Below are positions 1-64,000 of a DNA stretch of 64,000 nt, one piece after another. The stretch spans positions 62,001 through 126,000 of the forward strand of contig NZ_JAAGOB010000001.1 of the NCBI RefSeq assembly GCF_010550695.1, read 5' to 3'. Source of the stretch: Phytoactinopolyspora alkaliphila (GTDB taxonomy: Bacteria; Actinomycetota; Actinomycetes; Jiangellales; Jiangellaceae). Made by a program: the position numbers and the translations under genes. The notes below the pieces were generated by a model. The model was given only the letters and a program-made list of their open reading frames with translations. It did no database searches and was not told the DNA's origin. Position 1 is the first letter of the stretch, and each line of letters begins with the position of its first letter.

Positions 1-1322
1 CCGCCGATCGCGCCGGGCAGGAGGTCTGGCCGGTCGATGGTCAGGCACATGCTGGCGGAGGCGAGCACAACCACGGGCAGCGCCCAGGTGGCGCTGCCCA
101 GAGCACGGCCGGCGCGATCGACTCGTCCGGGCAGCGACACCACGAGATGGGTCCAGATGGCGGTGCCGTCGTAGGCGGTGTGGTTGAGCATCATCAAGCC
201 GATGAGCGTCCCGATACCCGGTGCCAGGATGACGAGCGTCTCGTCCTGGATCCCGGCCATGGACGGCGCGATGACGACGGCGAGCAGGATCAGGGGAATG
301 ATCAGAAGGCTGACTCTCTGGCGAGGGTCGCGCCACCAGAGGATCAGCACGCGGGAGGCGACGGCGCCGGTCACCGTCGAGGGAAGGATGCGCCGCGCCC
401 ACCCCGGGGTGAGTTCCCCACGACCGGGCCGCCTGGCGGAAGGGCGACCGCGTACGGGCGCGCCTCCGCTCTCCAGCGTCCGCCGGAGGGCGTGTCCCCA
501 GATCGCCACGAGACCTGCGGCGGCGGCCGCCATGACGGCAAGCCTGGCCAGTCCTAGAGGCCACTCTCCCGTCAGCGCGTCGTACGGAGCCGCCCACGCC
601 GCGCCGAGCGGCGTCCACGCCAGCAGACCGGCGATGTCCTCGAGAACGGACCGGGTGGCCAGTTCGGCCAGCGACGGCAACCCAACCTGCAACACGGCCA
701 GGAGCCCGACGAGCAGCATTCCGAGCACCGACCACAGATCGCGGATGCGGCGCGAACGGACGATCTCGGACAGTGCCGTGGTGACGGTTCTGCTGGCGAT
801 CACACAGAAGACGGTGACCAGTACACCGCCGACGACGGCATACACCACCGGGACGATGCCGTAGGACCACGTGACGGTGGTGGAGAGGGCGACCACCAGC
901 GTCGTCATGGAGGGAACACCGACGAACCCCGCCGCCAGCAGTCCGACGAGAAGAGCACGACGGTCGAGCGGAAGCAGCACGAAACGACGCGGATCGAGCG
1001 ATTCGTCGATGCCGAAGACGAATATCGGCAGGAGCATCCAGCCGGCCACGATGGCGCTGCCGGCGTACACGAGGACGACGTAGGCGTCGGCGCTGTCGGC
1101 GTGGCGCAGGAGAGCGGCGAAGTAGGACCCGGCGACCGCCATTCCGATGCCTGCCGCGGTGCCGATCAGGCTCGCGATCAGACGCCGGTTCGAGCCCATC
1201 AGGCCGTTGCCGACGAGGCGCAGCTTGAGCCTGACGAACAGCGCGACGGTCTCGGCGGCGCCGAGCCGTGGGGCGGCAGGGCCGGGACTGCTGGTGCCTA
1301 CCCCAATGAGCTGCGCAACCAC
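1..1322 (-). CDS. ABC-2-type exporter membrane protein (partial, runs off the left edge)
   Basis: The reading frame is open from a GTG at 1322 to the window edge, about 440 residues without a stop. The start overlaps the end of the upstream ATPase gene by 25 bases and is preceded by a purine-rich GGGGGAAGG at good spacing. The translation has many hydrophobic stretches (for example around LLVGLLAAGFVGVP and LIIPLILLAVVIAP) separated by short Arg-rich loops, typical of a polytopic exporter subunit. Coupling to the ATPase gene indicates a two-component efflux or bacteriocin/antibiotic-type ABC system. The substrate cannot be read from the sequence. The C-terminus lies outside the window, so total length and family are unconfirmed. 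Confidence 0.75.
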   Translation of the reverse strand, partial: MVAQLIGVGTSSPGPAAPRLGAAETVALFVRLKLRLVGNGLMGSNRRLIASLIGTAAGIGMAVAGSYFAALLRHADSADAYVVLVYAGSAIVAGWMLLPIFVFGIDESLDPRRFVLLPLDRRALLVGLLAAGFVGVPSMTTLVVALSTTVTWSYGIVPVVYAVVGGVLVTVFCVIASRTVTTALSEIVRSRRIRDLWSVLGMLLVGLLAVLQVGLPSLAELATRSVLEDIAGLLAWTPLGAAWAAPYDALTGEWPLGLARLAVMAAAAAGLVAIWGHALRRTLESGGAPVRGRPSARRPGRGELTPGWARRILPSTVTGAVASRVLILWWRDPRQRVSLLIIPLILLAVVIAPSMAGIQDETLVILAPGIGTLIGLMMLNHTAYDGTAIWTHLVVSLPGRVDRAGRALGSATWALPVVVLASASMCLTIDRPDLLPGAIG

Positions 1323-2119
1323 GCCAGGCCTTCCCCCACGTCGCGCTGGCCGCCCACGAGCGCGACGAACCGCTCCTCCAGCGAGCTGTCTCCGCGAACG
1401 TCGGCCAGCGGGCCGGAGGCAAGAACCCGGCCCCCGGCGATCACGGCGACGTGGTCGCACAGCTGCTCGACGAGGGCCATCACGTGGCTGGAGAGAACGA
1501 CGGTTCCACCTGCGGAGGCGAAAGACCGCAGGATGCCGCGGATGGTGGCGGCCGATACCGGGTCGACCGACTCGAACGGCTCATCGAGCAGGAGGATGCG
1601 CGGCCCGTGGATGAGCGCGCACGCCAAGCCGATCTTCTTCGTCATTCCGGCGCTGTAATCGACCACCAGCGTGTTCCCGGCCTGGGCGAGATCGAGCACG
1701 TCGAGCAGTTCGGTACTGCGTTGCCGCGCGAGGGCCGGATCGAGCCCGTGCAGCCGGCCCACGTACTCGAGAAGCTGGGTACCGGTCAGCCGATCGAACA
1801 GGGCGAGCCCGTCGGGCAGCACTCCCAGGAGCCGCTTCGCCGTCACGGGATCGCTCCACACGTCGTGCCCGAGCACGAACGCTGTCCCGGCGTCCGGCCG
1901 CAGCAGGCCGGTGGTGAGAGACAGGGTCGTGGTCTTGCCCGCGCCGTTGGGTCCCACCAGGCCGAAGAAGGAGCCGGTGGGGACGTCGAGGCTCAGGCCG
2001 CCGACGGCCACGGTCTGTCCGAAACGCTTGACCAGACCACGTAACGCGAGGGCAGGGGGCGCGCCGTTCCAGGCGGCGGGTTCCGAGCTGTGCGTCGAGA
2101 CGTCGCTTCCGGTGCTCAC
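1298..2119 (-). CDS. ABC transporter ATP-binding protein
   Basis: A 273-residue ABC ATPase of the ABC-2 exporter type. The Walker A is GPNGAGKTT, the Walker B and following Glu are ILLLDEPFE, and the signature is SAGMTKK, so the usual SGG is SAG. The H-loop is SSHVM. The first about 25 residues precede the ABC core and look disordered. GTG start; the gene diverges from pgsA with only about 34 bases between the two start codons, so the promoters must overlap. It overlaps the membrane-subunit gene downstream and should form a homodimeric motor for it. In actinobacteria known to me, ftsK often lies upstream of pgsA, so this exporter pair may be a local replacement or insertion. Substrate unknown. 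Confidence 0.9.
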   Translation of the reverse strand: MSTGSDVSTHSSEPAAWNGAPPALALRGLVKRFGQTVAVGGLSLDVPTGSFFGLVGPNGAGKTTTLSLTTGLLRPDAGTAFVLGHDVWSDPVTAKRLLGVLPDGLALFDRLTGTQLLEYVGRLHGLDPALARQRSTELLDVLDLAQAGNTLVVDYSAGMTKKIGLACALIHGPRILLLDEPFESVDPVSAATIRGILRSFASAGGTVVLSSHVMALVEQLCDHVAVIAGGRVLASGPLADVRGDSSLEERFVALVGGQRDVGEGLAWLRSSLG

Positions 2120-2153
2120 CCATCGAGACTAGTCGCTCGACTAGGCTGTCGGC

Positions 2154-2732
2154 GTGCCCGACGTCCGTTCTTCCCAGCCCCAGCCGAGCGTGTGGAACAT
2201 CGCCAACGGGGTCACCGTGCTGCGGTTCCTGCTGGTGCCGATCTTCGGCTGGCTGCTGCTCCGTGAGGGTGGGGCCGACGACGCCTCGCGGGTGGCTGCT
2301 TTCGTCACGTTCGCCATCGCGATGGTGACCGATCGCGCCGACGGTGAGCTGGCCCGGCGGCGCGGCCTGGTGACCGACTTCGGGAAGCTGGCGGACCCCA
2401 TCGCCGACAAGGCGTTGACCGGTATGGCCTTCGTCGGGCTGTCGATCATCGGTGAGCTGCCGTGGTGGGTGACGGTGCTCGTCCTGGTCCGCGAGTGGGG
2501 AGTGACCGCCCTGCGATTCGCGGTGATCCGGCACGGGGTCATGCCGGCGGGCCGCGGAGGAAAGGCGAAGACGGCGCTTCAGGCGGTGGCGCTCGGGCTC
2601 TACGTACTTCCCTTGCCGGACGCCCTGGAGTTCATCCAGATCGGTGTGATGGCCGTCGCGGTAGCAGTCACAGTGGTCACCGGTGCGGACTATGTGCTGC
2701 AGGCCATGCGGCTGCGGCGGCACACTCCATGA
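2154..2732 (+). CDS. pgsA: CDP-diacylglycerol--glycerol-3-phosphate 3-phosphatidyltransferase
   Basis: Catalyses the committed step of phosphatidylglycerol synthesis at the cytoplasmic membrane, joining CDP-diacylglycerol and glycerol 3-phosphate. The 192-residue protein has the CDP-alcohol phosphatidyltransferase signature D-G-x2-A-R-x8-G-x3-D-x3-D, seen here as DGELARRR...DFGKLADPIAD, followed by several hydrophobic segments (for example WWVTVLVLV and a C-terminal VMAVAVAVTVVTG). A GTG start is used. The stop codon overlaps the ATG of pncC (ATGA), so the two are translationally coupled. The pgsA-cinA-clgR order is a conserved actinobacterial arrangement. Confidence 0.93.
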   Translation: MPDVRSSQPQPSVWNIANGVTVLRFLLVPIFGWLLLREGGADDASRVAAFVTFAIAMVTDRADGELARRRGLVTDFGKLADPIADKALTGMAFVGLSIIGELPWWVTVLVLVREWGVTALRFAVIRHGVMPAGRGGKAKTALQAVALGLYVLPLPDALEFIQIGVMAVAVAVTVVTGADYVLQAMRLRRHTP

Positions 2733-3214
2733 TCGACGGTGGCGTGGTGGCCGTCGCCGCGGTGCGGAACCTGGTGGACCGGCACTTGACCCTGGCCACG
2801 GCCGAGTCGCTCACCGGGGGCCTGGTCAGCGCCGCGCTGACGGCCGTGCAAGGGTCGTCGGCGGTACTCCGGGCGGGGGTGGTCGTCTATGCGACAGACA
2901 CCAAGGCGAGCCTGGCAGGTGTGCCGAGCTCCGTGCTGGACGCCCATGGCCCGGTGGCAGCTGAGACGGCCGCGGCAATGGCCGAGGGCATCAGGCGACG
3001 CGTCGGTGCCGACGTCGGCTTGGCGACCACCGGCGTGGCGGGCCCTGAGCCACAGGACGGCCATCCACCGGGGACCGTGTACGTGGCGATGGCGGATGCG
3101 AGCGGGACGACCGTGCGAGCGTTCACCGGCGCGGACCGGCTGACCGGAGCCCGCGCGGCGGTGCGGGAGGCGACGGTCGCCGTCGCGCTGGAGATGCTTG
3201 CCCGGGTGTCGTGA
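2729..3214 (+). CDS. pncC: nicotinamide-nucleotide amidohydrolase, CinA C-terminal family
   Basis: 161 residues, the length of the stand-alone CinA C-terminal domain. It deamidates nicotinamide mononucleotide in the pyridine nucleotide salvage cycle and is a soluble cytoplasmic enzyme. Family landmarks are the N-terminal TAESLTGGLVS, which carries the conserved Ser, and ATTGVAGPEPQDG in the middle. The ADP-ribose pyrophosphatase (COG1058) domain of full-length CinA is absent, as is usual in actinobacteria. The start is the ATG that overlaps the pgsA stop by four bases; longer readings in this frame run into pgsA and are not credible. Confidence 0.9.
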   Translation: MIDGGVVAVAAVRNLVDRHLTLATAESLTGGLVSAALTAVQGSSAVLRAGVVVYATDTKASLAGVPSSVLDAHGPVAAETAAAMAEGIRRRVGADVGLATTGVAGPEPQDGHPPGTVYVAMADASGTTVRAFTGADRLTGARAAVREATVAVALEMLARVS

Positions 3215-3358
3215 TCATGCGCTGCCAACACGGCGGGAATCGATTGGCTGGACGACACGTTAGTCAGATGTGAGCCCGCCTCCGCGATGCGTTTTCCGGA
3301 CGTGGAGGTACGGTGGTAGTACGCAAGTGTCGAGACCGACCTTGAAAGGGGTGGCCCC

Positions 3359-3670
3359 ATGGTTCTCGTCAGGCGCCTCATCGGTGACGTCATCCGACGC
3401 CGTCGGGTTGCTCAGGGCCGCACCCTGCGCGAGATCTCGGCGGCAGCACGAGTCAGTCTCGGATATCTATCGGAGGTTGAGCGAGGTCGCAAGGAAGCAT
3501 CGTCGGAGCTGCTTGCTGCGATCTGTGGGGCGCTCGATATCCCCATGTCTGAAGTCCTTCGCGACGTCAGCGACGAGATGATGAGGGTCGAGGCCGCGGC
3601 CGTCGGTGCTCTCACCGAGTTGCGTCCGCGCGAGGAGACCAGGCAGCGCGACGTCGTCACAGTCGGCTGA
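3359..3670 (+). CDS. clgR: ClgR-type XRE-family transcriptional regulator
   Basis: A 103-residue protein that is essentially a single Cro/CI-type helix-turn-helix (residues about 10-66; the core is [20 protein letters not shown]) with a short acidic tail. Size, sequence and position directly after pgsA-cinA match ClgR, the activator of Clp protease and stress genes in mycobacteria, corynebacteria and streptomycetes. In those organisms ClgR is itself degraded by Clp through its C-terminus; here the tail ends in VVTVG, not the Ala-Ala type, so a degron is not obvious. The ATG follows a strong AAAGGGG ribosome-binding site. A 144-base gap separates it from pncC, leaving room for its own promoter. 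Confidence 0.88.
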
Positions 3671-4010
3671 CGTCGAGCTCATATAGCCATGTGATTGGTG
3701 ACGCCGTCCGGCGTGGTGACGCCGTCCGGCGGCGTTGCTGTGTTCTCGCCACGCGACGTGCTGCTCGCGTGGATAGGTGGGCCGCTGCCATCTCACCCGC
3801 CCATGAGCCTGCCTATGTGCCGCCTAATAATGACACATAAAAAGTCCTGATTAAGCTGTCCTAAACGTTGACTGCTGAGGCAGCTCTGGCTACGCTGCCG
3901 ACAAGCGATCGGCCCTCTGACACGCGTCGATCGCAGTCTTCCGCTCGGTCCGCAACGCACGCTCACACCGCACATGTCGGGCGGCTCAGGCTGCCCCGAA
4001 GGAGACGGCA
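3671..4010. other. intergenic region with AT-rich segment at the island border
   Basis: No gene seen. The segment around 3826-3870 (TAATAATGACACATAAAAAG and the bases after it) is far more AT-rich than the surroundings and probably holds the promoter of the downstream Tat-exported protein gene. It separates core genes (pgsA to clgR) from the catabolic island. Confidence 0.5.
3697..3730. repeat. two tandem copies of a 16-base unit
   Basis: The unit GGTGACGCCGTCCGGC occurs at 3697-3712 and again at 3715-3730 (period 18), just downstream of the clgR stop. The copies are exact. Function is unknown; slippage duplication is the simplest explanation. Confidence 0.8.
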
Positions 4011-5663
4011 ATGGCAGACGGGACAGGAAACACCAGCCGTAGGCGCTTTCTGCGAGGCGCGGCGGGCCTTTCGGCCGGTACCGCCGGGGCGATCATGGGG
4101 TGGCCGGCCGCCCTGTCATGGGGCACTGATGCCGGCCGCACCGTCCCGGCAGGGCTGGAGCACGTCACCAGGGAGGCGTTCGACCAGCTCGATCAGTCGT
4201 TCAACGGCGGGGACGGGTACAAGTACGAGACGAACGACAAGGACAGCTCCGGCTTGAGCGGCAAGCTCGCCTGGGGTGAGGCGTACAGTCTGCAGGCCTA
4301 CGCCCTGATGTTTCAGACCTACCGGGACACGTACTACCTCGACAAGATGGTCGATCACCTCGACCACGTCCTGGCCGCCCGCGACAGCGAACGCGGCGTG
4401 ACCGACCACACCGGTGCGTCGCGTCCCGCGTGGCGTGCGGATCACCATTACACGGTCGGCTATGTCACGTTGCCGGACACGCTCGGCCGGCCGGTGTTCC
4501 AGGTACGTACGGCGCTTGCCTACGCCGACGCCACGTCGGTCACGGTGGCTCCCGGCACGGCCGCGGGAACCTTCCGGCTGGATGTCCACAACACGCAGTA
4601 CGGCCGGACCACCAGCCATGACAATCTGAGCCCGGATCCGGCGAGCCCGGACTACGCCGTCAGTCGAGTGCTGAACGGGTTCCGGCGTGAGTCGCCGCAC
4701 CGCGTTCTGGTCACCCTGAAGGACGTGCGCGAATCCGGATCCGAGACGGGCGACATGGCGTCCGGCGAGTACTCGATGGTTTCCGAGCCGTACATCTTCG
4801 AGGCGCACACCGGGCAGATCGCGCTTCCGCTGGTCGTCTTCGCGCGCATGGTCGACTCGTATCCAGAGCTCGGGTCTGTCCCGCTCTATCGAGACCGCGC
4901 CGCGCTGTACCTGGCGGCAGCCGAGGAGGCGGTGGGCGTCCACGATCCGGAGTGGCGGGAGACCGAGCTCGGCGAGGGGTACTACGTCACGCTTCCCGAC
5001 GCCCCGGTCTGGCACGCCGGTATCGACAATCCGATCAACCACTTTCTTACCGTTGGCCGTGCCACCGTGCAGCTGGCCGCCGCCACCGGAGACCCGGTGT
5101 ACGCCGACCGGGCGACGAAGATGGCCCGAACGCTGCGTGGCAGTTTGAGCGTCGACGCCGGGGGAGCCTACATCTGGCCGTACTGGTGGCCGAAGGGAGC
5201 GGCCTACCGCGGCTGGGATGTCGACGCTCCGCTGTCGGAGTATCGTCCCTGGTACCCGGGGAACCAGTCGATCGAGGACACGAGCCACGGCCAGATCGAC
5301 ATGAACTTCGCACTCGAGGTGTTCCGGGACGGGCGCACGCTTCACCGCAACGGCCGGCCCGTTTTCACCGGTGAAGACATGGAACGCTTCGCTGCGACGT
5401 TCAGCCAGAACATCGCCGCGACCACGGACGCCGGAGCGCCGACCGTGCACCGCTTCATCGACGGATCTGGCGATACAGGGCTCGAAGCGTATGAGCGTAT
5501 GTCCGCGTCGTGGGCCGGCCTGGCGCCGTGGGATCAGGAAGTCCTCAGCCACAGTGCGGACATCTTCGCCCAACGTGAACTCGTCAACCTCCCCTCGACG
5601 CTGTATTGCATGGCACGGCTGAACCACGCGGCGTGGGCCCCGTCGGGGCGGCGTCGCCGGTGA
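4011..5663 (+). CDS. Tat-exported protein, probably an alpha/alpha-toroid enzyme of unknown specificity
   Basis: A 550-residue protein with a clear twin-arginine signal: SRRRFLRGAAG at residues 9-19, then a hydrophobic stretch ending near residue 40. It is therefore folded in the cytoplasm and exported. The mature part is rich in Trp and Tyr and has repeated helical-looking segments (for example YSLQAYALMFQTYRDTYYLD and EDTSHGQIDMNFALEVF), as in six-hairpin/(alpha/alpha) toroid polysaccharide lyases, epimerases and hydrolases. I do not recognise a defined family, so a lyase or epimerase role is an inference. The ATG is preceded by GGAG at good spacing. It overlaps the AGE-epimerase gene by four bases, so the two act together. 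The low-GC upstream region probably holds the promoter. Confidence 0.75.
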   Translation: MADGTGNTSRRRFLRGAAGLSAGTAGAIMGWPAALSWGTDAGRTVPAGLEHVTREAFDQLDQSFNGGDGYKYETNDKDSSGLSGKLAWGEAYSLQAYALMFQTYRDTYYLDKMVDHLDHVLAARDSERGVTDHTGASRPAWRADHHYTVGYVTLPDTLGRPVFQVRTALAYADATSVTVAPGTAAGTFRLDVHNTQYGRTTSHDNLSPDPASPDYAVSRVLNGFRRESPHRVLVTLKDVRESGSETGDMASGEYSMVSEPYIFEAHTGQIALPLVVFARMVDSYPELGSVPLYRDRAALYLAAAEEAVGVHDPEWRETELGEGYYVTLPDAPVWHAGIDNPINHFLTVGRATVQLAAATGDPVYADRATKMARTLRGSLSVDAGGAYIWPYWWPKGAAYRGWDVDAPLSEYRPWYPGNQSIEDTSHGQIDMNFALEVFRDGRTLHRNGRPVFTGEDMERFAATFSQNIAATTDAGAPTVHRFIDGSGDTGLEAYERMSASWAGLAPWDQEVLSHSADIFAQRELVNLPSTLYCMARLNHAAWAPSGRRRR

Positions 5664-6904
5664 GAACGGGACTTGGGACAGAATCCGTGCAGGAAACGGC
5701 GCGCCGTCAGCTTGAGGACGTCATCTTCCCGTTCTGGCTCAGCCAAGGTATCGATGGCGTCCACGGGGGCTTCTACACCTGTTTCGACAACCGCGGTCGC
5801 ACGTTGCTGTCCACGGACAAGTTCACCTGGTCCCAGGGCCGTTTCGTGTGGTTGCTCGCCCGGGCGGCGCGGCTCGCGGCCGGTGGGCTGCTGAGCCTGG
5901 ACGCGGCCGAGCTGACCGCGACGGCCACCCGCGGGGCCGAGTTCCTGGCCGAGCACGCCGTACGTGACGACGGCACGTGTCACTACGTGCTCACCGAGAA
6001 GGGAGCGCCGGCGGCGCCGTCGCCCGGGCAGACACACAGCACGTACGCGGACTGTTTCGCCGCCATGGGCTTCGCCGAGCTGGCTCGCTGGACCAGCGAT
6101 CCGGGCTGGCTCGACCTCGCGGGAACCATCCTGGCGAGGGCGAGCGCCGATGTCGAAACCGGCCGTGCGGTCACCGCTCCGTACCCGGTGCCGAGCGGGT
6201 TCACCGGATTCGGGCCCCGGATGATCGTGCTCAATACGACCCTGGAGTATGTCACGGCTCGCCACGAGCTCGGCGTGCGCGGCGACGGCGACCTGCCGGC
6301 TCTGGCGGCGGCTCGTACCGCGATGTTGCGTCACCGTCAGGCCGACGGCTCGTTCCAGGAGATGATTCCCCGCGACCCCGAGGACGCGTCGTTCATCGCG
6401 CGCCATCGCGTGCCCGGTCACGCCATCGAGGGAATATGGATGGCGCTCGATGCCGGCGAATTCCTCGGCGAGACGGCGGACACCGCCGATCTGCTGACGA
6501 GCATCGACGTCTTGTGCCGGTCGGCCTGGGACGATCACCACGGCGGCCTCTTCCGCTATGTCGACGCCCAGGGCAACACTGCGCCCCGAGGCGAGACGAC
6601 GGGCACCGTGTATGAGGAGCTGGTCGGGCGGACGTGGGATACGAAGCTGTGGTGGGTCCACTCGGAGTCGGCATACACCACGGCGCTGGCCGCTCATCGC
6701 CACGGTGACGAAGCGGCTGCGGAGTGGTTCGACCGGATCTGGGACTACACCCTGCGCACCTTCCCGGGCGGTACCGACGGAGAGGAGTGGATTCAGATCC
6801 GGGACCGGCAGGGCAGGCCGCTGGACGAGGTCGTGGCTCTGCCCGTCAAGGACCCGTTCCATGTCTCTCGCAACCTGATGCAGCTGCTCGATCTCACCGG
6901 ATGA
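5660..6904 (+). CDS. N-acylglucosamine 2-epimerase (AGE) family isomerase
   Basis: A 414-residue protein of the AGE/renin-binding-protein family, (alpha/alpha)6-barrel enzymes that epimerise or isomerise sugars at C2 (GlcNAc/ManNAc, mannose/fructose, glucose/mannose or cellobiose). Landmarks are FTWSQGRFVWLLARA near the N-terminus and the two His-containing motifs PGHAIEGIW (His near residue 253) and WWVHSES (His near 333), which supply the acid/base residues in the family. GTG start overlapping the preceding stop (GTGA); the frame extends upstream into the previous gene but nothing there looks like this family. No signal peptide, so it is cytoplasmic although its partner is exported. In the island it could convert ManNAc-like or mannose-like products. 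Exact substrate undetermined. Confidence 0.85.
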   Translation: MRTGLGTESVQETARRQLEDVIFPFWLSQGIDGVHGGFYTCFDNRGRTLLSTDKFTWSQGRFVWLLARAARLAAGGLLSLDAAELTATATRGAEFLAEHAVRDDGTCHYVLTEKGAPAAPSPGQTHSTYADCFAAMGFAELARWTSDPGWLDLAGTILARASADVETGRAVTAPYPVPSGFTGFGPRMIVLNTTLEYVTARHELGVRGDGDLPALAAARTAMLRHRQADGSFQEMIPRDPEDASFIARHRVPGHAIEGIWMALDAGEFLGETADTADLLTSIDVLCRSAWDDHHGGLFRYVDAQGNTAPRGETTGTVYEELVGRTWDTKLWWVHSESAYTTALAAHRHGDEAAAEWFDRIWDYTLRTFPGGTDGEEWIQIRDRQGRPLDEVVALPVKDPFHVSRNLMQLLDLTG

Positions 6905-6927
6905 CATCGAGGAGAGGTTGAAGACGG

Positions 6928-6971
6928 GCAGGAAGGTCCCGGCCTGGGGCGCCGCATCTGACCTTTCCTGC
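6928..6971. terminator. hairpin between convergent genes, likely bidirectional terminator
   Basis: GCAGGAAGGTC (6928-6938) pairs with GACCTTTCCTGC (6960-6971), leaving one bulged base and a 21-base loop. It lies between the convergent ends of the epimerase gene and the AraC-type regulator gene. No T-tract is present. Confidence 0.6.
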
Positions 6972-7023
6972 TGGGGCCGTGTTCGCCATGGGAACGCAGG
7001 AGGTGCGCTGGGCGGCGATCGCT

Positions 7024-7992
7024 CTACGATGTGCGGGCGTTGACCGTGCGGAGCCGGCGTTCCAGCGGGCGCAGCCTGGTCTGGCCGACCGGCGCGAGGC
7101 GCGACGATCCGGCTCCGTCAGCGCGGAATACGCTGGGCGGCACGCCGTAGGCGGCGCGGAAACGCCGGGAGAAGTGGTAGGCGTCGGTGAAGCCGCACTG
7201 AGCAGCGATCGCCGCCATGGTGAGGTTGCTCATCCAGAGCAGCGGCTCGGCGCGGGCCAGCCGGATCAGTTCCAGCGCGGCCACCGGGCCGACGCCGAAC
7301 TCCCGCCGGAACAGCCGGGACAACGAGCTCGGCGAGATCGACGCCGCGGTCGCCAGCTCGGTCAGCGGCACCGGCCGGGCCACTCCGTCTCGCCACCGGC
7401 CAGCGACATGCCTCACCATGGCGTCGAGTGGGCGGGGGAACGGCGGGTCGTCGTCGCCGGGAAGTGGACCGGCCACGAAGGTGACCACCAGCAGGGCGAG
7501 CACATCGCGAGCTCGCTCCTTCCATCCGTCAGGACGGGCGTCGCCGAGCCACAGCAGGTAGCGGCAGAGGGCCGCGATCGGGCCGTCGCGCTCATCTATC
7601 GGGTGGGTCAAAGGCCAGTGTTCGGGTGACCCGAGCGCCTGGGCGCCCGGGTCGGATACCAGGGCTCGCGGCCCGAGCACCGGGTCCTGGTGCTGTGCGG
7701 GTTGCACGACGTCCCCCAGGGTGAAATGGACATAGGCGTGCCGCGTCGGCCCGTCGGTGTCCCAGCGAAACGAATCCCGCATGCCGGGGCGCACCAGCAG
7801 CAGGCGCCCCGGCTCCAGCTGGACCGGTTCGGCCGCGCCGTCGTGCCACCACGAAGCCCGGCCCCGGAGGATCCAGACGAACTGAAAGCTCTTCGCCTCG
7901 CGGGGCCCGAACGTGGACCCGGGCGGGTAGTCCGCCACGGCCGGCCCCAGTCTGGGGACCAGCCCGACGCCCAGACCCCGGCCCGTTGTCAT
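7024..7992 (-). CDS. AraC-family transcriptional regulator
   Basis: 322 residues from the chosen ATG. The N-terminal part is a cupin-like sensor (FVWILRGRASWWHDGAAE, then LLLVRPGMRDSFRW), and the C-terminus has the double helix-turn-helix of AraC/XylS proteins (LTELATAASISPSSLSRLFR, then MAAIAAQCGFTDAYHFSRRF). Such proteins usually activate sugar-utilisation genes when a ligand binds the cupin. The frame is open further upstream into the PhyH gene, but those residues are low-complexity, and the ATG at 7992 sits directly before the recognisable domain. It follows the PhyH gene by 49 bases on the same strand. Likely targets are the PhyH and sialidase-like genes or the Tat/AGE pair; no operator is proven. 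Confidence 0.88.
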   Translation of the reverse strand: MTTGRGLGVGLVPRLGPAVADYPPGSTFGPREAKSFQFVWILRGRASWWHDGAAEPVQLEPGRLLLVRPGMRDSFRWDTDGPTRHAYVHFTLGDVVQPAQHQDPVLGPRALVSDPGAQALGSPEHWPLTHPIDERDGPIAALCRYLLWLGDARPDGWKERARDVLALLVVTFVAGPLPGDDDPPFPRPLDAMVRHVAGRWRDGVARPVPLTELATAASISPSSLSRLFRREFGVGPVAALELIRLARAEPLLWMSNLTMAAIAAQCGFTDAYHFSRRFRAAYGVPPSVFRADGAGSSRLAPVGQTRLRPLERRLRTVNARTS

Positions 7993-8041
7993 GGGGGATC
8001 CCGCCGTTGACGAGCGGATCCCCGATGCCCCCGGGGGAGCG

Positions 8042-8905
8042 TCATCTGTCGCAGCCCCCCGCACGGTCGGGGCGTATGTACGGCTGCCGGATCTGCTCGA
8101 TCCCCTTGTAGGCGTACGGGTCCTCGCCGGCCACCAGGACGACGTCGCGGAAGTCGGCCTGCGCCATCGGCTGACCTTCGGCCGGACGCCCCCACGGCAG
8201 CAGGGACGTCGCGCTCATGTAGTGGTTCACCAGCGCCCGGCGATACCCCCGGCCGCCGGTGTTCGGCAGCGACTTGTGGAGCAGGTACCCGTTGAACAGC
8301 AGGACAGAGCCCGCCGGGATCTCCACCGGGACGGCGTCGGCGTCGGTGTACGGAAAGTCGAAGGACTCCACGGTGCAGTCGTAGCGCGGGTCGTTGTGCT
8401 CCCGGTTCGGAAAGATGACGCCACGGCGGTGCGATCCAGGCAGGACCCACAGGCAGCCGTTCTCCACGGTCGCGTCGTCCAGTGCTATCCACGCCGCGGT
8501 CAGGGAGCGGTCCCGGGTGGGGATGAAGAACTCGTCCTGGTGCCAGGCCTGGCCGGGTTTACCCTCCGCTTTGATGAACAGCATCGACTGCATCGCCTTG
8601 ACGTCCGGGCCGATCACGTGGGTCAGCGCATCGACGACGACCGGGTGCCGCATCCCCTCGAGCATGAGCGCGGAGAGCTTGTGCGGGTAGTGGATGCACA
8701 GGTACCGGCGCATCACCTCGTCGTCGGAGAGCGACGCGCCGGCGTCGGAGCCGCCCTTGATCTCGCCGAGTTCACCTCGGCAGATGCGCAGCGTCTCGAC
8801 GCGCAGCTCGTCGACCTCGTGCGCGCTCAGTGCGCCGTCGAGGATGACGTAGCCGTCGCGGGCGAACTGGTCGGAAAGTGTCCGGGCGGACGTCTCTACG
8901 GTCAT
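8042..8905 (-). CDS. phytanoyl-CoA dioxygenase (PhyH) family, Fe(II)/2-oxoglutarate-dependent
   Basis: 287 residues. The metal-binding facial triad is visible as WHQDEF (His122, Asp124) and LLHKSLPN (His210), with the 2-oxoglutarate-binding Arg in YRRALVNH (Arg222 or 223). The fold should be a double-stranded beta-helix, and the protein is cytoplasmic. Bacterial PhyH proteins hydroxylate diverse small molecules (ectoine, fatty acyl groups, phosphonates, halogenated compounds); many remain uncharacterised. Position between the secreted glycosidase genes and the AraC-type regulator suggests a substrate from the same catabolic route, but this is inference. ATG start; a hairpin separates it from the upstream gene, so it may have its own promoter. 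Confidence 0.87.
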   Translation of the reverse strand: MTVETSARTLSDQFARDGYVILDGALSAHEVDELRVETLRICRGELGEIKGGSDAGASLSDDEVMRRYLCIHYPHKLSALMLEGMRHPVVVDALTHVIGPDVKAMQSMLFIKAEGKPGQAWHQDEFFIPTRDRSLTAAWIALDDATVENGCLWVLPGSHRRGVIFPNREHNDPRYDCTVESFDFPYTDADAVPVEIPAGSVLLFNGYLLHKSLPNTGGRGYRRALVNHYMSATSLLPWGRPAEGQPMAQADFRDVVLVAGEDPYAYKGIEQIRQPYIRPDRAGGCDR

Positions 8906-8934
8906 GAAGGCCTCCTTGATTCAGTATCAACCAT

Positions 8935-8971
8935 GCCGGTCAGCCACAGCAGGAGGCCATGGCTGACCGGC
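8935..8971 (-). terminator. 12-bp stem-loop downstream of the sialidase-like/esterase gene
   Basis: GCCGGTCAGCCA (8935-8946) is the exact reverse complement of TGGCTGACCGGC (8960-8971), with a 13-base loop. It lies just past the stop of the large minus-strand gene and before the PhyH start, consistent with a terminator or a transcript-end stabiliser. Confidence 0.7.
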
Positions 8972-9006
8972 GCAGGCTGATGGCGAATCAGGTCATCTGC
9001 CGCCCG

Positions 9007-12000
9007 TCAGAAGCGGAGCCAGGTGTCGCTGAGGCCCTGTTGTTCGACGCCGGGCTTGGAGTAGTCGCAGACGCCGCCGGGGAAGATCGCCTCCAGGCGG
9101 TCCCACTGCTCGGCATCTAACTGCACCGCGTACTCCTCCGGGTCTGGTGCCTTCAACTGGCATTTGACCACGTCCGCGGCGACGCTCTCACCGGCGACCT
9201 CCCGGGGAAACGATGCTGTCGGGTACAGCTGCTCGCATTCACCGGCCGGGTCCCGGTCCAGCGTCTCCGCGATGAACACGGGGTTCGTGTCGCGGGTGTT
9301 GCACCCCTCCACGAGGTCCGCCGGCCGCGCCCGGACGATCTTGTCGATCGGTGCGTCACCGGAGGTGTCCGCCGCGATGGCGGTGAGCCAGTCGTCCATC
9401 TCGATGATGGCGTGCCGCAGCATCGGACTGTCCGTGCTGAAACCGCCATAGCGGATGTCTTCCAGCAGGCTGACGTAATTGGCGGAGGTGCCGTTCGCCT
9501 CCGCCATGCGCTCCTTCATCGAGAACGTGTGGTAGCGCAGGTGCAGCTCGCCGTTCGGGTTGTCGTCCCGGTACGCCCGGTAGTCGATGACCGGGATGCC
9601 GGCGAGCCCTCCGCCGCCGCTGGCCAGCCGGCCAGTCTGGTAGGCGATCCGGATCGCCTCCTGGTCTCCGGCCGTCCGCTCCGGCCGGATGTTCGCGTCG
9701 TGGTCGAACCCGCCCACGTGCTCGTTGAGGTCCAGGAACTGCTCGGGGCTGATCGTTCCGTCGTTCAGCGCTTGCAGCCCGTACTGGATCCCGACGTTGT
9801 CCAGCGGGCGCCGGGCGAACCCGGTGGCCGGATCCCGCCCGTACACGTTCACCGCGTGGTCGTAGACGCCGCAGCGCACACCGGTGGGGTTGGTGTCCGG
9901 GTGGTATCGCTGCGCTGCGGGGACGATGCCGCAGAACGAACGCGGGTCGATCCGGCGCGCTCCGCCCGAGACGGCGCCCGCGGTGGCGTACGTGGCGAAT
10001 CCGGTGGCGGCGCGCTGCTCCTCCTCGGTCCACTCGGTGTCCGTGCTGGCGAAGTACGTGTCGAGCAGCCAGGCGTCGGTGATCATGTTGACCGTGCTGA
10101 AACCGACGTCAGGGAACGACGAGCCGATGATGATGCCATCGAAGATCCCTGGATAGTTGTCGGTGGTCTGATACGCCTGGTAGGAGCCTCCGGACGAGCC
10201 GAAGCCGATGACGTGCTTCGCCGGGCCGTAGGTTTCGATGAAGCGCTCCTTCACCATCATCGCCGACTCCGCCGCCGTGAGATCCGAGCAGTTCGAGCCG
10301 AAGACGTTCAGCGACGACGACATCACGCCGTAGCCCTGGCCCAGCATGAATGCGTCGACGACTCCGCCGGTATTGCGGCCCTGCCGGTACCAGCCGTTGG
10401 TGCAGCCGCCCCCGAGGGTGAAGATCGCGGCGCCGTTCCAGGCTGCGGGCGGGCTGTCGAACGACGGCTCCGGCTCGGTCAAAGGATCATGCAGCACCGT
10501 GTGCTGGTAGATCGACCGGTTCACGGTGCCGGTTTCCATCCGGACGACGAACGGTGCGTCGTCGCCCGTCGACGTGGTGGTGGTCGCCATGTCGTCCGGG
10601 TACGACGACGCACCGTCCGGCCAGGGCGCGTAGGTGTCCCCGGTGGTCCGGTAGAAGTAGTCGACGCGGGTCTGGACCGAGCAGTTCTCGTCGAGTGGTG
10701 CGCCGAGGTTGCCGCCGATCACAGGCATGGTGAACGACGTGGTCTCGCAGGCGAACGGCTGCTGGTGCGGGCCGGAGAACACCGGCCCCTCAGTAGGGTG
10801 GTTGACCACCACCAGCTGTGAGCGCCGGCTCTCCCCGCCGGTCGCCGCCACCACGTTGTCTCCGGTGTTGAGGCCGGTCACCACGCCGGTCAGCGTGCGG
10901 GCATCCTCGTCGACGACGAAGTCAGCGGTGACGTCGAGATCATTGGCCTGCACCGCCACGTCGTCCAGGGCAATGTCCTCGCCGACGTCGATCCGGATCA
11001 GCGAGTCGCCGCCCGAGACCGTGTCCGGCCGCCCGGACAACGTGGTGAGCCTGAGCGACTCGTCGTCCTCACCGTCGTCGCCGGCGGGGTTCGTGGTCGC
11101 CGAGACGGGATCGGACGCCATGCTGCCGCGGTCGGGCCGGCCGGGCTGGGTGGCGGTGATGGCGTAGACGCGGTGTTCGTAGGCCGTGCCGGGGGAGAGG
11201 CCAGTGCTGGTGAAGGTCGTCTCGCCGGCGGGCGTCTCTCCGGCGAGCTCCCACGCGCCGGTTCCGGCTGGGCGTCGTTCGACGTGATAGCCGGTGGCAC
11301 CCTCCCTGGCGGTCCAGGTCACGTCGATGCTCGACGACGACGCGGCCGCGGCCTGGACGTCGTCGGGCGTGTCCGGCACCGGGTCCCGGGTGAGGGTGAT
11401 GCCGTCCGCGACGACGAAGCCGTCGGCGTCGTTGCTCAGCTCCACCGATCCGGAGCTGCCGGCCTCGAACCGGTAGGTGCCGAGATTCACCCACACGCCC
11501 GGGCGGTCCGCGTCGGCCAGACTGCGGGCCTGGCCGCGCTGGTCCACCCGGACGGTGGTGCTGCCGTCAGCGTGGTTGATCGTGTACGGCGCGTTGGACG
11601 CCCGGTTCGGATGCGAGACGTACCAGGCGAGCACCTGATACTCACCAGCCACGGGCACGTCGAGCCGGAATCGGGCCAGCCGGTCACCGGTGCCCGCGGG
11701 CGCGGAGCGGTAGCTGACGCCGTAGTACGGGTGCCCGGCCTGACCGGTGGCGCGGCTCCAGGTTCCCGACACCATCTGGAAGTCGCCGACCGACTCGTCG
11801 TCGACCACCACATCGCGGATCAGATCGTGGTCACCGCCGCCGGAGATCAGCGTCAAGTGGTCCACGCCGATCGTGGTGCCGCCCTGGTGGCCCTCGCCTA
11901 CCAGCGTGAACCGGATGCGGTGTCCGCCCTGGCGCAAGTGGACGGTGCCGTGCTGGTAGGTCTGGTAGGCCGCGTTCGCGGGCAGGGTCGGATCGACGAG

Positions 12001-14181
12001 CCCGTCTGGCAGGTCGGTGCCGTCGATGCTGACCTGGACCTTGCCGCGGTTCCAGTGCCGGTGGTAGCGCACGGCGATCTCATACTCGCCCGCGCCGTCG
12101 ACGGTGAACGGGATCTCGACATAGTCGCCCGGTGCCTGAGCATCGTACTGGAGGTACCGGCCGCCACGCGCGTTCTCATCTTCGACGACCTCGGTGCCGC
12201 CCGGCCGGTCAGGGTTCGAGCGGGTTCGCTCCAGCGGGAGATGGACGACGGCGTCGTCGGGGACGTTGCTCGCACCGTCGGTGACCAGCCCGGCGATCTC
12301 AGCGGGGGACAGTACCCGGTCGAACAGCAGCGTCTCGTCGATGCCGCCGGTCAGGGCGTTGGCGCCGTCGGGCCGTTGACCGATGTGGATGCCCTCGCGG
12401 GCATTGCTGGACACAGACCCGACCGGGCTGGCACCCGAGGCCACCGCCTCTCCGTCCAGGTACAGCGTCACAGCGTCGCGGTCCCGGGTGAGGGCCACGT
12501 GGTGCCATTCGCCGTCGGCGTAGTTCCCGGGGGCGGTCAATGCCCGTGTCCCCGCTCCGGTGTCCACCAGGGCGCGCAGCCGGTTGTCGCCGGGTTCCGC
12601 CCGGATCCACCACTGCGGGGTGCTGCTTCCCATCGCGTAGGCCCACATGATCGCCTGCGAGCTCTGCTCCTCGGTGCGGAACCACGCCGCGGTGGTGAAC
12701 TCGTCGCCGGCGCTTGCCACGGAACGGGTGAGCGGAATCTGCAGATGGTCGTCCGCACTGAGCTCGAGCGCCGAGCCGACCGCTCCCTTCGTCACCGTGG
12801 GGCTTCCGGTGACGGCGGCATGATTTCGGTGTGCGGAGATGTCCGGTGTGATCGTCGAGATCCGCGGCACTCTCGACCCAGGCCTGGTGCGGACGTCGGC
12901 GGTGGCGCCGAGTTCGACCGCCTGCTCGGCGACGCCGCCGCCGTTGGATCCGTCGTCACGGCCATCGGTAAGCCACGCGAGGTCGAACGTGGCTACCGCG
13001 ACCCGTTGCGGCGCGGAGAGGATCTCGCCGTCGCGGCCGTAGATGAGCACGATGGTTCCGTCGGCCAGCACGGCCATGTCGGAGTAGTACGAGGAGCCGG
13101 CGTTGATCATCTTCTCGTACCGGTAGGTGTAGCCGTCGTCGTAGCTCACCCCGATGGTGAGCGCCTCGCGGCGGGCCGAGTCCGGCCGGCTGTGCAGCAC
13201 CCGGCTCACCCCGTCCGCGCCGGTGAACTGCACGAAGCCCGCGTCCACCGCCGTGTACCGGCCCGTGGCCGGCTCCAGGACCGGATCCGACCAAGTGATC
13301 CCGCCGTCCGTACTGACCGCGCTGATCCGGTTGCGATGCCCGCCAGCGGCCGAGCGGCCGTTGACCACGACGGCGCCGTCGTCGCGCTGCCAGATCCGGC
13401 TCTCGTTGATCGGATAGTCGATGTCCACCGGGATCGGCTCACCGGCTTCCCAGGTGTCGCCGTGGTCATCACTGTAGATCAGCGACACCCCGTACAGACG
13501 TTCCGGAACGGTATGGCCGATCACCTCACGGCGATGCAACACCTGCAGTGCCAGCCGCCCGTCGTCCAGCTGGATGCCGTGCCCCGGCCCGGGACCGTGC
13601 AGCGTCCAGCCGTAGTCGTTGTCCTCGAACAGCTCCGGCATCTCGACCGGGTCGGTCCAGGTCAGGCCATCGTCATCGCTGTGGACCATGAAGACTTCCT
13701 GGCGATCACCGGAGCAGGTGGTGTTGCCCTGGTCGCGCAGCGACATCCCGAAGAAGACGAAGATGTCGCCGGTCTCCTGGTCGACCACCGGTGACGGGTT
13801 GCCCCACGACTGGCCTTCTTCCGCCGGCACCACTACCTGGGACGGCTCCCAGCTGGCGCCGGCGTCGGTGCTGCGCCGGAGGAGCAGTTCCCGGGGGCCG
13901 GCGTCGCACGTCTCGTGCCGTCCCTCCGTGAAGGCCAGGATGGTGTCCTGCGGAGTCACCGCCAGCCCGTGCACGTGGTAGTTCTCCAGCGGGTCCGTCT
14001 CGGAATCCCACAGGATCGTCTCATCGTAGAAGCCGTGCTCGGCGTCGGCCGCCTGGGGGAGATTCGCAGCGGGGAGGGTCGCCGACGATGGTGCGGCGAC
14101 CAGGGCGCCGGCGGCGAGCGTGCCGGCCGAGAGCAGGACCGCGGCAGCTTTTCGCCGCGCGGTCAACCAGCGGTTGGTCAT
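9007..14181 (-). CDS. secreted sialidase-like (Asp-box) multidomain protein with C-terminal serine-hydrolase-like domain
   Basis: 1,724 residues from the ATG preceded by GAAAGGGG. Order: Sec signal peptide (1-34); six-bladed Asp-box sialidase-like domain (about 48-410; Asp boxes such as STDAGASW, SDDDGLTW and SDDHGDTW); LamG-type domain (about 450-650); CBM-like beta-sandwich (about 665-785); golvesin/xanthan-lyase-type C domain (about 786-932); FN3 (about 937-1030); and a C-terminal alpha/beta-hydrolase-like part (about 1045-1724; resembles DUF6351) with the elbow GFGSSGGS, Ser1330. GH33 catalytic positions seen are Asp93, Glu260, Arg276, Arg338 and Tyr365/366, but the first Arg of the triad (the RIP motif) is replaced by His69 (NYHVHG). 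It is paralogous to the next gene, which lacks the hydrolase part. Substrate undetermined. Confidence 0.85.
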   Translation of the reverse strand: MTNRWLTARRKAAAVLLSAGTLAAGALVAAPSSATLPAANLPQAADAEHGFYDETILWDSETDPLENYHVHGLAVTPQDTILAFTEGRHETCDAGPRELLLRRSTDAGASWEPSQVVVPAEEGQSWGNPSPVVDQETGDIFVFFGMSLRDQGNTTCSGDRQEVFMVHSDDDGLTWTDPVEMPELFEDNDYGWTLHGPGPGHGIQLDDGRLALQVLHRREVIGHTVPERLYGVSLIYSDDHGDTWEAGEPIPVDIDYPINESRIWQRDDGAVVVNGRSAAGGHRNRISAVSTDGGITWSDPVLEPATGRYTAVDAGFVQFTGADGVSRVLHSRPDSARREALTIGVSYDDGYTYRYEKMINAGSSYYSDMAVLADGTIVLIYGRDGEILSAPQRVAVATFDLAWLTDGRDDGSNGGGVAEQAVELGATADVRTRPGSRVPRISTITPDISAHRNHAAVTGSPTVTKGAVGSALELSADDHLQIPLTRSVASAGDEFTTAAWFRTEEQSSQAIMWAYAMGSSTPQWWIRAEPGDNRLRALVDTGAGTRALTAPGNYADGEWHHVALTRDRDAVTLYLDGEAVASGASPVGSVSSNAREGIHIGQRPDGANALTGGIDETLLFDRVLSPAEIAGLVTDGASNVPDDAVVHLPLERTRSNPDRPGGTEVVEDENARGGRYLQYDAQAPGDYVEIPFTVDGAGEYEIAVRYHRHWNRGKVQVSIDGTDLPDGLVDPTLPANAAYQTYQHGTVHLRQGGHRIRFTLVGEGHQGGTTIGVDHLTLISGGGDHDLIRDVVVDDESVGDFQMVSGTWSRATGQAGHPYYGVSYRSAPAGTGDRLARFRLDVPVAGEYQVLAWYVSHPNRASNAPYTINHADGSTTVRVDQRGQARSLADADRPGVWVNLGTYRFEAGSSGSVELSNDADGFVVADGITLTRDPVPDTPDDVQAAAASSSSIDVTWTAREGATGYHVERRPAGTGAWELAGETPAGETTFTSTGLSPGTAYEHRVYAITATQPGRPDRGSMASDPVSATTNPAGDDGEDDESLRLTTLSGRPDTVSGGDSLIRIDVGEDIALDDVAVQANDLDVTADFVVDEDARTLTGVVTGLNTGDNVVAATGGESRRSQLVVVNHPTEGPVFSGPHQQPFACETTSFTMPVIGGNLGAPLDENCSVQTRVDYFYRTTGDTYAPWPDGASSYPDDMATTTTSTGDDAPFVVRMETGTVNRSIYQHTVLHDPLTEPEPSFDSPPAAWNGAAIFTLGGGCTNGWYRQGRNTGGVVDAFMLGQGYGVMSSSLNVFGSNCSDLTAAESAMMVKERFIETYGPAKHVIGFGSSGGSYQAYQTTDNYPGIFDGIIIGSSFPDVGFSTVNMITDAWLLDTYFASTDTEWTEEEQRAATGFATYATAGAVSGGARRIDPRSFCGIVPAAQRYHPDTNPTGVRCGVYDHAVNVYGRDPATGFARRPLDNVGIQYGLQALNDGTISPEQFLDLNEHVGGFDHDANIRPERTAGDQEAIRIAYQTGRLASGGGGLAGIPVIDYRAYRDDNPNGELHLRYHTFSMKERMAEANGTSANYVSLLEDIRYGGFSTDSPMLRHAIIEMDDWLTAIAADTSGDAPIDKIVRARPADLVEGCNTRDTNPVFIAETLDRDPAGECEQLYPTASFPREVAGESVAADVVKCQLKAPDPEEYAVQLDAEQWDRLEAIFPGGVCDYSKPGVEQQGLSDTWLRF

Positions 14182-14214
14182 GGTGTTGCCCCTTTCCAAC
14201 TCGATGCAGTGATG

Positions 14215-17200
14215 TCAGGTGGTTGTTGCCTGGACGGGATCGGTGGGCAGGCTGCCCCGGGCCGGGCGGCCCGGGTGGGTGTCGACGACGGCGTAGACGC
14301 GGTGTTCGTAGGCCGTGCCGGGGGAGAGGCCGGTGCTGGTGAGGGTGGTCTGGTCGCCGGGCGTTTCGCCGGCGAACTCCCACGCGCCGGTTCCGGCTGG
14401 GCGTCGTTCGACGTGATAGCCGGTGGCACCCTCACTGGCGATCCAGGTCACGTCGATGCTTGACGACGACGCGGCGGTGGCCTGGACGTCGTCGGGGGTG
14501 TCCGGCACGGGGTCGCGGGTCAGGGTGATGGCGTCGGCGATGACGAAGCCGTCGGCGTCGTTGCCGAGTTCCACCGATCCGGAGCTGCCGGCCTCGAACC
14601 GGTGGGTGCCGAGGTTCACCCAGACGCCGGGGCGGTCCGGGTCGGTGAGGCTGCGGGCTTGTCCGCGTTGGTCGACGCGGACCGTGGTCTCGCCGTCGGC
14701 GTGGTTGATCGTGTACGGCGCGTTTGACGCCCGGTTCGGATGTGAGACGTACCAGGCGAGCACCTGGTAGTCGTCCGTCACGGGCACGTCCGGCCTCCAC
14801 CGGACGGCACGGTCCCCCGTCCCGGTGGAAGCGGACCGGTAGCTCACGCCGTAGTACGGATGGCCCGCCTGGCCGGTGGCCCGGCCCCAGGTCCCCGACA
14901 TCTCGAAGGCGCCCACCGAGTCGTCGTCGACCACCGCGTCGCGGACCAGGTCGTGGTCGCTGCCGCCGGAGATCAAGGTCAGGTGGTCGGGCGTGATCGC
15001 GGTGCCGCCGAGCCGGCCTTCGTCCACCAGCGTGAATCGGATCCGGTGCAGTCCCTTGTCCAGTGAGACGGTGCCGAGCTGGTAGGTCTCGTACGCCTCG
15101 TTCGCGGCCAGCGACGGGTCGATCAGGCCTTCCGGCAGGTCGGCGCCGTCGATGCTGACCTGGATCTGCCCGCGGTCCCAGAAACGGTGGTAGCGGACGG
15201 CCACCTCGAAGTCACCCGAGTCCCGGGGGAGCCGGAAAGGCACGTCGATGTAGTCGCCAGGGGCGGCGGCCTCGTAGTGCAGTGCGCGTCCGCCGCGGGC
15301 GTTGGCGTCGTCGACGACACGTGGCCGCTCCGGAAGGACCGGCTGCGGCCGGGTTTCCTCCAGCGGCAGGCGCACCACCGCACCACCGGGAGGAGTCGCG
15401 CCGGAGCCTGCGTCCGCGAGCGCAGCGATCTCACTGGCCGGCAGCGCGGTGTCGTACAGGTAGACCTCGTCGACGGCGCCGGTGAACGGATTGGCTCCGT
15501 CCGGCCGCTGCCCGATGTGGATGCCGAGCCGGGCGCCGGCCGACGCCGAGCCGAACAGGTTCTCGGCCTCGGCCGCCAGTTCGCCGTCGACGTAGAGCGC
15601 CATCGCGTCGTCGGAGCGGGTCAGCGCCACGTGGTGCCACTCGCCGTCGGCGACGTCGCCCGGGGCCACCAGAGAACGCGTCGCGGCGCCGGAGTCGAGC
15701 AGGGCGCGAATGCGGTTGTCGCCGGGTTCCGCGCGGATCCACCACTGGGGCGTGCTGGAACCCATGCCGTACGCCCACATGATCGTCTGTGAGGTCTGCT
15801 GCTCGGTGCGGAACCAGGCGGCGGCGGTGAATGTCTCGCCGGCCCCCGTGATCGAGTCGGACCGCGGAAGTTCGAGATGATCGCCCGGGCCGAACTCCAG
15901 CGCCGGACCGACCGCCCCGTCGACCGCGTCGGGAGAACCGGCCACGATGGCGTGGTTGGCGTGACCCGACGCGTCTGGCGTGACCGTGCTGAACACCGGC
16001 TTCCCGGTCTTGGTCCCCGTGCGCACCCCGGCCGTGCTAGCCAGCTCGACCTCATGCTCGGTCAGGCCCGGGCCGCCCGAGCCGGTGTCCCGGCCGTCGG
16101 TGAGCCACGCGACGTCGAACCGCGCCAGGGCCACTCGACCGGGAAAGGCGAGAACGTCCCCGTCGCGGCCGTAGAGCGCGAGGATCGTGCCGTCGGACAG
16201 CACCGCGAGGTCCGAATAGTAGGACGGCCCTGGGTGCAGGGTCTTCTCGTACCGGTAGGTGTAGCCGTCGTCGTAGCTCACTGCGACGGTGAGGTTCTCC
16301 CGACGGGCGGAGTCGGGCCGGCTGTGCAGGGTGCGGCCGACGCCGTCGGGTCCCTCATACCGCAGGACACTGGAGTCGACGGCCGTGTAGCGGCCGGTGG
16401 CCGGCTCGAGGACCGGGTCCGACCAGGTGAGGCCACCGTCGGTACTCACCGCGCTGATCCGGTGCCGGTGCCCGCCCGCGGCGGCGCGCCCGTTCACCAC
16501 GACGGCGCCGTCGGCGCGCTGCCAGATCCGGCTCTCGTTGATCGGGTAGTCCGGTGAGACGGGGACCCGCCCGCCGCGCTGCCAGGTTTCGCCGTGGTCG
16601 TCGCTGTAGAGGGTGTCGATGCCGTACCGGCGCTCCGACGCGGGCAGGTTCACCGACCGCCGGTGCAGGATCGGCAGGATCAGCCGTCCGCTGTCGAGCT
16701 GGATGCCGTGCCCGGGCCCGGGGCCGTTCAGGATCCAGCCGAAGGGATTGTCGGCGAACAGATGGCCGAAGCCGACCGGGTCGCTCCAGCTCGCGCCCGA
16801 GTCGTCGCTCCTGATCAGGTTGACGTCGGCGCTGGTGGGGCCCTGGTAGAACAAGAAGGCGGTGCCCGTCTCGCTGTCGACCAGCGCGGTCGGGTTGCCC
16901 CAGGTCTCTCCGCCGGTCGGGACGAGGACCTCGGTGGGCTCCCACGTGTCGCCGCCATCGGTGCTGCGGCGCATCAGGATGTCCTTCGGGCCGCCGTCGG
17001 ACAACGCGTAACGGCCCTCCGTGAAGGCGAGGACCGTGTCGTCTGGCGTCACGGCCAAGGCGTGCACGTGGAAGTTCTCGTGCGAGTCGCTCTCGGAGTC
17101 CCACAGCGTGGTTTCGTGGAAGTAGCCGGACTCGCTCGTGCGTGGCGCTTGCGTGCGGGGTGCCGGTGTGCCGCGTGCGGCTGGGTCTGCCGCGCCCGCG

Positions 17201-17283
17201 GTGAGGGCTCCCGCGGTGAGGGCTCCCGTGACGAGGGCTCCCGCGGTGAGGATTCCGGCGATGGCGGTGAGGCGGTGCAGCAT
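14215..17283 (-). CDS. secreted sialidase-like (Asp-box) protein with LamG, CBM-like, golvesin-like and FN3 domains
   Basis: 1,022 residues with a Sec signal peptide built partly of repeated AGALT units (about 1-31). An Asp-box beta-propeller follows (about 55-400; STDGGDTW, SDDSGASW, SDDHGETW, STDGGLTW), then LamG, CBM-like, golvesin-like and FN3 modules ending at the stop. GH33-like residues are Asp96, Glu250, Arg266, Arg328 and Tyr355/356. As in its neighbour, the RIP Arg position is His (His72 in NFHVHA). It should act outside the cell as an exo-glycosidase; the accessory modules suggest binding to a polymer. ATG start after AGAGG. The gene lies 33 bases upstream of its longer paralogue, so the two are co-transcribed. 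Whether it is an authentic sialidase is doubtful because of the His substitution. Confidence 0.85.
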   Translation of the reverse strand: MLHRLTAIAGILTAGALVTGALTAGALTAGAADPAARGTPAPRTQAPRTSESGYFHETTLWDSESDSHENFHVHALAVTPDDTVLAFTEGRYALSDGGPKDILMRRSTDGGDTWEPTEVLVPTGGETWGNPTALVDSETGTAFLFYQGPTSADVNLIRSDDSGASWSDPVGFGHLFADNPFGWILNGPGPGHGIQLDSGRLILPILHRRSVNLPASERRYGIDTLYSDDHGETWQRGGRVPVSPDYPINESRIWQRADGAVVVNGRAAAGGHRHRISAVSTDGGLTWSDPVLEPATGRYTAVDSSVLRYEGPDGVGRTLHSRPDSARRENLTVAVSYDDGYTYRYEKTLHPGPSYYSDLAVLSDGTILALYGRDGDVLAFPGRVALARFDVAWLTDGRDTGSGGPGLTEHEVELASTAGVRTGTKTGKPVFSTVTPDASGHANHAIVAGSPDAVDGAVGPALEFGPGDHLELPRSDSITGAGETFTAAAWFRTEQQTSQTIMWAYGMGSSTPQWWIRAEPGDNRIRALLDSGAATRSLVAPGDVADGEWHHVALTRSDDAMALYVDGELAAEAENLFGSASAGARLGIHIGQRPDGANPFTGAVDEVYLYDTALPASEIAALADAGSGATPPGGAVVRLPLEETRPQPVLPERPRVVDDANARGGRALHYEAAAPGDYIDVPFRLPRDSGDFEVAVRYHRFWDRGQIQVSIDGADLPEGLIDPSLAANEAYETYQLGTVSLDKGLHRIRFTLVDEGRLGGTAITPDHLTLISGGSDHDLVRDAVVDDDSVGAFEMSGTWGRATGQAGHPYYGVSYRSASTGTGDRAVRWRPDVPVTDDYQVLAWYVSHPNRASNAPYTINHADGETTVRVDQRGQARSLTDPDRPGVWVNLGTHRFEAGSSGSVELGNDADGFVIADAITLTRDPVPDTPDDVQATAASSSSIDVTWIASEGATGYHVERRPAGTGAWEFAGETPGDQTTLTSTGLSPGTAYEHRVYAVVDTHPGRPARGSLPTDPVQATTT
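17195..17254. repeat. four 15-base tandem units inside the signal-peptide coding region
   Basis: The unit CCCGCGGTGAGGGCT occurs exactly twice (17195-17209, 17210-17224), followed by two variants to 17254. It is in frame and encodes repeated AGALT-type pentapeptides in the hydrophobic core of the secretion signal. Slippage here would lengthen or shorten the signal by five residues at a time without a frameshift. Confidence 0.85.
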
Positions 17284-17390
17284 TGCGTCGACCTCTTTCC
17301 TCTGGCTGGCGCCAGGTGCGGCGGGTTCAGCTGGTGAGGTTCAGGTGAGTGCCGGGGGCAGGGGAAGGCGTGCCGTTTGTTTCAGCCGTG

Positions 17391-18365
17391 TCAGGCGGTG
17401 GCCGAGAGGAGGTGTTCGGCGAGAGGTTCGAGGTAGGCGCGCAGCTCGCGCCGTTCGTCATCGGTGCAGGGCAGGAGCGGCGGCGCGACGTGGACGGGAC
17501 ACAGGCCCTGCCACGACAGGATCTCCTTGACGGTGGGTACGCCCGGTCGGATCCGGTGGACGCCGCAGAGCTGGTCGACGATGGCCTGCCAATGCTCGGC
17601 GCGGGATGCGTGGTGCGCCGAGTCCTCGCCGGCTGGGCGTGCGGCAGCGGGTTCCGGCGGGCGTTCAGCGCACCAGGCCCGGTAAAGCTCGACGGCGGGT
17701 GCCGGTGCGATGTTCGCGATCCCGGGGACGATCCCATCGGCGCCGGCTCGAAGGCCGGCCACCAGGGCTCCCTCGGCGCCCTGCCCGACGCCGAACCCGG
17801 GCCGCCGCTCCCGGGCCGTGTCCACCATCGTCCGGAGCACACGGAGATCACCGGAGCTGTCCTTGACCCCGATTACGTGCTCCATGTCCAGCAGGGCGTC
17901 GAACACCGCGTCGGTCAGGGGGTTGCTGTATTTGGGGGCGTTGTACGCGACGACGGGCACGCCGAGTCCGGCACAGGCGGCGTAGTGGGCGATGATCTCG
18001 TCGTCCCGGTGGTGGAAGTAGATCGGCGGGCTCAGCACGAGCGCTTCGGGCCGGGCGGGCAAGACCGTTTCGGCGCGGGCGAGCACGTCGGCCGTCCCAG
18101 CGGCCGTGATGTTCACGAGCACCGGCCGGTCACCCCCCAGCTGCCTCCAGGTGGCGACAGCGCCGGCCGTGAAATCTCGCAATACCGACGTGGGCAGCAG
18201 CGGTCCCTCGCCGTTGCTGCCCAGGAGCATCAGCGCATCCGCGCCGGCGGAGTGCACCGCCGCCAGCAGTGCCGTTGCGGCGTCGGCGCTGGGCCGGCCG
18301 GGAGCGTCCATTGGGGTCACGAGCGGCACGGTCACGCCGCTGAGCATCTCTCGCCCGGTGCTCAT
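17391..18365 (-). CDS. dihydrodipicolinate synthase/N-acetylneuraminate lyase-family aldolase
   Basis: 324 residues, a TIM-barrel class I aldolase. Family residues visible are GSNGEG (substrate carboxylate loop), the catalytic Tyr in AYNAPKY and the Schiff-base Lys in IGVKDSSGD. Members cleave or form 2-keto-3-deoxy acids: sialic acid to ManNAc plus pyruvate, 2-keto-3-deoxygluconate, or other ketoacids. The GxNGE motif (Asn rather than Ser/Thr) does not settle which. Inside this island, with an AGE epimerase and sialidase-like proteins, a NanA-like or keto-deoxy-sugar aldolase role is plausible. The ATG at 18365 overlaps the stop of the preceding FAD-protein gene (ATGA); a longer reading starting inside that gene is less likely. 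Confidence 0.87.
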   Translation of the reverse strand: MSTGREMLSGVTVPLVTPMDAPGRPSADAATALLAAVHSAGADALMLLGSNGEGPLLPTSVLRDFTAGAVATWRQLGGDRPVLVNITAAGTADVLARAETVLPARPEALVLSPPIYFHHRDDEIIAHYAACAGLGVPVVAYNAPKYSNPLTDAVFDALLDMEHVIGVKDSSGDLRVLRTMVDTARERRPGFGVGQGAEGALVAGLRAGADGIVPGIANIAPAPAVELYRAWCAERPPEPAAARPAGEDSAHHASRAEHWQAIVDQLCGVHRIRPGVPTVKEILSWQGLCPVHVAPPLLPCTDDERRELRAYLEPLAEHLLSATA

Positions 18366-19978
18366 CAGTATCCTTTCACTTCTGGCCATGCCAGCTCGAA
18401 GCCGTCGCGGACAAGCTCGTCCTGGAAGCGCGTCAGCTTCTGTTCGTCGGCGCGAACCTGCTCCGGCGCCAGCTCGTTCTCCAAGCAGTGCGATGCGAGC
18501 GCGCCGGCGGCCTCACCGATGTTCCATTCGACCGGGTGGAGGCGGTAACAGCCGTTGGTGATGTGCGTCGTGCCGATGTTCTTCCCGGCCGGCAGGAGAT
18601 TTCGCAGCCGGACCGGCAGCAGTGCGCCGAGGGGGATCTGGAACGGGCTGTTCGCCACGTCGATGTAGTTGTCACCACCGGTGGACGGGTGCAGGTCGAT
18701 GCGGTACATCCCGATACCGACGGTGTCCGGGTAGGCGAGCGCACCCCGGTCGCCCCGTACGGCCAGCGACAGGTCCTGCTCGACGACGGTGTACTGGGCC
18801 TTGATGCGCCGCGACTCGCGAATGTACGGCGCCTTGGCGAGGCCGTCGCGGGTTCCCATGACGTCCGGCCGGAGCTGCAGCCCCGGCCAACCGGTGCCTC
18901 CGTCCGGGCGTGGCGCCTCCGTCTGCAGCCAGTACAGCATGCTCAGGGCCAGCTGGCGCCCGCCCTCCAGATGCTCGCGTCGCTCGGACTCGGAGACCCC
19001 GATGATCGGCCCTGGCAAGTAGTCGATCATCGGCCAGTTCACGACTGTCACGTCACTGGCGGCGAAGCCTGGCTCGAACATGTCCCGGGCGACGATCCGC
19101 CGGAACAGCCACAGGTCCCGGTCGCCTGGGTCCTGGCTCTGATCGGCCACCACCGGGCCGGAATGGGCGTGCGGCACGAAGGTGCGCGTGAACGGCTCGA
19201 GTGTGCGGGGGTCCGGTGCGGTGAGGCTGAGCAGCCGGTCCGGCCAGAACGGTGGACGGTAGCTTTGCCAGAACCCGTACTGCTCCGGCTTGTCGATGGT
19301 GTGATCCTCACCGTCGCGGTGCTCCACGGCGAAAACCCAGGAGAAAGCCTGCATGTTCGCCGGCTGCGCGATCTCCGGCGCGCTCGGTTCTCCGGTGTCG
19401 TGCCGGGACTCGAATCCGGTGACGTGCTCGGCGCCGGCCAGCGGAAGCAGGTCGCCCTCCTCGGTGGCGTCCAGGACGTAGGAGGCTCGCACGACGCGAA
19501 CGATGTCCTCGGGCCCTTGCAGCCGCACCGCCGACACCGTGTCCGCGTCGACGTCGACGTCGACCGGGCGGTGCTCGAGGAGGATGCGCAGGCGCCCGGC
19601 GGAGACGTACGGCGCCACCATGCTCTCGATCACGGACGCGGCCACCCGCGGCTCATGGCAGAGCCGGCTGACCCGGCCTTGCCCGGGGTTGAGTTCCGGA
19701 TCGGCGCGGGCAGCGGGGGAGAGGGGATACCAGGTGCGGTAGTACTCCCGCACGGCGTCGCGGAACCTGCGGTAGGAACGGGTGCAGCCGAACCGCTCGA
19801 TCCAGGGATGCTCGTCCGGCGGGACCCCCTGACTTGTCAGCTGGCCGCCCAGCCAGTCCGTCTCTTCCGACATGACGACAGTGCGCCCCCGGCGCAACGC
19901 GGCCAGGGCGGCTGCCACACCGCCGACGCCGCCGCCCACGATCAGGACGTCGGCCGGGATCAGCTCTTCACTGCTCAC
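18365..19978 (-). CDS. FAD-dependent oxidoreductase (FAD_oxidored family)
   Basis: 537 residues from a GTG at 19978. The N-terminus is a dinucleotide-binding fold, ADVLIVGGGVGGVAAALAAL, followed by DWLGGQLTSQGV, characteristic of the FAD-dependent oxidoreductase family (PF12831 type) found beside carbohydrate-active enzymes. A later motif, DATEEGDLLPLAGAEHV, is also typical. Cytoplasmic. It probably oxidises or reduces an imported sugar or a derivative, but no substrate can be read from sequence. The start overlaps the end of the glycoside hydrolase gene by 11 bases, and its stop overlaps the aldolase start, so it is part of one operon. Confidence 0.85.
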   Translation of the reverse strand: MSSEELIPADVLIVGGGVGGVAAALAALRRGRTVVMSEETDWLGGQLTSQGVPPDEHPWIERFGCTRSYRRFRDAVREYYRTWYPLSPAARADPELNPGQGRVSRLCHEPRVAASVIESMVAPYVSAGRLRILLEHRPVDVDVDADTVSAVRLQGPEDIVRVVRASYVLDATEEGDLLPLAGAEHVTGFESRHDTGEPSAPEIAQPANMQAFSWVFAVEHRDGEDHTIDKPEQYGFWQSYRPPFWPDRLLSLTAPDPRTLEPFTRTFVPHAHSGPVVADQSQDPGDRDLWLFRRIVARDMFEPGFAASDVTVVNWPMIDYLPGPIIGVSESERREHLEGGRQLALSMLYWLQTEAPRPDGGTGWPGLQLRPDVMGTRDGLAKAPYIRESRRIKAQYTVVEQDLSLAVRGDRGALAYPDTVGIGMYRIDLHPSTGGDNYIDVANSPFQIPLGALLPVRLRNLLPAGKNIGTTHITNGCYRLHPVEWNIGEAAGALASHCLENELAPEQVRADEQKLTRFQDELVRDGFELAWPEVKGY

Positions 19979-22232
19979 TGCTGGTACTTCTCCTTCGTTC
20001 TTCTCCCTTTGCAATGCGCACACCGGCGCACCGATGCGTATCTGTGTGCATTGCAAAGGGGGTGGACCCTGGTCGGCCCGACGACACGTGAAACGCGACG
20101 GGCACGTCGGGTGCCTGCACGGGGATGGGGACGAGCTGACCCGGCTGGACAGGGTAAGTGCTGGGCACGCCGTCGATGTGTAGCTCGACGGTGTCCTCTG
20201 CTCCGGGTGGTGGCGCGATGAAGATCCGCGCATCGGCCTCGCGGGCGGTGGCGATGCCGCGCACTGTGTGGCGACCCCTGTGGTACCCGGAGATCACCAC
20301 GTGCGCGTCCACGTCGAGAAGTGGTGCTTTGTCCAACACGACGCTCAGCCGGTCCGCGGCGACGACGCTCAGCCGGCCGTCGCCGAGCGGGATGCCGGCC
20401 AGCTCGGCCGGCGCGCCGGGATGAGCGAACCGCCAGCCGTCCGGACGCGGGTCGGCGAGTTCCTGGAACGCCAGGTAGGCGAGGAGAGATCCCCAGGACA
20501 TAAGCCCGTCTGAGCGGGCCTCCAGAGCGCGGACGTCCTCGCCGGGCCGGACCGGGTAGTTCTCCCGGACGTGGCTGTGCCGGTCCCACTCGTCGAGATA
20601 CAGACGCAGAAGCTTGCCGGAGATCTCCCTGGCCTCGTCGTCGTACCCATAGCGCCGCAGGCCCTCGACGGCGAGGTACACCATCGGCGCCCACACCCGG
20701 CCGCGCCAGTACCGGGTGCTGAAGCTGGGATCATTCCGGGCGGCACTGGGCAGCGGTGGGTCGCCGCCCAGCACGTCGGGAGCGAGTAACCGGCTCACCA
20801 GCGTCCGCGCCTGCTCGAGAGTGGGTGCGCCGGCCAGCAGGGGGTACAGCATCGTCGGCGAGATCTTCTCCGAGAAGGTACCCGTGGACCACCGGTTGCG
20901 GTACTCGTCGTGCTCGGCGTCCCAGAGCAGCCGGTGCAGCTCCTCCCGGGCACGCTCACCCTCGGTGCGCAGACCTGCGGCTTCCGCGCCGTGTCCGAGC
21001 CGGTCGGCCATGATCGCCAGGGCATCGGTGTCCGCGACGTGCAAGGCGTTCAGGCCGACGTCCGCGAGGTCCATGGTGTGTGTCGAGGCGTCGTAAGAGA
21101 CGTCGTCGTACATGGGGGAGTCGTCGAGACCCGACTCACGGCGGGTGCGGTCCATCGTGGCCGACTCCGGGTCGCCGGCCACGGGGTCCGAGCCCCACGC
21201 GAGCAGGCCGAACGGACCGCGGCGTGCCGCCGGCCACCACTCGTGCCAGCGCCGCAGCCCGTCGTAGCTGCTGGACAGCAGCGTCCGGTCACGGGTCTCG
21301 TCGCTCAGCCCGCTGCCGAGGTAGGCCTTGAGCACCGTGAGTGCGCCCACGGGCGGCTGGGACCGGTCGTCGGTGCGTCCCTTGTCGTCGGAGACGCGGT
21401 TCGGCAGCATCCCCTGCTCGTCGGCCTGGTCGAGGATCTGCCCGAAGATTCCGCGCGCGTACGACGAGTCGATCCAGCCCGCGACCAGGCCGGTGAAGAA
21501 CGTGTCCCACGTGTGCAACGCCCAGGTGCCGTAGAAGCCCTCCCGCTCGGCGCAGACGAAATCGCGTGAGGTCGGCGTGAGCACCCGTCCGAGGTCGGGC
21601 GCGTAAATGGTGTTCCAGGCGACCGCCCGGACATAGGCGTCGCCCGCGTCGCCGAGCCAGCCGCTGGTCTGTAGCCGTGCGTCCAGCGCACTGGCCCGGG
21701 CCGAGGCGACCCGGGCCGCGGTCGACGTCGAGTGCGCTGTGCCGGCGCCGGCCGGAGCCAGCCGCAGGGTCAGCGGTGACGCCTCGGCAGCCGGGATGAT
21801 CAGCGTTCGCGTACCTGCGTCGTCGTCGGCCAGAGAGGTGACCGACGCGGACACGTCCAGCCGCCACGCGTCGTCGAAATCCGCTGTCGTGGTGATGACG
21901 ACGACCAGGTCGGCGGGCTGATCACCCGCCACGGAGGCGACGACGTCGAGCACGTCGCCTCCGCCCGCGAACTGCATGTCCAGCGAGGTGTCCAGCGCGC
22001 TGACGACCGCATGGGCGTACCGACCGTCCACCGTGTGGTGACCGAGCCGGACCAGGCCGTGACGCCAGGTGAAGCCGTCGAACACGGTGCCGTCGGAGCC
22101 GGCGAGGCCGAATCTGAGCCGCAGGCCGGAGGGGAGGTGGGACATGCCGGTGTGGTACCGGACGTCCCAGGTGTTCCACCCCGCCGGCCGCGGCGACAGC
22201 GGCGGCCCGGCCGGCGGCTCGGCCAATGTCAC
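19968..22232 (-). CDS. GH63/MGH1-like (alpha/alpha)6 glycoside hydrolase
   Basis: 754 residues, GTG start overlapping the stop of the binding-protein gene. The N-terminal third is a beta-sandwich-like domain; residues about 180-640 form the (alpha/alpha)6 barrel with FYGTWALHTWDTFFTGLVAGW, YWRGRVWAPMVYLAVEGL and SDGLMSWGSLLAYLA, as in GH63 and mannosylglycerate-hydrolase-like enzymes acting on alpha-linked glucosides or mannosides. There is no signal peptide, so it should hydrolyse oligosaccharides brought in by the adjacent ABC importer. The last about 35 residues are Arg-rich, unlike the rest, and are encoded across an 18-bp inverted repeat, so the tail may be a recent addition. Specificity undetermined. 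Confidence 0.83.
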   Translation of the reverse strand: MTLAEPPAGPPLSPRPAGWNTWDVRYHTGMSHLPSGLRLRFGLAGSDGTVFDGFTWRHGLVRLGHHTVDGRYAHAVVSALDTSLDMQFAGGGDVLDVVASVAGDQPADLVVVITTTADFDDAWRLDVSASVTSLADDDAGTRTLIIPAAEASPLTLRLAPAGAGTAHSTSTAARVASARASALDARLQTSGWLGDAGDAYVRAVAWNTIYAPDLGRVLTPTSRDFVCAEREGFYGTWALHTWDTFFTGLVAGWIDSSYARGIFGQILDQADEQGMLPNRVSDDKGRTDDRSQPPVGALTVLKAYLGSGLSDETRDRTLLSSSYDGLRRWHEWWPAARRGPFGLLAWGSDPVAGDPESATMDRTRRESGLDDSPMYDDVSYDASTHTMDLADVGLNALHVADTDALAIMADRLGHGAEAAGLRTEGERAREELHRLLWDAEHDEYRNRWSTGTFSEKISPTMLYPLLAGAPTLEQARTLVSRLLAPDVLGGDPPLPSAARNDPSFSTRYWRGRVWAPMVYLAVEGLRRYGYDDEAREISGKLLRLYLDEWDRHSHVRENYPVRPGEDVRALEARSDGLMSWGSLLAYLAFQELADPRPDGWRFAHPGAPAELAGIPLGDGRLSVVAADRLSVVLDKAPLLDVDAHVVISGYHRGRHTVRGIATAREADARIFIAPPPGAEDTVELHIDGVPSTYPVQPGQLVPIPVQAPDVPVAFHVSSGRPGSTPFAMHTDTHRCAGVRIAKGEERRRSTSSEQ
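20005..20060. repeat. long inverted repeat (17 of 18 bases paired) at the 3' end of the glycoside hydrolase gene
   Basis: CCCTTTGCAATGCGCACA (20005-20022) pairs with TGTGTGCATTGCAAAGGG (20043-20060), one mismatch, with a 20-base spacer. It lies inside the coding sequence about 35 bases before the stop and upstream of the FAD-protein start. It could be a transcript-processing or stabilising hairpin, an operator, or the footprint of a small mobile repeat. Confidence 0.85.
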
Positions 22233-23797
22233 TGGCCCGCCTCGACGGACACGTCGGCGAATCCCGGAACCGACGACGGGTCGAGGTCGACCCCCGTGAC
22301 ACCGTCCTGCCAGGCGTAGACAACCTGCGGGAACATCGGGAACATGCCGACCGCGTCAGTCCAGATGATCTCGGTCGCCTGCGCGTAGAGGTCTTGCCGG
22401 GTGTCGGGGTCGGCGACGGAGTCGGCCTCGGCCAGCAGACTGTCGAGCTCCTCGTTGCAGTAACCGGTCCGCTCGGCGGCACACGGATAGAGCCGGCCGA
22501 CGTTCGTGGCCGCATCCAGAGACGGTACCGAGACCGACTGCAGGTTGATGTCCCATTCCAGGGCGAGCAGGTCCTCGATCCAGATTCCCGGCTCCTTCTC
22601 GACCGGCTCGACCTGGACTCCGATGTCACGCAGGTCCGACGTTACGGCCTGAGCGAACTGCCGGAACTCCTCGCCGCGCAGCTGCAGTTCGAACGTGGCG
22701 TCGAAATCGAAACCCGCGTCCTCCAGCGCGGCACGAGCAGCATCCGGGTCATAGGACATCTGCTCCTGCGGCGAGTATCCGAACACGGGAGGAGCGACGA
22801 TCGAGTCGGCCAGAGCACCGGTCTCCGGGTACAGCGCGGCGATGATCTCCTCGAAGTTCACCGCCTGCCAGAGAGCCCGGCGGACCTCGGCGTCGGCGAA
22901 CGCGTCCCGGCTGGAGTTGAACCACATGGTGAAGGTGGCGTTGCTGGGGACTGACTCGATGACGAGGCTGTCCTCAGAGCGCAGCGAGGGCACCTGGTCG
23001 TCGGGTACTCCCCAGGTGAGCTGGACCTCGCCGGTGCGCAGAGCGGTCATCCGAGCGGCCGTTTCAGGGATGAAACGCAGCTCCAGACGCTCGACGTTCG
23101 GACCGCCGCCCCAGTGGTTCGGATTGGGGACCAGAACCAGGGTCTCCTCCGGGGTGAAGCTCTCGACCTGGAACGGGCCCGAGCCGACCGGATCGGCGAA
23201 GAAGCCGTCCTCGCTCGCCCGCTCACCCGGGGTGATCCACAGCAGGGACAGCTTTCCGGCTAGAGCGGGATCGCCCGCCTCGGAGGTGAAGACGACCGTC
23301 GACTCGTCCCGCGCCTCGACCTCCACGCCACCGATGTTCCCGGCCGGAGGGCCTTCGAGTTCCTGGATCCGCTCGATCGAGCCGACGACGTCGTCGGCGG
23401 TCAGCGGCGTGCCGTCGGAGAACGTGACGCCGTCGCGCAGGGTGAAGACCCACTCGGTGGCATCCTCGGATACGGTCCACTCCTCGGCCAGTTCCGGGAC
23501 GATACCCTCGTCGCCGACGCTGACCAGCCGGTCGAAGATAGCCCGCCCCGCCAGGGCCGTGCCGAGGTCCGCGCCCATGTCACCGTGCGGGTCGAGCGTG
23601 GTGATGGGACGCTGGATGGCCACGGCCAGCTCGCCGCCGGCTTCGGGCTCCGCGTCCGGCTCGGTGGTGGAGTTGGTGTTGCCGTCGTCGCCGTTGGTGG
23701 GATCCTCGGCGTCGTCGCCGCTGCCTCCACAGGCGGTGAGGGCGAGTACCGCGACGCCGAGTAGAGCGGACAGACGGTACCTGCGATGGTGCGACAT
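22229..23797 (-). CDS. extracellular solute-binding lipoprotein, family 5 (peptide/oligosaccharide type)
   Basis: 522 residues. The lipobox LTAC places the lipidated Cys at residue 23; an acidic Asn/Thr/Glu-rich linker follows. The mature protein has the SBP_bac_5 pattern (LAVAIQRPITTLDPHGDMG, WVFTLRDGVTFSDGTPLTADDV, and RRALWQAVN). It captures the substrate outside the membrane for the DppBCDF-type importer encoded just upstream. ATG at 23797 chosen because GGAG sits six bases before it; a TTG 12 bases further upstream is a weaker start. A TAATACGTA element lies about 21 bases upstream, shared with the lacI promoter. The context of glycosidases argues for an oligosaccharide ligand rather than a peptide. 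Confidence 0.9.
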   Translation of the reverse strand: MSHHRRYRLSALLGVAVLALTACGGSGDDAEDPTNGDDGNTNSTTEPDAEPEAGGELAVAIQRPITTLDPHGDMGADLGTALAGRAIFDRLVSVGDEGIVPELAEEWTVSEDATEWVFTLRDGVTFSDGTPLTADDVVGSIERIQELEGPPAGNIGGVEVEARDESTVVFTSEAGDPALAGKLSLLWITPGERASEDGFFADPVGSGPFQVESFTPEETLVLVPNPNHWGGGPNVERLELRFIPETAARMTALRTGEVQLTWGVPDDQVPSLRSEDSLVIESVPSNATFTMWFNSSRDAFADAEVRRALWQAVNFEEIIAALYPETGALADSIVAPPVFGYSPQEQMSYDPDAARAALEDAGFDFDATFELQLRGEEFRQFAQAVTSDLRDIGVQVEPVEKEPGIWIEDLLALEWDINLQSVSVPSLDAATNVGRLYPCAAERTGYCNEELDSLLAEADSVADPDTRQDLYAQATEIIWTDAVGMFPMFPQVVYAWQDGVTGVDLDPSSVPGFADVSVEAGQ

Positions 23798-23817
23798 CGT
23801 CGTCTCCAATCATTTGG

Positions 23818-23826
23818 TACGTATTA
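23818..23826 (-). promoter_or_regulatory. candidate LacI-type operator before the binding-protein gene
   Basis: Read on the minus strand this is TAATACGTA within CCTAATACGTACC, with a TACGTA palindromic core. The same nine bases occur just upstream of the lacI-type gene at 28641. Position between promoter and start codon fits repression. Confidence 0.6.
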
Positions 23827-23869
23827 GGTCGGGTGCGTGCCGGCGGCGCCGGTCCGCGAGGATGATGGT

Positions 23870-24670
23870 TTAGCTCTCGACCCCTTCCAGGTCGAGCGCT
23901 GCGTCGAGCAGCATCTGGGTGTAGGGATGGCGAGGGTTCGTGAACAGGTCCTCGGCAGTGGCTTCCTCCACCAGCTCACCGGAGCGCATCACGGCGATCC
24001 GGTCGGCGATCTGGCGGACTACCCCGAGGTCGTGCGAGATGAACACGATGGCGAGATCGCGTTCGCTTTTCAGGTCGACCAGCAGCCGCAAAATCTGCGC
24101 CTGGACCGACACGTCGAGTGCGGAGACGGCCTCGTCGCAGACGAGCAGCCGCGGACGCACCGCCAGCGCGCGGGCGATGCTGACCCGCTGGCACTGACCG
24201 CCGGATAGAGCGGAGGGCCGCCGGCCGGCGACAGTGGGGTCGAGACCCACCTCGGCCAGGAGCTCACGGGTTGCCTGCTTCCAGTCGCCCTTCGGCGCCA
24301 CGGCAGGGTGTGTGTGCCAGGCCTCACGGAGAATCGCCCCCGCGGTCATCCGCGGATTGAGCGAGGAACGCGGATCCTGAAAGACCATCTGAATCGCGCG
24401 CTGCACGTGCGGTGGCCGCGTGCGCATCGGCCCCAGGACGGTGTCGTCGTAGGTGATGGTGCCGGCCTCCGGTGTGACCAGGCCGACGATAGACCTGGCC
24501 ACCGTGGTCTTCCCGGATCCGGACTCGCCGACGACGGCGACGGTTTCGCGCGGACCCACTCGGAGACTGACCCCGTCGACCGCGGCTACCGGCGGCTCAG
24601 AACGGCGCAGGAGACCGCCGCGACCGCCGAATGTGACCCGGAGATCGCTGATCACCAATCCTGCCGTCAT
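23870..24670 (-). CDS. peptide/oligosaccharide ABC importer ATP-binding protein (DppF/OppF type)
   Basis: 266 residues, one of two ATPases of the importer. Walker A GESGSGKTT, signature LSGGQCQRV, Walker B LLVCDEAVSALD and H-loop ISHDLG are all present. The C-terminal extension HPYTQMLLDAALDLEG is typical of Opp/Dpp ATPases but short, without the Cys-rich iron-sulfur tail found in the partner. It overlaps the partner ATPase gene by four bases. Next on the strand, after 72 bases, comes the binding-protein gene with its own operator. Confidence 0.9.
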   Translation of the reverse strand: MTAGLVISDLRVTFGGRGGLLRRSEPPVAAVDGVSLRVGPRETVAVVGESGSGKTTVARSIVGLVTPEAGTITYDDTVLGPMRTRPPHVQRAIQMVFQDPRSSLNPRMTAGAILREAWHTHPAVAPKGDWKQATRELLAEVGLDPTVAGRRPSALSGGQCQRVSIARALAVRPRLLVCDEAVSALDVSVQAQILRLLVDLKSERDLAIVFISHDLGVVRQIADRIAVMRSGELVEEATAEDLFTNPRHPYTQMLLDAALDLEGVES

Positions 24671-25719
24671 CGGACGGCCTCCTCACTGCTGAAGTGACAC
24701 GCGCTCCAACGTCCCGGGCTGATCTCCCGGACCTCTGGCTGCTCCGTCCGGCACCGCTCGTGGATCGGTGGCGTGCCAATGGCGTTTGCTGAAGAGACCC
24801 CCTGGGCCATGATCCGGGTGAGTGGACAGCGTGGGTGGAACGCGCAGCCGCTGGGCCGCTCCGCCGGATTCGCGGGGGAGCCGGGCAGCGGATCCGCGAT
24901 CGCCGACTTGGCGTGCACAGCCGGCACACTCTTCACGAGCGCATTCGTGTACGGGTGAAACGGCCGGCGCAAGACGTCCGGGGCTGGTCCCCGCTCACAC
25001 ACCTGGCCCGCGTACATCACCACGAGGTCGTCGGCAACGTGTGCCATGACCCGTAGATCATGGCTGACCAGCAGCATCGCCGTGCCCTCCTCGTCGCGCA
25101 GCCGGCGCAGCAAGGCGAGGATGCGGGCCTGGACCGTGACGTCCAACGCCGTCGTCGGCTCGTCGGCGAGGATGAGCTGGGGCTTGCCGGCGAGTGCGAG
25201 CGCGGTCATAGCCCGCTGGCGCATGCCGCCGGAGAACTGGTGAGGATAGTTGTTTGCCCGGCGGGCCGGATCCGGGATCTCGACCCGCTCCAGAAGATCG
25301 ACGGCGGTGCTGCCGAGCTCGCGCCGCGGCATGCCGTCGCGCCGAGGGATCTCGGTGATCTGGCGGCCTATCGTCTGACCGGGGTTCAGGCTCGCCAATG
25401 GGTCCTGGAAGATCATCGCTATCTCCCGGCCACGCACGCGACGGCGGCGCCGAGGGGTGGCAGTGAGCAGATCCTCCGAACGCCAACGCAGCTCACCGCG
25501 GGTCTGTGCGTCCCTCGGAAGCAGGCCGATGATCGCCATGGCGGTCATCGACTTGCCGCTGCCGGACTCTCCGATCAGGCCGGTGGTCCGGCCGGCTCCG
25601 ACGGTGAACGACACCCGGTCGAGGATGCGCACCGGCCCGTCTGGCCCAGGCAGCACGACCTCCAGGTCGCGAACGTCGAGCAGGGGTCCGGTGTCTTCCG
25701 GTGTCATGTCCGCGCTCAT
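24667..25719 (-). CDS. peptide/oligosaccharide ABC importer ATP-binding protein (DppD/OppD type)
   Basis: 350 residues with Walker A GESGSGKSM, Q-loop FQDPLASLNPGQ, signature FSGGMRQRA and Walker B LILADEPTTALD. The Cys motif (CAFHPRCPL followed by HERC) is the oligopeptide transporter C-terminal domain that can bind an iron-sulfur cluster. Start ATG at 25719 overlaps the permease stop (ATGA); an in-frame ATG four codons later is possible. It pairs with the neighbouring ATPase as a heterodimer in the cytoplasm. Confidence 0.9.
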   Translation of the reverse strand: MSADMTPEDTGPLLDVRDLEVVLPGPDGPVRILDRVSFTVGAGRTTGLIGESGSGKSMTAMAIIGLLPRDAQTRGELRWRSEDLLTATPRRRRRVRGREIAMIFQDPLASLNPGQTIGRQITEIPRRDGMPRRELGSTAVDLLERVEIPDPARRANNYPHQFSGGMRQRAMTALALAGKPQLILADEPTTALDVTVQARILALLRRLRDEEGTAMLLVSHDLRVMAHVADDLVVMYAGQVCERGPAPDVLRRPFHPYTNALVKSVPAVHAKSAIADPLPGSPANPAERPSGCAFHPRCPLTRIMAQGVSSANAIGTPPIHERCRTEQPEVREISPGRWSACHFSSEEAVR

Positions 25720-26618
25720 CGGCGCCTCCCGCCGTATCGTGCGGTGAGCTGGTCTCCGACGAGCCCGACCGAGATGACGAGACCGGCGAGCGCGAGTCCC
25801 GGGAAAGCCGAGATCCACCACGCGGTCTCCAGGTACTCCTTGCCGCCGGCCACTGTCTGGCCCCATGACACCGCGGTGGGCGGGAGGCCGATGCCGAGGA
25901 AGCTCAGGCCGGCTTCGGCGAGGACGATCAAGGCGAACTCGAGCGTGGCCATGGCGACGACCGGCCCGACCACGAAGGGCAGGACGTGCCGTGTGACGAT
26001 GCGGATCCGCGCGACGGCCATCACCCGGGCGGCGTCGACCCAATCGCGTTCCCTCAGCGACATCGCAACGCCACGGACCACCCGGGCGAAGCCGATCCAG
26101 CCGCCGACGGCCAAGGCGACGATCACGGTGAGGTAGCCCGGCCGGAACAGTCCGGCGATGACGATCGCGAGGAGGATACCCGGGAACGCCACCAGGATGT
26201 CGATGGACCGGGCGACGGCGGTGTCCGGCCAGCCGCCCAGGTAGCCGGCGAGCAGCCCCAGCCCGAGGCCCAGGACGCAAGACACCAGCACGGTCAGCAC
26301 CGCGATGATCACCGACGTGCGTGCACCCAGCACCACCTGCGCCAGGACGTCGCGCCCGACGCTGTCCGTGCCGAGCCACGCCGTGCTTCCGTCACCCTTC
26401 ACCGAACCCGGGGACAGTAGCCGGTCGGTCACCGAGGTGGACAACGGGTCGTAGTCCACGAGAAGGGGGCCGGTGAGTGCGATCAGGACGTAGACGGCGA
26501 TGACCACGTAGGGCAACAGGCGCAGCGCCCCGCTGAGGTGACGCCGGCGGGACCGCCGCGGCTGCGGCTCCTGATACTGAGTCTCGGCGAGGCTTTCGGC
26601 GACGGCGATCTCGCTCAT
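25716..26618 (-). CDS. ABC importer permease, DppC type
   Basis: 300 residues. An N-terminal transmembrane helix (LLPYVVIAVYVLIALTG) and an OppC-type linker (WLGTDSVGRDVLAQVVLGAR) precede the five-helix permease core. The EAA loop is seen as DAARVMAVARIRIVTRHVLP, which contacts the ATPases. It forms the channel with the DppB-type partner, whose gene overlaps it by four bases. Confidence 0.9.
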   Translation of the reverse strand: MSEIAVAESLAETQYQEPQPRRSRRRHLSGALRLLPYVVIAVYVLIALTGPLLVDYDPLSTSVTDRLLSPGSVKGDGSTAWLGTDSVGRDVLAQVVLGARTSVIIAVLTVLVSCVLGLGLGLLAGYLGGWPDTAVARSIDILVAFPGILLAIVIAGLFRPGYLTVIVALAVGGWIGFARVVRGVAMSLRERDWVDAARVMAVARIRIVTRHVLPFVVGPVVAMATLEFALIVLAEAGLSFLGIGLPPTAVSWGQTVAGGKEYLETAWWISAFPGLALAGLVISVGLVGDQLTARYGGRRR

Positions 26619-27544
26619 GCCCTGCCCCCGATCCGGATCCGGGGATCCAAGCGCGAGTAGGTGAGGTCCGCGACCATGTTCAGGGTCACGACGACGGCCG
26701 CGATCAGCAGAGCCGCCGCCTGGACCACCGCGTAATCACGCGCCGACACCGAACTGACGATCAGGGAGCCGAGGCCGGGCCAGGCGAAGACGTTCTCCAC
26801 CACGACCGCGCCGCCGAGCAGCGCACCGGTCTGCAAACCGACGATGGTGACAACGGGGATCATCGAGTTCCTCAGCACGTGCCCGATCAGCACCTGCGGC
26901 TCGGTCAGGCCCTTCGAGCGAGCGGTTTGGACATAGGCCTCCTGCATCGACTCGGACAGGCTGCTCCGGGTCAGCCTGGCCACGATCGCCGTCTGGGGAA
27001 ACGCCAGCGTGACGGCCGGGAGTATCAGGTGGCTGAAGGTGCCCGAGCCCGCGCTCGGCAGTATCCGCAGGTGCAGCGCGAAGATCAAGATCAGCATGAT
27101 CCCGACCCAGAAGGTCGGAAACGACTGCAGGCTGATGGTCAGTGACGAGACGACCCGGTCGACGACGCCGTCCGGCCGTCCGCCGGCGATGGTGCCGAGC
27201 GTGATGCCGACGACCACGGCGATCGTCATCGCGGCGATGGCCAGTTGGAAGGTAGCGGGGAACCGATCCAGTACAGCATCCATGGCCGGTGTGCCGAGCC
27301 GGTAGGACTGGCCGAAGTCCAGCGTAAGGACTCGGCCGAGGTAGCTCAGGTACTGCAGGAACAGCGGATCCTCGACACCAAGGCGGACTCGTGCCGCCTC
27401 GATCTCCTCCGCTGTGGCGTCGGGGCCGAGGGCGATCGTGGCCTGGTCGCCCGGAGCGAGCCGGATGATGACGAAGATCAGTGTGACGCAGCCCCACATG
27501 ACGAATCCGCCGAGGGCTAGCCGACGGGCGATCGACTGGATCAC
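26615..27544 (-). CDS. ABC importer permease, DppB type
   Basis: 309 residues, six predicted transmembrane helices. The N-terminal helix (ALGGFVMWGCVTLIFVIIRL) is followed by the DppB-type segment GPDATAEEIEAARVRLGVED; the EAA loop is YVQTARSKGLTEPQVLIGHV. GTG start overlapping the lacI stop (GTGA), which places lacI, both permeases and both ATPases in one transcript. It imports the ligand delivered by the family 5 binding protein. Confidence 0.9.
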   Translation of the reverse strand: MIQSIARRLALGGFVMWGCVTLIFVIIRLAPGDQATIALGPDATAEEIEAARVRLGVEDPLFLQYLSYLGRVLTLDFGQSYRLGTPAMDAVLDRFPATFQLAIAAMTIAVVVGITLGTIAGGRPDGVVDRVVSSLTISLQSFPTFWVGIMLILIFALHLRILPSAGSGTFSHLILPAVTLAFPQTAIVARLTRSSLSESMQEAYVQTARSKGLTEPQVLIGHVLRNSMIPVVTIVGLQTGALLGGAVVVENVFAWPGLGSLIVSSVSARDYAVVQAAALLIAAVVVTLNMVADLTYSRLDPRIRIGGRA

Positions 27545-28626
27545 TTGCGCACACCTCCACCCCGTTCGTCTGCGCGTGGCGGGGCCACCGTCTCGCCCGG
27601 CACCTGCCCGGCGGTGACGAAGAGCTGACGTGGCTCGCCGGTCTGATCGTCGAGAAGGTCGAGCAGAACCCGCACCGCCTGGCGACCCATGTGGGTGCGG
27701 GGCAGCGTGAAGCGCGTCCAGTCCCGATCCGGGGCGTGGCTCAGCGGCGGATCACCGAGGATAACGACCGAGAGATCGTCCGGGATGCGCAGTCCAGCCT
27801 GTTCCGCGGCGTGTTCGACGGCGGCGACGGCGGCGTCGTCCTCGGTGGGCTCGACAAGGACGGCGGAGATTCCGGCGTCGATCCAGGCACGTACTAGTTC
27901 TGGCGAGATGTCGTCGGCGTCGCCGAGAGAGCGGATCAGCGACTCGTCGACCGGAATTCCGGCAGCGGCGAGGCCTTGACGGTAGCCGGCCTCGCGGTCT
28001 CGGGTCGGCTCGCCGCCGTTGGTGACCTGCAAGTGGAGAATGGTGCGGTGTCCGAGGCCAACGAGCTTGCTCACCATCTCCTGCGTGGCCGACGTGTAGT
28101 CCACCGCCACGTAGGACAGCTCAGCGCCCGGAACCTCGCGTCGTCCGATGAAGACGAAGGGGAAGTCCTCCTGAACCAGATGAGCCAGGTCGTCCCGGTG
28201 CAGGTGACGGCCGAGAAGGACGCAGCCGTCGGCGACCTTGAGCCGATTGGCGCCGCGGGCGTACACCCGGCGCTCGCCGCCGGACCCGGCCGAGCTGAAC
28301 AGCAGCAGGTCATAGCCTTGTTCCGCGGTCTCCTCCTCGACTCCGAGCAGGAACGGGAAGTAGAAGTCCCGCTGATCCACCGGGAACACCGGCTCGAACG
28401 TGTAGAGGCCGAGCAGGTGGTTGCGCCCACCCTTGAGGCTGCGAGCGGCGGCGTTCGCGGAGTACCCCAGCTCCTCGGCGGCGGCGAGAACCGCTTCCCG
28501 GGTGGATGTGGCCACCTGATCACTCGCCGGTCCGCCACTGATCACCAGAGACACCGTCGCCTGGGACACGCCGGCGCGCCGGGCGATGTCGACCTGCGTC
28601 GGCCGGCGTCGTCGTGGAGAGACCAT
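27541..28626 (-). CDS. LacI-family transcriptional repressor of the catabolic island
   Basis: 361 residues. N-terminal HTH TQVDIARRAGVSQATVSLVI and hinge helix AARSLKGGRN are followed by a periplasmic-binding-protein-like ligand domain. First gene of the importer operon. The ATG at 28626 follows AGGA; upstream in-frame codons would cross the putative operator, making them unlikely. TAATACGTA lies 15 bases upstream of the start and recurs before the binding-protein gene, so autoregulation and coordinate control are likely. The inducer is probably a sugar released by the island enzymes. Confidence 0.9.
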   Translation of the reverse strand: MVSPRRRRPTQVDIARRAGVSQATVSLVISGGPASDQVATSTREAVLAAAEELGYSANAAARSLKGGRNHLLGLYTFEPVFPVDQRDFYFPFLLGVEEETAEQGYDLLLFSSAGSGGERRVYARGANRLKVADGCVLLGRHLHRDDLAHLVQEDFPFVFIGRREVPGAELSYVAVDYTSATQEMVSKLVGLGHRTILHLQVTNGGEPTRDREAGYRQGLAAAGIPVDESLIRSLGDADDISPELVRAWIDAGISAVLVEPTEDDAAVAAVEHAAEQAGLRIPDDLSVVILGDPPLSHAPDRDWTRFTLPRTHMGRQAVRVLLDLLDDQTGEPRQLFVTAGQVPGETVAPPRADERGGGVRK

Positions 28627-28640
28627 CGGTGCGGAGTCCT

Positions 28641-28649
28641 TAATACGTA
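28641..28649 (+). promoter_or_regulatory. candidate LacI-type operator before the lacI-type gene
   Basis: TAATACGTA, here in CTTAATACGTATGAAG. It repeats the element before the binding-protein gene in the other orientation. The TACGTA core is palindromic, as expected for a dimeric repressor. Confidence 0.6.
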
Positions 28650-28786
28650 TGAAGTGAAGTGGCAGCAACGTTAACGGGACATTTCCGTGGCCGTCAAGAG
28701 CTCGCAGGGCTCAGTTTCATCACGCCGCCTGAGCGGACTCTCAGCGCGAGCGCTGACGGCTGGCTGCCGTGCGTAGCACGACGCGG

Positions 28787-28813
28787 CTGTGGATAGCCAG
28801 GTGATATCCACAG
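28787..28813. repeat. perfect 9-bp inverted repeat resembling two facing DnaA boxes
   Basis: CTGTGGATA (28787-28795) and TATCCACAG (28805-28813) with a 9-base spacer, in the gap between lacI and the Rpn-type gene. Each arm contains 8 of the 9 bases of the DnaA box TTATCCACA. A nearby palindrome TCAGCGCGAGCGCTGA lies at 28741-28756. Confidence 0.6.
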
Positions 28814-28826
28814 GCTGTCGGCGTCA

Positions 28827-29777
28827 ATGTCGCACTATGGCGATCGAGAAGGGCTATTTAGGCCGCGTGGTGCGGTCGTGGCCGTGAGCAATGAACACGA
28901 GCTTACGGTGGAGCTGTTCCGTGCGGAGCCGGAAATGACCAGGCAGTTGCTTGATCCTGTTGTCGGTGACGACCTGTCCAGGTACACCCGGATACGCGAA
29001 GACGCCGCCGCATTGGCTGACCTCACACCAGCCACGTTTCATGCGGACGCAGCGTTCGTCTTTCTCGATGAGAACGCTGCCGAGACGGGATTGAACGAAC
29101 ACGGCGTGTCGCCCAAAGAGCTGGCGGTCATCGTTGAGGTCCAGCGGAGAACGGAGAAGAGCAAGCGCTTGACCTGGCCGGCCTACGTCGCCAACCTTCG
29201 GGCGAAGCGAAAGTGCGATGTTCTGCTCGTGGTGATCTGCTTTGATGACGTGACGGCGGACTGGTCCAGGAAGCCGATCAAGCTGGGTCATCCGGGGTTT
29301 GTGTTCACCCCAGTGGTGATTGGGCCGTCGAATCTGCCGATGATGACCGATCCGGGGCGGATCGCGGCTCAGCCACGGTTGGCGACATTGGCGGCACTGG
29401 CGCATAGCCGGAACCGAAGCCGTCAGGAAACGGTGCTCAGGCCGTACTTGACGACCATGATGAGCCTGGGGGACGAGGCGTCGGAGATGTACGCTGACTA
29501 TGTGGTCGGCTGCCTGAAGCAGCCGGATCGTGCACGTTGGGAGGACTTCATGACCGCGCCGATGGAGAGCTTCGTTCAAGCGTACCGCGACAAGTACGAG
29601 GCCAAGGGAGAAGCCCGCGGGGAAGCGAAAGCGCTCCTGGTGGTGCTCCGCGCCCGCGGCATCGACGTGCCGGCCGCTGCCCGAGCACGCATCTCGGATT
29701 GCACCGAGCTGGATCAGCTTGACTCCTGGCTTCATCGCGCCGCCACGATCAACTCGATCGACGAGCTTTTCACGTAG
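28827..29777 (+). CDS. Rpn/PD-(D/E)XK-type putative nuclease protein
   Basis: 316 residues at most. The segment HADAAFVF ... LAVIVEVQRRTEKSKRLTWP fits the D-xn-E-x-Q...K core of PD-(D/E)XK nucleases, and the charged tail YEAKGEARGEAKALLVVLRARG is the extension common in Rpn (recombination-promoting nuclease/transposase-related) proteins, which occur as dispersed copies in actinobacteria. Base composition is visibly lower in GC than neighbours. The start is uncertain: the ATG at 28827 has no ribosome-binding site, and a GTG at 28884 is close to the conserved region (SNEHELTVELFR). It stands alone between the catabolic island and lhr and converges on lhr with 29 bases between stops. Confidence 0.7.
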   Translation: MSHYGDREGLFRPRGAVVAVSNEHELTVELFRAEPEMTRQLLDPVVGDDLSRYTRIREDAAALADLTPATFHADAAFVFLDENAAETGLNEHGVSPKELAVIVEVQRRTEKSKRLTWPAYVANLRAKRKCDVLLVVICFDDVTADWSRKPIKLGHPGFVFTPVVIGPSNLPMMTDPGRIAAQPRLATLAALAHSRNRSRQETVLRPYLTTMMSLGDEASEMYADYVVGCLKQPDRARWEDFMTAPMESFVQAYRDKYEAKGEARGEAKALLVVLRARGIDVPAAARARISDCTELDQLDSWLHRAATINSIDELFT

Positions 29778-29806
29778 TCATTGCGGTCACCCATTCGGCC
29801 GCAGGC

Positions 29807-32800
29807 TCAGGAGCGCAGCCGGAGCCCGCGCGGAGTGGCGTAGAAGCCGGCGTCGCTCAGGGCCTCGCCAAGCGGCGTGCCGGTGATCTGCTCGCCGTCG
29901 GCGCGTTCCACTCTCAGCCCACCCAGGCCCCCATGCCGGACCGTCGCGGCAAGCGCGACGGCGGCCCGGTGCAATATCTCGGCGTGATCATGCCATGACA
30001 GGATCGTCCGCCCGCCGCGCTCTACGTAGAGGACGAGCTCGCCGTCGACAAGCACCACCATCGCGCCCGCCTTGCGTCCCGGACGATGACCGGACTCGCC
30101 GTCCGTGGCGCCCTCTCGAGTGCTAGGACGTTCGGGCCAGGGCAGCGCCGCGCCGTACGGATTGGCAGGATCGGTGGCCGCCAGGACCACGGAGGCGGCC
30201 TCGGAGCGGTGGCCCGCAGTGGTCGCGAAGGTGCGCAGCCGGTCAACCGCTCCTACGGTGGCGAACTGGGCGGCGCCGAGGCCGCCGACGAAGTATCCGC
30301 GTCGAGCCCGGCCGGACTCCTCGAAGGCAGCGAGCACCTTGTAGGCAGCGGCGAACCCGCCCGGCAGCCGCTCCGAGACGACCGCGCCCCGGGTCACCAC
30401 ACCGTGCCGGTCGAGTAGCGCTTCAGCGGCGGCGTGCGCTCTCCTGGTGGGATCGTCGTCGTACTCCGGAAGCAAAGACCACCGCCCGGCCGCCGTGGGA
30501 GGGCCGGACCGGACGGGCATTGCCGCTCGTCCCCGGCGGTAGCGCGACCTGCTGGATACGGGGCGTGAGCGGTGCGCGCCGCGACTGCCCGAAAGCAGCG
30601 CGCGCATGGCCGCCAGGGTGTCGTTGGTGACCAGGCCGGCCCAGACTAGGTCCCACAACGCAGCGGTGATCTCCTCGTCTGTCACCGCTGGCGGCCGGGT
30701 GACGGCATCGGCCACGTCGGCGAGAGTGCTACGGGCGGTGTCCGGTGCCGTCGGCCCGTGGCTGACGGCCCCGGCGACGGAGTCGGCCAGCTGGCGATAG
30801 AAGAATCCGCCGCCGTGGTGCAGGGCGTCAATGATCGCCCGGTGCACCGGCGTGTCCGGCGGGGCCTCCGGCATCGGCAGAGTCAGCGGTGCCGTATCCG
30901 CCAGATGGAGGGACACCCAGCCATCGGTGCCTTGGATCACGCCTCGACCAGCCCAGATCACCTCACCGGCGGTGGTGAGCTCGTCCAGCCACGCGGGGTT
31001 GTACTCGGAGAGGCGCGCCGGTAGCACGAGCCTCTCAAGCGCGGTGGCCGGAACTGCCACGCCGTCGAGCTGCTCGACGACGCGCATCAGGCCGTCCGGA
31101 CCGTGCAGGGAGCTGCCCACCGACTGCCAGACCGGCAGAAACCGTCCGAGCGTGGCGGCGTCGACCGGCTCGGCCTCTTTCCGCAGTATGGCGAGAGACC
31201 GGCGACGCAAGAGCCGGAGCACGTCGGCGTCGCACCAGTCGGTGCCCGATCCGCCCGGCCGGAGTTGCCCCTCGACGACGCGCCCGGCCGTCGTGAGGCT
31301 GCGCAAGATCGGATCGACGACAGCGCGGCCGAGGCCGAATCGGGCCGCCACCGCGTCGGCGTGAAATGGTCCGTGAGTGCGGGCGTAACGGGCGACGAGG
31401 TCGGTGAGCGGATCGGGGGCGGCTTCCAGGAAGTCCGGATGGACTCCGGCGGGAACGGACACGCCCAGTGCGTCCCGGAGCCGGGCGACGTCCTCGACCG
31501 CGGCCCAGTGCTCGTCTCCCGCGACACTGAGCGCGACGACTCGCCGCTGCCGACTGAGATCCTGAAGGTAGTCGAGCGCCGCATCGGGTTCCACACAACG
31601 GGCCGCTACCTCGTCCGCGGTGAGCGGGCCGAGCTGACGCAGCAGGTCAGCCACCGCCTCAGCATCTCGTGCGCGGCGTTCCTCGACGAGCCGTTGCAGC
31701 TCGGCCTCGGTCCGCTCGACCATCTCGGGGTCGAGCAGCTCGCGCAGTTCGGCCCGCCCGAGCAGCTCGGAGAGCAGTGTCGAGTCGAGAGTCAAGGCCT
31801 GGGCGCGCCGTTCGGCGAGCGGGGAGTCTCCTTCGTACATGAAATCGGCGACGTAGCCGAACAGCAGGGACTTGGCGAACGGCGATGGCTGCGGTGTCTC
31901 GACCTCGACGACCCGGATCTCACCGGACGCGATCTGTTGCATCAGCCGGTTGAGGCCGGGCAGGTCGTAGACGTCCTGCAGACACTCCCGCATCGTTTCC
32001 AGCAGCATCGGGAAGGAGCCGTACTTTGCGGCCACGCTCAGCAGCTGAGCGGATCGCTGGCGCTGCTGCCACAGTGGTGAACGCCGGCCCGGCTGGCGTC
32101 GGGGCAGCAGCAGGGCCCGGGCCGCGCACTCGCGGAACCTCGAGGCGAACAACGACGACGCCCCCACCTCGGCGGTCACAAGGTCGTCGACGTCGTCGGG
32201 ATCGAGCACCACCAGTTCGAGGTCAGGCCCGCCACCGGTCGGCTCGGCGTCGGCACTGGTGAACGTGTCCGGGATGCGCAGGATGATGCCGTCGTCGGCG
32301 TAGACCGCCTGGACGTCGACGCCGTAACGCTCCCGCAGGCGCGCGTCCAGTGCCAGCGCCCACGGGGCATGAACCTGCGCACCAAAGGGAGAGTGGACCA
32401 CGAGCCGCCAGTCGCCGAGCTCGTCACGGAACCGCTCGACGACGATGGTGGTGTCGTCCGGGATCTGGCCGGTGGCCGCGCGTTGTTCGCGAAGATAGGA
32501 GAGCAGGTTGTCGGTGGCCCACTCGTCGAGGCCGGCTTGTGCGCCGCGCTCCCGGGCCGCGGCATCGTCGGCGCTCGCGACCTCCCGGACGAACGCGCCA
32601 ACCGCCGCGCCCAGCTCCATCGGCCTTCCCAGCGTGTCACCCTTCCAGAACGGCAATCGCCCGGCGCGGCCGGGTGCCGGAGAGACGGTGACCCGGTCAT
32701 GGGTGATCTCCTCGATTCGCCAGCTGGTGGCACCCAGGGAGAAGACGTCGCCGACGCGAGACTCGTACACCATCTCCTCGTCGAGTTCACCAACCCGGGA

Positions 32801-34429
32801 ACTGTTGCGCGCGCCACCAGCGAGGTAGACGCCGAACAACCCTCGATCCGGAATGGTCCCGCCGCTGGTGACGGCGAGCCGCTGGCTGCCAGGCCGGGCA
32901 CGCAACATCCCCTCGTCGCGGTCCCAGACGAGACGGGGACGCAACTCGGCGAACTCGTCGGACGGGTACCGGCCCGCCAGCATGTCCAGGACCGCCCGGT
33001 ACGACGACTCCGGCAGCTGGGCGAACGGATAGGCCTTGCGGACCACGTCCAGGAGCTGGTCCACCGGCCAATCGTCCATGGCGACCATCGCGACGACATG
33101 CTGCGCGAGGACGTCGAGGGGATTCCTGGGAAGGCGCAGCTCCTCGATCTGGCCGGCGCGCATCCGCTCGGACACGACCGCGGTCTGGACGAGATCACCG
33201 CGGAACTTGGGGAAGAGCACTCCTCGCGACACTGCGCCGACCTGGTGCCCGGCGCGGCCCACCCGCTGCAAGCCGCTGGCGACCGACGGCGGTGCCTCGA
33301 CCTGGACCACCAGGTCGACCGCTCCCATGTCGATGCCGAGCTCGAGGCTGCTGGTGGCGACCACGGCGGGGATCCGGCCGGCTTTGAGGTCGTCCTCGAT
33401 CAATGCCCGCTGTTCTTTGCTGACCGAGCCGTGGTGAGCGCGGGCGAGCGTGCGTCCGGCGCCGCGGGCGGTACCGGACTGGGCGACCAGCTCTGCGGGT
33501 GAGCGCTGCGGTGGCGGAGTCTCCTCGGCGATCTCGTTGAGGCGGCTGGTGAGACGCTCCGCCAGCCGGCGGGAGTTGGCGAAGACGATGGTGGAGCGGT
33601 GCTGTTCGATCAGGTCGGCAACGCGCTGCTCGACGTGCGGCCAGATGGAGCCGCCGGGCTTGTCTCCGCCGTCGTGGTCCACGGCGTCAAGCTTGGCCAG
33701 GTCGGGGACGGGAACCACCACCTGCAGATCCCAGTCCTTCTGGCTCTGTGGGGCGACGACCTCGACCGGGTGCGATCCTCCCAGGAAGCGCGCCACCTCC
33801 TCGACCGGGCGGACGGTGGCGGACAGCCCGATGCGCTGAGCGGGTCTGGGCAGCAACGCGTCCAGACGCTCGAGTGAGAGCGCCAGGTGGGCGCCGCGCT
33901 TGGTGGCCGCCACGGCGTGCACTTCGTCGACGATCACGGTGTGTACGCCGTGCAAAGCTTCCCGTGCCTGTGAGGTGAGCAGGAGGAACAGCGATTCCGG
34001 CGTGGTGATGAGGATGTCGGCCGGACGCCGCGCGAAGCGGCGTCGTTGATCTGCTGGAGTGTCGCCGGTGCGCACCGCGGTACTGATGGAGGGCGCAGGA
34101 AGGCCGAACTCCGCGCTGGCTTTCGTGATGCCGTCGAGGGGCTCTTGCAGATTGCGAGCGACGTCGACCGTGAGCGCCTTGAGCGGGGAGACGTACACGA
34201 CGCGGCAGCCCAGCGCTGGGTCCGCGGGCCGAGGCTCGGAGGCGATCCGGTCGAGTGACCACAGGAAGGCCGCCAGTGTCTTCCCGGATCCGGTGGGGGC
34301 GACGACCAGGGCGTTGCGCCCGGCGGACACGGCTCGCCACGCGTGGCTCTGCGCGGGTGTGGGCGTGCCGAACGATCCGGCGAACCACGCTCGGGTGGCC
34401 GGACCGAACATCTCCAGCACGTCGTCCAT
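29807..34429 (-). CDS. lhr: Lhr-type large ATP-dependent helicase
   Basis: 1,540 residues, the full length of bacterial Lhr. Superfamily 2 motifs: Walker A APTGSGKT near residue 40, VIVDEVHAV (motif II), LSATVRP (motif III), ATSSLELGIDMG and QRVGRAGHQVG (motifs V and VI). The Lhr-specific winged-helix, beta-barrel and C-terminal HTH-42-like region follow. It unwinds DNA and RNA:DNA hybrids with 3'-5' polarity and takes part in DNA repair. The ATG at 34429 has AGGA seven bases upstream; a GTG at 34444 is an alternative. Part of the conserved clgR-lhr-DUF3046-recA neighbourhood; here separated from clgR by about 26 kb. Confidence 0.93.
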   Translation of the reverse strand: MDDVLEMFGPATRAWFAGSFGTPTPAQSHAWRAVSAGRNALVVAPTGSGKTLAAFLWSLDRIASEPRPADPALGCRVVYVSPLKALTVDVARNLQEPLDGITKASAEFGLPAPSISTAVRTGDTPADQRRRFARRPADILITTPESLFLLLTSQAREALHGVHTVIVDEVHAVAATKRGAHLALSLERLDALLPRPAQRIGLSATVRPVEEVARFLGGSHPVEVVAPQSQKDWDLQVVVPVPDLAKLDAVDHDGGDKPGGSIWPHVEQRVADLIEQHRSTIVFANSRRLAERLTSRLNEIAEETPPPQRSPAELVAQSGTARGAGRTLARAHHGSVSKEQRALIEDDLKAGRIPAVVATSSLELGIDMGAVDLVVQVEAPPSVASGLQRVGRAGHQVGAVSRGVLFPKFRGDLVQTAVVSERMRAGQIEELRLPRNPLDVLAQHVVAMVAMDDWPVDQLLDVVRKAYPFAQLPESSYRAVLDMLAGRYPSDEFAELRPRLVWDRDEGMLRARPGSQRLAVTSGGTIPDRGLFGVYLAGGARNSSRVGELDEEMVYESRVGDVFSLGATSWRIEEITHDRVTVSPAPGRAGRLPFWKGDTLGRPMELGAAVGAFVREVASADDAAARERGAQAGLDEWATDNLLSYLREQRAATGQIPDDTTIVVERFRDELGDWRLVVHSPFGAQVHAPWALALDARLRERYGVDVQAVYADDGIILRIPDTFTSADAEPTGGGPDLELVVLDPDDVDDLVTAEVGASSLFASRFRECAARALLLPRRQPGRRSPLWQQRQRSAQLLSVAAKYGSFPMLLETMRECLQDVYDLPGLNRLMQQIASGEIRVVEVETPQPSPFAKSLLFGYVADFMYEGDSPLAERRAQALTLDSTLLSELLGRAELRELLDPEMVERTEAELQRLVEERRARDAEAVADLLRQLGPLTADEVAARCVEPDAALDYLQDLSRQRRVVALSVAGDEHWAAVEDVARLRDALGVSVPAGVHPDFLEAAPDPLTDLVARYARTHGPFHADAVAARFGLGRAVVDPILRSLTTAGRVVEGQLRPGGSGTDWCDADVLRLLRRRSLAILRKEAEPVDAATLGRFLPVWQSVGSSLHGPDGLMRVVEQLDGVAVPATALERLVLPARLSEYNPAWLDELTTAGEVIWAGRGVIQGTDGWVSLHLADTAPLTLPMPEAPPDTPVHRAIIDALHHGGGFFYRQLADSVAGAVSHGPTAPDTARSTLADVADAVTRPPAVTDEEITAALWDLVWAGLVTNDTLAAMRALLSGSRGAHRSRPVSSRSRYRRGRAAMPVRSGPPTAAGRWSLLPEYDDDPTRRAHAAAEALLDRHGVVTRGAVVSERLPGGFAAAYKVLAAFEESGRARRGYFVGGLGAAQFATVGAVDRLRTFATTAGHRSEAASVVLAATDPANPYGAALPWPERPSTREGATDGESGHRPGRKAGAMVVLVDGELVLYVERGGRTILSWHDHAEILHRAAVALAATVRHGGLGGLRVERADGEQITGTPLGEALSDAGFYATPRGLRLRS

Positions 34430-34832
34430 GCCACCATCCTGCACCCGGGCACCGACAGCCTGAACGAAACTGTCCAGTCAGGGCACCGGCGGCACGTGCC
34501 GAGCCCCGTCGTCACTCATGTGGACCTGTCGCCTCATCATCAATGGTCGAAACCTGATCAGCTCGGAACGCATCGATGTCGACGTCTCTGCCCGGCGAGA
34601 CGTTTTGGCGAGCCCTGCCCGCGAAACGAAGCCCCCGGAACGGCGCTGAGAGGCTACACCCCGCGCTCTCATGACCGCCGGCATTCATGCTGAATGACTC
34701 CTCTCTCTTGACTGCGAGCATGATCTCGTGGATTGATTCAGGCCTCTATGAAGATCTCCGACCGCGCGTTCCCACGCTACATTCCAGACGGCACACGGTG
34801 TCGCCGGCGGAACACAGCTCGTGACGTCGATG
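34430..34832. other. intergenic region without recognised gene
   Basis: About 400 bases between lhr and the excalibur-protein gene, both on the minus strand. The lhr promoter must lie here. No coding frame, RNA gene or clear hairpin terminator was recognised. Confidence 0.5.
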
Positions 34833-35474
34833 TCATTCGCAGGCGATGCCGTCGTTGTCGCGGTCGAGATGCGAGGCATAGCCCGGCTCGCCTCGCCGCA
34901 GCGGAGCCTTTCCCGCGGCGCGCACAGCGTCGCAGTTCTTGTAGTAGACCTCGGCCGGCTCATCGTCAGGTTCTTCCTCGACCGGCGGCGGATCGTCGAT
35001 TGTCTGAGTGCTTGCCCTCTCCCGCTTCTCGAGCTCGGCCTCCCTGTCGTCGAGTTGCTCCGACAGCGAGTCGAGTTCGCTGGCACGTGTCTCGAGATCG
35101 GATTCGAGCTCGTTCAGTGCCGTCTCGCGCTTGTCGAGCTTGGCCGCGCGCTCGTCTAACCTCGTTTGTCGCGCGTCCGCGTCGGATTCCCTCCGTTCCT
35201 TGTCAGATTCGAGCCTGGACACGGTGTCTTCCGCGGTGGCCAGCTCGCTGTCGAGGTCCGCGACGTTCTGACGGGCGTCGTCTAGTTCACGCAGTGTTGT
35301 CGCGAGTTCTTGATCGAGGCTCTTGTACTCGTCGCTCGCGGTGGCGTCGTCGCTCCCGCTCGCGCCCACGCCCAAGGTGAAGGCGATCACGCCCACGGCG
35401 ACTGGCACAAGTAGTCGACGCCATCGTGGTACCGCCTGGTGCGAATGCTTGTCCGTGGTGATGTCTTCGGTCAT
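34833..35474 (-). CDS. membrane-anchored coiled-coil protein with C-terminal excalibur domain
   Basis: 213 residues. One transmembrane helix (RRLLVPVAVGVIAFTLGVGA, residues about 19-38), then about 120 residues of heptad-like charged coiled coil (for example LDERAAKLDKRETALNELES), a Pro/Glu-rich spacer, and a C-terminal excalibur motif, NCDAVRAAGKAPLRRGEPGY ... LDRDNDGIACE, whose DxDxDGxxCE is a calcium-binding loop. Likely extracytoplasmic. ATG with GGGGGCAGG upstream; longer frames upstream look non-coding. It diverges from the DUF3046 gene. Function unknown. Confidence 0.85.
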   Translation of the reverse strand: MTEDITTDKHSHQAVPRWRRLLVPVAVGVIAFTLGVGASGSDDATASDEYKSLDQELATTLRELDDARQNVADLDSELATAEDTVSRLESDKERRESDADARQTRLDERAAKLDKRETALNELESDLETRASELDSLSEQLDDREAELEKRERASTQTIDDPPPVEEEPDDEPAEVYYKNCDAVRAAGKAPLRRGEPGYASHLDRDNDGIACE

Positions 35475-35655
35475 GTGCCTGCCCCCTCGGTCCGGCTCCG
35501 GTGCCCACCTGATCCATTTCCGCGAAACGTATTGATGTGAGCGTTGGCCTGATAGGGCCGAAAGGCCCGAATTGGCCTGGACTCCTGATCTCCTCTCGGC
35601 CACACTGGGCTGGCCGGTGGTGCACGTTCGGGAGCGAATGTCGGATACTGGGCCG

Positions 35656-35841
35656 GTGCGGGCGACGGATTTCTGGGAACGGATGGAGCACCACCTCGGT
35701 GCCAGCTACGTCGACTCCTGGGCGCGTGACTACGTGCTCGAGTCGCTGGGCGAGCGGACGGTCCATCAGGCGCTCGCCGCGGGCGAGGACACCAAGGTGG
35801 TCTGGCGTGCTGTCTGCGAGGCATTGAATCTGCCCTCGTGA
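35656..35841 (+). CDS. DUF3046 family small protein
   Basis: 61 residues from a GTG at 35656, which gives the family's usual beginning, MRATDFWERMEHHLG. An in-frame ATG at 35638 would add six residues. The remainder, DSWARDYVLESLGERTVHQA ... TKVVWRAVCEALNLP, matches the actinobacterial DUF3046 family. Its gene commonly lies just upstream of recA (Rv2738c beside recA in M. tuberculosis), but here recA is about 8 kb away because of an insertion. Function unknown. Confidence 0.85.
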   Translation: MRATDFWERMEHHLGASYVDSWARDYVLESLGERTVHQALAAGEDTKVVWRAVCEALNLPS

Positions 35842-35910
35842 GAACTTGGAAGCATGCTCGAAGCGAAACCGAGGTGAGTTTGTCAGGATCGGGCTGTAGC
35901 GTCCGTATAC

Positions 35911-36852
35911 GTGGCACCTCACCCTGTTGACCGGCCGTTGATCAGCGCTCATCAGCTGACCAAACAGTTCGGTGACTTCACCGCGGTCGGCGGCATCGAC
36001 TTCGAGGTCCGTGCGGGCGAGGCCTTCGGGTTCCTCGGCCCCAACGGTGCGGGCAAGTCCTCCACCATGCGCATGATCGGCTGTGTCTCCCCGCCCAGCG
36101 CGGGCACACTGCGCATACTCGGTCTCGATCCGGCCGCCGACGGTCCCCAAATCCGAGGCCGGCTGGGCGTGGTGCCGCAGCGGGACACTCTCGACGAGGA
36201 ACTGACGGTCCGGGAGAACATCCTCGTCTACGGCCGGTACTTCGGCCTGCCGCGTTCCGTGGTGCGAGAACGTGCGGCAGAGCTGCTGGACTTCGCGCAG
36301 CTCACCGATCGCGCGGACAGTATCGTGGAGCCGTTGTCCGGCGGGATGAAGCGACGCCTGACCATCGCCCGGTCCCTGGTCAACAATCCTGAGCTGCTCC
36401 TGCTCGACGAACCCACCACGGGTCTGGACCCGCAGGCCAGGCATGTCCTCTGGGATCGTCTGTTCCGGCTCAAGCGCTCCGGCGTGACGCTGGTTCTCAC
36501 CACTCACTACATGGACGAGGCGGAGCAGTTGTGTGACCGGCTGGTGGTCATGGACGGCGGAAGGATCGTCGCCGAAGGCTCGCCGCGCCAGCTCATCGCC
36601 GAACACGCCACCAGAGAGGTGCTCGAGCTCAGGTTCCCGGCCGACGATCACGCCGCGTACGCGGTGAAGCTGGACGGCTTGGTGCCGCGGATCGAGGTTC
36701 TCCCCGACAGGCTGCTGTTGTACACCGAGGACGGCGACACCACCGCGAAGGCCGTCCACGACCGTGGCCTGGCGCCGTTGTCCGTGCTGGCCCGGCGATC
36801 CACGCTGGAGGATGTCTTCTTGCACCTCACCGGCCGGACCTTGATCGACTGA
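35911..36852 (+). CDS. ABC-2 exporter ATP-binding protein (DrrA/NodI type)
   Basis: 313 residues. Walker A GPNGAGKSS, Q-loop PQRDTLDEELTVREN, signature LSGGMKRRL, Walker B LLLLDEPTTGLD and H-loop TTHYMDEAE; the C-terminal about 80 residues match the DrrA-type regulatory extension (ARRSTLEDVFLHLTGRTLID). GTG start. Stop and next start share a base (TGATG). With the two permeases it forms a heterodimeric efflux pump, typically for hydrophobic drugs or a lipid-linked product. Confidence 0.9.
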   Translation: MAPHPVDRPLISAHQLTKQFGDFTAVGGIDFEVRAGEAFGFLGPNGAGKSSTMRMIGCVSPPSAGTLRILGLDPAADGPQIRGRLGVVPQRDTLDEELTVRENILVYGRYFGLPRSVVRERAAELLDFAQLTDRADSIVEPLSGGMKRRLTIARSLVNNPELLLLDEPTTGLDPQARHVLWDRLFRLKRSGVTLVLTTHYMDEAEQLCDRLVVMDGGRIVAEGSPRQLIAEHATREVLELRFPADDHAAYAVKLDGLVPRIEVLPDRLLLYTEDGDTTAKAVHDRGLAPLSVLARRSTLEDVFLHLTGRTLID

Positions 36853-37685
36853 TGAATCGGCCGACATCGCACCTGTCCGGCGAATCCGCGCCGCCCTCTC
36901 CTCAGCCCGCCGAGGGCAGGATGTGGGCTCGCGCGTTCTCGTACTGGATGGCGAGTTACCGCCGGATCTGGCGCGGCTCCCTCGTCAGCGGCTTTCTCAA
37001 TCCGGTCCTGTTCCTCGCCGCGATGGGCATCGGACTGGGTGCCCTGGTGGACAACGGTTCCGCGGGTGGGGTGCAGGGCGTCACATACCTGACCTTCCTG
37101 GCTCCCGGAATCCTCGCCGCACAGGCCATGCAGACCGCCGTGTTCGAGTCGACGTTCCCCGTCCTCGGCGCCGTCAAATGGCAGCGCCAGTACCACGCCA
37201 TGCTCGCCGCACCGCTAGGCGTCCCGGACCTCGTCGTCGGGCACCTCGTGTTCGTCGCCATGCGAGTCGCGATCACCAGCACTGCCTTTCTGCTGATCAC
37301 GGTCGCGTTCGGCGCGATCGGATCATGGTGGGCAGTGCTCACGCTGCCGGTGGCCGTACTCACCGGGCTGGCATTCGCCGCGCCGGTCTTCGCCCTCGCG
37401 GCACGGCAGGATGGCCCCGGCGGATTCAACATGCTGTTCCGCTTCATCATCATGCCGATGTTCCTGTTCTCCGGGACGTTCTTCCCGGTCGAGCAGCTGC
37501 CGGCAGCGCTGGAGCTGGTCGCCATGGTGACGCCGCTGTGGCACGCCGTGGAGCTGTGCCGGGGCCTGGCACTGGAGACGATGACCATGGTTCCGGCGCT
37601 CGGCCACGTCGCCTACCTGCTGCTGTGGGTAGGCGCCGGGCTCTGGCTGGCACTGGCGAGCTTCCGCAAGAGGCTGGTCCTGTGA
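36852..37685 (+). CDS. ABC-2 exporter permease, first subunit
   Basis: 277 residues with six hydrophobic segments; ABC-2 motifs are visible as YLTFLAPGILAAQAMQTAVFE and FRFIIMPMFLFSGTFFPVEQLP. Similar in size and pattern to NodJ/DrrB proteins. Overlaps the second permease gene by four bases. Likely pairs with that protein in the membrane. Confidence 0.88.
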   Translation: MNRPTSHLSGESAPPSPQPAEGRMWARAFSYWMASYRRIWRGSLVSGFLNPVLFLAAMGIGLGALVDNGSAGGVQGVTYLTFLAPGILAAQAMQTAVFESTFPVLGAVKWQRQYHAMLAAPLGVPDLVVGHLVFVAMRVAITSTAFLLITVAFGAIGSWWAVLTLPVAVLTGLAFAAPVFALAARQDGPGGFNMLFRFIIMPMFLFSGTFFPVEQLPAALELVAMVTPLWHAVELCRGLALETMTMVPALGHVAYLLLWVGAGLWLALASFRKRLVL

Positions 37686-38491
37686 ACGCGGCACAACGGG
37701 TGGCGCGCACGGTGCCGATTCCCGCCGGCGCCGGCATGGCGAGAGCCCTCGTCGAGCGAAACGTGCGGGCCTACAAGCACGGATGGATCACCTTGCTCAG
37801 CGGCTTCTTCGAGCCGATCTTCTACCTGTTCTCGCTGGGCGTGGGTCTTGGTGCGCTGATCGGCGAGATCGACGCCGGTGGTGGCCGCGCCGTGGCGTAC
37901 GCGTCGTTCGTGGCGCCGGCCCTGATGGCCTCCGCGGCGATGAACGGCGCGGTCTTCGACTCGACCTTCAACGTCTTCTTCAAGCTCAAGTATCAGAAGC
38001 TCTACGATTCCGTTCTCTCCACACCGCTGGGGCCGCGTGACGTCGCGGTGGGGGAGATCGGCTGGGCACTGATCCGGGGCCTGCTGTACTCGACCGTCTT
38101 CCTGTTCGTCGCCGCGGTCAGCGGAGCCGTGGAATCGTGGTGGGGTCTCCTGGCCGTTCCCGCGGCCACTCTGATCGGGTTCGCGTTCGCCGCGGTCGGC
38201 ATGGCGCTGACGACGTTCATGCGCACGTGGCAGGACTTCGAGTACGTCAACCTTGCCATCCTGCCGATGTTCCTGTTTTCGGCGACGTTCTTCCCGCTGG
38301 CCACCTATCCCGGTGTGCTGCAATGGGTGGTCCAGGCTACGCCGCTGTATCACGGCGTGGCGCTGACCAGAGAGCTGATGCTCGGCGACATCGGCTCCGG
38401 GATCCTGGTGCATGTGCTGTACCTCGCCGTGATGGGACTGGCCGGCGTGATCGCGTCGGCCCACCGAGTCGAACGGCTGCTACTCCGATGA
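37682..38491 (+). CDS. ABC-2 exporter permease, second subunit
   Basis: 269 residues, homologous in layout to the first permease: ASFVAPALMASAAMNGAVFDSTF and YVNLAILPMFLFSATFFPLATYP. GTG start overlapping the preceding stop (GTGA). Its stop overlaps the ATG of the MFS gene. The paired permeases suggest an asymmetric transporter. Confidence 0.88.
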   Translation: MNAAQRVARTVPIPAGAGMARALVERNVRAYKHGWITLLSGFFEPIFYLFSLGVGLGALIGEIDAGGGRAVAYASFVAPALMASAAMNGAVFDSTFNVFFKLKYQKLYDSVLSTPLGPRDVAVGEIGWALIRGLLYSTVFLFVAAVSGAVESWWGLLAVPAATLIGFAFAAVGMALTTFMRTWQDFEYVNLAILPMFLFSATFFPLATYPGVLQWVVQATPLYHGVALTRELMLGDIGSGILVHVLYLAVMGLAGVIASAHRVERLLLR

Positions 38492-39744
38492 CCACGAGCG
38501 ATACGAACGTCGACCTGACCGCGGTGCAGCGGCGAACGGTGTCCGTCCTCGTCGGGAGCCAGGTCGCCGGTGGGCTCGGGGTATCCGCGGCGATCGCCGT
38601 AGGCGCGGTGCTGGTCACTCAGGTCTTCGGCCGGGAGGACCTCTCCGGCCTGGTTCAGAGCTCCCAGGTCTTGGGTGCGGCCTTGCTGGCGATGCCGGCC
38701 GCCGCCCTTGCGGTGCGTTACGGCAGGCGAGCCGGCCTCGGAGTGGCTTACGCCCTGGGTGCGCTCGGCGCGGTGGTCGCCGTCGTCGCGGCGCAGACGG
38801 AGATCCTCGCACTGCTGCTCATAGGTACGGCACTTCTCGGGGGTGGCACTGCGGCAGGCCTGCAGGCACGGTATGCGGCCACCGACCTCGCGCCGCCCGA
38901 TCGCCGTGGCCGCGCACTCTCTGTGGTCGTCTGGTCCACCACGGTCGGAGCCGTGGTCGGGCCGAACCTGGCCGGACCGTCCGGGAGGCTGGCCGAATCC
39001 TTGGGCATCGAGGCGCTGGCCGGCCCGTTCCTCGTGGGAGCCGTCGTCATGGCTGCCGGCGCCGTCATCGTCGTCGCCGGGCTGCGTCCCGACCCGCTGG
39101 TGCTCGCCCGGTCCGGCCAGCCGCCTGGACCCGGCGGTCGTCGCCGGCGCGTCCTGCGAACCGGTTGGACAGCGATCTCCGGATCACCGCGGGCGCTCTT
39201 CGGCCTGACCTCGATCGTCGTCGCGCACACCGTGATGGTGTCAGTGATGGTGATGACGCCGGTGCACATGTCCCACGGCGGTGCGTCCATATCCATCATC
39301 GGCTTCGTCATCAGCGTCCACGTGGCCGGTATGTTCGCGTTCTCGCCGATCATGGGATGGCTGGCGGACCGAGTGGGGCGCACACCGGTGGTGATCGGCG
39401 GTGTGGCCGTCCTGCTGGCGGCGGTGGCGCTGTCCGGTACGTCGGGTGAAGGACACTCCGCCGGCTTGACCGCCGGGCTGTTCTTGCTTGGCCTGGGCTG
39501 GTCGGCGTGCCTGGTGGCGGCCTCGACGTTGCTGACCGATGCGGTGGCCGCTGAAGCTCGCCCGGCGGTGCAGGGTGCCTCGGATCTGCTGATGGGGCTG
39601 GCTGCCGCGGGCGGTGGAGCGCTGGCCGGCGTCGTCGTGGGTCGGTTCGGCTATGACGTGCTGAACATGGGCGCGGCGGTTGTGGCCGTGGTGCCGCTCG
39701 TGGTGGGTGTGGTGCTTCGCCGGCGGGTACGCCGGGCCGGTTGA
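38488..39744 (+). CDS. MFS transporter, drug-efflux type
   Basis: 418 residues with about 12 hydrophobic segments. The loop 2-3 motif is RYGRRAGLGVAYALGALG, an equivalent of the MFS signature, and MGWLADRVGRTPVVIGG repeats it in the second half. Coupled by ATGA to the ABC exporter genes, so both pumps are made from one transcript; the substrate is unknown. Confidence 0.88.
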   Translation: MTTSDTNVDLTAVQRRTVSVLVGSQVAGGLGVSAAIAVGAVLVTQVFGREDLSGLVQSSQVLGAALLAMPAAALAVRYGRRAGLGVAYALGALGAVVAVVAAQTEILALLLIGTALLGGGTAAGLQARYAATDLAPPDRRGRALSVVVWSTTVGAVVGPNLAGPSGRLAESLGIEALAGPFLVGAVVMAAGAVIVVAGLRPDPLVLARSGQPPGPGGRRRRVLRTGWTAISGSPRALFGLTSIVVAHTVMVSVMVMTPVHMSHGGASISIIGFVISVHVAGMFAFSPIMGWLADRVGRTPVVIGGVAVLLAAVALSGTSGEGHSAGLTAGLFLLGLGWSACLVAASTLLTDAVAAEARPAVQGASDLLMGLAAAGGGALAGVVVGRFGYDVLNMGAAVVAVVPLVVGVVLRRRVRRAG

Positions 39745-39761
39745 GCCCGCTTGGTGGCGCT

Positions 39762-39775
39762 CTGTACTAGTACAG
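39762..39775. promoter_or_regulatory. candidate MocR operator (perfect palindrome)
   Basis: CTGTACTAGTACAG is a perfect 14-bp palindrome 7 bases before the MocR-type start codon. Its core TGTACTAGTAC followed by GTTG also occurs before the PaiB-type gene (41951). This suggests self-repression and control of that gene. Confidence 0.65.
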
Positions 39776-39782
39776 TTGCGGG

Positions 39783-41132
39783 ATGATGGCGAACACTTCG
39801 ATCACGGGCAGGACGTCGCGGGAGATCGCGGACAGCCTCGAGGCCGCGGTCGAGTCGGGATCGCTGCGGCCGCACGATCCGGTGCCCTCCGTGCGGGGGC
39901 TCGCGACCCGGCTGGGCGTGAGCCCGTCCACGGTTGCGGCCGCGTACCGCGATCTGAGGGTCCGGGGAATCGTCGTCAGCATGGAGGGCCGCGACACCCG
40001 GGTGGCCGCCCGGCCTCCGGTGTGGACCGCACCCTCGTCGCCGGCGACGGGCGGCGCGATGAGTGCCGTGGGTGCGCGCGATGTCAGCGACGGCAATCCG
40101 GACCGGGATCTCCTGCCTGACCTGCGCGCTGCCATCGGGCGGATCGACACGTCGCCTTGTGTGTACGGCGCGGCCACCGTGAATCCGGCCCTTGCCGAGA
40201 TCGCCCATGAACAGTTCGCCGACCTGCGGGAGCAGCTCGGCTCCGAGATCGGCCAGGTCGCCGTCGTCGGCGGGGCGATGGATGGTGTGGAAAGGGTGCT
40301 CACCAGCTGCACCCGCCCCGGGGACCGGGTGATCGTTGAAGATCCGGGGCATGCCGGAATCCTGGACCTGGCGAGGGCGATGGGCCTGGAGAGCGTCGGC
40401 GTCGGCATTGACGACGACGGCCCGGTCCCGGACGACGTCCGACGAGCCCTGCAGACGCGACCGGCGGCGTTCGTCGTGACGCCGCGGGCGCAGAACCCCG
40501 CAGGGTCGGCGCTCAGCGCGGAGCGGGCGGCCGTGCTCCGCGAGATCTTGGCCGGCCGGAAGGAGATGACGGTGGTCGAGAACGATCACGCCTCCCTGAC
40601 AGCGGGGGCGGCGTACGTGTCGCTGAGCGTCGGGCGCACGAACTGGGCCGTGGTCCGTTCGATGAGCAAGCACCTGGGACCGGACCTGCGGCTGGGCTTC
40701 CTGACCGGCGACCGGCGCACGGTCGGGAGAGTGGCGGGCCGGCACCTCCTCGGCGCCGGGTGGGTCAGCAACCTCCTCCAGCAGCTCGTCGTCGAGCTAT
40801 GGCGGGACGAGAGCATGCACGCGTCGGTACGCAGGGCCGAGCGTCGCTACCGGGAACGTCGCGAGGCACTGCTGCTCCGGCTGGCGGAGCACGGGATCAC
40901 CGCGCACGGCCGATCCGGGCTCAACGTCATGGTGCCCGTACCGCACGAGGCGCCGGTGATCCAGCAAATGCAGGCCCGCGGATGGGCGCTGCGCGCCGGC
41001 GATGTCCATCGGCTGCACAGCCCACCGTTCGTGCGGATCACCACGGCCACCCTGGATCCGGCTGAAAGCGAACGCCTGGCGACCGACCTGGCGGCCGTGC
41101 TCGCTCCGACATCGTCGAGCCACCTGACCTGA
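39783..41132 (+). CDS. MocR/GntR-family regulator with aminotransferase-like domain
   Basis: 449 residues. N-terminal winged helix (about 10-75; VRGLATRLGVSPSTVAAAYR) and a fold-type-I aminotransferase-like C-terminal domain. The PLP-binding Lys is in SMSKHLGPDLRLGF, and PRAQNPAG is the usual substrate-binding stretch. Related PdxR proteins control vitamin B6 synthesis or salvage; others control GABA or amine use. Its gene starts just after a perfect palindrome. The neighbouring PaiB-type gene converges on it from the other strand. No pdxS/pdxT lies in the window. Confidence 0.87.
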   Translation: MMANTSITGRTSREIADSLEAAVESGSLRPHDPVPSVRGLATRLGVSPSTVAAAYRDLRVRGIVVSMEGRDTRVAARPPVWTAPSSPATGGAMSAVGARDVSDGNPDRDLLPDLRAAIGRIDTSPCVYGAATVNPALAEIAHEQFADLREQLGSEIGQVAVVGGAMDGVERVLTSCTRPGDRVIVEDPGHAGILDLARAMGLESVGVGIDDDGPVPDDVRRALQTRPAAFVVTPRAQNPAGSALSAERAAVLREILAGRKEMTVVENDHASLTAGAAYVSLSVGRTNWAVVRSMSKHLGPDLRLGFLTGDRRTVGRVAGRHLLGAGWVSNLLQQLVVELWRDESMHASVRRAERRYRERREALLLRLAEHGITAHGRSGLNVMVPVPHEAPVIQQMQARGWALRAGDVHRLHSPPFVRITTATLDPAESERLATDLAAVLAPTSSSHLT

Positions 41133-41190
41133 CGTCTTCGATCCGCGCCGATTCTGATCGGCCCTCGATTTCGCCCGGGCGTGACGTCCA

Positions 41191-41266
41191 CCATGGAGGC
41201 TTGATGTCGTTGGGGCGACACCAAGCTTCCACGGAACCAGTGCACTGCGACACCAAGCTTCCACGG
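41191..41266. repeat. triplicate 19-base repeat forming a hairpin between convergent genes
   Basis: CGACACCAAGCTTCCACGG occurs at 41216-41234 and 41248-41266. An inverted, diverged copy (16 of 19 bases) is at 41191-41209. The inverted copy and the first direct copy fold into a 19-bp imperfect stem with a 6-base loop, a likely terminator for the convergent MocR and PaiB transcripts; the additional copy is unexplained. Confidence 0.75.
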
Positions 41267-41288
41267 GACCGGCGCACCACACACCTGG

Positions 41289-41939
41289 CTAGAGGTCGAG
41301 CACGTCGGCCATCAGCGCGGCGAGCTCACGGTGTCGTCCCTGCGAGCTGGCAGCGAAGCTGTCGTGGACCCGCCGCTGGATCTCGTCAGGCTTGTCCTGG
41401 CTGAGTTTGAACGTGCTCGTGACTGCTTCCACGGTGATCTCGAATGCGGTGATGCCGGCGAGGATGCGGTGGATGTAGTCCATGGACTCGGCCGGATCCC
41501 ACGCCGGCGGAGCGTGTGCCTCGGTGGCGTCGATGGTGGCCTGGATGACGGCGAGCGACTCGTCGGCGTCCTCGATGAGCCGGACCGTGCCGTGCACGTG
41601 GACGGCTGCGTAGTTCCAGGTGGGCGCCGCCGGAGTGACACCATAGACGGTCGGGGAGACGTAACCGTCGGGACCGGTGAACACGGCCAGCACCTCGGGC
41701 CGGCCCGTGAACGAGCGCCACTGCGGATTCACCCGTGCCATGTGGCCGATGATCCGCGTGCCAGACAGTGGTGCCTCGTCGGGCGGCGGGCCTTCGGGCC
41801 CGGGCGCCCGCAGCATCGGCACATGCGTGGCCGTGGGCGAGCCTCCGGAGACGTTCATGATCAGGCCGAAGGGGTTCTGCCGGATGAGCGCGGACTCCCG
41901 CGCGCGCTTGTCCGGACGGTACTGCCGTGGGGTGTGCAT
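41289..41939 (-). CDS. PaiB-type FMN-binding protein
   Basis: 216 residues, with the start pattern MHTPRQYRPDKRARESALIRQ, and later GTRIIGHMARVNPQWRSF and WNYAAVHVHGTVRLIED, typical of the FMN-binding negative transcriptional regulator family (PaiB), which has the split-barrel fold of pyridoxamine 5'-phosphate oxidase. Some members bind FMN or heme; the regulatory role of PaiB in Bacillus concerns sporulation and protease genes. Here the palindrome core TGTACTAGTAC sits 12 bases before the ATG, so expression is probably controlled by the adjacent MocR-type protein. It diverges from the amidohydrolase gene with 74 bases between starts. Confidence 0.85.
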   Translation of the reverse strand: MHTPRQYRPDKRARESALIRQNPFGLIMNVSGGSPTATHVPMLRAPGPEGPPPDEAPLSGTRIIGHMARVNPQWRSFTGRPEVLAVFTGPDGYVSPTVYGVTPAAPTWNYAAVHVHGTVRLIEDADESLAVIQATIDATEAHAPPAWDPAESMDYIHRILAGITAFEITVEAVTSTFKLSQDKPDEIQRRVHDSFAASSQGRHRELAALMADVLDL

Positions 41940-41950
41940 CAGGTCACCTA

Positions 41951-41961
41951 TGTACTAGTAC
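41951..41961. promoter_or_regulatory. candidate MocR operator between the PaiB and amidohydrolase genes
   Basis: TGTACTAGTAC, followed by GGTTG, repeats the palindrome core seen before the MocR-type gene (there AGTTG). It sits in a divergent promoter region and could control one or both genes. Confidence 0.6.
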
Positions 41962-42013
41962 GGTTGGAATACCGTAATGTAACGCCTGCTAGGACGTAAC
42001 GGAAGGGGAGGCC

Positions 42014-43624
42014 GTGCAGCTGGACCTGCTGATCACTGGATGCCAGGTCATGACGATGGACGCACGCCGGCCGGCGGCGTCGTCGATCGGGATCCTGGGC
42101 GGCCGGGTGGTCGGCCTGGACGAGGACGTGGCCGGAGTCGGTGCACGGCAGATGCTCGATCTCGGCGGAGCCACGGTTCTTCCCGGGTTCGTCGACGCTC
42201 ACACGCATCTGACCTGGACCGGCACGGCCGCGAAGCTCATCAACATCGCGGCCTGCCGGACAAAGGAGGCCATTCTCGACGCGGTGGCACAGGCGGTGGA
42301 GCGGACGCCGCAGGGTCGCTGGGTCGATCTGACCGGGTATGACCAGCGCCCGCTCGGGGAACACCTCACCTGGCGCGACCTGGAGAAGGTCGCGGCCGGG
42401 CGAAAGGTCTTCATCACCCACGTGTCGGGGCACGCCTGCCTTATCTCCCGTTCGGTCCTGGACACGATCACCGACGACGAATTCGCGGGAGTCGACGCCG
42501 GTGTGGTGCGCGACGACGACGGCCGCCCCACCGGCGTGCTTCTCGAGGATTCGATGACGCTGGCCCGCAGCCGGCGGTTGCCCTACAGTCTCCAGGAGAT
42601 CGTCGACGCCATCGAGACGGCGAGCCGCCAGTGCCTGAGCCAAGGCGTCACCATGTGCGCCGACGCTGGCATCGCCGCTGGTCTCGGTGGATTCTCGCCG
42701 ATAGAGATGGCGGCCTACCAGGGGAGCCTGGAACAGGGCCGCCTCCCGGTGCGAGTCCAGACCATGATCCCTGCGGTCATGCTGCGCCCGTCCGATGCCG
42801 ATCCCACCGACGGCGTCCCCCGCGCGATCGACCTCGGCTTGCGGACCGGGCTCGGCGACGGTCGGCTCTCGATCGGTGCGCTGAAGATGTGGCTCGACGG
42901 CGGGATGATGGCACGCACGGCCGCACTGACCGAGCCGTACGGCGATGGCGGACTCGGTCAGCTCACCTACGACGACGACGAGTTGAACTCGCTGGTGGCC
43001 GACGCCCATCAGGCGGGCTGGCAGCTGGCGATCCATGCGATCGGTGACCGCGCCGTCGACCAGGCGATCAGAGCCGTCGAGGCCGCCCAGGCGGCATTCC
43101 CGCGGCCTTCGGCGCGGCACCGGATCGAACACTCCGGCGTGGTTCGCCCGGATCAGCTGCCGCGGATGGCCGCGGCGGGATTGACCGCGGTGATTCAGCC
43201 GACGTTCCTGCACGCCTTCGGTGACGATTACGCGCGCATTATGGGGGAGGAGCGCACCGGCTGGATGTACCGCGGGCGCGCGTTCCTCGACCACGGCATC
43301 CCGCTCGCGGGCAGCTCGGACAGGCCGGTGGCCGACGGTGCGCCCCTGCGTGCCATCCAGTTCATGGTGGAGCGCAAGAGTTCCGCTGGCCTGCCGGTGG
43401 GGGCGGACGAGAAGCTGACCGTCGAGGAGGCGCTGGCCGCCTACACGACCGGAAGCGCGTACGCGTGCCGCGCCGAGGGCCGGGCAGGCCGTCTCGCGCC
43501 GGGGACGTACGCCGATCTGGTCGTCCTGGGCGAAGACCCGCGGCGAGTGGATCCCTCGGACCTGGCCGACGTCGAGATCCTCGCGACCATGGTTGCCGGA
43601 GAGGTTGTCCACGGCGCGGTGTAG
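42014..43624 (+). CDS. amidohydrolase family protein (YtcJ-like)
   Basis: 536 residues, a metal-dependent hydrolase of the amidohydrolase superfamily. The N-terminal metal motif is GFVDAHTHLTWTG, later His residues are in AIHAIGDRAVDQAI and RHRIEHSGVV, and SSDRPVADGAP near the C-terminus contains the conserved Asp. This YtcJ/LAF3-like subgroup is mostly uncharacterised; amide or carbamate hydrolysis is assumed. GTG start with AAGGGGAGG upstream. No signal peptide. Divergent from the PaiB-type gene. Confidence 0.85.
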   Translation: MQLDLLITGCQVMTMDARRPAASSIGILGGRVVGLDEDVAGVGARQMLDLGGATVLPGFVDAHTHLTWTGTAAKLINIAACRTKEAILDAVAQAVERTPQGRWVDLTGYDQRPLGEHLTWRDLEKVAAGRKVFITHVSGHACLISRSVLDTITDDEFAGVDAGVVRDDDGRPTGVLLEDSMTLARSRRLPYSLQEIVDAIETASRQCLSQGVTMCADAGIAAGLGGFSPIEMAAYQGSLEQGRLPVRVQTMIPAVMLRPSDADPTDGVPRAIDLGLRTGLGDGRLSIGALKMWLDGGMMARTAALTEPYGDGGLGQLTYDDDELNSLVADAHQAGWQLAIHAIGDRAVDQAIRAVEAAQAAFPRPSARHRIEHSGVVRPDQLPRMAAAGLTAVIQPTFLHAFGDDYARIMGEERTGWMYRGRAFLDHGIPLAGSSDRPVADGAPLRAIQFMVERKSSAGLPVGADEKLTVEEALAAYTTGSAYACRAEGRAGRLAPGTYADLVVLGEDPRRVDPSDLADVEILATMVAGEVVHGAV

Positions 43625-43659
43625 AGCCTGGAACGCGCCGGGCGTGTCACTCTCGCATT

Positions 43660-43673
43660 CGAACAGAGTTTCG
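43660..43673 (+). promoter_or_regulatory. candidate SOS (LexA) box upstream of recA
   Basis: CGAACAGAGTTTCG matches the actinobacterial LexA-box pattern CGAACRNRYGTTYG at most positions; the two central bases before the second half-site differ. Location within about 165 bases of the recA start supports it. Confidence 0.55.
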
Positions 43674-43707
43674 GTATAACGTGGCCTCATGATGAGACGG
43701 GCGGAAG

Positions 43708-43716
43708 TTATCCACA
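43708..43716 (+). promoter_or_regulatory. exact DnaA-box sequence upstream of recA
   Basis: TTATCCACA, the perfect DnaA consensus, followed by GG. In GC-rich DNA this 9-mer is rare. It may bind DnaA at the recA promoter, but may also be chance. Confidence 0.5.
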
Positions 43717-43824
43717 GGTCGGACGCAACGATCTCGACCTTGTCGGTGCTGGCGCGTAACGTCTCGGTCGATGAATAAACGAGCTCAGGGTCGCAGCGCG
43801 GCCCGTCAACCCCAGGCGGTTTCC

Positions 43825-44862
43825 ATGGCAGCTCCCGCAGATCGCGAGAAGGCCCTCGACACCGCGCTCGCACAGATCGAGCGCGCGTACGGCAAAGGGT
43901 CGGTAATGCGCTTGGGCGAAGAAGCCCGTGCGCCGGTTGAGGTCATCCCCACGGGGGCGATCTCCTTGGATGTGGCGCTCGGCATCGGCGGGCTGCCGCG
44001 TGGCCGGGTCGTCGAGATGTACGGCCCGGAGAGCAGCGGAAAGACCACTGTCGCGTTGCACGCGGTGGCCAGCGCGCAACGCGCGGGTGGCGTCGCCGGG
44101 TTCATCGACGCCGAGCACGCGCTTGATCCTGAGTATGCGAAGGCGCTGGGGGTGGATACCGACGCGCTGCTGGTGTCGCAGCCGGACACCGGTGAGCAGG
44201 CGTTGGAGATCGCCGACACTCTGATTCGCTCCGGTGCTCTGGACATCATCGTCATCGACTCTGTGGCCGCGCTCGTACCGCGGGCTGAGATCGAGGGCGA
44301 GATGGGTGACAGCCATGTCGGCTTGCAGGCTCGACTGATGAGTCAAGCCCTTCGCAAGATCGCCGGTGCCTTGAACCAGTCCAAGACCACCGCCGTCTTC
44401 ATCAACCAGCTTCGGGAAAAGGTGGGTGTCTTCTTCGGTTCGCCGGAGACCACCACGGGTGGAAAGGCGCTGAAGTTCTATGCCTCGGTGCGTCTGGATA
44501 TCCGCCGGATCGAGACGCTGAAGGACGGTACCGATGCGGTTGGTAACCGCACCCGGATCAAGGTCGTGAAAAACAAAATGGCGCCGCCATTCAAGCAGGC
44601 GGAGTTCGACATCCTCTACGGCGAAGGAATCAGCCGTGAGGGCGGCCTGATCGATCTCGGCGTTGAGCAGGGCATCGTTCGTAAATCGGGCGCTTGGTAC
44701 ACCTATGAGGGCGATCAGTTGGGGCAGGGCAAGGAGAACGCTCGTAACTTCTTGAAGGAGAACCCCGATATCGCTGACGAGATCGAGAAGAAGATCAAAG
44801 AGAAGCTCGGAGTAGGCCCCAAGATTGACGCGTCAGTCGACGAGCCGCCGGTGGACTTCTAG
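43825..44862 (+). CDS. recA: recombinase RecA
   Basis: 345 residues. Forms ATP-dependent filaments on single-stranded DNA, drives strand exchange and triggers LexA self-cleavage. Start ATG at 43825 gives the usual [20 protein letters not shown] and has AGGCGG at good spacing; an in-frame ATG at 43771 would add 18 residues without a ribosome-binding site. Walker A is GPESSGKTT, Walker [13 protein letters not shown], and the region [20 protein letters not shown] is loop-L2-proximal. The C-terminus is acidic. No intein is seen. A SOS-type box lies upstream and recX follows 21 bases downstream. Confidence 0.97.
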
Positions 44863-44883
44863 GCATTGTCGGCGGGATAGGCG

Positions 44884-45468
44884 ATGCGCAAGGACCAGTC
44901 ACGAGTCTCCGGAACGCAGACGCAGCGCGGAGACGACAACGGCCGTGACTCCCAGGTAGACACGGACCCGGAGAGCGTGGCGCGCTCGGTTGTGCTGCGC
45001 AAGCTTGCCGCTGCTCCGCAGACTCGAGCGCAGCTTGATCGTGCCTTGGTCAAGAAGGGTGTGCCGGACGACGTCCGGGATCGGGTCCTCGATCGGTTCA
45101 GCGAGGTGAACCTGATCGACGACGCGGCCTATGCCGCGGCGTGGGTCGAGTCACGCCATGCAGGCCGAGGGCTGGCTCGCCGTGCCCTCGGTCACGAGCT
45201 CCGCCAGCGCGGCGTGGACCAGAATGTCGTCGATCAAGCAGTCGAAGCATTGCCGGTGGAGCAAGAAGAAGCCATGGCGCGAGACCTCGTGGCGAAGCGA
45301 TTGCCTGGCACCCGCCGGCTTGATCCGGCAGCGCGCACCCGGCGGTTGCTGGGCATGCTGGCCCGCAAGGGCTATCCACCCCGGCTCGCTTATCGCGTGG
45401 TGCGTGAAGCGCTCGAAGCGGAGGGCGTCGAGCAAGCGGAGCTGCCGGCTGAACCGCTGGAGGAGTGA
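44884..45468 (+). CDS. recX: RecX, RecA regulator
   Basis: 194 residues. Binds the RecA filament and limits its activity. The three-helix repeats are visible as LAAAPQTRAQLDRALVKKGV, YAAAWVESRHAGRGLARRAL and LLGMLARKGYPPRLAYRVVR. The first about 30 residues are charged and likely disordered. Standard recA-recX pairing; expression is probably by read-through from recA. Confidence 0.93.
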   Translation: MRKDQSRVSGTQTQRGDDNGRDSQVDTDPESVARSVVLRKLAAAPQTRAQLDRALVKKGVPDDVRDRVLDRFSEVNLIDDAAYAAAWVESRHAGRGLARRALGHELRQRGVDQNVVDQAVEALPVEQEEAMARDLVAKRLPGTRRLDPAARTRRLLGMLARKGYPPRLAYRVVREALEAEGVEQAELPAEPLEE

Positions 45469-45882
45469 GCCCCTGCTGGTTGCCGGCGCCAGAGAGATAT
45501 CGGCGTGCTTTGTCATCATCCCCACAGCTCGGAAACCGGATCGCGGCGGCATGGAGCCGCTGGGTAAGGCGTCCCTGCCTTGACCTTGTGTTCGGCTTTA
45601 CGTAGCCTCAATGGGAAAAGGTGGAAAGTACTCCGCGACCGCGGATCGACATAGCAGCACTACACGGGCATATGAGGCTGGGGCTCCGTCTTACCGGGCG
45701 TTGAATCAGCGGATACAGCAGGAGCCACGCACACGATGCGTGAGCTGCCACGAGGCGGCAGGCGGAGCCGAGAGCATTCTCTCGGTGGTGCTTGCTGTGC
45801 CTGACGTGTGACATGCGGCACGTGCGGTTGAGAGACGGTTCCACCGAGGTAAGGCCCGCCAGGGCACCGACGTGAGGAGCCG
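45469..45882. other. intergenic region between recX and rny
   Basis: About 410 bases without a convincing gene. A short hairpin CCGAGAG / CTCTCGG lies at 45768-45785, and CACGC / GCGTG arms occur shortly before it, so the rny mRNA may have a structured leader. The rny promoter must lie here. A 66-codon open frame (45611-45811) lacks a ribosome-binding site. Confidence 0.45.
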
Positions 45883-47463
45883 ATGATGGATACCGCGAGT
45901 GCTGTCCTCATCGTCGGCGCACTCCTTGTTCTTACCGTGGCTGTCGGTCTGTTCTGGAGGCGACGCCCCAGCTCTACCGCTGTTTCAGCAGAGGTGACGG
46001 CGGCCCCAGGCGCTGACGAGCTCAAGGCGGCCGAAGCCGCCGCGGCTCAGGTCAAGGCGAGCGCCGCCGAGGAAGCCGACGGCATCCTGGCGAGAGCACG
46101 CGCTGAAGCTGAGCAGCTCGAGCAGCATGCGGATGATACGAATGCACGGCTGCAGCAGAAGCGGCTTGATCTTGAGCAGCGTGAAGCCAGACTTGGGCAA
46201 CGAGAAGCGCGCTTGCACATCGAGAACCGAGCGCTGGAAGGCCGCGAGTACGAGGTCTCCCGGCAGGAGGCCGCGATCGCGGAGAAGTTCGTCGAGCTCG
46301 AAGAGCTGGAAAACGCCCGCCACGCCGAACTCGCACGAGTCGCGGGTTTGACCGCGGAGCAGGCGAAACAAGAGCTGATCGATGCGATCGAGAGCCAGGC
46401 GAAGCGCGAGGCCGCGATCAAGGCCAGAGACATCGAACGCGCCGCCAACGAGGACGCGCAGACTCGGGCCCGCGAGATCATCACACTCGCTATCCAGCGC
46501 CTTGCCTCGGAGCAGACGTCTGAGGCCGTGGTCTCGGTGCTGAACCTGCCGGGCGATGAGATGAAGGGCCGCATCATCGGCCGCGAGGGACGCAATATCC
46601 GCGCCTTCGAACAGATCACCGGCGTCAACGTCATCATCGACGACACCCCCGAGGCAGTGCTGCTTTCCTGCTTCGACCCCGTCCGCCGGGAGATCGCCCG
46701 GCTCACCCTCGAAGAGTTGGTCCTCGACGGGCGGATCCACCCACACCGCATCGAGGAGCAGTACTCCCGTTGCAAGGCCGAAGTCGAGAACCTGTGTATA
46801 CGGGCAGGTGAGGACGCGCTCGTCGAGGTTGGTGTGGCGGATGTCCACCCCGATCTGGTTGCGCTTCTCGGGCGATTGAAGTACCGCACGTCGTACGGCC
46901 AGAACGTCTTGCAGCACTTGCTGGAGTCCGCGCATTTGGCCGGCATGATGGCAGCTGAGCTGGGCCTGGACGTGACACTCGCGAAGCGTTGCGCGCTGCT
47001 GCATGACATCGGCAAGGCGTTGACGCATGAGGTCGAGGGCAGCCATGCTCTGATCGGTGCGGAGGTCGCTCGTCGCTATGGCGAGAGCGAAGACGTCGTG
47101 CACGCTATCGAGGCGCACCACAACGAGGTCGAGGTGCGAACCGTCGAGGCGGTTCTGACCCAGGCAGCTGATGCCATCTCCGGCAGCCGACCGGGAGCCC
47201 GGCGCGAGTCGCTTGAAGCGTATGTGAAGCGGCTGGAGCGGCTCGAAGAGATCGCCATGGCCCAGGAGGGTGTCGAGAAGGTCTTCGCCATGCAGGCCGG
47301 CCGCGAGATCCGGGTCATGGTCCTGCCCGACGCGGTGGACGACCTGCAGGCTCAGGTCCTGGCTCGGGATATCGCCAAACAGGTGGAGGAAGAGCTCACC
47401 TACCCGGGCCAGATCCGCATCACGGTGGTCCGGGAATCCCGCGCCACTGAGTTCGCCCGCTAA
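45883..47463 (+). CDS. rny: ribonuclease Y
   Basis: 526 residues. Endoribonuclease that initiates mRNA decay at the membrane. N-terminal transmembrane helix (SAVLIVGALLVLTVAVGLFW), long coiled coil (about 45-200), KH domain with MKGRIIGREGRNIRAFEQIT, HD domain with CALLHDIGKALTHEVEGSHA and a C-terminal RNase Y domain. A second ATG directly follows the first; GAGGAG lies upstream of both. Ends at a very strong terminator. In some actinobacteria this gene lies between recX and the glutamate transporter genes. Confidence 0.94.
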   Translation: MMDTASAVLIVGALLVLTVAVGLFWRRRPSSTAVSAEVTAAPGADELKAAEAAAAQVKASAAEEADGILARARAEAEQLEQHADDTNARLQQKRLDLEQREARLGQREARLHIENRALEGREYEVSRQEAAIAEKFVELEELENARHAELARVAGLTAEQAKQELIDAIESQAKREAAIKARDIERAANEDAQTRAREIITLAIQRLASEQTSEAVVSVLNLPGDEMKGRIIGREGRNIRAFEQITGVNVIIDDTPEAVLLSCFDPVRREIARLTLEELVLDGRIHPHRIEEQYSRCKAEVENLCIRAGEDALVEVGVADVHPDLVALLGRLKYRTSYGQNVLQHLLESAHLAGMMAAELGLDVTLAKRCALLHDIGKALTHEVEGSHALIGAEVARRYGESEDVVHAIEAHHNEVEVRTVEAVLTQAADAISGSRPGARRESLEAYVKRLERLEEIAMAQEGVEKVFAMQAGREIRVMVLPDAVDDLQAQVLARDIAKQVEEELTYPGQIRITVVRESRATEFAR

Positions 47464-47464
47464 A

Positions 47465-47524
47465 CATCCGTAACGTCCTGCAGACCGAGGCCTCTGACGC
47501 TCGGTCTGCAGGACGTTACGGATG
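47465..47524. terminator. 25-bp perfect stem-loop, bidirectional terminator
   Basis: Arms 47465-47489 and 47500-47524 are exact reverse complements (25 bp) with a 10-base loop. It starts one base past the rny stop codon and ends 12 bases short of the gluD stop on the opposite strand, so it serves both convergent transcripts. No T-tract is needed in such GC-rich hairpins. Confidence 0.9.
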
Positions 47525-47536
47525 CCGCGCGGTGGA

Positions 47537-48439
47537 TCAGACGGAGCCTCCGCTCCTACCGGTCGAGGCGTCGTCGATCCCGCGTACCTGCCCGCCGACG
47601 GCCTCCTCAGCTCTGGCCACACCACCGGCTGCCTTCTTGCTACCGCGTCGCTCGATGTAGACGGCTAGGCGAGAGAGCGTGAGGTTGATGATGATGTAGA
47701 TCGCGGCGCCGACCACGAACAGAGGAACGACGTAGCGGATGCCGAAGAAGTCGCGGAGGTTCTGGACCGACCGAAGCAGTTCGGCATACCCGATGATGAA
47801 CCCCAACGAGCTGTCCTTGAGCAACACCACGAGCTGGCTGATGAGTGAGGGCAGCATCCGGCGGACTGCCTGAGGCAAGAGGATCGACAGCAACGTCTGG
47901 GTCCGGGTGAGCCCCACCGCGTAGGCGGCCTCGGATTGGCCTTTGGGCAGGGAGACGATGCCGGCACGGAAGATCTCGGCAAATATCGCCATGTTGTAGA
48001 CGACGAGCCCGAAGACGACTGCCTGGAGGAAGCTCAGCTGCAAGGCGAGTACGCCGAAGAGCATCATCAGGACCACCGGGAGGCCCCGGAAGAGCTCGAT
48101 GACCAAGATCGACGGCCAGCTGACCCAGCGTTGTGGCGTGATCCGGCCGACCGCAAGGATAAGGCCGAGAAGGACAGCGAGTGGCGCGGCGATCGCGGCG
48201 GCTCGCAGTGTCGCGCCGAGTCCCTCGACCAGGATGAAGTTCCAGACGTCAGATGCTTCCTGGTTCTTGGGTGGGTCGAAGAACACAGACCAGCGCTCAG
48301 CTTCGAAGATGCCGTTCTGCTGGAGTTGCCATGCCCCGAGCGCCAAGAGGCCAAGCACGAAGAGCCCGCCGATGACGGAGCCGATGCGCTCCCGGCGGCG
48401 AGCTTTGGGGCCTGGGATGTCGTAGAGGACAGATGTCAT
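47537..48439 (-). CDS. gluD: glutamate-type ABC transporter permease (GluD)
   Basis: 300 residues with transmembrane helices and the EAA loop EAAYAVGLTRTQTLLSILLP. The longer N-terminal loop and the Ala/Gly/Ser-rich C-terminal tail match GluD of corynebacteria. The ATG at 48439 overlaps the gluC stop (ATGA). Partner of GluC in the amino-acid importer. Confidence 0.83.
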   Translation of the reverse strand: MTSVLYDIPGPKARRRERIGSVIGGLFVLGLLALGAWQLQQNGIFEAERWSVFFDPPKNQEASDVWNFILVEGLGATLRAAAIAAPLAVLLGLILAVGRITPQRWVSWPSILVIELFRGLPVVLMMLFGVLALQLSFLQAVVFGLVVYNMAIFAEIFRAGIVSLPKGQSEAAYAVGLTRTQTLLSILLPQAVRRMLPSLISQLVVLLKDSSLGFIIGYAELLRSVQNLRDFFGIRYVVPLFVVGAAIYIIINLTLSRLAVYIERRGSKKAAGGVARAEEAVGGQVRGIDDASTGRSGGSV

Positions 48440-49086
48440 CGCGCGAATGCCACCTTCCGCTCGACCCAATTGGCGAGGATGCCGGACGGGATGGTCAGGA
48501 TCAGATAGCACACACCGATACCGACCAGGACCGGTATGACGTCGGCGGGATTCGCATTGGCCAGGCGTCGTCCGATGGCGAAGAGCTCGGTCACCGCGAA
48601 GCCTCCCGCGACGGACGTGTTCTTGGTCAAGGCGATGAAGATATTGATCAGCGGCGGCACAACCGTGCGAAACGCTTGAGGAAGGACGATGAGCTGCAAT
48701 GTCTGGGTGAAGGTCAGCCCGATTGACCGTGCGGCTTCGGCCTGGCCGACTCCTACGCTGTTGATGCCGGATCGCACGGCCTCGCAGACGAACGCGGCGG
48801 TGTATACCGACAGCGCGACGCATGCGGAGACAAAGAAGCTCGGTGTCCGGATGCCAATCTGTGGTGCCACGAAGATGAAGAAGAAGAACAGGATCGTCAA
48901 CGGGACGTTGCGAACAAGTTCGACATAGGTGGCACCGAACCACCGCAGGCTCACCACGGGTGACACGCGGCATGCGGCCAGTAGAGTTCCTAGCACCAAT
49001 GCCGCCACCGCGGAGATGAGTGTCAGGACCAGGGTCATCCGGAAGCCCTGCCAGTACAGGTCAAAGTTGCTGACCACGGCATCCAT
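48436..49086 (-). CDS. gluC: glutamate-type ABC transporter permease (GluC)
   Basis: 216 residues, about five helices. N-terminal FDLYWQGFRMTLVLTLISAV and the loop EAARSIGLTFTQTLQLIVLP are typical of polar amino acid permeases of the HisMQ family. Coupled to gluD by a 4-base overlap. A perfect 14-bp hairpin separates it from gluB. Confidence 0.85.
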   Translation of the reverse strand: MDAVVSNFDLYWQGFRMTLVLTLISAVAALVLGTLLAACRVSPVVSLRWFGATYVELVRNVPLTILFFFFIFVAPQIGIRTPSFFVSACVALSVYTAAFVCEAVRSGINSVGVGQAEAARSIGLTFTQTLQLIVLPQAFRTVVPPLINIFIALTKNTSVAGGFAVTELFAIGRRLANANPADVIPVLVGIGVCYLILTIPSGILANWVERKVAFAR

Positions 49087-49124
49087 GCGGCATCACCTCC
49101 CTCGTGTCATGGGGCACGTCATGG

Positions 49125-49158
49125 GTGAGCTGGGCCGCCATTCAGCGGCCCAGCTCAC
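49125..49158 (-). terminator. intra-operon hairpin between gluB and gluC
   Basis: GTGAGCTGGGCCGC (49125-49138) is the exact reverse complement of GCGGCCCAGCTCAC (49145-49158), loop of 6. Located just after the gluB stop and before gluC. Such hairpins commonly stabilise the upstream message or partly terminate, giving more binding protein than permease. Confidence 0.8.
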
Positions 49159-49185
49159 GTGTCCTCATTGCCTGATAGTGGAGCG

Positions 49186-50061
49186 TCAGTATCGGTCGAC
49201 AGCCGGGGGTTCGGGTGTGTCGAGGACCTCGCCCGCGGTGGCCTCCCAGGCCGCCTCCCAGCTACCGTCGTCGTACGACTCCTCAAGCACGTCGTTGATC
49301 CAGTCCCGGAAGGCGTCGTCGTCCTTCTGCAGGCCGATACCGTAGGGCTCCTCGGTGAACTGCTCACCGACCAGCTTGAAGTCGTCCGGGCTTTCGGAGA
49401 CGTATCCCGCAAGGATGACGTTGTCTGTGGTGAGGGCGTCGACTTGCCCCTGACGCAACGGCTCCAGGCAGTCCGAGTACGCGCCGAACAGCTCCAGATT
49501 CGCGTCTGGGTAGTTGGTGCGGATGTTCTCCGCAGGTGTCGAGCCCTCGACCGAGCAGACCGATTTGCCGGCGAGGTCGTCCGGGCCTTCAATCTCTTCC
49601 TCGTCAGCCCGTACCATGATCATCTGACCGGCCTCGTAGTACGGTCCGGCGAAGTCGACGACCTCCTTGCGATCATCGTTGATCGTGTAAGTGGCCACGA
49701 CGATGTCGACCCGGCCGTCCTGGATGTATGGCTCACGGTTGGCCGACTGCGTCTCGACCCACTCGATGTCGTCCTCGGCGATCCCGAGCTTTGCGGCGAT
49801 GATCTTACCGATCTCGACGTCGAACCCTTCCGGGTCACCACTCGGACCACGCAGCCCGAACAGGGGCTGGTCGAACTTGGTGCCGATGGTGATGGAACCG
49901 GCCTCGGCCAGCTCAGCCATGGTGGTGCCTTCTTCGAAGTCCGCCGCGTCGACGTCCTCAGGCTCGGCGGTGGCACCGCCGTCGTCGTCGCCACAGGCGG
50001 CGAGGACGAGGGCCGCGGAAGCCGCGACAGCGGCGGCGGCCGCGAATCGTGTAGTGCGCAT
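49186..50061 (-). CDS. gluB: glutamate-type solute-binding lipoprotein (GluB)
   Basis: 291 residues from the ATG at 50061, chosen because GGAG is correctly spaced to it; the ATG at 50070 abuts the ribosome-binding site. Lipobox LAAC gives lipidated Cys23, then an acidic linker. The mature protein is SBP_bac_3 type: AEAGSITIGTKFDQPLFGLR, EGFDVEIGKIIAAKLG, and DLAGKSVCSVEGSTPAENI. Binds glutamate or a related acidic amino acid outside the cell. Confidence 0.88.
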   Translation of the reverse strand: MRTTRFAAAAAVAASAALVLAACGDDDGGATAEPEDVDAADFEEGTTMAELAEAGSITIGTKFDQPLFGLRGPSGDPEGFDVEIGKIIAAKLGIAEDDIEWVETQSANREPYIQDGRVDIVVATYTINDDRKEVVDFAGPYYEAGQMIMVRADEEEIEGPDDLAGKSVCSVEGSTPAENIRTNYPDANLELFGAYSDCLEPLRQGQVDALTTDNVILAGYVSESPDDFKLVGEQFTEEPYGIGLQKDDDAFRDWINDVLEESYDDGSWEAAWEATAGEVLDTPEPPAVDRY

Positions 50062-50076
50062 GCTGTACATCTCCTC

Positions 50077-50868
50077 TTAGTGAGTCAGGATCTTGCTGAG
50101 GAAGTCCTTGGCCCGGTCACTCTTGGGGCGTGAGAAGAACTCCTCGGGCTCGGCCTCTTCGACGATCCGGCCGTCGTCCATGAATACCACCCGGTGGGCG
50201 GCCTTGCGGGCGAATCCCATTTCGTGTGTCACCACCACCATGGTCATGCCCTCTTTGGCGAGGTCGGTCATGACGTCGAGCACCTCGTTGATCATCTCCG
50301 GGTCGAGTGCCGACGTCGGCTCGTCGAAGAGCATGACCTTGGGCTTCATGGCCAGCGCTCGGGCGATGGCCACGCGTTGCTGCTGCCCTCCGGACAGCTG
50401 GGCCGGCAGCTTCTGTGCCTGGTTGGCGACGCCCACCCGCTCCAGCAGGCGCATCGCGTCGGCCTCGGCCTCGGATTTCTTCACGTTCTTCGCCTTCATC
50501 GGCCCGAGCATCACGTTCTGCAGAACGGTCTTGTGGGCGAAGAGATTGAAAGCCTGGAACACCATGCCGACGTCGGCCCGTAGCCGGGCCAGCGCCTTGC
50601 CTTCGGCCGGCAGCGGCTGACCGTCGAGGGTGATCACGCCGGAGTCGATCGGCTCGAGCCGGTTGATGGCGCGGCACAGGGTCGATTTCCCGGACCCGGA
50701 CGGACCGATGACCACCACGACCTCGCCGTGGGCCACGCTCAGATTGATGTCCTGGAGCACGTGCAGCTCGCCGAAATACTTCTGGACGTCGCTGAGCACC
50801 ACCAGCGGCTCACCCGTGCCGTCCGGCGGAGCTGCTGACGGTGCGGACGCGTCATCACGTGCGGTCAT
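50077..50868 (-). CDS. gluA: glutamate-type ABC transporter ATP-binding protein (GluA)
   Basis: 263 residues. Walker [11 protein letters not shown]-loop [17 protein letters not shown], signature LSGGQQQRV, Walker [16 protein letters not shown] and H-loop VTHEMGFA: the polar amino acid ATPase pattern. First gene of the gluABCD-order operon. The ATG diverges from miaB with about 110 bases between starts. Confidence 0.9.
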
Positions 50869-50981
50869 GCTGGCAACCTACCTATCTTCAACGTGCTTGC
50901 GCACGGTTTGGCGATTACGAACAGGCTACGAAGTCGGCTCGCGGCGGCGGAGCCGCGCCGTGCCGTAGCCTAGATGTCGAT

Positions 50982-52487
50982 ATGAGCGCGCGCACGTACC
51001 ACGTTCGCACTTTCGGGTGCCAGATGAACGTCCATGACTCCGAGCGGCTTTCCGGCCTCCTCGATGAAGCCGGCTATGCCAGATCGACCGACGGCGGCGA
51101 CGCCGACGTGGTGGTCCTCAACACCTGCGCGGTGCGGGAGAACGCGGACAACAAGCTCTACGGCAACCTCGGTCACTTGGCGTCGGTGAAGGCCAAGCAC
51201 CCCGGGATGCAGATCGCCGTCGGCGGCTGCCTGGCCCAGAAGGATCGTGCCGAGATCGTGCGGCGGGCCCCGTGGGTAGACGTCGTGTTCGGCACCCACA
51301 ACATCGGCTCGTTGCCGGTGTTGCTCGAGCGCGCCCGGGTGGAGCAGGAGGCGCAGGTTGAGATCGCCGAAGCGCTGGAGGTGTTCCCGTCGTCGCTGCC
51401 GTCGCGGCGGGAGAGCTCGTACTCGGCGTGGGTGGCCATCAGCGTGGGCTGCAACAACACGTGCACCTTCTGCATCGTGCCGGCTCTCCGGGGGCGAGAG
51501 AAGGACCGGCGGCCGGGGGACGTGCTGGCCGAAGTCGAGGCGCTGGTGGCCGAAGGCGTCATCGAGGTCACCTTGCTCGGGCAGAACGTGAACGCCTACG
51601 GCGTGGAGTTCGGCGATCGGTACGCCTTCGGGAAGCTTCTGCGATCCGTTGGCTCCGTCGACGGCCTGGAGCGGGTCCGCTTCACCAGTCCGCACCCGCG
51701 CGACTTCACCGACGACGTCATCGCGGCGATGGCCGAGACCCCGGCCGTGGCACCGCAGCTGCATATGCCCTTGCAGTCCGGCTCGGACCAGGTGCTGAAG
51801 GCAATGCGCCGTTCCTACCGGCAGAAGCGCTACCTCGACATCGTGGAGCGGGTGCGGGATGCGATGCCGCATGCCGCCATCACCACGGACATCATCGTGG
51901 GCTTTCCGGGCGAGACGGACGAGGACTTCGAGCAGACCTTGCACGTGGTGCGCGAAGCGCGCTTCGCCTCAGCGTTCACGTTCCAGTACTCCAAGCGACC
52001 GGGTACCCCGGCGGCGGAGATGACCGGCCAGGTCCCTCCCGACGTCGTGAAGGAGCGCTACCAGCGGCTCGCAGCGTTGGTCGACCAGGTGGCGTGGGAC
52101 GAGTCACGTGCGCTGGTGGGTTCGACGGTCGAGGTTCTGGCCGCCGACGGCGAGGGGCGCAAGGACGAGCAGACCCGCCGGCTCTCCGGCCGGGCCAGAG
52201 ACAACCGGCTCGTGCATTTCGCAGTTCCCGACGACGGCCCGCTCCCGCGTCCCGGTGACATGGTGACCGTCGAGGTGACCAAGGCGGCGCCGCATCACCT
52301 GGTGGCTGATTCGGCTGCCACGGGTGGCACGTACCTGCTGCGGCGTACCCGCGCCGGTGACGCGTACGAGCGAGCCAACGCCGCCGCGACCGCGGCGCCC
52401 GGATCCGGCGTTCTCCTGGGCATGCCCAGCCTGGGTGCACCGCCACCGGATCCTGCTACGGCCGCGCCCGGCTGCACCACTCACTGA
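50982..52487 (+). CDS. miaB: tRNA-2-methylthio-N6-dimethylallyladenosine synthase MiaB
   Basis: 501 residues. Radical-SAM methylthiotransferase modifying i6A37 of tRNAs reading UNN codons, using SAM and two 4Fe-4S clusters. N-terminal cluster ligands Cys13 ([10 protein letters not shown]), Cys49 (NTCAVREN) and Cys83 (GGCLAQKD); radical SAM CxxxCxxC at Cys157, Cys161 and Cys164 ([13 protein letters not shown]); TRAM domain near 390-460. The start at 50982 gives [14 protein letters not shown]; earlier in-frame codons precede the domain without support. The 3' end overlaps the membrane-protein gene on the other strand by seven bases. miaA, the enzyme making its substrate, is at the right edge. 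Confidence 0.95.
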
Positions 52488-53056
52488 TCCGCGGCCACCG
52501 TCTCGGTCAGGCGTGCGGCGCGCTGCCGGCGCCGTAGCGAATCGCGGAACGTCACCCGTGCTCGATCGGCGATGGCGAGCGTGCCCAGGATGCAGACGCC
52601 CGCAGCGATAACGGTGGTGACACCTCGGAGCTCCTCGGGGATGCGTCCGAGCATGCCCCAGCCGTAGGTCACAGCCACTGCGACGACTCCGGTCAGCACC
52701 GAGGCGATGATGATGCCTCGCCGGCGGGGCCGGGGTAGTTCTGGTTCCGGCCGGCCGGCCCACCAGACGGCCACGCCCATGGCCGCCAGGACGGCCCCGA
52801 CCACGCCGATGCCGGTAGGCTCCCAGACGACGGTCGCCAACCCCGTCGTGAAGAACAGTCGCGCCGGATATCCACCGGGGTAGCGACGGCGGGCCGGCAG
52901 CCAGGCGATCGACAGGCACAGCGCCACCAGGACGACGACTCCGGCCCCAATGATCTGGACGGCATCCTCGGTCGGCAGCATGGAGGTATTCGACCATGTT
53001 CCGCGCGACCTCGCCGACAGCGGGCCGCCCGGCGCGCCCGGAAGCACCGTCAGCAT
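52481..53056 (-). CDS. small membrane protein of the miaB neighbourhood
   Basis: 191 residues (or 166 from an ATG at 52981). Four hydrophobic segments: [57 protein letters not shown] and [19 protein letters not shown], with an Arg-rich C-terminus. Position next to miaB resembles Rv2732c of M. tuberculosis; function unknown. The start is uncertain: codon use in the extra 25 codons looks coding, but no ribosome-binding site is clear at either. Confidence 0.7.
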
Positions 53057-53708
53057 CTCGGATGGCGGACGCCCGTACCTCCTCGTGCACGCGATTCGCA
53101 GCGGATGATCGCCCGGGAAACGGGTAGTGAGAATCGTCAGAACGCCGGTGGACTTTGCCGTTGACAGCCGCGAAGGCGATGTGGCAAGTTGCGTTGATCG
53201 AAACAGTTGCGCTCAACGGAACGCATTCTGGCGGCGTTGCCGGAATTTCAGAGTGATACGTGCCAGTGCGCGAGCATTGCTCGGTGGGAATGTGACGACC
53301 ACATGATGAGATATGAGCGATTGGCGTCAACGGCACTACTTTACGGCATTGAATCGATCCGACCGATGGCGCCCCTGCGGCATCGATAACGTTCCTGGTG
53401 GCTAGTTCGATTTCAATTGGAAATGTACTGGTCAGATGGGCATTCTGGATGCAGAGTTGATATGTCCGACAGGATCCTTTAGCGTGTTGAGCACTGCGCG
53501 ACGGAGCCAGCCGCGGGTTCCGGCGCGTCGCTGGGACCGGTCCAGTGAATTTTGCCGACAAGAGTCGGGCGACAAGCAGACTGAATCTGCTTCGGGTGGT
53601 GCTGTTCACCACGCGGGATGAGACCGACCGATGAGAGCGGCCAGCGGCTGACGCAAGGATGCTTCGGCTGTGGTGCTCCGTGTGCTGCATGAACACTGGG
53701 AGTTGTGC
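53057..53708. other. long intergenic leader before the betaine/SAM-cycle genes
   Basis: About 650 bases without a gene and with lower GC than the rest. It must hold the promoter of the methyltransferase operon. AGTTGCG followed by a pyrimidine and T occurs twice (at about 53187 and 53205), flanked by GTTGA / TCAAC arms. No riboswitch class was recognised by eye. Confidence 0.45.
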
Positions 53709-55415
53709 ATGGCTAGAGAGATCAAGGAAGCCGTCCAAGAATCAACCTCTGTGAACGGGGATCCGGAGTCATCTGAAGACTTCGACGTTCACCAGGATTT
53801 CGGTGAGAACCCCCTGGAAGTGCGTACCACGGATCACTACACCGAAGAGTACGTCACCGGGTTCGTCGACAAGTGGGATGAGCTCATCGACTGGAAGCGG
53901 CGTGCCGAGAGCGAGGGCACGTTCTTCGTCGAGCAGCTGAAGAAGCGAGGGGTCCGCAAAGTCCTCGACGTCGCCACCGGCACCGGATTCCACTCCGTCC
54001 GGTTGATCGAAGAAGGCTTCGAGACGGTGAGCGCCGACGGCAGCGCCGAGATGCTGGCGAAGGCATTCGAGAACGGAATCAAGAGCGGCGGGCACATCCT
54101 GCGAGTGGTCAACGCCGACTGGCGTTGGCTGAACCGGGACGTTCACGGGGAGTACGACGCGATCGTCTGTCTGGGCAACTCATTCACCCACCTGTTCTCC
54201 GAGAGAGACCGCCGAAAAGCGCTTGCTGAGTTCTATGCCATGCTCAAGCACGACGGCGTGCTGATTCTCGATCAACGCAATTACGATTCTATTCTGGACG
54301 AGGGATTCTCCAGTAAGCACACGTATTACTATTGCGGAGAAGAAGTCTCGGCGGTTCCGGAACATGTCGACGACGGTTTGGCGCGTTTTCGGTACACTTT
54401 CCCGGACGGTTCGCAGTATCACCTGAACATGTATCCGCTCCGCAAGAATTACATGCGGCGGCTGATGCGCGAGGTCGGATTCCAGCACGTGGAGACCTTC
54501 GGCGACTTCCAGGAGACCTACCGGGAAGCCGAGCCGGACTTCTTCATTCACGTGGCTGAGAAGCGCTATCGCGCCGACGAGGAGTTGACCGACGTCTACT
54601 CCAGCACTGTGAACGTCGCTCGTGACTATTACAACTCCGAGGACGCGGACAACTTTTACGCCCATGTCTGGGGCGGCGAAGACATCCACGTGGGCCTCTA
54701 CGCGACTCCGGACGAAGAGATCGCGACCGCCAGCCGTCGCACCGTCGAAGAGATGGCCGCGGAACTCACACTCGACGCTGGGGCGAAAGTCCTCGACCTC
54801 GGTGCCGGCTATGGCGGATCCGCGCGCTATCTGGCCGCCACGTTCGGATGCAAGGTCACATGTCTCAACCTCAGCGAGGTGGAGAACGAGCGCAACCGGA
54901 AGATGAACAGCGAGCAGGGTCTCGACCACCTGATCGACGTGATCGACGGCTCGTTCGAGGATCTCCCGTTCGAGGACAACTCCTACGACGTGGTCTGGTC
55001 GCAGGATGCGTTCCTGCACAGCGGTGATCGCGGCCGGGTGCTGGAAGAAGCCTCCCGAGTGCTGAAATCGACCGGCACGCTGATCTTCACCGACCCGATG
55101 GCCGCCGATGGCTGTCCCCGGGGAGCTCTGGAGCCCATCCTGGCCCGTTTGCAGCTCGAAACCATGGCGTCGCCAGGCTTCTACCGCCGTGAGCTGTACC
55201 GCCTGGGATTCGGATCGGTCGATTTCCGTGACGAGAGCGCACAATTGGCTCAGCACTACGGACGTGTCCTCGGCGAGCTTGATCGCCGGGCGGGTGAATT
55301 GGACGGGCGCGTGAGTGCTGAGTACCAAGAACGAATGAAGGCAGGCTTGAAGAACTGGGTGAACGGTGGCAACGCCGGAAACCTCGCGTGGGGAATCTTC
55401 CGCGCGAAGCAGTGA
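53709..55415 (+). CDS. fused glycine/sarcosine and sarcosine/dimethylglycine N-methyltransferase (betaine synthase)
   Basis: 568 residues. Two SAM-dependent methyltransferases in one chain. The N-terminal half (about 40-285; KVLDVATGTGFHSVRLIEEG, VCLGNSFTHLFS) is GSMT-like, methylating glycine to sarcosine and dimethylglycine. The C-terminal half (about 295-568; KVLDLGAGYGGSARYLA, DVVWSQDAFLHS) is SDMT-like, methylating on to glycine betaine. This three-step pathway to an osmolyte is known in halophiles such as Ectothiorhodospira and, fused, in Actinopolyspora halophila. The ATG has GGGAG upstream; an upstream GTG (53670) adds 13 unlikely residues. Each betaine consumes three SAM and yields three SAH, which explains the SAM-cycle genes behind it. 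Confidence 0.92.
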   Translation: MAREIKEAVQESTSVNGDPESSEDFDVHQDFGENPLEVRTTDHYTEEYVTGFVDKWDELIDWKRRAESEGTFFVEQLKKRGVRKVLDVATGTGFHSVRLIEEGFETVSADGSAEMLAKAFENGIKSGGHILRVVNADWRWLNRDVHGEYDAIVCLGNSFTHLFSERDRRKALAEFYAMLKHDGVLILDQRNYDSILDEGFSSKHTYYYCGEEVSAVPEHVDDGLARFRYTFPDGSQYHLNMYPLRKNYMRRLMREVGFQHVETFGDFQETYREAEPDFFIHVAEKRYRADEELTDVYSSTVNVARDYYNSEDADNFYAHVWGGEDIHVGLYATPDEEIATASRRTVEEMAAELTLDAGAKVLDLGAGYGGSARYLAATFGCKVTCLNLSEVENERNRKMNSEQGLDHLIDVIDGSFEDLPFEDNSYDVVWSQDAFLHSGDRGRVLEEASRVLKSTGTLIFTDPMAADGCPRGALEPILARLQLETMASPGFYRRELYRLGFGSVDFRDESAQLAQHYGRVLGELDRRAGELDGRVSAEYQERMKAGLKNWVNGGNAGNLAWGIFRAKQ

Positions 55416-55518
55416 AGCACGCATCATACTAACTACGTGAATTGTGGAAGCTGGGTAGCGCGGGTCAACCACGGATCACGCACCGCGGCGGCTTTGACGA
55501 GAGAAGAGAGTTGAGACC

Positions 55519-56715
55519 ATGGCATATCGGCGTTTGTTCACCAGCGAGTCGGTGACAGAAGGCCATCCGGACAAGATGGCGGACGCGATCAGCGACTCCA
55601 TCCTGGATGCGCTGCTGTCCGAGGACCCGAAGTCCCGGGTCGCCTGCGAGACCTTGATCACCACCGGGCAGGTCCACGTCGCCGGGGAGGTGACCACGGA
55701 GGCATACGCCGACATCCCGGCGATCGTCCGCGAGCGCATCCTCGAGATCGGATACGACTCGTCGGTGAAGGGCTTCGACGGTGCTTCCTGCGGCGTGAAC
55801 GTCGCGATCGACGCGCAGTCGCCGGACATCGCCCAAGGTGTGGACAAGGCCTTCGAGGCACGGGTCGAAGGCAGCGAAGACGCCATCGCCGCTCAGGGCG
55901 CCGGTGACCAGGGTCTGATGTTCGGTTACGCCTGCACCGAGACGCCCGAGCTCATGCCGTTGCCCATCGCGCTGGCACACCGGTTGTCGCGCCGCCTGAC
56001 ACAGGTCCGCAAGGAGGGAGCGCTGCCGTATCTCCGCCCGGACGGCAAGACGCAGGTGACCGTCGAGTACGAGAACGGCAAGCCGGTCGGCCTGGACACC
56101 GTGGTCGTGTCGTCGCAGCACGCGGAGAACATTGACCTCGAGGAGATGCTCTCGGTCGATATCCGCGAGCAGGTGATGAAGCCGGAGATCGAGGCGCTCG
56201 ACTTCGATGTGTCCGAGCCACGGCTGCTGGTCAACCCGACAGGTCGGTTCGTCATCGGCGGCCCCGTGGGCGACGCGGGCCTCACCGGCCGGAAGATCAT
56301 CGTCGACACCTACGGCGGCTACGCCCGGCACGGTGGCGGTGCCTTCTCCGGCAAAGACCCGTCCAAGGTGGACCGGTCGGCCGCATACGCGCTGCGCTGG
56401 GTCGCGAAGAACGCGATCGCCGCGGGGCTCGCCGAACAGATCGAGGTGCAGGTCGCCTACGCGATCGGCAAGGCGGCTCCCGTCGGACTGTTCATCGAGA
56501 CGTTCGGCACCGAGAACGTTGACCCCACGAAGATCCAGCTCGCGATCGAAGAGGTCTTCGACCTCCGGCCGGCGGCTATCGTCCGCGACCTGGACCTTCT
56601 CCGGCCGATCTACGCGCAGACCGCGGCGTACGGCCACTTCGGACGCACAGACGTCGACCTGCCGTGGGAGCGCACCGACCGGGTCGAGCAGTTGAAGGCG
56701 GCGGCGCGGGTTTGA
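55519..56715 (+). CDS. metK: S-adenosylmethionine synthetase
   Basis: 398 residues. Makes SAM from methionine and ATP. Signature motifs: [32 protein letters not shown] and [22 protein letters not shown] after AGAAGAGAG. Second gene of the betaine/SAM-cycle set, 104 bases after the methyltransferase. Normally a single housekeeping gene; whether another copy exists elsewhere is not visible. Confidence 0.96.
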
Positions 56716-56727
56716 TCTTTCAGGTTG

Positions 56728-56819
56728 AGTCCGGAATGTGCTCTGCGCGCGTCGCGCTGCGTGGCGGTGAAGCATGCCACGCAGGGCTCTTAGAGTGCGC
56801 GCAGAACGCATCCCGGACT
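56728..56819 (+). ncRNA. candidate structured cis-regulatory RNA between metK and adoK
   Basis: Three nested helices: AGTCCGGAATG (56728-56738) with CATCCCGGACT (56809-56819), one mismatch; TCTGCGCGC (56742-56750) with GCGCGCAGA (56797-56805); and a 9-bp hairpin CTGCGTGGC / GCCACGCAG (56757-56765, 56776-56784). It occupies most of the gap between the two genes and does not resemble a simple terminator or any SAM/SAH riboswitch I know. Confidence 0.55.
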
Positions 56820-56872
56820 GCCTGCCGTCAGTCCCGCTTGCTTGACCATGCTCCGACCACAAGGAGAAAACT

Positions 56873-57853
56873 GTGCGTATCGCTGTGACCGGGTCGATCG
56901 CCACGGACCATCTGATGGTGTTCCCTGGGCGTTTCGCCGACCAGTTCGTCACCGGCCAACTCGACCAGGTCTCGCTGTCCTTCCTGATCGATCGACTTGA
57001 CATCCGCCGCGGCGGCACGGCCGGCAACATCGCTCTCGGATTCGCCCGGATGGGCCTGACCCCGATCCTTGTGGGTGCGGTGGGCGAGGACTTCGGCGAG
57101 TACCGCGCATACCTGGACGGGCACGGCGTGGACACGGAGTCGGTGTACGTCTCCGACGACAAGCACACCGCGCGGTTCGTGTGCACCACCGACGAGACCC
57201 AGAGCCAGATCGCATCGTTCTACACCGGTGCCATGGCTGATGCGAGAAAGATCGAACTGGCGCCCATCGCAGACCGGGTCGACGGCCTCGATCTGGTGCT
57301 CATCAGCCCCAACGACCCGATGGCGATGCTCCGGCACACGCAGGAATGCCGCGAGCGGGGCTTCCGTTTCGTTGCCGACATCGGCCAGCAGGTCGCTCGC
57401 ATGACCGGCGACGAGCTGCGCCAGCTGGTGGACGGTGCGGCGTACCTGTTCACGAACGAATACGAGCACAGCCTGCTCCTGGAGAAGACCGGCTGGACCA
57501 GGTCGGACGTGCTAGGCCGGGTGGACGCCTGGATGACCACGCTGGGAGCGGCCGGAGCACGGCTCGAGACCGGCGCGGGTGACGTGATCACCGTTCCCAG
57601 CGTCCCGGCCAAACAGGAGGTCGACCCCACAGGCATCGGCGACGCATTCCGCGTCGGCTTCTTCTCAGGAGTAAGCTGGCAACTCTCGGCGGAGCGGGCC
57701 ATGCAACTGGGCGGCGTTCTCGCCACCACCGTTCTGGAGACGCTCGGGGGGCAGGACTATGAGATCCACCCGCAGTCCTTGCTTCGCCGGATGGCCGACG
57801 CTTTCGGCGAAGAGGCGTCCGAAGACGTCAAGCCGTTCATTCAGGCCCCGTGA
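56873..57853 (+). CDS. adoK: adenosine kinase, PfkB family
   Basis: 326 residues. Phosphorylates adenosine to AMP, here removing the adenosine released from SAH and pulling that reaction forward. Strongly similar to the mycobacterial-type adenosine kinase: IAVTGSIATDHLMVFPGRFA, RRGGTAGNIALGFARMG, and the PfkB motif DPTGIGDAFRVGF with catalytic Asp. GTG start with AAGGAG eight bases upstream. Fourth reaction of the set. Confidence 0.9.
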   Translation: MRIAVTGSIATDHLMVFPGRFADQFVTGQLDQVSLSFLIDRLDIRRGGTAGNIALGFARMGLTPILVGAVGEDFGEYRAYLDGHGVDTESVYVSDDKHTARFVCTTDETQSQIASFYTGAMADARKIELAPIADRVDGLDLVLISPNDPMAMLRHTQECRERGFRFVADIGQQVARMTGDELRQLVDGAAYLFTNEYEHSLLLEKTGWTRSDVLGRVDAWMTTLGAAGARLETGAGDVITVPSVPAKQEVDPTGIGDAFRVGFFSGVSWQLSAERAMQLGGVLATTVLETLGGQDYEIHPQSLLRRMADAFGEEASEDVKPFIQAP

Positions 57854-57885
57854 AAAGCCACTAGTCGAATCCGGCAGTAGGACGG

Positions 57886-57911
57886 CCGGGCCAGGATCGC
57901 GAATGGCCCGG
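57886..57911 (+). repeat. 8-bp hairpin in the metH leader
   Basis: CCGGGCCA and TGGCCCGG with a 10-base loop, shortly before the metH ribosome-binding site. May be a local terminator or translational element. Confidence 0.5.
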
Positions 57912-57946
57912 TGACGCCCAGCGGAAGGCAAAGGAGGTGAATGGGG

Positions 57947-60900
57947 ATGGATGGGAACGCCTTTCTGTCGGCGCTGAACGGCCGGGTGCTGGTGGCCGAC
58001 GGAGCCATGGGTACTCAGCTGCAGGCGCACGAGCTGACCATGGACGACTTTGGTGGCCTTGAGGGCTGCAACGAGATACTCAATGTGACCCGGCCGGACG
58101 TTGTGCGGTCCGTGCACCGTGGGTTCCTCGAAGTTGGATCCGACCTGATCGAGACCAACACGTTCGGCGCCAATTGGGCGAACCTCGCCGAGTACGACAT
58201 CCCCGAACGCATCTACGAGCTCTCCGAGGCCGGCGCGCGGCTGGCGCGGGAGACAGCAGACGAGTATGCGACCCCGGACAAGCCGCGATTCGTGCTGGGA
58301 TCGGTCGGGCCGGGCACCAAGCTGCCCACGCTCGGGCACGTCACATTCGCACGCATCCGGGACGCTTACATCGAGCAGGTCCGCGGCATGCTTGCCGGCG
58401 GGATCGATGTCGTGCTCGTCGAGACCAGTCAGGACCTGCTTCAGACCAAGGCCGCGATCCTTGCCGCCAAGCGGGCCATGCAGGCCGAAGGCCAGCACGT
58501 GCCGATCGTCGCCCAGGTGACCGTCGAGATGACGGGCACGATGCTGGTCGGCAGCGAGATCGGGGCGGCCGTCACCGCCCTTGAGCCCCTCGGTATCGAC
58601 CTGATCGGCATGAACTGTGCCACCGGTCCGGCCGAGATGGGTGAGCATCTGCGCTACCTCTCGCAGCACGCCCGGATCCCGCTGTCCGTCATGCCGAACG
58701 CCGGACTTCCGCAGATCGGGCCGAACGGCGCGGTCTACCCGCTGGGGCCCGACGAGCTGGCCGAGGCGCTGGCGGGGTTCGTCACCGATTTCGGCACCCG
58801 GATGGTCGGCGGATGCTGCGGCACCACACCTGAGCATCTGGCGAAAGTCGTGGAGGCCGTGGCGGATGTGACGCCCGCCGCTCGCGCGCCACGGCACGAG
58901 CCCGCGGTGGCGTCGGTCTATCAGACGGTGCCGTTCCGGCAGGACGCCAGCGTGCTCATGATCGGCGAGCGCACCAACGCCAACGGGTCCAAGGCGTTCC
59001 GCGAGGCGATGGCGGAGGAGCGCTGGGACGACTGCGTCGAGATCGCCCGCGCGCAGACTCGTGAGGGCGCCCATCTCATCGACCTCTGCGTGGACTACGT
59101 GGGCCGCGATGGCGTCACGGACATGGATGTGCTGGCCAGCCGGCTAGCTACCGCGTCGACGTTACCGATCATGCTGGATTCCACCGAGCCGGAGGTCATC
59201 CGCGCCGGGCTGGAGCGCGTCGGGGGCCGGTGCGTGATCAACTCGGTCAACTACGAGGACGGCGACGGTCCGGACTCGCGTTTCCAGCGGGCGATGACTG
59301 TGGCCTCGGAGCATGGAGCGGCCGTCGTCGCGCTGTGCATCGACGAGGAAGGCCAAGCCCGCACCGCCGAATGGAAGATGCGCGTCGCCCGCCGGCTGAT
59401 CGAGGACCTGACCACCAACTGGGGCATGGACCTCGAAGACATCATCGTCGACACCTTGACGTTCCCGATCTCCACGGGGCAGGAAGAAGTCCGCCGGGAC
59501 GCCATCGAGACCATCGAGGCTATCCGGCAGCTCACCGCCGAGTTTCCCGGCGTGCAGACGACGCTCGGCATCTCCAACGTGTCGTTCGGCTTGAATGCCG
59601 CGGCCCGGCAGGTGCTGAACTCGGTGTTCCTTCACGAGTGCGTCGAGGCCGGTCTCTCCACGGCGATCGTGCATGCGTCGAAGATCCTGCCGATGGCGCG
59701 CATTCCCGACGAGCAGCGCGAGGTCGCGCTGGATCTGGTCTACGATCGCCGCCGCGAAGGCTACGACCCCCTGCAGAAGTTCATGGAGCTGTTCGAAGGG
59801 GCCACGGCCGCGTCGAACCGGCAGAGCAGGGCGGAAGAGCTCGCGGGGCTTCCGCTGGGGGAGCGCTTGGAACGGCGAATCGTCGACGGTGAGCGCAACG
59901 GGCTGGAAGCGGACCTCGACGACGCGATGAAAGACCGCAAGCCACTGGAGATCATCAACGATACGTTGCTGGCCGGCATGAAAACGGTAGGCGAGCTGTT
60001 CGGCTCCGGGCAGATGCAATTGCCGTTCGTGTTGCAGTCGGCTGAGGTGATGAAGGCGGCCGTGGCGTACCTCGAGCCGCACATGGATAAGGACGACTCC
60101 GGCGGCAAGGGCCGGATCGTGCTGGCCACCGTGAAGGGTGACGTCCACGACATCGGCAAGAACCTGGTCGACATCATCCTGACCAACAACGGCTACGAGG
60201 TGGTGAACATCGGCATCAAACAGCCGATCAACACCATCCTCGATGCGGCGAACGAGCATTCCGCCGACGCCATCGGAATGTCCGGCCTCCTCGTCAAATC
60301 GACGGTGATCATGAAGGAGAACCTCGAGGAGATGAACTCCCGGGGTGTCGCCCAGAATTGGCCGGTGCTCCTCGGCGGTGCGGCACTGAACCGCTCCTAC
60401 GTCGAGGACGACCTCGCCGACGTGTTCGAAGGCCATGTCTCGTATGCGCGGGACGCGTTCGAGGGCCTGCGGCTGATGGACACGCTCATGGCGCGCAAGA
60501 AGGGCGTCATGACCGAGGTCGACGAGGAGGCGGAGAAGAAGCGAGCCGAGCGCAGAGCGCGGCGCGAGCGGTCGAAGAAGATCATTGCCGCGCGCGAGGC
60601 AGCCGGGAGCGGAGAAGTCGACGACGAGCTGCCGGCCCGCTCCGACGTCGCCACGGACGTGCCTGTTCCCACCCCGCCGTTCTGGGGTAGCCGTGTCGTG
60701 AGGGGCGTGGCGCTGGCCGACTACTCGGCGCTTCTCGACGAACGCGCCACGTTCCTCGGCCAGTGGGGCCTTCGCGGTGTCAAAGGTGGCGAGGGACCGT
60801 CGTACGAGGAACTCGTCGAGACGGAAGGCCGTCCGCGGCTTCGATACTGGCTGGACCGGCTGACCACCGAGAACGTGCTGGCGCACGCGGCGGTCGTCTA

Positions 60901-61498
60901 CGGGTACTACCCGTGTGTGTCCGACGGCGACGACGTCGTGATCCTCGACGAGCCGTCCCCGGACGCCGCCGAGAGGTTCCGGTTCACCTTCCCGCGGCAG
61001 CGCCGTGACCGGCGGCTCTGCCTCGCGGACTTCTTCAAGTCGCGCGGGCTCGCGACCGAGCAGGGTCAGGTCGACGTGCTGCCGTTGCAGCTGGTGACCA
61101 TGGGCCAGCCGATCGCGGACTTCGCCAACGAGTTGTTCGCCGGCAACGCCTACCGGGACTACCTGGAGGTGCACGGCCTCGGCGTGCAGCTGACCGAGGC
61201 GCTAGCCGAGTACTGGCACTGCCGGGTCCGGCAGGAGTTGCTCTTCTCCGACGGACGGCCGGTCGCCGAGGAGGACGCCGACGACGTCACGGAGTTCTTC
61301 CGGCTCGGCTACCGGGGTGCTCGGTTCTCGCTCGGCTACGGGGCCTGCCCCGACCTGGAGGACCGGGTCAAGATCGTCGAACTGCTCGAGCCGGACCGCA
61401 TCGGCGTCAAGCTGTCCGACGAGCATCAGCTGCATCCGGAGCAGTCCACCGACGCGTTTGTGGTCCACCATCCGCAAGCCAAGTACTTCAACACGTAA
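57947..61498 (+). CDS. metH: cobalamin-dependent methionine synthase
   Basis: 1,183 residues, full length. Remethylates homocysteine using 5-methyltetrahydrofolate and B12. Homocysteine/zinc domain (Cys224 in MNCATGP; Cys290-Cys291 in GGCCGTTPEH), folate domain (SVLMIGERTNANGSKAFREA), B12 domain with the lower ligand His734 in GDVHDIGKNLV, and reactivation domain (about 895 to the end; VTMGQPIADFANELF, YRGARFSLGYGACPDLEDR). AGGAGG is nine bases before the ATG at 57947; the ATG at 57941 is too close to it. Regenerates methionine for metK. Confidence 0.95.
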   Translation: MDGNAFLSALNGRVLVADGAMGTQLQAHELTMDDFGGLEGCNEILNVTRPDVVRSVHRGFLEVGSDLIETNTFGANWANLAEYDIPERIYELSEAGARLARETADEYATPDKPRFVLGSVGPGTKLPTLGHVTFARIRDAYIEQVRGMLAGGIDVVLVETSQDLLQTKAAILAAKRAMQAEGQHVPIVAQVTVEMTGTMLVGSEIGAAVTALEPLGIDLIGMNCATGPAEMGEHLRYLSQHARIPLSVMPNAGLPQIGPNGAVYPLGPDELAEALAGFVTDFGTRMVGGCCGTTPEHLAKVVEAVADVTPAARAPRHEPAVASVYQTVPFRQDASVLMIGERTNANGSKAFREAMAEERWDDCVEIARAQTREGAHLIDLCVDYVGRDGVTDMDVLASRLATASTLPIMLDSTEPEVIRAGLERVGGRCVINSVNYEDGDGPDSRFQRAMTVASEHGAAVVALCIDEEGQARTAEWKMRVARRLIEDLTTNWGMDLEDIIVDTLTFPISTGQEEVRRDAIETIEAIRQLTAEFPGVQTTLGISNVSFGLNAAARQVLNSVFLHECVEAGLSTAIVHASKILPMARIPDEQREVALDLVYDRRREGYDPLQKFMELFEGATAASNRQSRAEELAGLPLGERLERRIVDGERNGLEADLDDAMKDRKPLEIINDTLLAGMKTVGELFGSGQMQLPFVLQSAEVMKAAVAYLEPHMDKDDSGGKGRIVLATVKGDVHDIGKNLVDIILTNNGYEVVNIGIKQPINTILDAANEHSADAIGMSGLLVKSTVIMKENLEEMNSRGVAQNWPVLLGGAALNRSYVEDDLADVFEGHVSYARDAFEGLRLMDTLMARKKGVMTEVDEEAEKKRAERRARRERSKKIIAAREAAGSGEVDDELPARSDVATDVPVPTPPFWGSRVVRGVALADYSALLDERATFLGQWGLRGVKGGEGPSYEELVETEGRPRLRYWLDRLTTENVLAHAAVVYGYYPCVSDGDDVVILDEPSPDAAERFRFTFPRQRRDRRLCLADFFKSRGLATEQGQVDVLPLQLVTMGQPIADFANELFAGNAYRDYLEVHGLGVQLTEALAEYWHCRVRQELLFSDGRPVAEEDADDVTEFFRLGYRGARFSLGYGACPDLEDRVKIVELLEPDRIGVKLSDEHQLHPEQSTDAFVVHHPQAKYFNT

Positions 61499-61537
61499 TC
61501 TCGTACCATCCACCGCAACAAAAGGAGTAACCCCGAT

Positions 61538-63022
61538 ATGACAGCGACAGCATTCAGTCCGTCGGTGCCCAAGCAGACGATCAACGGCGTCGACTTCGCC
61601 GTCGCCGACCTCGGCCTCGCCGAGTACGGGCGCAACGAGATCCGCCTGGCCGAGCATGAGATGCCGGGCCTGATGGCGCTGCGTCGCGAGTACGGCGCGT
61701 CCAAGCCGCTGTCCGGTGCCCGGGTCTCGGGTTCGCTGCACATGACCATTCAGACCGCGGTGCTGATCGAGACACTCGTGGCACTCGGTGCCGAGGTGCG
61801 CTGGGCCAGCTGCAACATCTTCTCCACCCAGGACCACGCTGCTGCGGCCGTCGCCGTAGGCCCGACGGGCAGCGTCGACGCTCCGGCCGGCACGCCCGTG
61901 TACGCCTGGAAGGGCGAGTCGCTCGAAGAGTACTGGTGGTGCACCGAGCAGATGCTGACCTGGCCCGACGGCCAGGGCCCCAACATGATTCTCGACGACG
62001 GCGGCGACGCGACACTGCTGGTCCACAAGGGCGTCGAGTTCGAGAAGGCCGGCGCCGTCCCGTCGGCCAGTGACAACGACCCGGACGAGTGGAAGGTCTT
62101 CCTGGAGCTTCTGCGGGCTTCGCTCGCGTCGGACTCCTCGAAGTGGACCACCATCGCCGGTGGCATCAAGGGCGTCACCGAGGAGACCACCACCGGTGTG
62201 CATCGGCTCTACCAGCTGGCCGAGGCCGGCGAGCTGTTGTTCCCGGCGATCAACGTCAACGACGCGGTCACCAAGTCCAAGTTCGACAACAAGTACGGCT
62301 GCCGTCACTCCCTGGTAGACGGGATCAACCGTGCCACGGACGTGCTCATCGGCGGCAAGACTGCGGTGATCTGCGGTTACGGTGACGTCGGCAAGGGCAG
62401 CGCGGAATCGTTGCGGGGCCAGGGCGCGAGGGTGATCGTCACCGAGATCGACCCGATCTGTGCGTTGCAGGCGGCGATGGACGGCTATCAGGTGGCCGTG
62501 CTCGACGACGTCCTCGACCAGGCCGACATCATCATCACCACCACAGGCAACAAGGACGTCATCACCATCGACCACATGGTGAAGATGAAGCATCAGGCCA
62601 TCGTGGGCAACATCGGTCACTTCGACAACGAGATCCAGATCGCCGAGCTCGAGCGTTACCCCGGCGTGAAGCGGGTCACCATCAAGCCGCAGGTGGACGA
62701 GTGGACGTTCCCGGACGGGCACTCCATCATCGTGTTGTCCGAAGGCCGCCTGCTGAACCTGGGCAACGCGACCGGACACCCGTCGTTCGTCATGTCCAAC
62801 TCGTTCTCCGACCAGACGATCGCCCAGATCGAGCTGTTCACCAAGCAGGGCGAGTACGGCACCGACCAGGTCTACGTCCTGCCGAAGCACCTGGACGAGA
62901 AGGTCGCGCGGATCCACCTGGAAGCGCTCGGTGGCAAGCTCACCAAGCTCAGCAAGGATCAGGCCGAGTACCTGGACGTCGATGTCGAAGGCCCCTACAA
63001 GCCGGATCACTACCGTTACTGA
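61538..63022 (+). CDS. ahcY: S-adenosylhomocysteine hydrolase
   Basis: 494 residues. Splits SAH, the inhibitory by-product of methylation, to homocysteine and adenosine using tightly bound NAD. Motifs: [35 protein letters not shown], the NAD site [20 protein letters not shown] and the C-terminal KPDHYRY. AAAGGAG precedes the ATG. Last gene of the set, followed by a terminator; it feeds homocysteine to metH and adenosine to adoK. Confidence 0.96.
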
Positions 63023-63048
63023 TCCGCGTCATGATCGCTTCGTGAGCA

Positions 63049-63087
63049 TGCGACCGCCCGCCGGCATCGTGCCGGCGGGCGGTCGCA
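63049..63087. terminator. 17-bp perfect stem-loop downstream of ahcY
   Basis: Arms 63049-63065 and 63071-63087 are exact reverse complements with a 5-base loop (ATCGT). Closes the betaine/SAM-cycle transcript and faces the convergent antitoxin-like gene. Confidence 0.9.
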
Positions 63088-63109
63088 CGTTCATGTTCGG
63101 GGCGGGCGG

Positions 63110-63328
63110 CTAGCGCTGCTCGCCCTTGTTCTGCTTGTCGTCGTTCTGCTTGTCGAGATGCCCCCTGGCTTGATCGGCCGCTGAGTCGATCTTGTCGGTG
63201 TGCTTTCCACCGGTCTTGTCGTCTGCGAAGTCCGCTGCCTTGTCGATGCCGTCGCCGGCCTTGTCGGAGTTCTTCGACAGTGCGTCGCTGAACTTGTCCT
63301 TCATCTTGCCGATGTCCACTGTGCTCAC
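63110..63328 (-). CDS. small acidic/basic protein, Rv0909-like antitoxin family (PF14013 type)
   Basis: 72 residues, hydrophilic throughout: [20 protein letters not shown] and [20 protein letters not shown] repeat a D-K-x2-D-x-A pattern shared with MT0933-like putative antitoxins and stress-linked CsbD-like proteins. No toxin partner gene is adjacent. Start is unsure: GTG at 63328 abuts the ribosome-binding site AAGAGG; a GTG three codons later is better spaced. Confidence 0.65.
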
Positions 63329-63459
63329 CTCTTAGCGGTCGGTCCGAAGGCCCCTTGACACGTTCATACCCCTCGTGCTGCGCATCCACAACCGGAATGC
63401 GGGAAGCCGCAGGAGAGTGGATGATGCAGCGGCTAGGCCGTCGTGTGAGACTTGGCGGG

Positions 63460-64000
63460 ATGAGTCCAGCACAGGGTGTGCCGGTCGTGGCGGTCGTCGG
63501 GCCCACGGCGGCGGGAAAGAGCGACCTCGCGATCGACCTCGCCCTGCGTTTGGGCGGTGAGGTCGTGAACGCGGACTCCATGCAGGTCTACCGGGGCATG
63601 GACATCGGCACGGCCAAGACGCCGGTGACGCAGCGGAAGGGCGTCGTCCACCACCTCCTCGACATCCTCGACGTCACCGAAACCGCCACCGTGGCGGAGT
63701 TCCAGGCACTCGCGCGCGCCGCTATCGAGGGCTGCCGACGGCGCGGGACCGTTCCAGTAGTCGTCGGGGGCAGTGCCCTGTATGTGCGCGCTGTACTCGA
63801 CGACTTCGAGTTTCCTGGAACTGACCCGGCGATCAGGCAACGGCTCGAGGCCGAACTCGCAGAAGTCGGTCCCGCGCGGCTGCACGCCCGGCTGGCGGAG
63901 CGCGATCCGCGAGCGGCGGAGTCAATTCTTCCGAGCAACGCCCGGCGTGTAGTGCGTGCGCTGGAGGTAGGCGAACTGACCGGCCGTCCGTTCGCCGCGT
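63460..64000 (+). CDS. miaA: tRNA dimethylallyltransferase MiaA (partial, runs off the right edge)
   Basis: The first about 180 residues are in the window. Transfers dimethylallyl to A37 of tRNAs, giving the substrate of MiaB. P-loop [23 protein letters not shown] and [18 protein letters not shown] are diagnostic. In other actinobacteria miaA lies close to miaB; here the betaine/SAM-cycle genes lie in between. Start ATG at 63460; a GTG five codons upstream is possible. Confidence 0.93.

Follow-up and report, generated by a model that had tools for sequence, protein, structure and literature searches.

The window, a stretch of 64,000 nucleotides from Phytoactinopolyspora alkaliphila, encodes a protein in which a sialidase-like front half is joined to a C-terminal DUF6351 domain (PF19878). 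The DUF6351 domain is most likely an esterase, which would give a secreted protein that carries two enzymes for glycan degradation. We consider it fairly likely that the GH33-type glycosidase and the DUF6351 esterase act on an acylated glycan, from which a sugar acid would be released, imported and broken down. The invariant histidine of DUF6351 follows predicted strand β7, and the glycosidase half carries a histidine in place of the first arginine of the sialidase triad.

Domain layout of the fusion gene

The fusion gene, its domains and its neighboring paralogue are located as follows.

9007..14181, minus strand: fusion gene, 1,724 aa, encoding in order a secretion signal-like N terminus, BNR_2, LamG, Golvesin_C, fn3 and DUF6351
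13051..13941, minus strand: BNR_2 sialidase-like domain (Pfam, E=4.2e-28)
12292..12756, minus strand: Laminin_G_3 domain (Pfam)
11386..11811, minus strand: Golvesin_C domain (Pfam)
11143..11370, minus strand: fn3 domain (Pfam)
9037..11046, minus strand: DUF6351 domain, PF19878 (Pfam, E=2e-240, profile positions 2-654 of 655)
14215..17283, minus strand: sialidase-like paralogue without DUF6351 (Pfam)

The open reading frame (9007-14199, minus strand) comprises 1,730 open codons counted from a TTG. The ATG at 14181 is codon 7 of this frame, and a start at this position, which is preceded by a purine-rich, Shine-Dalgarno-like stretch identified by eye, yields 1,724 residues. Both the start codon and the signal peptide are by-eye calls; the protein is probably secreted. 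Residue numbers such as Ser1330 follow the ATG count, and the TTG count runs 6 higher.

A preliminary description of this DNA had set apart the last 680 or so residues as a distinct domain present on only one of two paralogues, and both points hold. These residues form a single Pfam domain, DUF6351 (E=2e-240), which Pfam labels a tannase-like family of unknown function and which spans residues 1046-1715 (1052-1721 in the TTG count) and scores 800 bits against a curated cut-off of 22.4, with nearly the whole profile covered. The paralogue (14215-17283, minus strand) shares BNR_2, LamG, Golvesin_C and fn3 with the fusion protein, at 66% identity across 1,028 columns, but lacks DUF6351 by Pfam. 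The score far above the cut-off and the recurrence of the same join in six other genomes indicate that the fusion is not a chance event. A read-through or frame artefact was considered for the window gene and rejected, because the join is in frame in those six genomes as well.

Predicted fold of DUF6351

The DUF6351 region is predicted to consist of two parts.

10792..11055, minus strand: N-terminal β-sandwich of the DUF6351 region (model residues 1-88), composed of strands with no helix of at least four residues
9157..10794, minus strand: α/β-hydrolase part (model residues 88-633), in which a mostly helical insert separates β6 from β7

The AlphaFold2 model of this region, which was built from 60 sequences, has a pLDDT of 92.6 and a pTM of 0.93; the hydrolase part modelled alone has a pLDDT of 88.9. 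The N-terminal β-sandwich may be Ig-like. In model numbering, Ser1330 is located at the turn that joins strand 281-287 to helix 289-300, and the mostly helical insert stands before strand 489-494. Foldseek ranks 1-28 for the whole region are occupied by feruloyl esterases and a related A. oryzae esterase, MHETase and tannin acyl hydrolase, and tannase-family enzymes again fill ranks 1-28 when the hydrolase part modelled alone is the query; the tannase matches have modest TM-scores (0.24-0.35 of the query) and rmsd values of 14-20. With VIA, Z scores of 14.8-16.6 were obtained to many α/β hydrolases, several of which equal or exceed the tannases. The longest alignment among the matches shown is to 3wmt (Z 15.3, rmsd 4.1, 330 residues for the whole region), and the hydrolase part alone aligns to the same structure with Z 14.8 and rmsd 4.2 over 328 residues. 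The predicted model, compared by Foldseek and VIA, thus displays the central-sheet core and the serine at a strand-helix elbow that define the α/β-hydrolase fold. These comparisons support DUF6351 as a serine-hydrolase domain, with a predicted α/β hydrolase behind a small β-sandwich. The serine-hydrolase-like domain proposed in the preliminary description is borne out by the family assignment, the predicted fold and the invariant Ser and His.

The tannase/feruloyl esterase family (PF07519; AoFaeB 3wmt, FoFaeC 6fat, MHETase and A. niger tannase 7k4o) shares its fold with the DUF6351 model and, by profile, its glycine-rich oxyanion loop and elbow region. When six PF07519 tannases are compared by hhalign (probability 95, E=2.7e-8), the alignment is confined to residues 203-312, the oxyanion-to-elbow half, suggesting that the resemblance to tannases at the profile level is limited to the front half of the hydrolase and that the back half has diverged. 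Tannases carry a lid before β7, and the DUF6351 model has one as well. DUF6351 differs in lacking the CS-D-HC motif of the tannase/feruloyl esterase family: the residue before Ser1330 is Ser, and neither an HC pair nor a conserved His follows β8. The motif is named in the available part of PMC7936011. PF07519 itself was not matched in the same genome at E<=0.001 and is not among the Pfam domains of the fusion protein. A single-sequence search of PDB sequences with DUF6351 returned no solved relative at E<=1, and a profile search of the same sequences gave weak matches at the elbow only (best E 0.56).

The nearest Foldseek folds, being feruloyl esterases, MHETase and tannase, would also fit an enzyme for aromatic esters (feruloyl, coumaroyl or galloyl) of plant material, in which case the fusion would merely keep two plant-debris enzymes together. 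Genes of plant-polysaccharide type stand beside DUF6351 elsewhere (GH2, GH3 and GH43 on a Caulobacter plasmid, GH5 in Kribbella), which is consistent with this reading. However, fold does not dictate substrate, and no aromatic-acid catabolism family was found among the window ORFs searched. We regard an aromatic ester as a doubtful substrate.

Candidate catalytic residues of DUF6351

Conservation was assessed with 76 DUF6351 domains, from the window and 75 of 80 related loci; the other five loci were excluded because of stops, a frame break or truncation. Together with two further sets (A1 and A4), these domains gave 101 non-redundant sequences with pairwise identities of 25-98%, the window's own included.

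10192..10194, minus strand: Ser1330 codon, nucleophile elbow GFGSSGG after β5; Ser in 101/101
9541..9543, minus strand: His1547 codon, after β7; His in 101/101, the sole fully invariant His
10108..10110, minus strand: Asp1358 codon, after β6, acid candidate; acidic in 101/101 (68 D, 33 E)
9565..9567, minus strand: Asp1539 codon, turn after β7, acid candidate; D/E in 97/101
9448..9450, minus strand: Tyr1578 codon, probable slot of the usual catalytic His after β8, as judged from spacing

The GFGSSGGS elbow with Ser1330, as described earlier, is present and its serine is encoded by TCC at 10192-10194. The position after β8 is variable: column 1578 contains 47 Y, 17 H, 10 gaps and 9 F, with a mixed remainder (n=101), and past residue 1551 (ATG count) no column of the 101 DUF6351 sequences is His in more than half. 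In the part of PMC7034887 available, in which 40 α/β-hydrolase families are compared, the catalytic His lies on the loop after β8 and the acid lies after β7 or at the end of β6. DUF6351 departs from this canonical triad, because its invariant His follows β7, and would break the rule as worded in that part of the paper. Judged by sequence and predicted secondary structure, DUF6351 seems to keep its catalytic His after β7. The preliminary description had held that a missing His or Asp of the triad would speak against a hydrolase. This objection applies to the slot after β8, which has no conserved His, and fails otherwise, because an invariant His after β7 and conserved acids are present.

Two residues are candidates for the catalytic acid. 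Asp1358 is strictly acidic and lies approximately two residues beyond the β6 position of the known group-B acids, as given in the available part of PMC7034887. Asp1539 falls on the tannase Asp when the motif is matched by eye, with no gaps, to the tannase alignment, but an acidic residue is absent at this position in 4 of the 101 sequences. Either may serve as the acid. Asp1533 is kept in 98/101 sequences; Glu1305 (in the helix before β5) and a single position close to the C terminus are acidic throughout. The Cys residues next to Ser1330 (position 1329) and ahead of Asp1358 (position 1354) co-vary, with both present in 62 sequences, neither in 38 and a single one in 1 (n=101); ten switches of each were counted by parsimony on a FastTree tree. 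This pairing supports the closeness of the elbow and the β6 loop. The window member shares the full-length match, the Ser, His1547 and the conserved cysteines of the DUF6351 family. It is one of the 38 among the 101 sequences that have no Cys pair around the elbow, and it differs from the family in being fused to a sialidase-like chain.

DUF6351 could also be a binding or structural domain rather than a working esterase, given that the usual triad His is missing and that no characterised DUF6351 member was found in the papers searched. Yet Ser1330 and His1547 are invariant in 101/101 sequences down to 25% pairwise identity, a degree of conservation that a dead domain would not need, and we regard this reading as very improbable. 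PF19878 is mentioned in none of the papers searched, and in a search for fusions of tannase, sialidase and a domain of unknown function, none of the 10 papers listed of 12 matched has a title on such a fusion. The single paper found to name DUF6351 reports it among the domains of candidate T6SS effectors.

The sialidase-like half

The closest solved relative of the BNR domain is the sialidase 1eur (E=1.7e-35), the Micromonospora viridifaciens enzyme, whose active-site residues are Arg68, Asp92, Glu260, Arg276, Arg342 and Tyr370. Five of these six are shared: Asp92, Glu260, Arg276, Arg342 and Tyr370 align to Asp93, Glu260, Arg276, Arg338 and Tyr366 of the fusion protein, so that the Tyr/Glu pair and the acid Asp of GH33 are present. 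The sixth differs between the two proteins.

13975..13977, minus strand: His69 codon, replacing the first triad arginine (Arg68 of 1eur) by alignment

The arginine triad is consequently incomplete, with Arg276 and Arg338 retained and His69 in the first position. His occupies this position in all 10 distinct proteins of this sialidase-like type examined, whereas the five BNR neighbors examined from the other DUF6351 clade retain Arg in that motif by eye. The glycosidase half of the preliminary description is therefore upheld as homology to GH33 (E=1.7e-35), with the first Arg replaced by His. The BNR half is probably a GH33-type β-propeller glycosidase whose acidic sugar substrate is not ordinary sialic acid.

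Sialidase-plus-esterase proteins are already known, and the window fusion is a variant with another esterase fold. In the part of PMC10298468 available, B. bifidum SiaBb1 is described as a sialidase/O-acetylesterase in which GH33 and SGNH esterase domains are combined in one extracellular protein. The window protein resembles SiaBb1 in joining a sialidase-type and an esterase domain. It differs in that the esterase of SiaBb1 belongs to another superfamily (SGNH), whereas DUF6351 is the sole esterase-type Pfam domain in the fusion, and in that its sialidase domain lacks the first Arg.

The operon around the fusion gene

The genes surrounding the fusion are all encoded on one strand.

27541..28668, minus strand: LacI-family regulator
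22229..27544, minus strand: SBP_bac_5 ABC importer (binding protein, two ATPases and two permeases)
19968..22232, minus strand: MGH1-like/GH63-like glycoside hydrolase
18365..20233, minus strand: FAD_oxidored protein, true start probably later than the ORF start
17391..18389, minus strand: DHDPS-family pyruvate-type aldolase
8042..8905, minus strand: PhyH dioxygenase, downstream
7024..8064, minus strand: AraC-family regulator, downstream

The order is LacI, SBP_bac_5 importer, MGH1-like, FAD, DHDPS-family aldolase, paralogue and fusion, followed by PhyH and AraC. The aldolase gene lies immediately upstream of the two sialidase-like genes. Its product scores 34 bits against the NanA profile (cut-off 281) and is not NanA; among solved structures it is closest to DHDPS/NAL-named and KDG-type aldolases. 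The operon contains neither NanA nor NanE, and NanE is encoded on another contig. The canonical nan cluster, in the available part of PMC8754123, is defined by clustered nanA, nanK and nanE, and the present operon departs from this definition in its aldolase and in the location of NanE. We read the operon as a sugar-acid uptake and breakdown cluster.

These genes bear on whether the fusion is a true sialidase with a sialate O-acetylesterase, in which, as in SiaBb1, removal of the O-acetyl group would let the sialidase cut sialic acid. The homology to GH33, in which Tyr, Glu, Asp and two Arg are retained, the SiaBb1 precedent (PMC10298468, available part) and the DHDPS-family aldolase gene directly upstream would agree with this function. 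Against it stand the first triad Arg replaced by His in 10/10 distinct proteins, with Arg kept in the five BNR neighbors examined from the other clade, the 34 bits of the aldolase against the NanA cut-off of 281, the location of NanE on another contig and the different fold of the SGNH esterase. We judge it improbable. The lost arginine and the operon together make ordinary sialic acid a less likely substrate, and a sugar acid of another kind remains our preferred reading.

The FAD ORF (18365-20233) overlaps the MGH1-like gene by 266 bases. Four strong paralogues of the FAD oxidoreductase are present in the same genome, and because the matches to three of them begin at residues 92-94, the real start is probably downstream. 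For the same reason of four paralogues, an FAD gene near DUF6351 elsewhere carries little weight as evidence. Two further regions of this genome were noted. The first (L183, G000:C31:101000-118000) is a second cluster with a BNR_2 gene and a DHDPS-family aldolase, together with FAD oxidoreductases, an SBP_bac_1 binding protein and GntR regulators; no DUF6351 match was found on that contig. In the second (L184, G000:C23:32000-45000), genes for DUF4127, GHL10 and an SBP_bac_1 ABC importer stand beside those for FAD oxidoreductase and NanE. The DUF6351 locus of J. aurantiaca (L046) contains DUF4127 as well.

Recurrence and history of the pairing

Close relatives of the window protein belong to Phytoactinopolyspora and Jiangella. 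BNR and DUF6351 are joined in a single open frame in 7 of 22 Jiangellaceae genomes (G000, G002, G004, G010, G014, G015 and G019), and the fusion gene is frame-broken in 2 more (G012 and G003). In Nonomuraea wenchangensis, BNR and DUF6351 are separate adjacent genes in a matching operon, with the order binding protein, two ATPases, MGH1-like, FAD, DHDPS, BNR and DUF6351. The binding-protein gene follows the ATPases in the window and precedes them in N. wenchangensis; the neighbor order is otherwise nearly the same. A long open frame at the N. wenchangensis locus (L075) was rejected as a fusion, being an out-of-frame shadow over two separate genes. Of the long frames upstream of DUF6351 at L076, L096, L108, L103, L093 and L067, the Pfam search covered those at L076 and L096, which had no match and were not counted as fusions.

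Other partners also occur in front of DUF6351. In two genomes (G011 and G020), the domain is fused to a different, secreted-looking N-terminal region of approximately 840 residues with no Pfam match (L119:6372-11111 and L120:6950-11533), which by eye resembles a β-propeller. An F5/8-type domain takes this position in J. aurantiaca and in two Nonomuraea.

In the DUF6351 tree, the fused domains do not form one clade. The window domain groups with the Jiangella fusions (98/99), and the fused domains of P. limicola and P. halotolerans group away from it, that of P. limicola with a stand-alone copy from its own genome; the N. wenchangensis domain is far off. In the tree of the front half, the P. 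limicola fusion groups weakly with the DUF6351-less paralogue of the window (84/69). These clashing positions suggest that BNR and DUF6351 were brought together, or their pairing reshuffled, on more than one occasion. The fused and stand-alone DUF6351 copies of P. limicola (L018/L034) and of P. halotolerans (L012/L033) share long identical stretches. Gene conversion between fused and stand-alone copies is likely, L018 and L034 being sisters in the tree.

DUF6351 is widespread by record titles, in actinobacteria, proteobacteria, acidobacteria and gemmatimonadetes. A BNR protein is joined to it or nearby in only 8 of the 80 related loci, and most have none (tblastn with the window's proteins; flanks of up to 10 kb, some shorter). 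In the second DUF6351 clade, the one that holds the N. wenchangensis gene, BNR-like genes lie near DUF6351 within the stretches covered at L129, L076, L078 and L081, with GH106 and a sulfatase additionally near that of L076, and a GH5 gene adjoins DUF6351 in Kribbella. DUF6351 also occurs without any glycosidase partner, for example in Variovorax. On a Variovorax plasmid (L131), two DUF6351 genes lie near a tripartite tricarboxylate transporter and acyl-CoA genes, a non-glycan context. On a Caulobacter plasmid (L132), the DUF6351 gene is flanked by GH2 and GH3 genes, and a TonB receptor and GH43 lie close by.

Discussion

In the proposed mechanism, the front half, a GH33-type β-propeller glycosidase with accessory domains, would cut an acidic sugar. 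The back half, the DUF6351 esterase with Ser1330 as nucleophile, His1547 as base and Asp1358 or Asp1539 helping, would probably deacylate either the same glycan or a decoration adjacent to the bond that the glycosidase cleaves. The ABC transporter would take up the freed sugar acid, and the aldolase and the FAD enzyme would degrade it. Acyl removal before or beside glycosidic cleavage is a plausible and the simplest reason for the join, for which the available part of PMC10298468 offers SiaBb1 as a precedent. The order suggested in the preliminary description, in which acyl groups must come off first, would fit this precedent and the sugar-related operon. A more specific and more tentative version, which we put forward as possible, is that DUF6351 is derived from tannases, with its His moved from the β8 to the β7 loop and its acid possibly at β6, and that in Jiangellaceae it was welded to a glycosidase with an altered carboxylate site that removes an acylated non-sialic sugar acid.

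The fused partner and the split-gene version make the role of DUF6351 beside a glycosidase testable, and the sialidase-like half, in which His replaces the first Arg, may point to a new sugar-acid specificity. The displaced His is the most interesting part of the finding: if it truly follows β7, DUF6351 would deviate from the rule drawn from 40 α/β-hydrolase families in the available part of PMC7034887.
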